DNA of 20,263 nt from a virus, in the IMG/VR virus record IMGVR_UViG_3300032322_001997, positions 1 to 20,263 of that record; one strand, given 5' to 3'. Both the position numbers and the translations under genes were made by a program. Below are positions 1-20,263 of the stretch, piece after piece (position 1 is the first letter of the stretch; the number at the start of each line of letters is the position of its first letter). Under the pieces are notes generated by a model. It made no database searches. It saw nothing but the letters and a program-made list of their open reading frames with translations, and was not told the DNA's origin.

Positions 1-41
1 ATGTCCGTCTTGAACTTAGAAAAGAATGGACTGCGAGACAT
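1..41 (-). CDS. 5' end of an unidentified gene leaving the window
   Basis: An ATG at 41-39 opens a minus-strand frame without a stop to the window edge, giving only 13 residues (MSRSPFFSKFKTD). The product cannot be recognised. The call rests on context: a TTGACA-N17-TATATT promoter at 94-66 points at it and would give a leader of about 18 nt. No clear ribosome-binding site is seen. A 16-codon plus-strand frame also begins at base 1 but has no supporting signal. Confidence 0.4.
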   Translation of the reverse strand, partial: MSRSPFFSKFKTD

Positions 42-65
42 TTGTAGTTGAATGTTTACTGTTCT

Positions 66-94
66 AATATAGGATAGAAAGGTGCTTTTGTCAA
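66..94 (-). promoter_or_regulatory. Early (sigma70-type) promoter
   Basis: The minus strand reads TTGACA (94-89), 17 nt, TATATT (71-66), five of six -10 matches. Transcription would begin near 59, just upstream of the partial gene at 41. The -35 box lies in the loop and stem of the hairpin that ends the tRNA cluster, so a terminator and the next promoter share bases. Confidence 0.65.
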
Positions 95-100
95 GCACCT
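80..100 (-). terminator. Hairpin terminator after the tRNA cluster
   Basis: A perfect 8-bp stem (AGGTGCTT / AAGCACCT) with a 5-nt loop follows tRNA-Pro by 2 nt on the minus strand, with a short, impure T tract after it. It fits termination of the tRNA transcript. The poor U run makes its strength uncertain. Confidence 0.55.
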
Positions 101-102
101 AG

Positions 103-176
103 TCGGGGTGACAGGATTTGAACCTGCGACATCCCGCTCCCAAAGCGGGTGCTCTACCAAACTGAGCTACACCCCG
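103..176 (-). tRNA. tRNA-Pro (anticodon TGG)
   Basis: The cloverleaf reads cleanly: acceptor CGGGGTG/CACCCCG with discriminator A, D arm TAGCTCAG, anticodon loop TTTGGGA and T arm GGTTCAAATCC. CCA is not encoded. The 5' base directly abuts the encoded CCA of tRNA-Ala, so one cut can separate the two. It is the last tRNA of the cluster. Confidence 0.95.
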
Positions 177-252
177 TGGTGGAGAATAGCGGACTCGAAC
201 CGCTGACAGCCTGCTTGCAAAGCAGGTGCTCTACCAACTGAGCTAATTCCCC
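177..252 (-). tRNA. tRNA-Ala (anticodon TGC), CCA encoded
   Basis: Acceptor GGGGAAT pairs with ATTCTCC (one G-U), discriminator A, then an encoded CCA at 179-177. The anticodon loop is TTTGCAA. It is the only one of the nine tRNAs here with an encoded CCA. Its bases U8-A9-G10 form the stop codon of the upstream 85-codon frame (500-243). Confidence 0.95.
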
Positions 253-500
253 AAAGCGGAAGCGGTTGGATTTGAACCAACGGTGCTACTAACACGGCAG
301 TTTTCAAGACTGCTGCCATAAACCACTCGGCCACGCTTCCAGTCATTATCATTCCAATGTCTTACAACGCCTGCAACAATAAATGCATTTGTTATAAAAT
401 ATGTAGCGAATATTATTGAACGAATAATTGCTACGTAATCTGCTTCATGATTTTTGTTTGAAGCTTTTTCACCTAATGCTTTGCACCAAAGTCTCCACAT
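243..500 (-). CDS. Small membrane protein whose frame runs through tRNA-Ser
   Basis: The first ~53 residues look like a small cyanophage membrane protein: MWRLWCKALGEKAS, an acidic stretch, then one hydrophobic segment (about residues 24-47) ending VVRHW. I know similar short proteins from T4-like cyanophages but no function. After residue ~53 the frame has no stop. It enters tRNA-Ser at base 340, passes the whole tRNA and ends at the TAG (245-243) formed by positions 8-10 of tRNA-Ala. The last ~30 residues are thus translated tRNA sequence and probably not selected as protein. The start overlaps the previous stop as TAATG. RNase P cutting at the tRNA-Ser 5' end would remove the stop codon from the message. 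Confidence 0.7.
   Translation of the reverse strand: MWRLWCKALGEKASNKNHEADYVAIIRSIIFATYFITNAFIVAGVVRHWNDNDWKRGRVVYGSSLENCRVSSTVGSNPTASALGN
257..340 (-). tRNA. tRNA-Ser (anticodon TGA)
   Basis: Acceptor GGAAGCG/CGCTTCC with discriminator G, anticodon loop CTTGAAA, a long variable arm as expected for serine, and T arm GGTTCAAATCC. Length 84 nt without CCA. The gene lies wholly inside the open frame of the preceding small membrane protein and is 4 nt from tRNA-Ala. Confidence 0.95.
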
Positions 501-760
501 TAGCGGATTTCAAATTGAAGTTTTTTAACTTTTCTTTGACGCCTTGCTTCCTGAAAAGCGAGGTCATCTTGTGTTAGTATACCAGTTTGTTTTTTGTTTG
601 TCAATCCTTCAGTGACAACGATTTGTGATAGATCTACTGCTGAAATCTTGTCACCATAAATCGTTGCCTGATTGGGGCATCCGCAACTTATTCTCTTGGA
701 GGAGCTTTTCAACTCCTTGCCGCAACACTTGCAGCGTATTGTCAATGTGTTTAAGTTCAT
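500..760 (-). CDS. Small zinc-ribbon-like conserved phage protein
   Basis: An 86-aa protein with two cysteine pairs near the N-terminus (CKCCG at residues 10-14 and CGC at 27-29), a likely small metal site, followed by a GDKISAVDLSQIV segment that I recognise from T4-like cyanophage hypothetical proteins. The C-terminal third is basic and probably helical. No enzymatic motif is visible. The stop overlaps the next start as TAATG, which suggests coupling. It overlaps the upstream 65-aa gene by 110 bases. An early promoter lies inside it (604-576). Confidence 0.75.
   Translation of the reverse strand: MNLNTLTIRCKCCGKELKSSSKRISCGCPNQATIYGDKISAVDLSQIVVTEGLTNKKQTGILTQDDLAFQEARRQRKVKKLQFEIR
576..604 (-). 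promoter_or_regulatory. Internal early promoter ahead of the tRNA-Ser/Ala/Pro unit
   Basis: The minus strand carries TTGACA (604-599), 17 nt, TATACT (581-576), inside the 86-aa zinc-ribbon gene. Transcription from about 569 would cover the 85-codon membrane protein and tRNA-Ser, -Ala and -Pro. The box and spacer match the other early promoters in this window. Confidence 0.6.
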
Positions 761-848
761 TTCTAATATCGTCTAACTCTTCATGAATATCTTGATGATG
801 AAACCTCAAAGGTTTCTGAATAATTTTACGAAATTTTGATGGTTTCAT
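651..848 (-). CDS. Small coiled-coil hypothetical protein
   Basis: A 65-aa frame starting one base after the stop of the 61-aa gene upstream. Residues ~17-53 have heptad-like spacing of I/L with charged residues (HEELDDIRNELKHIDNTLQVL), consistent with a short coiled coil. The last 110 bases overlap the zinc-ribbon gene in another frame. That is long even for this compact genome, so one of the two starts may be misplaced or the overlap may be real. No function is recognised. Confidence 0.55.
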   Translation of the reverse strand: MKPSKFRKIIQKPLRFHHQDIHEELDDIRNELKHIDNTLQVLRQGVEKLLQENKLRMPQSGNDLW

Positions 849-849
849 T

Positions 850-1035
850 TCAGTTGTTCTTTTGGTTATTTAGTTTTTCAAATAGTTCTTTACTCACAAT
901 CCTTGCATTATATCCTGGATAAAATTTATTTACAATTGCTTTGATGCCCATTGCAGTTATAGCACTATCACAAAGAACTGAAACCATTTTTTGATTACAG
1001 TCCACTACATGTGGAAGAGGAAATTTATCTTTCAT
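850..1035 (-). CDS. Conserved small hypothetical protein
   Basis: A 61-aa protein (MKDKFPLPHVVDC...) with a central hydrophobic stretch, an AITAMGIKAIVNKFYPGYNARI segment and a charged C-terminal helix. It resembles short cyanophage proteins I have seen but has no assigned role. It is the first protein gene after tRNA-Val, starting 15 nt below the tRNA 3' end. A 12-base palindrome, ATGTTTAAACAT (1040-1051), fills that gap. No strong ribosome-binding site is visible. Confidence 0.6.
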   Translation of the reverse strand: MKDKFPLPHVVDCNQKMVSVLCDSAITAMGIKAIVNKFYPGYNARIVSKELFEKLNNQKNN

Positions 1036-1050
1036 AAGAATGTTTAAACA

Positions 1051-1122
1051 TGGGCGATACTAGGATCGAACTAGTGACAGCCTGCTTGTAAGGCAGGTGC
1101 TCTACCGCTGAGCTAATCGCCC
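1051..1122 (-). tRNA. tRNA-Val (anticodon TAC)
   Basis: Acceptor GGGCGAT/ATCGCCC, discriminator A, anticodon loop CTTACAA, T arm AGTTCGATCCT. Length 72 nt without CCA. It follows tRNA-Gly by 3 nt, so the two must be processed from one transcript. Confidence 0.95.
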
Positions 1123-1125
1123 TAG

Positions 1126-1197
1126 AGCGAAATATCGGACTTGAACCGATGACATTCAGCTTGGAAGGCTGACGTTCTACCACTGAACTAATTTCGC
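1126..1197 (-). tRNA. tRNA-Gly (anticodon TCC)
   Basis: Acceptor GCGAAAT/ATTTCGC with the U discriminator usual for glycine, anticodon loop CTTCCAA, T arm GGTTCAAGTCC. CCA is not encoded. It lies 4 nt from tRNA-Leu and 3 nt from tRNA-Val. Confidence 0.95.
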
Positions 1198-1201
1198 AAG
1201 G

Positions 1202-1283
1202 TGTCGGTGAAAGGACTTGAACCTTCACGGGATACCCCACTGGAACCTAAACCCAGCGCGTCTACCAATTCCGCCACACCGAC
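1202..1283 (-). tRNA. tRNA-Leu (anticodon TAG)
   Basis: Acceptor GTCGGTG/CACCGAC, discriminator A, anticodon TAG, a long variable arm (class II) and T arm GGTTCAAGTCC. Length 82 nt; the 3' end reads ACCT, so CCA is not fully encoded. It follows the 2OG oxygenase gene by 63 nt with no clear terminator between them, so the late operon could read into it. Confidence 0.95.
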
Positions 1284-1346
1284 AAAAAAATGGGACTTAC
1301 ACAGCCATTGGCACGATGCCCATTGCACTTCCTTCACACTTGAATA

Positions 1347-1847
1347 CTATAGCATAGTCCCCCAGACTTGTAAAGACCTTCTTGGATATGGTGCTGTACT
1401 TGAAACTTGTGTCACAGAATGACTTTCCGCTTCTGTATTTATTACAAGTGTGCCAGGTTCAGGACATAGTGCATGGAGTTTCATTTCATTGTCTTCCCAT
1501 AAAAACAATCCTCCCCACTTTTTATTCCACTCATTTAAATATAAGGTAGCACCAAAAGCATAATTTGCATCTGTGTGCCAACGAATACCAGAATTTTTTA
1601 ACCATACATTATAATTAACTGTTAATTTATCGTGTGATGGTAAATGCGATAATAATTCTTTTTTTATCTCTCGTTCTAAAAGGAAAGATACATCTGCAGA
1701 TAAACAAATGCCAGGAATATCAACAAACAATCCTTCATCCCAGGTAGTTTGATTAGAAGACCATGCACGTTGGGATATTAATGCATCTATTTCTTGATTA
1801 CAAGCATTTAATAATTCTTTTTTAATTGAGTTTTTTATAATTTCCAT
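1347..1847 (-). CDS. 2-oxoglutarate/Fe(II)-dependent oxygenase (prolyl-4-hydroxylase-like)
   Basis: A 166-aa protein with the double-stranded beta-helix signature. The iron site is H91-x-D93 (WHTDANYAFG) with distal H143 (ESHSVTQV), and arginines R156/R157 (RRSLQVW) would bind the 2-oxoglutarate carboxylate. FGATLYLNEWNKKWGG and CPEPGTLVINTE match the beta strands of P4H-type enzymes. Length is normal for a single-domain phage enzyme. Such enzymes use O2 and 2-oxoglutarate to hydroxylate a protein or small molecule; the substrate cannot be told. The gene overlaps the end of the ANL ligase gene by 26 bases, so both are translated from one late message and probably act in one process. Confidence 0.9.
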   Translation of the reverse strand: MEIIKNSIKKELLNACNQEIDALISQRAWSSNQTTWDEGLFVDIPGICLSADVSFLLEREIKKELLSHLPSHDKLTVNYNVWLKNSGIRWHTDANYAFGATLYLNEWNKKWGGLFLWEDNEMKLHALCPEPGTLVINTEAESHSVTQVSSTAPYPRRSLQVWGTML

Positions 1848-3360
1848 TAGGATTTCTAAAATATTCTCTCAATTTTTCCATATCAAGTTTTATACTACCA
1901 AAATATGTTTCGTAATTCAATATACTATATTTTGTTATTTTGTGTTTACCTTCACTTATACTTAAAAGTCTAATATTTAGAGTGTTAACTTTCTCTTCAA
2001 GTTCTAAAGAGAAATTTATTTGTTCCCAAATAACCAAATATATTTCAGATTTAATTTGATCAAAAACTAATTCTGAATGAAAATATTCATTGGAAATAGA
2101 TGAATACTGCTTAGAATTGATTTGTAAATCATTAATTCGTAATAAATCAATTCTTCCTTGGTGATTATATGCATCATCTTCTAGAACAAATTTGTCCTTC
2201 ATGATTATAGTTTTATTATAAACTGGCATAGAAACTTCTAAACCATCATTAACTATTTTTACATCAAAGTAATTATCATTTTTTTTATATAAAGTTTCTG
2301 AAAAATTTTTATCGCTTGCTTTATTTAAAAATACAGGTCCTGTAGTTTCATTGCTACCGAAATTACTTACAATATCTCCAATTACTCCAGTTTTATAATA
2401 ATTATCTACCCATTCAGATTTTATATAAGATAATATATGAATATTTGTACGAGAAAAAAAGTTAGATTTTATTTGTTTAAAGATTGCTTCACACACTGAA
2501 GCGTCACAAGTTGCTATATGATCTACCCCACCAACATCATTACAAAATTCAATCATCTTTAGAATTTTTTCCTCAAATGTAAGAGTTTCATTAGAAGTTT
2601 TTTTTGTGGTAAAAGTAGTAGGATTAATTCTAGGAAAGTTTTGAATTAAATAAAAATCTGTAACATTTTTACAAATAATTGCGGGCATCAAATAGCAAAA
2701 AATACTGCTTCCGTGATTAAGACTTCGTGTATTAAGATATTTTCCATAAAATTGCTTACTGTTTCTATACATCAATGAGTATAAAAATTCATGCGTATGA
2801 AGTATGCACTTTGGAGGTCCAGATGTTCCACTTGTTAAACTTTTAGTTAAAACAAATTCTTTCTGCGATATAACCGTATTACAAATTTTAGATTTATTTA
2901 CATCATCATGATCAAAATATCTTACTAAGGTTTTATTTGCATATTGTTTTGTATAGTAATGCTTAGAATTTATTTCTTTCTCTACTGGTAGTTTTTCATA
3001 AGATAAAATAAAGTAATCAATAGGTAATAAATTTTTAATTTTATCAATATAAAGTACGTCTAAATTAAATGTTTTTTTCTGCACATAAGGATTATTATCA
3101 GGATTATTAAAAAAATCAAAAATAATAACAGTTAAACCTAGTTCATAACAAGCAAATAATGCTGCAACTTGCCATATACCAATATCTTCTCCAATTAGAA
3201 CAGTTTTCTGTGGTTGAATTCCACTTGATAATAAAAAATTTTTATATAAATCTATACACTTTGATAGATAATTAAAATTATATTCAAATAATTTAAAACT
3301 TAAAATATCATAATCATAAAATTTTATATTTTTATTGATTACTTCTCTCGTAATAATCAT
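1822..3360 (-). CDS. AMP-forming ligase of the ANL (acyl-CoA synthetase / adenylation) superfamily
   Basis: A 512-aa protein carrying the ANL core motifs in order: the phosphate loop LTSGTSGPPK at residues 175-184, an NFGSNETTGP motif at 333-342 (equivalent to YGxTE), and QGRIDLLRINDLQI at 401-414 (the GRxDDxIKxxG hinge). A lysine-rich SEGKHKITKY segment near the C-terminus may supply the catalytic Lys. Family members activate a carboxylate with ATP to an acyl- or aminoacyl-AMP and pass it to CoA, a carrier protein or an amine. No carrier domain or carrier gene is seen here. The ATGA overlap with the DUF6356-like gene and the 26-base overlap with the oxygenase show an operon. The gene looks clearly more AT-rich than nrdA, suggesting recent transfer. 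The substrate is unknown. Confidence 0.88.
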   Translation of the reverse strand: MIITREVINKNIKFYDYDILSFKLFEYNFNYLSKCIDLYKNFLLSSGIQPQKTVLIGEDIGIWQVAALFACYELGLTVIIFDFFNNPDNNPYVQKKTFNLDVLYIDKIKNLLPIDYFILSYEKLPVEKEINSKHYYTKQYANKTLVRYFDHDDVNKSKICNTVISQKEFVLTKSLTSGTSGPPKCILHTHEFLYSLMYRNSKQFYGKYLNTRSLNHGSSIFCYLMPAIICKNVTDFYLIQNFPRINPTTFTTKKTSNETLTFEEKILKMIEFCNDVGGVDHIATCDASVCEAIFKQIKSNFFSRTNIHILSYIKSEWVDNYYKTGVIGDIVSNFGSNETTGPVFLNKASDKNFSETLYKKNDNYFDVKIVNDGLEVSMPVYNKTIIMKDKFVLEDDAYNHQGRIDLLRINDLQINSKQYSSISNEYFHSELVFDQIKSEIYLVIWEQINFSLELEEKVNTLNIRLLSISEGKHKITKYSILNYETYFGSIKLDMEKLREYFRNPNGNYKKLN

Positions 3361-3599
3361 TTTTTATATTGCTCAATATAATCTTGGTATTCGTTGTTTG
3401 GATGATTTACCAAACGTTTATGATAAAAATCAATAACAGTTTTTGCTGCAGTGCCTTGAAAAAATGCTGGCACAACACCATGGATGATACTAGAACATCC
3501 CACTAAAATCATTTTGACACCAGCATAAGTAGCCCAAACTAAGTGACTACCATAAGTCTCTTGACTTTTTTTCAAATGTTGCTTACTAGTTTTTAACAT
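3357..3599 (-). CDS. DUF6356-like small membrane protein
   Basis: An 80-aa protein with the pattern I associate with DUF6356: an SQETYGSHLVWATYAG opening, a hydrophobic segment (residues ~25-45), IIHGVVPAFFQGTA and a C-terminal helix with FYHKRL. Family members are short and membrane-associated, and occur in bacteria and cyanophages without a known role. It is the first gene of the late operon. Its ATG at 3599 is preceded directly by an AT-rich hairpin and a TATAAATA late promoter, with no recognisable Shine-Dalgarno. Its stop overlaps the ligase start (ATGA). Whether it supports the ligase/oxygenase pair or is a passenger is unknown. Confidence 0.75.
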   Translation of the reverse strand: MLKTSKQHLKKSQETYGSHLVWATYAGVKMILVGCSSIIHGVVPAFFQGTAAKTVIDFYHKRLVNHPNNEYQDYIEQYKK

Positions 3600-3616
3600 A
3601 TCAAAATATTTTTGAT
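3600..3616 (-). promoter_or_regulatory. Hairpin abutting the DUF6356-like start codon
   Basis: The minus strand reads ATCAAAA-ATA-TTTTGAT, a 7-bp stem with a 3-nt loop whose last base touches the ATG. Its 5' arm begins right after the TATAAATA box. With the T4 rule (+1 after five further bases), late transcripts lack most of the 5' arm and cannot form the stem, while tRNA read-through RNA can. Confidence 0.5.
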
Positions 3617-3624
3617 TATTTATA
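3617..3624 (-). promoter_or_regulatory. T4-type late promoter for the ligase/oxygenase operon
   Basis: An exact TATAAATA (3624-3617) begins at the base after the discriminator of tRNA-Thr and lies 17 nt upstream of the DUF6356-like ATG. This puts the three-gene operon in the late, virion-assembly phase. An exact 8-mer at the proper distance is unlikely to be chance, though the region is AT-rich. Confidence 0.7.
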
Positions 3625-3698
3625 AGCTACTGGTCGGACTTGAACCGACGACCTACGGTTTACAAAACCGTTGCTCTATCCAGCTGAGCTACAATAGC
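3625..3698 (-). tRNA. tRNA-Thr (anticodon TGT)
   Basis: Acceptor GCTATTG/CAGTAGC (one U-G), discriminator U, anticodon loop TTTGTAA, T arm GGTTCAAGTCC. CCA is not encoded. The late promoter of the following operon starts at the base after its 3' end; tRNA-Asn lies 2 nt upstream. Confidence 0.95.
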
Positions 3699-3700
3699 AA

Positions 3701-3773
3701 CTGGGGTGGTAAGGATCGAACTTACGACCTAGATGTTAACAGCATCCCGCTACTACCGCTGAGCTACACCCCA
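3701..3773 (-). tRNA. tRNA-Asn (anticodon GTT)
   Basis: Acceptor TGGGGTG/CACCCCA with discriminator G, anticodon loop CTGTTAA, T arm AGTTCGATCCT. CCA is not encoded. Its first 10 bases are also the last codons of the 54-aa gene upstream, whose stop is the tRNA's U8-A9-G10. Confidence 0.95.
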
Positions 3774-3928
3774 CCGATTAAATATTCTACAGTATTAGCA
3801 ACATCATTCATTGCTGCTCTTAAATCTTTTTGTTGTCCCGATTCTTGTCTTATCGTTCGACTTTGATCATCTGTTAAAGTCCAACGCCACATTGCTTGTG
3901 GTTCAGAATACCAAAGATTAATTTTCAT
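3764..3928 (-). CDS. Conserved 54-aa cyanophage protein ending inside tRNA-Asn
   Basis: A 54-residue protein starting MKINLWYSEPQAMWRW and continuing with a polar segment (TIRQESGQQKDLRAAMNDVANTVEYL without its first residue break), a pattern I recognise as a widespread small cyanophage protein of unknown function. The stop is the TAG at 3766-3764, inside tRNA-Asn (positions 8-10), so the last three codons are tRNA acceptor sequence. The start lies 11 bases inside the preceding 52-aa gene, which suggests coupled translation; no strong ribosome-binding site of its own is seen. Confidence 0.75.
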   Translation of the reverse strand: MKINLWYSEPQAMWRWTLTDDQSRTIRQESGQQKDLRAAMNDVANTVEYLIGGV

Positions 3929-4076
3929 GTTTGAAATGTTCAAGCTCGACCCAATTCAAAAGTGTTTGAAATGCTGTAATTGATGTTTGTGTGCAGTTAT
4001 CGTCTTTTAGTTTTTGCACATAGTATTCTAGTGCTTCGATAACCATTTGTCGATCTAATTGTGATAGTAATGACAT
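3918..4076 (-). CDS. Small 52-aa hypothetical protein
   Basis: A 52-residue, mostly helical protein (MSLLSQLDRQMVIEALEYYV...) with one cysteine and the C-terminus LEHFKHEN. An AGGA Shine-Dalgarno lies at proper spacing before the ATG at 4076. It sits 20 nt downstream of tRNA-Arg and overlaps the next gene by 11 bases. I do not recognise a function; context suggests a small early accessory protein co-transcribed with the tRNAs. Confidence 0.65.
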   Translation of the reverse strand: MSLLSQLDRQMVIEALEYYVQKLKDDNCTQTSITAFQTLLNWVELEHFKHEN

Positions 4077-4096
4077 AATTTTTCCTAGTAAAGGAA

Positions 4097-4169
4097 CGTC
4101 TCAGGTTGGGGTCGAACCAACGACCGACTGCTTAGAAGGCAGTTGCTCTATCCACTGAGCTACTGAGAC
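4097..4169 (-). tRNA. tRNA-Arg (anticodon TCT)
   Basis: Acceptor GTCTCAG/CTGAGAC, discriminator G, anticodon loop CTTCTAA, T arm GGTTCGACCCC. Length 73 nt without CCA. It is the first tRNA of the cluster. The upstream protein gene ends on its U8-A9-G10, so its 5' 10 bases are also coding. Confidence 0.95.
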
Positions 4170-4561
4170 AAATACCACGGAGCAGTTAGTCTCATTTCAC
4201 CACCTAAGGATTTACATTCCCTAGTATAGCACACTCTTTCGTCAACCGACAACTCTGAGTATCGTGGTGGTAGCATTCTAACAGTTCCGTCATCACCTGT
4301 CAAGCGTTCATAATCTGTAATTGCTTTGTCTATGTCTCTAATAACTCGACGCTCTATTTTTTGGGGGTCACGAAGAATTATGTCTCCGACGATGTTGCTT
4401 GGAAGTTTTCTTTGAACTTCGTCAACAAGATCCCATATATGATCTTCCTTGACCCCTACACAACGTGATAGAGTAGTAATGATTGTAGTTAAAGTTATCC
4501 CCACTATGATTAGTTTTGTAGCAGTGGATTTCTTTTTACCGAAGTGAAAATTAAATTTCAT
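4160..4561 (-). CDS. Membrane-anchored conserved cyanophage protein ending inside tRNA-Arg
   Basis: From the ATG at 4561 the product is 133 aa. A basic N-terminus (MKFNFHFGKKK) is followed by one transmembrane helix (about residues 15-34), then a soluble domain ending YSELSVDERVCYTRECKSLGGEMR, a C-terminal pattern I recall from T4-like cyanophage hypothetical proteins. The two cysteines (CYTREC) may form a disulfide outside the cytoplasm. A GTG at 4588 is in frame but lies within a strong hairpin, so the ATG is preferred. The stop (4162-4160) is U8-A9-G10 of tRNA-Arg. A late promoter and hairpin precede it, and an early promoter for the tRNAs lies inside it. Confidence 0.75.
   Translation of the reverse strand: MKFNFHFGKKKSTATKLIIVGITLTTIITTLSRCVGVKEDHIWDLVDEVQRKLPSNIVGDIILRDPQKIERRVIRDIDKAITDYERLTGDDGTVRMLPPRYSELSVDERVCYTRECKSLGGEMRLTAPWYLSQ
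4275..4303 (-). promoter_or_regulatory. Internal early promoter ahead of tRNA-Arg
   Basis: The minus strand reads TTGACA (4303-4298), 17 nt, TAGAAT (4280-4275), five of six -10 matches, inside the preceding protein gene. Transcription from about 4268 would cover tRNA-Arg, the 52- and 54-aa genes, tRNA-Asn and tRNA-Thr. Confidence 0.55.
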
Positions 4562-4566
4562 AGTGA

Positions 4567-4590
4567 GGGTGAGATCTGCAGCTCTCACCC
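4567..4590 (-). promoter_or_regulatory. Strong hairpin before the membrane protein start
   Basis: A perfect inverted repeat GGGTGAGA / TCTCACCC (8 bp, 8-nt loop) ends 5 nt before the ATG at 4561. No U run follows, so it is more likely a translation or processing element than a terminator. It lies one base after the AATAAATA box at 4599-4592, so late transcripts would lose the first bases of its 5' arm. Confidence 0.55.
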
Positions 4591-4591
4591 A

Positions 4592-4599
4592 TATTTATT
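4592..4599 (-). promoter_or_regulatory. Probable late promoter (AATAAATA)
   Basis: AATAAATA sits 2 nt after the rlpA-like stop codon and about 30 nt upstream of the next ATG. It differs by one base from TATAAATA, and NATAAATA is the form reported for cyanophage late promoters. Predicted +1 falls in the 5' arm of the adjacent hairpin. Confidence 0.5.
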
Positions 4600-4601
4600 A
4601 A

Positions 4602-4964
4602 TTACACTCTGGAATAACAAACACTAGTAACACCCTGACCTGGATGAGCAATGGAAGAGAAAGCTCCATAAGACAAGTCAAGGGTTCTTCCATGAACGTA
4701 AGGACCCCGATCATTTACACGCACAATTACTGTTTTACCATTGGATGCATTTGTTACTTTTAGTTTTGTTCCAAATGGTAACCACTTATGTGCTACTGAC
4801 TTTCCATAAGCGTTATATCGTTCACCACTAGCAGTTGTCCTGCCATGATATCCGTCACCAATTCCATAATGTGATGCGAGGGAACATCCGCTCGCTGCTT
4901 TTGCTGTTACGGGTGCCAATCCGACGAGACCAAAAGCAAGAATTGAAAGTGTTTTGAAAAGCAT
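4602..4964 (-). CDS. RlpA-like double-psi beta-barrel protein, exported
   Basis: From the ATG at 4964 the product is 120 aa: a signal peptide (MLFKTLSILAFGLVGLAP, cleavage near AKA-AS), then one double-psi beta-barrel domain of the RlpA type with ASHYG, HGRTTASGERY, AHKWLPFGTKLKV, VNDRGPYVHGRTLDLS and AFSS. RlpA proteins bind, and in some species cleave, denuded peptidoglycan glycan strands. There is no SPOR domain, so this is a minimal version that may help cell-wall opening or wall remodelling during infection. The frame extends to a TTG at 4991, but the ATG gives the better signal peptide. It has its own consensus early promoter and a leader of about 118 nt with alternative hairpins. Confidence 0.88.
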   Translation of the reverse strand: MLFKTLSILAFGLVGLAPVTAKAASGCSLASHYGIGDGYHGRTTASGERYNAYGKSVAHKWLPFGTKLKVTNASNGKTVIVRVNDRGPYVHGRTLDLSYGAFSSIAHPGQGVTSVCYSRV

Positions 4965-4993
4965 TAAAATTGATAGAACTCTACATCCCAATA

Positions 4994-5023
4994 GAGAAAG
5001 CGCACTTCCCCTTTCTCAAGGGG
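4994..5023 (-). promoter_or_regulatory. Structured leader with two mutually exclusive hairpins
   Basis: In the rlpA-like 5' leader, stem A is CCCCTT-GAGA-AAGGGG (5023-5008, GNRA loop). Stem B pairs GAGAAAG (5017-5011) with CTTTCTC (5000-4994) across a 10-nt loop. The GAGAAAG segment belongs to both, so only one can form. A further 7-bp hairpin (5084-5067, AATCGCT/AGCGATT) lies at the predicted transcript start. The arrangement looks like a switch, but no ligand or regulator can be inferred. Confidence 0.4.
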
Positions 5024-5088
5024 CAATCTCCTGGGCTCTAATTGTCACATCACCTTCTCATGATGTAATCGCTGTAAAGCGATTTTAC

Positions 5089-5117
5089 ATTATAAGTGAT
5101 TATTTATTTTTTGTCAA
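5089..5117 (-). promoter_or_regulatory. Consensus early promoter for the rlpA-like gene
   Basis: The minus strand carries a perfect TTGACA (5117-5112), 17 nt, TATAAT (5094-5089), expected to fire with host sigma70-type RNA polymerase. The -35 box is made from the last codons of the 40-aa membrane protein. The spacer also contains an AATAAATA late-type motif (5108-5101), so early and late starts may overlap. Confidence 0.85.
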
Positions 5118-5226
5118 GATTTCCATGAATGATGGAAATTCCAAAAATAGGCACCATAATCACAAGAAATCCAATAATACCAAGGCATACAGGATTTGTC
5201 AAGATCATTTCTGGTATATGGATCAT
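5104..5226 (-). CDS. 40-aa single-span membrane protein
   Basis: The frame ATG (5226-5224) to TAA (5106-5104) encodes 40 residues: a short polar start (MIHIPEM), a long hydrophobic helix (about residues 12-34: VCLGIIGFLVIMVPIFGISII) broken only by G and P, and a charged tail (HGNLDKK). Its ATG overlaps the TGA that ends the duplicated WHRNK fragment, which indicates that it once followed the complete 69-aa gene directly. Function is unknown; a single-span peptide next to cell-wall enzymes could affect the membrane, but that is only a guess from position. Confidence 0.6.
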   Translation of the reverse strand: MIHIPEMILTNPVCLGIIGFLVIMVPIFGISIIHGNLDKK

Positions 5227-5274
5227 TTGTTTCTATGCCATCCTTCAGGTTCAGTTTCGTGTGTCCAATCTTTT
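5223..5274 (-). repeat. Direct repeat copy 1 flanking the SGNH gene
   Basis: These 52 bases match 6066-6117 at 51 of 52 positions; the single difference is at 5263 versus 6106. The two copies lie at the two ends of the SGNH hydrolase gene in the same orientation. Near identity suggests a recent event or ongoing recombination between the copies. Confidence 0.95.
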
Positions 5275-5283
5275 GTTAAGATC
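5223..5283 (-). pseudogene. Duplicated C-terminal remnant of the 69-aa protein gene
   Basis: Directly after the SGNH hydrolase stop, the minus strand still encodes ILTKDWTHETEPEGWHRNK followed by TGA. The intact gene at 6275-6066 ends LKDWIHETEPEGWHRNK. There is no start for this piece. It is left over from insertion of the SGNH gene between the 69-aa gene and the 40-aa gene. Confidence 0.85.
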
Positions 5284-5286
5284 CTT

Positions 5287-6069
5287 TCAATTAATTAATT
5301 TTTCTATTTCAGGACTAAGAATTTTTGCAATAGTAGAATGTCCAATCGCATTTGGATGTTTAGAATATGGATTTAATAGATTTAAAGATATACCTTTTTG
5401 TATAGTTTTTTTATCTACTTTCCACACGGAAGTGTGATATTTTTCACTATCACAAAATTTAGTCATTTTTGATAATAAATCTCTTGGATTTTCATTTTTA
5501 AAACATAAATTATAAACTGGATTTATATAATCATGATGATTAAAAGTATCTATCCAAATATTTTTTATTCCCAATCCAGAAAAATATTGGTTCCAATGAT
5601 GCATATGAGTATTTAATGTTTCTATTTCCACATCATAATCATAAAAATGGTCTAAAATTAATTTAGATAATTTATTTTCTAAATCATTTACAGTATGATT
5701 ATAACAAATACTTGTAAATTTATTATCTCTTTTTACATAATAATCACCTCTAAAAACAGATGTTATACACCACATCACGTAAATATTATTATTATATCTT
5801 ATTTGAAGGTCTTCAAAATTTTCACTTATAAAAAAATTTTCAGCTAATCTAAATTGTGTTTGATTACTTGATCCACCTTTTGAAAAATTTATATTGTCTA
5901 ATCTATATTTTTTACATAATAAAGATCTAAAACTATATTTTTCATTAATCGATGTATCCCAACATTTTTTTGTCAATTCTAATGCATTTTTAGATTCATA
6001 TTCCGCACCAAATCCAGCACCAACACCAAAAGTCCAACTACATCCAAAAGTTATCAATGCTTTATTCAT
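5287..6069 (-). CDS. SGNH/GDSL-type hydrolase, inserted gene
   Basis: A 260-aa protein with SGNH family blocks: block I FGCSWTFGVGAG at residues 8-19 (catalytic Ser in CSW), GGSSNQT near residue 64 (Gly/Asn block) and, near the C-terminus, HPNAIGHSTIA, where a histidine of the block V type would complete the site. The usual acid is less obvious. SGNH enzymes are esterases or acyl hydrolases, often acting on acetylated glycans or lipids; related 'GCSWT' proteins are common in T4-like cyanophages, without a known substrate. It is very AT-rich compared with its neighbours and flanked by a 52-bp direct repeat, so it was gained as a cassette. Its ATG overlaps the stop of the 69-aa gene (ATGA). Confidence 0.82.
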   Translation of the reverse strand: MNKALITFGCSWTFGVGAGFGAEYESKNALELTKKCWDTSINEKYSFRSLLCKKYRLDNINFSKGGSSNQTQFRLAENFFISENFEDLQIRYNNNIYVMWCITSVFRGDYYVKRDNKFTSICYNHTVNDLENKLSKLILDHFYDYDVEIETLNTHMHHWNQYFSGLGIKNIWIDTFNHHDYINPVYNLCFKNENPRDLLSKMTKFCDSEKYHTSVWKVDKKTIQKGISLNLLNPYSKHPNAIGHSTIAKILSPEIEKLIN

Positions 6070-6117
6070 TTGTTTCTATGCCATCCTTCAGGTTCAGTTT
6101 CGTGTATCCAATCTTTT
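6066..6117 (-). repeat. Direct repeat copy 2 flanking the SGNH gene
   Basis: This copy is the functional 3' end of the 69-aa gene and includes the ATGA at which the SGNH gene starts. It matches 5223-5274 at 51 of 52 positions. It is taken as the original and the other as the duplicate because the complete gene lies on this side. Confidence 0.95.
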
Positions 6118-6275
6118 AAATTTCTAACATATTGTCTCAATAATCTAGATTGTTCTACATGAAATTGATCTTGAGTTTCTAAATGCAAAGTAGTATGCAA
6201 GTCAATTGCATCTAAACATTTTTTTATGACAGGATTCCATGGCTCCCTAAAGGGAGTATTCCATTCGCGTGCCAT
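6066..6275 (-). CDS. Conserved 69-aa cyanophage protein
   Basis: Starts MAREWNTPFREPWNPVIKKC and contains a helical LHLETQDQFHVEQSRLLRQYV segment and the tail DWIHETEPEGWHRNK. I recognise the opening as a common small protein of T4-like cyanophages; its function is not known. A clear GAGG ribosome-binding site precedes the ATG. The 3' 52 bases exist twice, here and at 5223-5274, because of the SGNH gene insertion. The gene follows the lysozyme by 9 bases. Confidence 0.8.
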   Translation of the reverse strand: MAREWNTPFREPWNPVIKKCLDAIDLHTTLHLETQDQFHVEQSRLLRQYVRNLKDWIHETEPEGWHRNK

Positions 6276-6284
6276 TTTTCCTCG

Positions 6285-6815
6285 CTATGATTGATTGGTT
6301 TTCCATAAATCACCTTCTGCTTTTCTTCTGCGAGCAAGACCTGCTTCTACATTTGAACCAGGATTTCTGTATAAGTAGAGTGTATCTGGAACAGCATCCC
6401 ATTGTTTAAATTTTAATCTTCTTGTAATTGAATTAAAATCTGAACTTCCAAAAAAATTTGCCCCAAGATTATAGGCAAATGATAAAAGTGCTCCTTTTTG
6501 ATTATCATTCATTTCATTCCAGTAAGGAATTTTTCTAAGCGTTGGTAAAAATTGAGTTTTACATTGCTCTACCAGTAGATCATCTGCTTCTTTCTGAGTG
6601 ATCTTATCACCAATTTTGAATGTCGAACCATCTTTTTTACGAGTAGAACCCCAACCAATAGTAATTGGTAGACCACCAGTAAGAGGATCTGGATAAGCCG
6701 ACAAATGACATCCTTCAAACTCTTTTATTAATTTAATGCCAACTTCAGGCAATTCGTTGGCATTTTTTTCTTTATTGGCATTTGCGTTGGCATTGGCAGT
6801 GATAGACACTGCCAT
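6285..6815 (-). CDS. GH24 (T4-type) lysozyme, endolysin
   Basis: From the ATG at 6815 the product is 176 aa. A short Ala-Asn repeat (ANANANAN, residues 7-14) and a polar linker precede a GH24 muramidase domain. The catalytic residues align with T4 lysozyme: E34 in KEFEG, D43 in AYPDP and T52 in PITIGWG, followed by FAYNLGANFF and a C-terminal RRRKAEGDLW. It would cleave peptidoglycan glycan strands at lysis. No signal peptide or membrane segment is seen, so it needs a holin. A TTG at 6842 is in frame, but the ATG overlaps the upstream stop as TGATG and fits coupling with the C39-like peptidase gene. Confidence 0.92.
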   Translation of the reverse strand: MAVSITANANANANKEKNANELPEVGIKLIKEFEGCHLSAYPDPLTGGLPITIGWGSTRKKDGSTFKIGDKITQKEADDLLVEQCKTQFLPTLRKIPYWNEMNDNQKGALLSFAYNLGANFFGSSDFNSITRRLKFKQWDAVPDTLYLYRNPGSNVEAGLARRRKAEGDLWKTNQS

Positions 6816-7666
6816 CACTGCTTTTTTGTTGGTGCTGGACAATCAAATATTCTACCCCAACCATCGTTACCTCCAGGACACCATCTGCGCTGAAGAATTG
6901 CTTTAGTGTAGATAGTTTGTTTGCCGTTAGCAACCGCACTAGTATACCCATCGTTTAATGTGCCGTATGGATCATTGATAATATAGTCAGATCCTCTTTT
7001 ACCAACCACTACAACCATGTGCCCACCAGTAGGGTTAGAAAGAGAACCCCTATGCAGGATCCCGATAATAACAGGTTTCCCAGCGGCAAGCTCACGATCA
7101 AGATCAGTGAAAGAAAGATTGTAACTAAAGTGTGACTTAATACCATAAGATGATAAAACTTGTGTTTGAACACTATGGTCAGTGGTGTCACCAATTGCAA
7201 ATACCTTCTTAACGTAAGCGTCATCTCCCTTTGATCCAACTAAAGTTCCTGGTTTAAAATATTCCAGACACATTGCACAGGCAGAAGAATTGCAAGTACG
7301 ATGTGCATCCCTGTAGTTGTCTACCTGATTATAATATGGAACTGGTAAAACATCTGGAATTGTTGGTTTCTCACGATATTTCTCTACCCAATCAGCAGTA
7401 TCAATCAAAAGTTCTTTTGGTAAAGAATTCTGTAACAATTCTACACCAGCAACATGATTTACATTACGCTCACTAAAAAATTCAAAGAATTTATGTAAAT
7501 CTACTGTACCACCAAAAGCGTTACCGCCACGATACTTTGTTACCCATGCACAATTTTGTTGCTTTAATTCTGCAGGCAACGCTTTAGAAAATAATCCAAC
7601 TGCAGCAACATGAGTTGGTTTTATTTCATCATAATACTTAAAAAAATCAATCAACTTTATTGTCAT
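6815..7666 (-). CDS. C39-like cysteine peptidase with N-terminal repeats
   Basis: A 283-aa protein in two parts. Residues ~8-47 and ~58-99 are two copies of a ~40-residue repeat (D/HKFFxFF...HVAxVxL...LPxEL...WVxKYR), possibly wall-binding. Residues ~104-276 form a papain-like C39_2 domain: VPYYNQ (Q114), TCNSSACAMCL (C125), GGHMVVVVG (H216) and INDPYG (D232) give a complete Cys-His-Asp site. Such domains cut peptides; next to a lysozyme gene, cleavage of peptidoglycan cross-links is the likely role, though processing of a virion protein is possible. Its start lies 20 bases inside the preceding nuclease gene, and its stop overlaps the lysozyme ATG. Confidence 0.82.
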   Translation of the reverse strand: MTIKLIDFFKYYDEIKPTHVAAVGLFSKALPAELKQQNCAWVTKYRGGNAFGGTVDLHKFFEFFSERNVNHVAGVELLQNSLPKELLIDTADWVEKYREKPTIPDVLPVPYYNQVDNYRDAHRTCNSSACAMCLEYFKPGTLVGSKGDDAYVKKVFAIGDTTDHSVQTQVLSSYGIKSHFSYNLSFTDLDRELAAGKPVIIGILHRGSLSNPTGGHMVVVVGKRGSDYIINDPYGTLNDGYTSAVANGKQTIYTKAILQRRWCPGGNDGWGRIFDCPAPTKKQ

Positions 7667-7994
7667 TTTTTTTACTCCTAATAAAATATTCTGCGTCTAA
7701 TACAACTAAAGGTTTCTTACCATTCTTTTTTATAAAGACTATAGGTTCATAGTCTTTAGAATTGGCACAAGCTTGTTCGTATGCGTCCCAAATATTTAGT
7801 TTCTCTTGGTTTTTACATTCAATTGAAAAGGGAAACTTTTGTCTAGCATCCCTTGCCATAATAAGATCTTCGCCACCAGCGCCCATGCTACGGCTTTCAA
7901 TGTCTTCTGGATGCACTTCAAGTTGTTCAATCAGTTGATCACGAACCCATTGTTGCAATCTTCTGCCTTTAGCTTTAGCAGATTGTGGACGCAT
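7647..7994 (-). CDS. PD-(D/E)XK nuclease, small endonuclease or resolvase type
   Basis: A 115-aa single-domain protein. KGRRLQQWVRDQL forms helix 1, RSMGAGGEDLIM supplies the first acid (D43) after the Hjc-like S/G-rich turn, and FSIECKNQ gives E59-x-K61. A later VVLDAEYFI strand completes the fold. This layout matches small phage PDDEXK nucleases annotated as Holliday-junction resolvase-like or restriction-like. It likely cuts branched or host DNA. The ATG at 7994 follows at once the T tract of a hairpin that could hide its AGGGG ribosome-binding site, so expression may be limited to late transcripts. Confidence 0.82.
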   Translation of the reverse strand: MRPQSAKAKGRRLQQWVRDQLIEQLEVHPEDIESRSMGAGGEDLIMARDARQKFPFSIECKNQEKLNIWDAYEQACANSKDYEPIVFIKKNGKKPLVVLDAEYFIRSKKNDNKVD

Positions 7995-7997
7995 AAA

Positions 7998-8019
7998 AAA
8001 TACCCCTTTCGGGGTATTT
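7998..8019 (-). terminator. Terminator/SD-hiding hairpin between nrdB and the nuclease
   Basis: The minus strand reads AAATACCCC-GAAA-GGGGTATTT with further Ts (six in all, to 7995) directly before the ATG at 7994. It is a textbook rho-independent terminator with a GNRA loop for the nrdA-nrdB transcript. Its 3' arm is also the only Shine-Dalgarno (AGGGG) of the next gene. Confidence 0.85.
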
Positions 8020-8022
8020 AGT
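8015..8022 (-). promoter_or_regulatory. Possible late promoter ACTAAATA overlapping the hairpin
   Basis: ACTAAATA begins within the nrdB stop codon and runs into the hairpin's 5' arm. With T4 spacing, +1 falls in the GAAA loop, so late RNA would start AAAGGGG... with the ribosome site free. It deviates from TATAAATA at two positions, so the call depends mainly on the matching arrangement at 18991-18998. Confidence 0.4.
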
Positions 8023-9236
8023 CAAAGTTGAAAACCAGCAAAGGTATCTTTCTTCATATCTTGTTTAATACCACCAACAAGATAACTTTCAACTTCAGTT
8101 TCTTGAGGAGCAACTTGAAGACCTTTAGAAGAAATCCAATGCTCTGTCCAAGGAAGTGGATTATTTTTTGAAGAAATGTCATAGATGGGTTTTAACCCAA
8201 TCGCTTTCATGCGGCGATTAGCAATCCATTCAACATAAGAACTAAGAAGTTTTTGGTTCAATCCAATCATAGATCCATCTTGAAACAAATAATCTGCCCA
8301 TTCTTTTTCCTGATCAACTGCTTTTCTAAACATAGCAACAATATTTTCTTCTTCTTCCTTAGCAATCTGTTGCATATCCAAATCATCACCTTCTTTCCAC
8401 TTGTTCAAAATATTTTGAGTAAGTACAAGATGTTGATTTTCATCCCGAGCAATCAGTGAAATAATTTTTGCAGATCCTTCCATAACCTTTAGTTCACCAA
8501 AGGCAAAAGAGCAAGCAAAAGAAACGTAGAAACGAATACCTTCAAGAATATTAACGTTAGCAACTGCTCTATAAAGTTTACGCTTTAATTCATATAATTC
8601 ATTTCTGGCAGAAGGAACACCTTCAGATACAAACTTCCACTGATTACTACTATCATATGCGTGAGCAGCATTGATAAAATCATTATACGCTTCAGTTACA
8701 GACTTAGCACGATCTAAAATCTTTTGATCATCTAAGATTGTGTCAAAAACTTCTGAAGGATCGGCATAAACATTTTTAATAATGTAGGTATATGAACGAC
8801 TATGGATCATCTCCATAAACTCCCATACCTTCATGGCACCTTCTAATTCTGGTAATGAACAGTATGGTGCAAATGCCATACTAGGTCCACGACCCTGAAC
8901 ACTATCAAGAAGAACTTGATACTTTAGGTTGGAAGTAAAAATATGTTTTTGTTCATCTCTTAGTGTCTGGTAGTCGCTACGATCCTTTTGTAAGGATACT
9001 TCTTCTGGACGCCAGAAATAACTAAGTTGTTGATTGGTTAATTTTTCAAATACTGGGTATTTGTAGCTGTCGTATCTTTGAATACCTAGTGGTTGTCCAA
9101 AGAACATTGGTTCTTTTTTTGTATCAACTTGAGCATCATTAAAAACGGTCATTCCGTCGATGGCCATTTTTGTTGTTTGCGGTGGGTTGATCCTAAATTT
9201 ATTAGATTTTACACGATTCGCAGTCTTCTTCTTCAT
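8022..9236 (-). CDS. nrdB: Class Ia ribonucleotide reductase small subunit (R2)
   Basis: The radical-generating subunit for making dNTPs from NDPs together with NrdA. All di-iron ligands and the radical tyrosine align with E. coli R2: LLDSVQGR (D84), EMIHSRSY (E115, H118, Y122), EGIRFYVSFACSFAF (E204) and RDENQH (E238, H241). FWRPEEV carries W48, and the C-terminus AGFQL is the NrdA-docking tail. The frame overlaps nrdA by 35 bases. The ATG at 9236 adds a basic 23-aa extension; family comparison favours the ATG at 9167 (MAIDGMTVF) as the true start, but neither has a good ribosome site. Supply of dNTPs for phage DNA synthesis fits its place behind primase and nrdA. Confidence 0.97.
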   Translation of the reverse strand: MKKKTANRVKSNKFRINPPQTTKMAIDGMTVFNDAQVDTKKEPMFFGQPLGIQRYDSYKYPVFEKLTNQQLSYFWRPEEVSLQKDRSDYQTLRDEQKHIFTSNLKYQVLLDSVQGRGPSMAFAPYCSLPELEGAMKVWEFMEMIHSRSYTYIIKNVYADPSEVFDTILDDQKILDRAKSVTEAYNDFINAAHAYDSSNQWKFVSEGVPSARNELYELKRKLYRAVANVNILEGIRFYVSFACSFAFGELKVMEGSAKIISLIARDENQHLVLTQNILNKWKEGDDLDMQQIAKEEEENIVAMFRKAVDQEKEWADYLFQDGSMIGLNQKLLSSYVEWIANRRMKAIGLKPIYDISSKNNPLPWTEHWISSKGLQVAPQETEVESYLVGGIKQDMKKDTFAGFQL

Positions 9237-11496
9237 TGGTATTCAGTAGTTCAGATACTAGTGATTTGATATCAGGCTTATGATCTATTTCGTCGCTCTT
9301 ATTGTCATAAGTGTTCTGATAATAACTTGTTTTCCACCCATACTTATATGTAGTCAAGAAGTCTTGTGCCATGACTGACACTGGAACTTCATTATCAGAA
9401 TAGTTTTGTGGATTGTAAGACCAGTTACCAGAAATTGCTTGGTCAAAAAACTTCTGCATCACAGCAACAGTGTTAATATAACCACGGTTGCTAGGCATAT
9501 CCCACAGAAGTGTATAGTTGTTTTTGAGGGTATGATACTGAGGAACAATTTGCTTAAGTGGTCCTTTCTTAGACTTCTTAACGGACAGGTAATCTCTAGG
9601 TGGTTCAATTCCATTTGTTGCGTTTGACACAACGGAACTGCTCTCCGATGGCATCTGTGCGGACAATGTTGAGTGCCTGAGACCGTATTCCACGATGGAT
9701 GCTCTAAGTGTTTCCCAATCATGCTGGTACTCTATAGAGGAAATTTCATCGACATCCTTCTTATATGTATCAATTGGCAAAATACCATCGGAGTATTTGG
9801 TATTCTGGAATGCCGAACATGCACCCTTTTCTTTTGCTAACTGATTAGAAGATTTCAAAAGGAAGTATTGAAAGCTTTCAGAAAGTCCGTGAACAGCATC
9901 CCATGCTTCTTGACTATCATACTTATATCCTAGTTTAGCAAGATAATGTGCTAGACCGATAAATCCAACACCAAGGGATCTACGTGCTTTAGTTCCCCTT
10001 TCTGCAGCAATAATTGGATACTGCTGGTAATCAATAAGTTCATCAAGAGCACGTACAGACAAGTCACAAAGATTTTCTAATTCCTCATCAGACTTTACCT
10101 TACCAACATTGACTGCAGAAAGAATACACAATGCAATTTCACCATCACCATCAATATGCTGAAGTGGTTTAGTTGGAAGAGTAATTTCCTGACACAGATT
10201 GCTCATCTCAACTTTATCCTTGAAGGATGAATGAGAATTGCAATGGTCAATATTCATGATGTAGATACGACCTGTCTCAGCACGTTCTTTGAGGAGATCA
10301 AGAATGAGTTCCTGTGCTTTAACAGTCTTTTTTGGAATGGACGGATCGTTTTCATATTGTACATAGAGATCATCAAACTCAGGGTATCCAAAGCTAGAAT
10401 ACAATCCAGGTACATCATGTGGGGAGAAAAGCGTGATCTCACCATCTTGAATAAATCTTTCATAAAAAATCTTACTAATTTGAATTGAATAATCTAATTT
10501 ACGAACACGGTTATCTTCGGTTCCTTTATTATTTTTAAGAACAATAATGTCTTCTATTTCTTGGTGCCAGATAGGAAAGTGGACCGTAGCAGATCCACCT
10601 CGTATGCCGTTTTGAGTGCAGCATCTGACAGTTGCTTCAAACTTCTTGAGAAAAGGTACAACCCCTGTATGGGAAACTTCTCCACCTCGGATTTTACTGT
10701 TGATGCCACGGATGCGACCTGCGTTGATACCGATGCCCGCCCTTTGTGCAACATATCTGCCAATAGCCATATCACTGCTAAAGATGCTATCGAGGGTGTC
10801 ATCAACATCAACAAGCACACAGCTAGCGAATTGTCTAAGTGGCGTCCTAACGCCTGCCATAATGGGGGTAGGGATGTTGATCCTGTGCTTGCTGATTGCG
10901 TCGTAGTATCGTTTGACATATGATAGTCTAGTTTCTTGTGGATACTCTGCAAAGATTGTCATTGAAATCAATGCATACATGAACTGGGGTAGTTCAAAAA
11001 TTTTACCCGAACTCCTGTCCTGCACAAGGTACTTGTCAACGACTTGACGTAAACCTGCATAAGTGAACAAATAGTCACGATCATGATTGATAAACGTATC
11101 AATCTTATCAATCTCTGCTTCGCTATATTTAGAAAGAATTTCTGCATCATACACACCTAGATCTACACACTTCCTGATGTGATCTTTTAAAGGTATAATT
11201 TCCTTTCTTCTACCACATAACTGTTTTCTGATTGCGAATAGAAGCAATCTTGCTGCTACAAATTGGTAGTTTGGATTTTCTAGATCAATCAAATCTGAAG
11301 CACTACGGATCAAGATCTCTTGGATCTCTCCTGTAGTGATGCCATCGTAAAACTGAATACCAGAATTGATCTCTACCTGCGATGCAGAAACGCCTGCAAG
11401 ATCTTTGCAAGCTTCTTCTACCATTACATGTAGTTTGTCGAGATTTAGTCCTTCAATAGAACCATCTCGCTTTTTGACTGTTATTCCGTTGCTCAT
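9202..11496 (-). CDS. nrdA: Class Ia ribonucleotide reductase large subunit (R1)
   Basis: A 764-aa catalytic subunit. The N-terminus (TVKKRDGSIEGLNLDKL) is an ATP-cone allosteric domain. The barrel contains ASCVLVDVDDTLDS (redox Cys), the radical site SNLCQE (Asn, Cys, Glu) and CILSAVNVG (second redox Cys). The two relay tyrosines should lie in the region near residue 700. The tail EEDCESCKI is the C-terminal CxxC that passes electrons from glutaredoxin or thioredoxin. It starts with an ATGA overlap on the primase stop, and nrdB starts inside its last 35 bases, so the three proteins are probably translated together from the early promoter at 12529-12501. Cyanobacterial hosts usually rely on class II RNR, so the phage brings its own class. 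Confidence 0.98.
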   Translation of the reverse strand: MSNGITVKKRDGSIEGLNLDKLHVMVEEACKDLAGVSASQVEINSGIQFYDGITTGEIQEILIRSASDLIDLENPNYQFVAARLLLFAIRKQLCGRRKEIIPLKDHIRKCVDLGVYDAEILSKYSEAEIDKIDTFINHDRDYLFTYAGLRQVVDKYLVQDRSSGKIFELPQFMYALISMTIFAEYPQETRLSYVKRYYDAISKHRINIPTPIMAGVRTPLRQFASCVLVDVDDTLDSIFSSDMAIGRYVAQRAGIGINAGRIRGINSKIRGGEVSHTGVVPFLKKFEATVRCCTQNGIRGGSATVHFPIWHQEIEDIIVLKNNKGTEDNRVRKLDYSIQISKIFYERFIQDGEITLFSPHDVPGLYSSFGYPEFDDLYVQYENDPSIPKKTVKAQELILDLLKERAETGRIYIMNIDHCNSHSSFKDKVEMSNLCQEITLPTKPLQHIDGDGEIALCILSAVNVGKVKSDEELENLCDLSVRALDELIDYQQYPIIAAERGTKARRSLGVGFIGLAHYLAKLGYKYDSQEAWDAVHGLSESFQYFLLKSSNQLAKEKGACSAFQNTKYSDGILPIDTYKKDVDEISSIEYQHDWETLRASIVEYGLRHSTLSAQMPSESSSVVSNATNGIEPPRDYLSVKKSKKGPLKQIVPQYHTLKNNYTLLWDMPSNRGYINTVAVMQKFFDQAISGNWSYNPQNYSDNEVPVSVMAQDFLTTYKYGWKTSYYQNTYDNKSDEIDHKPDIKSLVSELLNTNEEEDCESCKI

Positions 11497-12473
11497 ATTT
11501 TCTTCCAGTTATTAAACTTAATTTTTGCTTCTAAACCTGAGTATGTATTTGATTTTAACACATCCATAATATTAAGTCCAGCGAGAACCATATCATTGAT
11601 ATCCTTTTGCTGAATACTTGTTGGCCAAATAATTACTTTATCACCCTTATCGATTGTTTTTGATATTCGATTAATGATTTCTTTGTTTCTTGGTTCGTTG
11701 TCGTAAACAAATGTACAATCAGGATAACGTAACCTGTCAAGTACAAAGTCACTGCCACACATTGCAATGCTGTTTTGAACGAAAGTTGAGTCAAAAGGTC
11801 CTTCCGTAATGTAAACTGTTTCACTTTTATTTACTGTATCAAGACCATAAACTTTAGGGAAATCTTCGTCAAGCATGACGGTAAGATATTTAGGTTGTAC
11901 CCATGGATCAAGACTTCTACCTTGAAAACCTATAAGTTGTTTTTCTTCGTTATAAAAAGGAATAATAATTCTCGCATGATCATTACGAACATCATCAAAA
12001 GTATGCTTAAGTGTGTTCGTAAACTCTTTAAATTTTTCTGCGTAGAAAAACTTTGTAGGATTAAGTTTTCTTTTTTTTAGGTAATCACTTGATCTTGGAT
12101 TTTCTGATGCTTGCGGTAGATTTATTTTTGTTTTCTTTACAAAAACTGGTTGTTTAAATTCAAATTTTGGTTCTGGTGTATTCGTGGATCTGCCAGTTAG
12201 TCCTTCCTTATATCGCTCTAGAATATACTGATCATATAAGGAAGAATCAATGTCTTTGAGAAAGTATGTAAAAGACTTTGAAGTTCCGCAATTATGGCAC
12301 TTGAAATTGTAATCTGATTTCCGCTGATAGAAATATCCTCTTGTTTTATTTTTATTTTTTTTAGAATCTCCACAATAAGGACATCTAAAAGTATAAAGAT
12401 TTTCTTTTCTTTTTGAAAATTTTTCTAGACGTGCAGAAATTAGACCAATGTATTTGCGGTCAACATAAATCAT
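11493..12473 (-). CDS. 61: T4 gp61-type DNA primase
   Basis: A 326-aa primase. The N-terminal zinc-binding domain has C31-P-Y-C34 and C59-H-N-C62 flanking a basic GYFYQRKSDYNF hairpin. After a basic linker, the Toprim-type catalytic core shows ARIIIPFYNEEKQLIGFQGRSL, VYITEGPFDS (the conserved Glu) and FVYDNEP (metal-binding Asp region). It makes RNA primers for lagging-strand synthesis together with the gp41 helicase encoded at the right end of this window. Its ATG overlaps the preceding stop (ATGA at 12473-12470), and an AAGG Shine-Dalgarno is present. A TTGACA-N17-TAGAAT promoter about 30 bases upstream can start an early primase-nrdA-nrdB message. Confidence 0.93.
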   Translation of the reverse strand: MIYVDRKYIGLISARLEKFSKRKENLYTFRCPYCGDSKKNKNKTRGYFYQRKSDYNFKCHNCGTSKSFTYFLKDIDSSLYDQYILERYKEGLTGRSTNTPEPKFEFKQPVFVKKTKINLPQASENPRSSDYLKKRKLNPTKFFYAEKFKEFTNTLKHTFDDVRNDHARIIIPFYNEEKQLIGFQGRSLDPWVQPKYLTVMLDEDFPKVYGLDTVNKSETVYITEGPFDSTFVQNSIAMCGSDFVLDRLRYPDCTFVYDNEPRNKEIINRISKTIDKGDKVIIWPTSIQQKDINDMVLAGLNIMDVLKSNTYSGLEAKIKFNNWKKI

Positions 12474-12898
12474 TTAACCTTTGCTGGGGCTTGTTGATCT
12501 ATTCTACTCTGAATATTCTCCCCTGTCAATATACCTGAGGCAAGTGATACCACAGTTGTGACAATAAAACCAGCTGCCAATCCAACTCCAACAGCAATCC
12601 ACTTAAACTTTTTTAGTTCTTCAATTTTAGTATCTACAGCGTCAATACGATCACCAAGATCAACATCTTCTGCTTCTAAATTATCTTTAACATCTTTGAT
12701 CATTGCGATCATAAGAGTTTCTGATTTATTATGTTGATCCAGTTTTTCGTTGTGAACTGCCAACATTTTAGAAACATTTTCAACTGCTTCCTTCATTACC
12801 TGAATGGCAGCATCAACTTTTTCAATAAGTCTTTCTTGTGAGATTGACTTTTCTTCTAATACAGCTACTTTACTTTTTACCTCTTGGTTTCCTAACAT
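12470..12898 (-). CDS. Coiled-coil protein with one C-terminal transmembrane helix
   Basis: A 142-aa protein. Residues ~5-95 are highly charged and helical with repeated heptads (KVAVLEEKSISQERLIEKVDA and later segments), and one hydrophobic helix (IAVGVGLAAGFIVTTVVSLASG) spans about residues 101-123, followed by a short polar tail. The topology is that of a tail-anchored coiled coil; similar cyanophage proteins carry only a DUF label. A role at the membrane, for example as a spanin-like or holin-partner protein, is possible but unsupported. It overlaps the 73-aa gene by 29 bases and the primase gene by 4. An early promoter lies inside its 3' end. Confidence 0.75.
   Translation of the reverse strand: MLGNQEVKSKVAVLEEKSISQERLIEKVDAAIQVMKEAVENVSKMLAVHNEKLDQHNKSETLMIAMIKDVKDNLEAEDVDLGDRIDAVDTKIEELKKFKWIAVGVGLAAGFIVTTVVSLASGILTGENIQSRIDQQAPAKVK
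12501..12529 (-). promoter_or_regulatory. Early promoter for primase-nrdA-nrdB
   Basis: TTGACA (12529-12524), 17 nt, TAGAAT (12506-12501) on the minus strand, with a start predicted near 12494, some 20 nt upstream of the primase ATG. It lies in the last codons of the coiled-coil gene. It would separate early replication genes from the structural genes upstream. Confidence 0.65.
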
Positions 12899-13091
12899 TG
12901 TTGATATCCTGTAGACGTTTGCGGTAAAACAAATTCAATTTTCTACCATACTTACGTCTCAAATCCATAACAGGATCGACACCAGCAACTGGATCTTTCG
13001 CCATACTACTAAATCCAGGATCTCCTGTTTTACCAGGATCTGTGTTCATCATTTCTTCTCTAATAATATTTATTATGCGCTCGATATCCAT
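12870..13091 (-). CDS. Small basic conserved cyanophage protein
   Basis: A 73-aa protein: an N-terminal helix (MDIERIINIIREEMM), a flexible Gly/Pro/Asp-rich middle and a strongly basic C-terminus (MDLRRKYGRKLNLFYRKRL...). The VDPVMDLRRKYGRK part resembles short proteins seen in T4-like cyanophages; the function is unknown, and a nucleic-acid or structural role would suit the charge. It overlaps the previous stop as TGATG and the next gene by 29 bases, so it belongs to a tightly coupled set. Confidence 0.7.
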   Translation of the reverse strand: MDIERIINIIREEMMNTDPGKTGDPGFSSMAKDPVAGVDPVMDLRRKYGRKLNLFYRKRLQDINNVRKPRGKK

Positions 13092-13462
13092 CAGATTGTG
13101 TTGAGAATACGATTACATTCATCATGAATTGGAATATCATCTAATCCTGACTTTGGATAATCTGGTATCCTGTTCAAGAAAATAAGAAACGTTTTAATCA
13201 TTGACCAATATTCCTTTTCAATTTTGAAAAATAAAAGTGGCACCGTTGCTTCACCAAAAACATTAAAACAGATTATCAAATGATTTAAGATCAAATGGTG
13301 CCGCAATTCATTCTGCTCTACATATTTTTTCAACAGCCTTTTAATATATTTAAAACGCTTCAAATCTTCCTCAAATTCTTCCATAGTGGAAGCATGAGGA
13401 TTTTCATAATGTTTTATAGCGAATAGAAGATGGTTATCTTCATTCAATTCATCAAATTTCAT
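13091..13462 (-). CDS. Conserved T4-like cyanophage protein of unknown function
   Basis: A 123-aa, mainly helical protein. KFDELNEDNHLLFAIKHYENP, EEFEEDLKRFKYIKRLLKKY and LRHHLILNHLIICFNVFG form a pattern that I recognise from many T4-like phages, carried in databases under a DUF name (I believe DUF7207). No catalytic motif is seen. Seven bases separate it from the virion protein gene upstream, so it can be expressed late with it, and it is coupled to the 73-aa gene by TGATG. Confidence 0.75.
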   Translation of the reverse strand: MKFDELNEDNHLLFAIKHYENPHASTMEEFEEDLKRFKYIKRLLKKYVEQNELRHHLILNHLIICFNVFGEATVPLLFFKIEKEYWSMIKTFLIFLNRIPDYPKSGLDDIPIHDECNRILNTI

Positions 13463-13469
13463 TTATAAA

Positions 13470-14318
13470 TTATTTGATTGTTAATGTTGTTGTTCCGATA
13501 CCTACGCCTCTTACAGCATGAGGATATGTGCTAACTCCAGCAATTCCACCGCCGAAGTATGTACCTGCACCACCGACATTTCTAATCATGTCAGAAGTAA
13601 ATGTCTTCTCAGCAGTTGAGTTTTGGAAATCAGTGATTGTTCCTACTACGTTGCCTGCAACGTGAATGTTTAGAACAGTTCCAATGCCTAGATTAGTTGT
13701 GAATTGGAATGCAATTCTATTACCAATCTGACCATTGAAGTTACGCATCATTGTGTAACCAAATCCAGTATCAGAACCAGAAGTACGGGTTCCAAAATAA
13801 ACTGGAACTTGTACATTAGGTGTCATCGAAATTGCAGTACCAACAACGAATGAAGTTCCTGCGCCAGTGGTTGCTCTGATATTTACAGTAGCGCCTGCTG
13901 AGCAGAAAACAGGTTCATTCCAAACAACATGAACAAATCCTGTAGCGGTTCCAATACCTGTTGCAACGCCTGATCTAACAACTCTATTAGTACCACCAGC
14001 ACCAATGCTGATTGGCGATGCAACGTTTGGATCTTCAAAGAAAACTGCAACTGGTGTAGCAGCACCTAATCCAGTAATTCTGCTTCCATTTGGATGTCTT
14101 GTAGTACCAAGACCAGAGACATGAACTAGAACTTCATCATAGTATGAAGTAGAAAGACCAGAGTATACTTTATCGCCATAATGTCTATATACCCAACCTC
14201 TTTGATCTGCAAAGCAATTATGAGGTGTTCTGTTTCTGTCAACGTCAATTAGATGCTTTGGGATAGCATAGTAATTAGCAGCATACTCACTTTGAGTTGA
14301 AATTCCCCAAATTGCCAT
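13470..14318 (-). CDS. Virion structural protein (cyanophage 'MAIWG' family)
   Basis: A 282-aa, Gly/Thr/Val-rich, beta-type protein opening MAIWGISTQSEYAANYYAIPK, with PHNCFADQRGWVYRHYGDKV and a repeated GIGT/GLGT pattern. I recognise this opening as a structural protein of T4-like cyanophages. The long stretch with few charged residues and many short strands fits a decoration, neck or tail/fibre-type component; the exact location in the virion is not evident. It is preceded by an AGGA ribosome site and an exact TATAAATA late promoter, with a strong terminator just upstream, so it starts its own late unit. The composition is less AT-rich than its neighbours, as usual for highly expressed structural genes. 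Confidence 0.85.
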   Translation of the reverse strand: MAIWGISTQSEYAANYYAIPKHLIDVDRNRTPHNCFADQRGWVYRHYGDKVYSGLSTSYYDEVLVHVSGLGTTRHPNGSRITGLGAATPVAVFFEDPNVASPISIGAGGTNRVVRSGVATGIGTATGFVHVVWNEPVFCSAGATVNIRATTGAGTSFVVGTAISMTPNVQVPVYFGTRTSGSDTGFGYTMMRNFNGQIGNRIAFQFTTNLGIGTVLNIHVAGNVVGTITDFQNSTAEKTFTSDMIRNVGGAGTYFGGGIAGVSTYPHAVRGVGIGTTTLTIK

Positions 14319-14348
14319 TGTAGTTTTTCCTATCGGTTTTGCTTGAAA

Positions 14349-14356
14349 TATTTATA
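14349..14356 (-). promoter_or_regulatory. T4-type late promoter for the virion protein
   Basis: An exact TATAAATA (14356-14349), 31 nt upstream of the ATG at 14318, with AGGA at proper spacing in the leader. It directly continues the T tract of the upstream terminator. Confidence 0.8.
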
Positions 14357-14360
14357 AAAA

Positions 14361-14382
14361 TACCACAACCGAAGTTGTGGTA
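14361..14382 (-). terminator. Strong UUCG-loop terminator
   Basis: The minus strand reads TACCACAAC-TTCG-GTTGTGGTA followed by TTTTTAT: a perfect 9-bp stem with the very stable UUCG loop and a U run. It ends the unit with the 57- and 51-aa genes. Confidence 0.9.
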
Positions 14383-14394
14383 AGGTTAGTTTAT

Positions 14395-14550
14395 TTATTT
14401 ACTTTTTATTAGTATTCTCAAATAATGAGAAACAAAATCTATTATCCCGTTTTCTTTAAAGCGTTTAGTTTTTGCTAACCATTCTGAAAATGATAGCAAA
14501 AGTCCAAGAATGATCGTAAATCCCCAGTTAGTAACTAGGCAAGTGATCAT
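14395..14550 (-). CDS. 51-aa membrane protein
   Basis: The frame ATG (14550-14548) to TAA (14397-14395) encodes 51 residues: a short start (MITCLVTNWG), one hydrophobic helix (FTIILGLLLSF), then a polar, basic half. Its start overlaps the stop of the 57-aa gene (ATGA), so the two are coupled. The size and single span would be compatible with a small holin or membrane effector, but nothing specific is recognised. A terminator follows 13 bases later. Confidence 0.65.
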   Translation of the reverse strand: MITCLVTNWGFTIILGLLLSFSEWLAKTKRFKENGIIDFVSHYLRILIKSK

Positions 14551-14720
14551 GCTTGTGGCTTAAAGAGTTTCTCTTTAACTAGTGCTAGAACAACATCGTC
14601 AATCGAGTTGTCGGTTGTTCTTACATATTTTTGTAGAAGATCTACAACCAATTGCTTTACAGCAGGATGTGTTGCGATTGCAATTAATAGTGGTTTTACC
14701 ACTGCAACTACTGCGTCCAT
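14547..14720 (-). CDS. 57-aa conserved small phage protein
   Basis: The frame ATG (14720-14718) to TGA (14549-14547) encodes 57 residues starting MDAVVAVVKPLLIAIATHPAV. The protein is helical and amphipathic, with the middle VVDLLQKYV and an acidic NSIDDVV stretch. I recall similar short proteins in T4-like cyanophages, in structural regions, without a known role. A full GGAGG ribosome site precedes the ATG, the best in this window, which suggests strong expression. It is coupled to the 51-aa membrane protein by ATGA. Confidence 0.75.
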   Translation of the reverse strand: MDAVVAVVKPLLIAIATHPAVKQLVVDLLQKYVRTTDNSIDDVVLALVKEKLFKPQA

Positions 14721-14764
14721 GATACCCTCCTTTTTTGTGTTGGATATTATCCTACTTTATTTAG

Positions 14765-16315
14765 TTAGTATTTGAACTTTCCAGATCTGTCTTGCACAGT
14801 TCCATATCTTGGATCATTAGCAACCGATGGTCTTTTTGGTCTTGGTCTATAACCAACCATTTTATTATGCCTTTTTACATCTGGATTAGTATCGCGTTCA
14901 CCAGGCTCATCCATTTCACGTCTTTCACTCATTGGTTTTGTTTTTGCAAGACCAGTTCCTTTCTTACTAAAACCAGCAAGAATTTTATCAGCTTCTGCTT
15001 CTAATTTTGACTTTCTTTCTCTTTCTTTTTCTTGTTTTTTTCTACCAGCATCAGTTTGAACTCTTTTCATTCTTTCGGAAGCTGGTCTAAGTGCTTCACC
15101 GAGATAGTAATCTAGTTCATTTTCAACTGCTTCATTATGTTTTGGTGATTGACCAATACGATCAAATCTTTCCTTTTCTTTTTGTCTAGTGATTGCACTT
15201 ACAATGTTTGAAGACTTTTTCTGTGCTTCTGCTTTTTTCTTGCCAGTTGAAGAAAGTGCTGTACGTGCTAGGTTGCCTGCACGACGATACATTTTATTTT
15301 CTTTATCCTTATCTATTTCTTTATATGCTTCCTCAATATCAGGATGGGGTGCATAAAGAGGACCTTCATAGTTACCAGCAAACTCCTCATTCTTTTTTTT
15401 CATTTTAGGAGCACTTGCTGGATGAGTGTCCTTATAGAAAGTTGATGATCTTGATGCTTTATCAGCATTTTGTTTTTCTCTTTTTGCCTTTTCAGACGCA
15501 TGGAACATTTTACTGAAGCGAGTGGTATTTTTCTTTTCGGTATCAGTAGGAATAGAATTAGTTCCACCATCTCTACCATAAACAGAACCTTTTCTCGCCT
15601 TTTCCATTTGCCCTGCAACTTTCTTCATAGGGAAAGTTTGCTTTGCTTCATCAATTTCAAGTTCTTCCATCGCTTTCTTACGGATGGTAGCAAAATAAAT
15701 TTGCTTACCCTTCTCAGCACCATATTGCTTCTTCATAGAAGCCTTCATACCAGAATCATCATATTTTTTCTTTAGATTTTTTTCTTTCTTCATCTCACCA
15801 GAAGTCATTTCTCTTTCAGAAATTTCTTCACCTTCTGGTTCATAAGAATTCTTTAAACTATCAATTGCCTTTTGTGTTTGCTGATTTCTTTGTTGTAATT
15901 TACCAGCAACTCCTTTTGCTTTATCATAAACCATTTTACCAGCAAGTGCAGTTCCTGCAGCAAGTCCTGCTTTAATGCCAAGACCTACCAATGGATTTTC
16001 GGAAATATTTTCTTCAGTCTTTAAATCTGGATTGATAGTAACTTTATTTTTAATTCCCTTCTTAGGTTTTATAGGACCGTCACATTCACAATCTTCCTCA
16101 GTAAAAAAACCGAGATCAGACCTCCAATCGGAATGTTCTTTTTTCATCATCTTCTTTTTACCACCCATCTGATCCTTACCAGTTGCACCAGCAATAACAT
16201 CACCTCTGGTAACCGTATCATAAGGTGGATAATTATTAGCTAAGTTTCCATCACCTTTCTTTTCCTCTAGGTGAGGACGACGAAGATCTTCAAAGGACTG
16301 TTCCCAGATGTTCAT
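14765..16315 (-). CDS. Large Lys/Glu-rich protein, probable head or scaffold-related structural protein
   Basis: A 516-aa protein with extreme charge and low complexity (many KKK and EKE runs). It starts MNIWEQSFEDLRRPHLEEKK and contains a Gly/Ala hydrophobic patch (~residues 109-125, LVGLGIKAGLAAGTALAG) and an MKKQYGAEKGKQIYFATIRKK segment that recurs in cyanophage structural proteins. LGEALRP and similar E-A motifs could be prohead protease sites. Most of it is predicted disordered or coiled, as in prohead core or internal head proteins. No enzyme motif is visible. Tandem AATAAATA motifs upstream indicate late expression. Confidence 0.75.
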   Translation of the reverse strand: MNIWEQSFEDLRRPHLEEKKGDGNLANNYPPYDTVTRGDVIAGATGKDQMGGKKKMMKKEHSDWRSDLGFFTEEDCECDGPIKPKKGIKNKVTINPDLKTEENISENPLVGLGIKAGLAAGTALAGKMVYDKAKGVAGKLQQRNQQTQKAIDSLKNSYEPEGEEISEREMTSGEMKKEKNLKKKYDDSGMKASMKKQYGAEKGKQIYFATIRKKAMEELEIDEAKQTFPMKKVAGQMEKARKGSVYGRDGGTNSIPTDTEKKNTTRFSKMFHASEKAKREKQNADKASRSSTFYKDTHPASAPKMKKKNEEFAGNYEGPLYAPHPDIEEAYKEIDKDKENKMYRRAGNLARTALSSTGKKKAEAQKKSSNIVSAITRQKEKERFDRIGQSPKHNEAVENELDYYLGEALRPASERMKRVQTDAGRKKQEKERERKSKLEAEADKILAGFSKKGTGLAKTKPMSERREMDEPGERDTNPDVKRHNKMVGYRPRPKRPSVANDPRYGTVQDRSGKFKY

Positions 16316-16337
16316 TGGATAGACTTATACGTTTCTG

Positions 16338-16349
16338 TATTTATTTATT
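16338..16349 (-). promoter_or_regulatory. Tandem AATAAATA late promoter motifs
   Basis: The minus strand reads AATAAATAAATA, which contains two overlapping NATAAATA boxes 23-34 bases upstream of the ATG of the 516-aa protein. The sequence lies between the PP-loop gene stop and that start, in one of the few intergenic gaps. Confidence 0.5.
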
Positions 16350-16355
16350 GTATTG

Positions 16356-17063
16356 TCAATACACACCAAAAACCGCTTTCTTTTCAATGCACCAATGACA
16401 TTTTTCGCAAGGAAATTTACCTACAGTTTCAATACAAGAACATGTTAATGGAAAAATAGTATCCATTAAATTATATCTCTCATATAATTCCTTAATAACA
16501 AATTTATTACAGTTATAAAAGGGATATAGTTTTTCTACATTTTCATAAGTATCGATGCCAGTCAATATCCTATGGGGATCCCGTTTATGATCTCTTTCAT
16601 TTATCCAAGTAGAAGAAGTAATATCTATTCCAATCTGTGTAGCTTCTTCCTCAGTAAAATTCAAATTTGTAGCATCTATAATTAAATCAACACCAAGTTC
16701 ATTACGAAGTTTTTCATCTGGTTTTTTAGACCAAACAACTCTTCTAGCATCTTTATGTGAATTAAAAATTCCTACTGTTATGGGTTGAATTTTAATATTT
16801 GGAAATTGATCAGAGATAATTTTTATAATATCGTTTGTAACTGCTGTAAAATTTCTTGCTCTATTAGCAATATCTCTGGCATGAGCTGGATATATTTCCA
16901 AGTCAAATCTATTAAGATCAGTAGCAAATTTACAAAGTAACCATAATAATAAAGAAGAATCTATTCCAGCAGAAAGATGAATTCCAATTTTATTAATATC
17001 AGATTTAAAAAATTCATCAAACCATTTTATTTCGGTTTTACCGACATTAATTATTAAACTCAT
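16356..17063 (-). CDS. QueC-like PP-loop ATPase
   Basis: A 235-aa protein. The N-terminal PP-loop is HLSAGIDSS at residues 29-37, a variant of SGGxDS used by N-type ATP pyrophosphatases to adenylate a carboxylate or carbonyl. The C-terminus has C210-x8-C219-x2-C222-x2-C225 (CEKCHWCIEKKAVFG), exactly the zinc-site spacing of QueC, the enzyme that makes preQ0 for queuosine or 7-deazaguanine DNA. The second SGG glycine is Ala here, and the body (about 170 aa) is only loosely QueC-like, so another nucleophile or substrate is possible. No other deazaguanine genes are in the window. It is very AT-rich, with its own late-type promoter, and looks like an independently acquired gene. Confidence 0.78.
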   Translation of the reverse strand: MSLIINVGKTEIKWFDEFFKSDINKIGIHLSAGIDSSLLLWLLCKFATDLNRFDLEIYPAHARDIANRARNFTAVTNDIIKIISDQFPNIKIQPITVGIFNSHKDARRVVWSKKPDEKLRNELGVDLIIDATNLNFTEEEATQIGIDITSSTWINERDHKRDPHRILTGIDTYENVEKLYPFYNCNKFVIKELYERYNLMDTIFPLTCSCIETVGKFPCEKCHWCIEKKAVFGVY

Positions 17064-17067
17064 TTTG

Positions 17068-17952
17068 TCAATTTAAACTATATTTTTTATTATTTATTTC
17101 TTTAGTTTCTGAAATCCAAGTCCTGAAGACGTTTTTGTCACTATCGATACAAATTAAATGATTTGTTCCTCGTCTAAAAACATTTCCAATTTTTCCATTG
17201 CTTTCTATTAGAGAACCAATTTTAAAAATATCTCCAGAAATATATTGTTCTCTAATTGACCTTTCATCTACAGGAATAATATTCATCATCACATAACGAT
17301 ATAATTGACCATTCTGTTCTAATGCTAACTTAGCAATATCTTGTGCTCTACTTTTTCTGACAACAATATTAATGGCAGTATATCCACTTTCATAAATGGA
17401 TTGAAGAACATCATAAATTGTTTCAGCATTAGCATCATCTACAATGATTTCACCATAAGTTTCTTTAAGTTTAGCAATATCAGCATCTCTACTTGGGAAA
17501 ATATAATAAGGAGATCCTTGAGCAGTTTCTTCTACAGCCGCTAAAATATTATTGGTAACTTCATCATTGTCAAATTTATCAAAAGCAATTGTCAACGGCT
17601 CTTTACGTGCCATTGCATCAAACTGTTGCCTTGCTTGCTGATTTTGAACTACTTGTTGCAGTCTTTCGTAATCTGCTGTTCGTGCAGCAGTCGTAGTAGT
17701 TTGAGATCCACTCGCTTTATCTTTTGTGCTACTTCCAGAAGTTGTTGTTGACTGAGAAGTTTTTGTTTCATCTTTATTGCCACCCTGTCTAGGGGTGAAC
17801 ATCTTAAGTTGACCCTTTATAGTCTTTGCTTTCAGAGATCCTTGTTTATCGTACCAATCACCATGCCCGTCTCCGACTAACCCCAAACGCTTTGCTTGCT
17901 GCGATGCTTGGGTTGATCTTGCTTCTAGAATGAATTGGTTGAACTGCTTCAC
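17068..17952 (-). CDS. Phage protein with a degenerate nucleotidyltransferase-like domain
   Basis: From the GTG at 17952 (MKQFNQFILEA, a common cyanophage opening) the product is 294 aa; a TTG at 17988 would add 12. An N-terminal RLGLVGDGHGDWYD motif and a Ser/Thr-rich linker are followed by residues ~118-235 that resemble the HxGH cytidylyltransferase-like domain of cyanophage proteins (TIAF...IFPSRDAD...IYDVL...INIVVRKSR...YNVIP-like VMMNIIPVDER). The usual GRFNPPxxGH loop reads DKFDNDEVTN, so the catalytic His residues are gone. The C-terminus (KIGSLIESNGKIGNVFRRGTNHLICIDSD) looks like a small barrel domain common in these phages. It overlaps the 100-aa gene by 95 bases. Probably a structural or binding protein. 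Confidence 0.65.
   Translation of the reverse strand: MKQFNQFILEARSTQASQQAKRLGLVGDGHGDWYDKQGSLKAKTIKGQLKMFTPRQGGNKDETKTSQSTTTSGSSTKDKASGSQTTTTAARTADYERLQQVVQNQQARQQFDAMARKEPLTIAFDKFDNDEVTNNILAAVEETAQGSPYYIFPSRDADIAKLKETYGEIIVDDANAETIYDVLQSIYESGYTAINIVVRKSRAQDIAKLALEQNGQLYRYVMMNIIPVDERSIREQYISGDIFKIGSLIESNGKIGNVFRRGTNHLICIDSDKNVFRTWISETKEINNKKYSLN
17091..17098 (-). promoter_or_regulatory. Probable late promoter for the PP-loop gene
   Basis: AATAAATA lies 28 bases upstream of the PP-loop ATG, inside the last codons of the preceding gene. It matches NATAAATA; the AT-rich context lowers confidence. Confidence 0.45.
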
Positions 17953-18160
17953 TGATTTTCTGATAGATTTGATTTTTATTCTTCTCAATAAACGCTAGTC
18001 CTAGCGTCTTATACTGCAAATATTTAGTCTTATCTTCTTTGTAGTTCTCAATAGATGCAATATAAAATCGCATAAAGTCTTCAATCTCACGCTTCATAAT
18101 CTGTTTGCGTTTTTTTATAGATTTATATGAAGTGATTAGTTCATCAATAAGTTGGTTCAT
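17858..18160 (-). CDS. Helical hypothetical protein overlapping its downstream neighbour
   Basis: A 100-aa, lysine-rich, helical protein (MNQLIDELITSYKSIKKRKQ...), with a basic Ser/Arg tail. The start overlaps the preceding stop as ATGA, a strong sign of coupled translation. Its last 95-131 bases overlap the following gene in another frame. The tail (HSRSKINPSIAASKAFGVSRRRAW) reads like a translation of the neighbour's opening and may not be under protein selection. No function is recognised. A 7-bp inverted repeat (17992-18007) lies within it. Confidence 0.6.
   Translation of the reverse strand: MNQLIDELITSYKSIKKRKQIMKREIEDFMRFYIASIENYKEDKTKYLQYKTLGLAFIEKNKNQIYQKISEAVQPIHSRSKINPSIAASKAFGVSRRRAW
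17992..18007 (-). repeat. Inverted repeat inside the 100-aa gene
   Basis: ACGCTAG and CTAGCGT are perfect complements separated by 2 nt, followed on the minus strand by TTTATT. It sits 3 nt before the TTG at 17988 and 40 nt before the preferred GTG. It could be a weak attenuator or a translational element. Confidence 0.4.
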
Positions 18161-18969
18161 GCTACAGGCTCAATTCTAATTACTGCTTCATTCAATCTAA
18201 CACCCGACGCATCCTTTCCACGTCCCTTTAAACGAATATCAATATAAGTTTTGTCTGCAATTTCATTCACTAGTTTGTCATCTATTGGTTTTAATTCTTT
18301 TTCATTGAGAATATAATTTGCAGTCTTATCGTTAGACTTTCCAAAAAGAGATTCTCCAGTCAAAGATTCTCTTACAAGTTCTCTTTTAAAGGCTAAAAAT
18401 AACTTATCACCTTCTGGATTTTTTCTAGATCCTAGAATGCTTTGAAGTTTTTGATTTAATCCACCAGATCTTTTTGCCTCGTCCAGTATTGCTTTCATAA
18501 CTGGTTGTGGTTGTTTTTTCGGACCTTCACCTAAAGTTTGAGATAGTTCATCAAGAACCATAGCTACTTGCTTTACTTCTGCTGCACCCATACCTCCTGC
18601 CATAGCAACTTTGAATAAAACATTATTCAATACATTTACAGTTCCCTGAATTCCAGAACTAGAAAGTTGATATGCATCTCCCCATTTCATTGAACATTTA
18701 TACTTAATACCATTCTTTAAAAAAAGAACATCAGTCTTTGGTTCTGGACTTGACCCACCAAGTTGTTTAAAAGATTTGTAAAATTGTTGGGGATTTGATG
18801 GTTGGATTTTATCCATCATTTGATTAGCAGCAGTTTGCACTACTTGTTCAATGGGTTGAAAAGATAATTTACGAATTTCATTTTCTTCACTCAAAGTGGG
18901 ATTAACAATCCTACTATATGCAGCAAGCATAATAGCATACTCAAATTGTTTTCCCTTATCGATTGCCAT
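18157..18969 (-). CDS. Conserved phage protein, possible PD-(D/E)XK-like fold
   Basis: A 270-aa protein. Its N-terminal part has KGKQFEYAIMLAAY (a possible first helix with Glu10) and PKTDVLFLKNGIKYKCSMKWG, where D80 and S93-x-K95 resemble the D...(E/S)xK strands of the PD-(D/E)XK fold. The middle is helical, and RESLTGESLFG followed by SNDKTANYIL and a beta-rich end resembles other T4-like phage proteins of unknown role. The nuclease idea is an inference from spacing only. The ATG at 18969 directly follows a terminator hairpin whose 3' arm holds its AGGGG ribosome site; late RNA is predicted to start inside that hairpin. Its stop overlaps the next start (ATGA). Confidence 0.65.
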   Translation of the reverse strand: MAIDKGKQFEYAIMLAAYSRIVNPTLSEENEIRKLSFQPIEQVVQTAANQMMDKIQPSNPQQFYKSFKQLGGSSPEPKTDVLFLKNGIKYKCSMKWGDAYQLSSSGIQGTVNVLNNVLFKVAMAGGMGAAEVKQVAMVLDELSQTLGEGPKKQPQPVMKAILDEAKRSGGLNQKLQSILGSRKNPEGDKLFLAFKRELVRESLTGESLFGKSNDKTANYILNEKELKPIDDKLVNEIADKTYIDIRLKGRGKDASGVRLNEAVIRIEPVA

Positions 18970-18990
18970 AAAAAATCCCCCTTACGGGGG
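18970..18990 (-). terminator. Terminator/SD-hiding hairpin after mazG
   Basis: The minus strand reads CCCCC-GTAA-GGGGG then A and six Ts, touching the ATG at 18969. It is a GNRA-loop rho-independent terminator for the mazG transcript, and its 3' arm (AAGGGGG) is the ribosome site of the next gene at 7-nt spacing. Confidence 0.82.
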
Positions 18991-18998
18991 TATTTATC
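18991..18998 (-). promoter_or_regulatory. Late promoter GATAAATA overlapping the mazG stop
   Basis: GATAAATA starts with the G of the mazG TAG stop and ends at the hairpin's 5' arm. With five bases to +1, late RNA would begin GUAAGGGGG, in the loop, leaving the ribosome site unpaired. Confidence 0.6.
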
Positions 18999-19396
18999 TA
19001 TCGATCGTCTGCTGCTCGATTTTCTGAATAGTAAGCATCAAAGGTTCCTTCAGGATAACGCTTTGAAAGCTTTTTGATGTTCATATCCGTCAACTCTTCC
19101 AAGGAAATATTAAGAGCAAGGCAAGCTTGAGCAACATACCAAAGAATATCTCCAAGTTCAATTTTAAGATGTTCAATGTTATCTTCGTTTGCAGGTTTAC
19201 CTTGGAAAATAATCTTCTTTACAATTTCCATAAACTCACCTGCTTCTGCAGAAATACCAACTGCACCAGTTAGAAGACGATGAATTTCCAAACCACCATC
19301 TTCCAGTTCCTGAATGCGTGATACAAATGCTTCTTTATCACTAGAAGCAGGACTAGTTACTTTAGAAACAAACTCTTTATATTTTTCAAATGCCAT
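18998..19396 (-). CDS. mazG: MazG-like nucleoside triphosphate pyrophosphohydrolase
   Basis: A 132-aa all-helical MazG-type enzyme. The metal-binding motifs are present: AEAGEFMEIVKK (ExxE) and KIELGDILWYVAQ (ExxD), followed by LEELTDMNIKKLSKRYP, which is typical of phage MazG. Such enzymes hydrolyse (d)NTPs to monophosphates; in cyanophages, roles in dNTP recycling or in altering host alarmone levels have been proposed. Its ATG overlaps the helicase stop as TAATG. A perfect TTGACA-N17-TATAAT promoter 50-80 bases upstream lets it be expressed early and separately. A terminator follows immediately. Confidence 0.93.
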   Translation of the reverse strand: MAFEKYKEFVSKVTSPASSDKEAFVSRIQELEDGGLEIHRLLTGAVGISAEAGEFMEIVKKIIFQGKPANEDNIEHLKIELGDILWYVAQACLALNISLEELTDMNIKKLSKRYPEGTFDAYYSENRAADDR

Positions 19397-20263
19397 TAGA
19401 ATTTAAAATCACTGAATTTAGCTTTGGATGATTTATCATCACCATTATTATACTCTTCATCGTCTCCCTTGTCAAGGATATCATCTTGAGCTTGCTGTTC
19501 ACAATCATAGAGACGCATCTTAGCACGATCAATACCAACAACAAATCTCTTGTTAATGGTAGGATCATTATATCTATTCTTTAATTGTTTGACCATAATC
19601 TGACCCAACTTTTCCAATTCTTCGCTACTAATAAGAGCAAACATAAGGTCAGCAGTAGCAGGAAGACCAAAACTTTCTGACGTGTCAGTCAAGTTAGGAT
19701 CAGAACTAGTAAATCCACTTCTAGTTGTTTGAGTAGCAGATACAATAGGAAGATCAAATTCTACTGCTAATCCACGCAATTCTTCTGCAATAGCTTTAAT
19801 GTACGAATAAGAGTTTACATTAACTGCAGATCGATAACGAGAAGAAGCACAGATATTCAAATAGTCTACAAAAATAATATCTGGTCTAAATGACTTCTTC
19901 AATGCAAGTTCATTGAGCAATGATCTAAAGTGTCCTACGTGTGCCGATGCTGTAGGATATTCTTTAACAATTAGTTTACCGTTAGTTCGTGAACTAAGTG
20001 CATTGATTTTTTTGAAGAAGGTGGTCTTTGGTAGTTCACCAATTTCCCTGATGTTAACGTTGAGAAGATTTGCGTCAATTCTTTCCGCAATCTTTTCTTC
20101 TGCCATTTCAAGTGTGATGTATAAAACATTCTTTCCTGCGACGAGAACGCTGGAAGCAAAATGGCACATGAATAAAGATTTACCGACACCAGTGCCAGCA
20201 AGTGCGATGTTAAGAGTTTTGTTAGAGACACCACCAGCAGTAATCTTATTGAAGTATTCAAGA
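19396..20263 (-). CDS. 41: T4 gp41-type replicative DNA helicase, C-terminal part
   Basis: The frame enters from the right window edge, so the N-terminal part is missing; about 288 residues are visible, against about 475 in T4 gp41. The RecA-like motor shows Walker A LAGTGVGKS (just upstream of the internal Met at 20169), VLYITLEMAEEKIAERID (the DnaB-family LEM motif), Walker B DIIFVDYLNI, and PIVSATQTTRSG (the DnaB motif 3 glutamine). An acidic tail (DILDKGDDEEYNNGDDKSS) may bind partners. The protein unwinds DNA at the phage fork, 5' to 3', and works with the gp61 primase. Its 3' end holds the mazG early promoter. Confidence 0.95.
   Translation of the reverse strand, partial: LEYFNKITAGGVSNKTLNIALAGTGVGKSLFMCHFASSVLVAGKNVLYITLEMAEEKIAERIDANLLNVNIREIGELPKTTFFKKINALSSRTNGKLIVKEYPTASAHVGHFRSLLNELALKKSFRPDIIFVDYLNICASSRYRSAVNVNSYSYIKAIAEELRGLAVEFDLPIVSATQTTRSGFTSSDPNLTDTSESFGLPATADLMFALISSEELEKLGQIMVKQLKNRYNDPTINKRFVVGIDRAKMRLYDCEQQAQDDILDKGDDEEYNNGDDKSSKAKFSDFKF
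19447..19475 (-). promoter_or_regulatory. Consensus early promoter for mazG inside the helicase gene
   Basis: TTGACA (19475-19470), 17 nt, TATAAT (19452-19447): perfect boxes and spacing, within the acidic-tail codons of gp41. Transcription from about 19440 gives a leader of about 44 nt for mazG. Confidence 0.8.

Follow-up and report, generated by a model that had tools for sequence, protein, structure and literature searches.

A DUF6356-ligase gene pair of uncultured phages and the replacement of its AMP-forming ligase between syntenic relatives

Related systems and the layout of the locus

The ligase analyzed here has the two-domain fold and the motifs of the ANL superfamily (PF00501), whose members include acyl- and aryl-CoA synthetases, NRPS adenylation domains, fatty acyl-AMP ligases and luciferases. 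However, it is only 10-15% identical to the solved members, falls below all NCBIfam subfamily cut-offs, was found here only in viruses, and is set apart by a fixed DUF6356 partner and by allele replacement. DUF6356 (PF19883) is a proteobacterial family, and the phage copies score over its Pfam cut-off. By eye, the DUF6356 proteins of Sphingomonas and Legionella share His, Ser and HxxxP-type positions with the phage copies. What distinguishes the phage copies from the proteobacterial proteins is a conserved NHPN..Y tail and their pairing with the ligase; no ligase gene adjoins any of the annotated bacterial plasmid copies that we inspected. In the open-licence literature searched, DUF6356 is mentioned by one paper, and we found none on the ligase-DUF6356 pair. 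The tie to an adenylating enzyme provides a first functional handle on this family.

Cyanophages carry LPS and sugar clusters near tRNAs (Sullivan et al. 2010, PMC3037559), and NDP-sugar genes are likewise linked to the module in its marine relatives and in L001 (L numbers denote the compared loci). The terms "CoA ligase" and "AMP-dependent" have no occurrence in that paper, which does not mention an AMP ligase, and "acyl-CoA" and "AMP-binding" are absent from a review that covers 45 classes of metabolic genes from 153 cyanophages. Phage flavin-dependent halogenases of the PrnA type (PMC10452541) are another phage-borne tailoring enzyme. A gene of the Trp_halogenase family adjoins the pair in L018 and L053, but the halogenases perform other chemistry and are merely occasional neighbors. 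What is described here is a widespread viral ANL clade that is missing from phage isolates and from the review of the 153 cyanophages.

The window, that is, the whole analyzed stretch of 20,263 nucleotides (IMG/VR record IMGVR_UViG_3300032322_001997), is assigned to the T4-like cyanophage type from its nrdB, which is ~76-80% identical to those of Synechococcus phages, and from the psbA-family genes in the records of four relatives (L002, L031, L037 and L013). ORF calls and ARAGORN confirmed the layout described in an earlier note on this DNA, with three overlapping genes between two tRNAs (Table 1): the ligase gene overlaps that of DUF6356 by 4 bases (ATGA) and that of the oxygenase by 26 bases.

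Table 1. Features of the ligase-DUF6356 module and its flanks in the window
Feature	Position	Strand	Basis
ANL (AMP-forming) ligase, 512 aa; allele replaced between syntenic phages	1822..3360	-	ORF, PF00501, AF2/Foldseek fold
DUF6356 protein, 80 aa, predicted four-helix, probably membrane-embedded; constant ligase partner	3357..3599	-	PF19883, AF2, adjacency
2OG-Fe(II) oxygenase, 166 aa	1347..1847	-	PF13640 and alignment with three orthologues
tRNA-Thr(tgt), directly upstream of module	3625..3698	-	ARAGORN
tRNA-Leu(tag), directly downstream of module	1200..1283	-	ARAGORN
Putative T4-type late-promoter octamer TATAAATA	3617..3624	-	Exact sequence, place kept in 3 syntenic lineages
Ligase P-loop S177-K184 (SGTSGPPK)	2809..2832	-	Invariance in relatives
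Ligase A5 motif G335-P342 (GSNETTGP)	2335..2358	-	Invariance in core relatives
Ligase A8 hinge G402-D405 (GRID)	2146..2157	-	Conservation in core relatives
Ligase A10 region I490-D493 (IKLD), candidate catalytic Lys491	1882..1893	-	Invariance in relatives

It was also proposed in the earlier note that the module is expressed late, from an exact late promoter. The octamer TATAAATA is exact, and its place just 3' of tRNA-Thr is kept in the window, L001 and L008 despite divergence of the sequence between it and the start codon. However, its number is no higher than chance (2 copies in the window versus 2.4 expected), and we rejected the putative promoter as proof of timing. Late expression of the module may still be the case, with modest support from the retained position of this one short motif.

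The ligase and its DUF6356 partner

The ligase is a weak match to the Pfam AMP-binding model, at 35.6 bits (cut-off, 29.9). Every NCBIfam match was far under its cut-off (best, 19.9 bits versus 494), so that the protein fails all curated acyl-CoA synthetase subfamily models, and PHROGs gave no useful family. A profile built from 14 relatives found acyl-ACP synthetase, acetyl-CoA synthetase and EntE in the PDB. The AF2 model (mean pLDDT, 79.8) has the two-domain ANL fold over its full length, and Foldseek aligned it with ANL structures over 500+ columns (E 7e-19) at the low identity given above. The residues of the P-loop, A5, A7, A8 and A10 are present and, except for D405, invariant in 37 full-length core relatives; these include E338, T339, G341 and P342 of A5 and G402 and R403 of the A8 hinge, in which D405 is kept in 36 of the 37. 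The P-loop residues S177, G178, T179, G181, P183 and K184 are invariant in 12 distant relatives as well, as is the candidate catalytic K491 of A10 (49/49). Pfam, the fold and the motif residues all agree with the earlier description of an AMP-forming ligase with P-loop, A5 and hinge, and a check for lost catalytic residues left this description standing. We conclude from the intact motifs and the predicted fold that the enzyme very probably forms an acyl-adenylate from a carboxylic acid and ATP.

The dN/dS of the ligase was 0.07-0.24 in seven of eight close pairs (0.46 in the other, a near-identical pair with few changes), which indicates that the gene is maintained by purifying selection. The highly divergent sequence and its absence from isolates could be taken as signs of decayed or non-catalytic passenger genes. 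This explanation, already disfavored, is very improbable in view of the dN/dS values of most pairs, the invariant catalytic residues and the retention of the pair despite reversal of its gene order.

NRPS domains that activate alpha-amino acids have an Asp at the A4 position. In the phage ligase, the residue assigned to A4 by motif reading, without structural superposition, is His216, which is invariant in 49 of 49 ligases. Since this residue is His and not the NRPS-type Asp, the substrate is probably not an alpha-amino acid.

Acyl-ACP, acyl-CoA and acetyl-CoA synthetases are among the top profile and fold matches, as would be expected of an ordinary acyl-CoA synthetase acting in the lipid or energy metabolism of host or phage, that is, an auxiliary metabolic gene. 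However, we consider this unlikely: the protein lies far under every NCBIfam CoA-ligase cut-off, no other lipid-metabolism genes are among the best 25 neighbor families, and the tight link with DUF6356 and the allele replacement would be left unexplained. A carrier protein was likewise not seen in these best 25 families of 91 neighbor representatives.

The DUF6356 protein of the window matched PF19883 with 55.6 bits (cut-off, 24.4). Its AF2 model (pLDDT 96) has four helices, one of which spans 27 residues (16-42), and a PDB fold search found no solved relative. With a hydropathy mean of 1.68, its best 19-residue stretch is a borderline case for a membrane helix. We predict a small, helical and probably membrane-embedded protein. 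A function as acyl carrier was judged unlikely, as a phosphopantetheine-serine motif was not seen by eye. The DUF6356 ORF of L059 (6428-6745) aligns weakly (26-34% to the copies of its neighbors) and is perhaps frameshifted; the ligase of L059 is intact.

The earlier note had called such a ligase rare in T4-like phages. This is true of isolates: a tblastn search of 50,697 isolate-phage records gave no match with the ligase queries of the window, L056, L013 and L148, and none with the DUF6356 queries of the window and L102. It is not true of metagenomic viral contigs, among which 59 loci encode the ligase, with identities of 23-44%. The carriers of the module are uncultured phages, many of them cyanobacterial. 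Scans of 84,980 prokaryote genomes for ligase and DUF6356 patterns returned candidate stretches, none of which was confirmed; the ligase is thus apparently confined to viruses, and distant bacterial relatives could still exist because the scans were pattern-limited. A few uncultured Caudovirales proteins named AMP-dependent synthetase/ligase are structural neighbors in BFVD, indicating that single proteins of this kind were deposited earlier, with no account of the module that we could find. The loci L109 (3493-8946), L110 (3478-9948) and L067 (5547-9458) each contain two ligase genes.

A DUF6356 gene lies on the same strand beside 38 of 40 distinct core ligases (window counted), and in 35 of the 40 it overlaps the ligase or is at most 24 bp away. 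Some query sequences were originally found via DUF6356, so the loci first found through the ligase (L030-L059) give a fairer count; 20 of these 22 distinct core loci have DUF6356. In the reverse scan, a ligase adjoins 42 of 52 distinct viral DUF6356 genes, the other 10 being without one. The ligases found in this way include very divergent ANLs (L118, L145, L147, L148 and L150), three of which (L145, L147 and L148) are confirmed by Pfam. DUF6356 is absent beside two core ligases (L036 and L039) and twelve distant ones (L062-L073). The gene order varies (18 DUF-first and 20 ligase-first among the core pairs), with the two orders sitting in a few clades and ~4 changes needed on the tree. The conserved unit is the DUF6356-ligase pair. 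Of the conservation expected from the earlier note, the part concerning DUF6356 is borne out by the relatives, but the claim of a three-gene cassette was too strong.

Replacement of the ligase between syntenic phages

The neighboring genes of the window are 72-100% identical to those of L001 or L008, and DUF6356 (91% and 88%, respectively) and the oxygenase (79% and 82%) are similarly close. The ligase is only 44% identical to that of L001 and 30% to that of L008. At the DNA level, an identity of ~85-90% gives way to ~50-65% within the ligase ORF and is regained once the oxygenase is reached. In the tree, the L008 ligase groups with the ligases of marine cyanophages, and its grouping with the window and L001 is disfavored (AU p 0.012), a value to be taken with caution given the long branches and the choice of the group after the first tree had been seen. 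In the marine phages L016 and L020, talC is 99% and the dehydratase 92% identical versus 44% for the ligase; the converse is found in L003 and L004, with 94% for the ligase, 82% for talC and 73% for the 2OG gene. DUF6356 does not track the ligase allele (L004 versus L021: DUF6356 96%, ligase 62%). The whole ligase gene has been replaced between phages that keep its neighbors, an unexpected new observation that goes beyond the earlier note.

This pattern looks like the allele replacement of a specificity determinant. That one enzyme is exchanged while its partners are conserved points toward selection for a varied chemical product. By analogy with serotype or superinfection-exclusion determinants, it may be the choice of acid for transfer that is selected to vary. 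The natural allele swaps also make the question of what phage tailoring enzymes modify a testable one. A more far-reaching reading, which we regard as rather unlikely, is a virus-specific chemical typing, in which DUF6356 as fixed membrane partner and a changing set of ligase alleles would decorate the infected-cell surface or the virion with different acyl or amide groups. Closely related phages would then be of different chemical types and would exclude each other or escape such exclusion.

Companion genes and the proposed function

The oxygenase matched Pfam 2OG-FeII_Oxy_3 with 37.2 bits (cut-off, 27), and its HxD...H triad and 2OG-binding Arg (H91, D93, H143 and R157) are kept in three orthologues. 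This type is kept only in the lineage of the window (L001/L002 and L008/L047); outside it, the searched flanks contain unrelated 2OG families or none, and L033, L034, L037, L042 and L044 show no 2OG oxygenase in the neighbor tally (5-kb flanks on both sides). An obligate third member was rejected because the type changes between clades and several core loci show none; the oxygenase often accompanies the pair but is exchangeable. 2OG oxygenases are common in cyanophages generally (PMC3037559; PMC10452541), and their presence alone is therefore weak evidence. In L001 (8291-9406) and L008 (6094-7305), the oxygenase gene is followed by one for a radical SAM protein, which the window lacks.

Within 5 kb of 36 distinct core loci, a rough tally by sequence cluster, which misses the L008 2OG gene seen in the synteny comparison and genes lost at contig ends, gave 2OG oxygenase in 23, NDP-sugar genes (a broad single-linkage group) in 15, radical SAM in 14, transaldolase in 9, amidinotransferase-like in 6, DegT in 5, SGNH and sulfotransferase-like in 4 each, PLP enzyme in 3, Trp halogenase in 2 and carbamoyltransferase in 1, where the amidinotransferase, sulfotransferase, SGNH and several 2OG labels are sub-threshold Pfam matches or motifs seen by eye. 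The intact catalytic residues of the ANL enzyme and the many oxygenases and other tailoring enzymes around it are in line with the small modification or biosynthetic pathway that the earlier note had envisaged.

We propose, with a probability of roughly 0.4, that the pair is an acyl- or amide-forming decoration module, probably at the membrane, in which the transferred acid varies. The ligase would convert a carboxylic acid and ATP to the acyl-adenylate, its C-terminal domain would swing, and the acyl group would pass to an amine, hydroxyl or thiol. The chances are about even that DUF6356 keeps the ligase on the membrane or offers it an acceptor bound there. The 2OG oxygenase may tailor the acid or the product, for which radical SAM, amidinotransferase-like, sulfotransferase-like, SGNH or halogenase proteins may be used in other clades.

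In marine cyanophages, the ligase has DUF6356 on one side and an NDP-amino-sugar set on the other (cupin, dTDP-glucose dehydratase, epimerases and DegT aminotransferase), and in L001 a set of this kind is ~4 kb downstream of the ligase, just beyond the point matching the edge of the window. Given this setting, the target we favor is a surface glycan that becomes acylated; as the likeliest product, we tentatively choose an acylated amino sugar, glycan or lipid in the host envelope or the virion. Several clades have no sugar genes inside 5 kb of the ligase, so the glycan target may not be general, and a diffusible product or another macromolecule could take its place there.

The first of these alternatives is that the ligase, the oxygenase and the other tailoring enzymes make a small diffusible metabolite (an N-acyl amide or a guanidino acid, for example) that is released, with DUF6356 helping in its export. 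The neighbors in the L048-L056 clade are biosynthesis-like (amidinotransferase-like, PLP enzyme, radical SAM and Trp halogenase), the GH3 (acid-amido synthetase) model gave sub-threshold matches in L003 (E 0.041) and L110 (E 0.0043), and bacterial DUF6356 adjoins exporters in two plasmids. However, the tailoring sets vary by clade with no common set of steps, and no NRPS or PKS partner was seen, which makes a released metabolite an unlikely product. The clusters of L056 (2685-10921) and L053 (5011-10930), with PLP enzyme, radical SAM, amidinotransferase-like protein, ligase, DUF6356 and Trp halogenase, resemble those for small-molecule biosynthesis.

Less likely still is that the activated acid is put on a macromolecule that is neither glycan nor lipid, namely phage DNA, tRNA or a virion protein. 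Radical SAM/SPASM proteins and 2OG oxygenases typically take part in modifying peptides and nucleic acids, and the module lies among tRNAs in the window and near structural genes in some relatives; but a membrane-type partner fits poorly, and among the compared loci tRNAs adjoin the module only in the lineage of the window. In five phage loci without the ligase (L025, L027, L028, L026 and L029), DUF6356 adjoins a methyltransferase (FkbM) and other genes, or DUF7207, and it may thus serve other enzymes too. In bacterial plasmids (L075, L079, L080, L076, L078 and L083), it adjoins Lrp/AsnC regulators or sulfur genes (phosphosulfolactate synthase and phosphatase, TauE/SafE and a sulfate exporter family), neighbors that are a possible clue to its function; sulfonate or sulfite chemistry is a lead from these few loci.

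A 260-aa SGNH/GDSL-like ORF (FGCSWTFG, GGSSNQ and HPNAIGH by eye; no Pfam match) lies at 5287-6069 (minus strand) of the window and is missing at the equivalent place in L001 and L008. SGNH-like genes recur adjoining the ligase-DUF6356 pair in L035-L044, L107, L118 and L147.

Follow-up and report, generated by a model that had tools for sequence, protein, structure and literature searches.

A predicted late promoter interleaved with a terminator-like hairpin at the mazG junction of a virus genome

Introduction

Where a late gene follows an early gene on the same strand, how is it kept silent until the late phase of infection? The question is raised by a short element found between a mazG gene and a gene for a 270-aa protein in DNA of viral origin. 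The window, i.e. the whole stretch of DNA that was analysed, comprises 20,263 nucleotides (IMG/VR record IMGVR_UViG_3300032322_001997, positions 1 to 20,263). An initial annotation, based on the letters alone, had proposed that this single element acts as terminator, translational lock and late start site. This interpretation was partly supported by the present analysis, which also identified two similar elements in the window and a gene-swap seam, both absent from that annotation.

Results

Architecture of the element

Read directly on the minus strand (18998-18967), the element has the sequence GATAAATA-CCCCC-GTAA-GGGGG-A-TTTTTT-ATG and represents the whole intergenic space between mazG and the 270-aa gene (Table 1), exactly as first annotated and with the G common to the box and the mazG stop. 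The box is a TATAAATA-like sequence of the T4 late promoter type located just upstream of the 270-aa gene, and fits the cyanophage late motif NATAAATA as given in the available text of PMC2984593. T4 late boxes are positioned at -13 to -6, according to the available part of PMC1524935, and this spacing would put the late +1 of the window at 18985, inside the hairpin loop, so that the loop G previously proposed as the start is confirmed as a prediction. By sequence and T4 spacing, this +1 would remove the 5' arm, and the Shine-Dalgarno sequence lies within the helix as its 3' arm, the arrangement of T4 genes e and soc.

Table 1. Features of the window discussed in the text
Feature	Position	Strand	Details
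Sigma70-type promoter TTGACA-17-TATAAT	19447..19475	-	12/12 consensus bases; about 50 bases before mazG
mazG, MazG-like pyrophosphatase	18998..19396	-	phrog_229 5.9e-52; Pfam MazG 2.4e-09
mazG stop TAG	19000-18998	-	read from sequence
Late promoter box GATAAATA	18991..18998	-	G common to box and mazG stop
5' arm CCCCC	18986..18990	-	occupies all five bases from box to predicted +1
Loop GTAA	18982..18985	-	predicted late +1 is the loop G, 18985 (T4 spacing)
3' arm GGGGG (Shine-Dalgarno)	18977..18981	-	7 bases before ATG
A, then T6 terminator run	18976; 18970..18975	-	ATG from 18969
270-aa gene behind the element	18157..18969	-	phrog_22045 (3e-64), PHROG of unknown function; 29 IMG/VR relatives
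Second element ACTAAATA, CCCC-GAAA-GGGG, TA, T6	7995..8022	-	directly after nrdB; box at 8021; straddling energy -10.7
RusA-like Holliday junction resolvase gene behind second element	7647..7994	-	phrog_244 1.4e-21
Third late box AATAAATA, T, GGGTGAGA...TCTCACCC straddling +1	4567..4599	-	box at 4598; straddling energy -9.5

The full 32-mer occurs as a single copy in the window and in none of 100 shuffles. With five G-C pairs followed by A and T6, the hairpin has the sequence of an intrinsic terminator and came first in a terminator scan of positions 8000-20263, which found 17 sites versus 6.4 in shuffles. The isolated hairpin folds at -11.0 kcal/mol (5/200 shuffles equally good) and its 71-nt context has a z of -2.0 (7/200 shuffles equally good), so that the single-sequence folding statistic is only moderate; the weight of the case is in comparison and not in the single fold of the window hairpin. 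Folding of the predicted late leader does not stand out from that of shuffles (97/200 equally good). In L032, whose element is near-identical to that of the window, an anti-SD duplex of -11.2 kcal/mol was computed.

The sigma70-type site of the window sits inside the end of the helicase ORF preceding mazG, and a site at 11 or 12 of the 12 positions was found before mazG in 16 of 34 non-redundant mazG loci, always with a spacer of 17. The resulting layout is an early-type promoter, mazG, the hairpin and the next gene, and the strength of this promoter makes it plausible that early RNA arrives at the hairpin. As for the 270-aa protein, there was no Pfam match, and its model (pLDDT 76.9) matched no PDB fold at E 0.001 or better; a PD-(D/E)XK nuclease, guessed from the invariant D80 and S93-x-K95, was without support.

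Hairpins across the predicted start after mazG

The folding energy lost when the RNA is cut at the predicted +1 ("straddling" energy) was computed for 37 non-redundant cases from 80 loci, taking in each case the first late box after mazG that is start-proximal. Its mean was -8.1 versus -3.55 in shuffles (n=37), and the mean loss was deepest at offsets 0 to +2 from the predicted +1. At cut-offs chosen after inspection of the data (-9 and -7.5 kcal/mol), hairpins of -9 or below were found for 16/37 mazG-junction boxes against 6.3% of shuffles and 2/34 other start-proximal late boxes of the same loci, and 27 of the 45 non-redundant junctions, isolates included, reached -7.5, with L085 scored at the first of its two boxes. 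A separate hairpin finder applied to 52 mazG loci placed +1 inside for 13 of 14 box/terminator neighbours. The proposed fusion of a late box with a hairpin broken in late RNA thus recurs at the mazG junction in many lineages and with different sequences; in one of the comparisons behind this result, L070 gave an artefact at a contig end.

The complementarity is also partner-specific. When arms were permuted among 403 boxes, a pool of eight genomes and three locus sets that includes loci picked for the two genes of interest, 21 box-adjacent stems were observed (mean 4.0, maximum 12 in 500 permutations) and 15 loop-type stems (mean 5.1, maximum 13). The eight genomes alone gave no significant excess (6 vs mean 2.1, maximum 8; 5 vs 3.0, maximum 8), and neither did T4 plus Aeh1 (2 vs 1.4; 3 vs 1.1).

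Versions of the element before the 270-aa gene

Upstream regions of the 270-aa gene were read by eye at 29 IMG/VR loci, and 22 of them carry a fused element, in five sequence versions, all with the predicted +1 inside the hairpin. The loop form is the most frequent (9/29), with CCCCTTCTC or CCCCTGCTC, the box CTAAATA, then GGAGAGGGG or GGAGAAGGGG and T5; L005 has such a loop-type element. The C5/G5 form of the window follows (7/29, one with the loop GTAT), and three versions occur at two loci each: AATAAATA-GACCC with GGGTC and T7, CTAAATA-AGAGGGA with TCCCTCT and T6 or more, and CCCTTCC-ATAAATA-TTTGGAAGGG-T6. The element is absent at the other seven loci, three of which have a box without a G+C-rich hairpin and four no late box. 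The 5' arm is located either ahead of the box or in the interval from box to +1, and in both cases it is absent from the predicted late RNA.

The initial annotation had suggested an alignment of relatives to look for covariation of the stem with the box kept. The C5/G5 stem is invariant in all seven loci having it, so covariation rests on the other versions and on the resolvase junction (see below), where some compensatory change was found. In the tree of the 270-aa protein, C5/G5 and loop forms are interspersed among near-identical proteins, L006 grouping with L013 (support 100/99). Over 2282 bases, as far as the last base ahead of the late box, these two loci share 98.7% identity, and they match again, at 97%, from the point where the G run of the 3' arm begins. 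The intervening segment of L006 consists of the box, CCCCC and the loop; that of L013 is about 700 bases of different sequence, with a CCCCTTCTC arm and a CTAAATA box of its own at the end, so that a common 3' arm pairs with two unrelated 5' arms, one after the box and one before it. Such a pattern would be predicted by selection for a hairpin in read-through RNA; recombination of two pre-existing elements would look identical.

Other late boxes of the window and the resolvase junction

In the third element of the window, the 5' arm is rich in G and the T tail is slight; the gene behind it starts at 4561, and in S-PM2 this gene is preceded by a different stem, AGGGGAG/CTCCCCT. For the second element, the resolvase junction was surveyed at 80 loci, three of which were dropped as their contig begins too near the gene. 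Many of the 77 readable leaders (65 distinct) have no late box, and a box-adjacent stem was found in 13 of the 17 distinct leaders having one. One of these 17 is a copy of the window's own leader shortened by two bases in cutting, which was left out of the pair counts, the window element being read by eye. Since MAFFT misplaced the 4-bp and 5-bp stems, pair counts were taken by script: the third stem pair is C-G in 5 leaders, T-A in 7 and T-G in 1, including the double change between C-G and T-A. In S-PM2, this junction reads CCTCC-ATAT-GGAGG-T6.

Further late boxes were noted on the minus strand. Positions 14349-14398 contain a late box, a TTCG terminator and another late box, so that transcripts started at the first box would include the entire terminator and those started at the second none of it; from 14382 to 14349 the order is the ordinary one, terminator then late box. 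Nine tRNA genes lie on this strand within 102-4170, with a late box (3623-3617) directly after the end of tRNA-Thr. A 512-aa AMP-binding enzyme (1822-3360, minus strand; Pfam PF00501, no PHROG match) adjoins a 2OG-Fe(II) oxygenase gene.

Cultured phages and frequency in complete genomes

A T-tailed fused element was found downstream of mazG in 6 of 15 cultured cyanophages inspected, or 5/14 in an unselected count, since S-SCSM2R was found through the element itself. In S-CREM1, S-MbCM7, S-CAM1, S-RSM4 and DSL-LC02, the T-tailed element has its box in the loop; in S-SCSM2R (GCCCCCGTAAGGGGG-T7) the box precedes the stem. The mazG junction of S-H38 follows the ordinary order, terminator then late box. 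Among 600 boxes of eight complete genomes (seven cyanophages and HTVC008M), the predicted +1 was inside a terminator in 7 cases, with a terminator before it in 25 and after it in 13, which makes the fused form junction-specific and rare genome-wide. A genome-wide rule was rejected, with +1 in or before the terminator 3' arm for 5/344 ATAAATA boxes versus 36/10279 letter permutations in the seven cyanophages, the numbers being small.

Gene exchange at the cassette boundary

Viral contigs were scanned with the pattern ATAAATACCCCC-N3-8-GGGGG, the loop being left free. The plain count of box-C5/G5 stretches was not discriminating (104, as compared with 38 for a scrambled box and at least 120 for swapped arms). 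A T tail and an ORF start at fixed spacing were associated with 72 of 106 box-C5/G5 matches, none of 38 with the scrambled box and 13 of 121 with swapped arms, among the matches listed; swapped arms make an imperfect control, as reversed-arm elements belong to the phenomenon. Including the window, 73 cassettes have both features, and a mazG-like ORF precedes 56 of them (in L205, its end is 24 bases away). The ORFs that follow fall into 11 blastp families. After dereplication, 28 mazG-linked cassettes remained, and 23 of them have the loop GTAA; the search pattern dictated box and arms, whose constancy is uninformative. Exact C5/G5 copies number one in 19 of 20 records, many of which are fragments, and none in the remaining one; other fused elements differ in sequence.

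Pairwise comparisons located the exchange at the cassette. L175 and L143 share 97.8% identity across 1826 bases, a match that stops 1-3 bases short of the ATG. Behind it come ORFs of 380 and 477 aa that are unrelated, and from the stop codon on the two contigs match again at 86.6% identity. With L213, L175 shares 98.6% identity along 427 bases to the cassette end and has no match downstream, where up to 1200 bases were compared, and L140 and L180 have only the 35-base cassette in common. At the sequence level, the cassette is thus an edge of gene exchange between related viruses. The contigs are metagenomic; an assembly chimera is an unlikely cause of the swap, since homology resumes past the swapped ORF and each mazG-linked family is represented by several contigs. 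Ten exchanged proteins were scanned, with six PHROG matches, all of unknown function except one GTP-binding protein that is not mazG-linked.

Several contigs have peculiarities of their own. L150 (3351-3405, minus strand) has the C5/G5 hairpin and T run twice in tandem before one gene. In L133 (648-677) and L156 (5291-5320), the pattern is matched by ATAAATACCCCCAAAATTGGGGGTATTTAT on either strand; this near-perfect palindrome might serve as a late promoter in both directions. In L183, a contig of 177,686 bases, the swapped ORF has 869 aa versus 465 aa in relatives, as if fused with its neighbour.

Discussion

Competing explanations of the junction

A T tail follows 17 of the 27 straddling hairpins found after mazG, and the predicted late leader has a strong Shine-Dalgarno sequence (-6 kcal/mol or better) in 13 of these 17 T-tailed elements. 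The explanation that competes best is compaction: intergenic space being short in phages, the mazG terminator and the late promoter of the next gene would share bases, an overlap without regulatory meaning that leaves translation uncontrolled. The element does fill the entire space between its two genes, four of the 17 T-tailed elements are without a strong Shine-Dalgarno in the late leader, and terminator-then-box is the commonest order genome-wide (25 of 45 box/terminator neighbours in the eight genomes) as well as that of window 14382-14349. However, the energy loss peaks at the predicted +1, two different placings of the 5' arm have the same outcome for late RNA, and compaction leaves unexplained the hairpins without T tail that occur in the same register (10/27), some with strong Shine-Dalgarno sequences. 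We therefore regard it as unlikely, while giving it more credit than the two explanations that follow.

Under a second explanation, the element would act on translation only, as a lock like that of T4 gene e, with its T run belonging to the usual A/T-rich leader and causing little termination. Such locks are described for T4 e, soc, 49 and I-TevI in the available parts of PMC3014915 and PMC2988022, and hairpins lost from late RNA without a T tail do occur at the mazG junction (L044, L053, L071). Against it stand the T tails themselves (17/27 after mazG versus 0/13 T4 rows) and the four T-tailed elements without a strong site, and a lock acting alone seems improbable. Chance, whereby an ordinary terminator has come to lie behind an ATAAATA without promoter function, would suit the number of ATAAATA copies in the window (11, with 10.0 expected), although all 11 are on the gene strand. 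It is hardly credible given the strand bias of [AC]TAAATA (120 to 2 for the gene strand in the 52 mazG loci) and the contrast between 72/106 and 0/38 for the scrambled box.

A probable late-phase valve

We consider it probable that the element is a late-phase valve, a stop and a lock for early RNA and a start for late RNA. RNA polymerase coming from the sigma70-type promoter would make mazG RNA and terminate at the C5/G5-T6 hairpin, and any read-through RNA would fold its only Shine-Dalgarno into the stem. Once active, the late (gp55-type) polymerase would start at 18985 in the hairpin loop; lacking the 5' arm, late RNA would not be stopped at the hairpin and its ribosome site would be free (GUAAGGGGGAUUUUUUAUG). 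Termination, initiation, translational hiding and timing are what we infer from sequence and register. Since a strong Shine-Dalgarno is frequent but dispensable, what the elements have in common may be termination and late start, with the lock superimposed in the window version. In the window the Shine-Dalgarno does form the 3' arm; such hiding is common, not universal, and is unsupported as a general rule.

More tentatively, the valve could also be a late-phase regulatory seam, in which the interleaved promoter and terminator turn a stop into a start at the polymerase switch and the same sequence is a recombination joint for exchanging late genes behind the early mazG unit with timing undisturbed. 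We hold this wider proposal to be possible, with less confidence than the valve itself. If true, a module of about 30 bases would explain how late genes on the same strand stay silent early and would let unrelated late genes plug in with correct timing. The proposal also yields concrete predictions for cultured phages, S-CAM1, S-MbCM7 and S-RSM4 among them.

Comparison with known systems

In the available parts of PMC3014915 and PMC2988022, T4 e, soc, 49 and I-TevI have ribosome-binding-site hairpins that are lost from late transcripts, which agrees with what the initial annotation stated of e and soc, and T4 segB and Aeh1 mobE are grouped with them. As far as these sources describe it, the window resembles T4 e-type locks in the position of its late promoter, from which RNA would start without the 5' arm of a hairpin hiding the ribosome site in longer early RNA. 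In T4, the straddling measure was -9 or below for 10 of 38 start-proximal boxes (null 2.5%), and in Aeh1 for 9 of 41; it recovers T4 e and segB, placed by annotation. Other protein starts in the T4 list are presumably those of the I-Tev endonucleases and of gene 49. A T tail is absent from all 13 T4 rows, and 3 of 10 Aeh1 rows were flagged for one, including two clear terminators (GGGAGCTTCGGCTCCC-T5). By comparison, the window hairpin is G+C-rich, with five pairs and a T6 tail, and should, unlike the T4 locks, also terminate; its 5' arm fits exactly between box and +1, and it stands at a gene-swap seam. The second element of the window precedes a RusA-like resolvase, and the late resolvase gene of T4, gene 49, appears in the accessible literature as a classic hairpin-locked gene.

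In the ordinary arrangement, a terminator followed by a late promoter as in window 14382-14349 and S-H38, two transcription units are separated as they are by the fused element, but late RNA starts after the hairpin and not, as predicted here, inside it. In a literature search that covered few subscription papers, none was recognised as describing a cyanophage terminator with a late promoter built into it.

Work by Arbiol in 2010 and by Comeau in 2014 is said to describe PeSLs as composite promoter-terminator cassettes mediating modular shuffling in T4-like phages. In a PeSL, promoter and stem-loop stand side by side and many copies occur per genome, whereas those of the window cassette are interleaved and the exact C5/G5 copy is single in nearly all records, many of them fragmentary. 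PeSLs have an early sigma70 promoter and the window cassette a late box, no promoter-like scan site overlapping 18966-19000. The density of PeSLs in the genome is high, according to the available text of PMC4503421. To the extent that PeSLs are documented there, both they and the window cassette are short promoter/stem-loop units with unrelated genes behind them in relatives, near-identical DNA running to the cassette end and similarity ceasing beyond it. If the seam proposal is correct, the module would unite the late-lost RNA locks and the promoter-terminator swap cassettes of T4-like phages.
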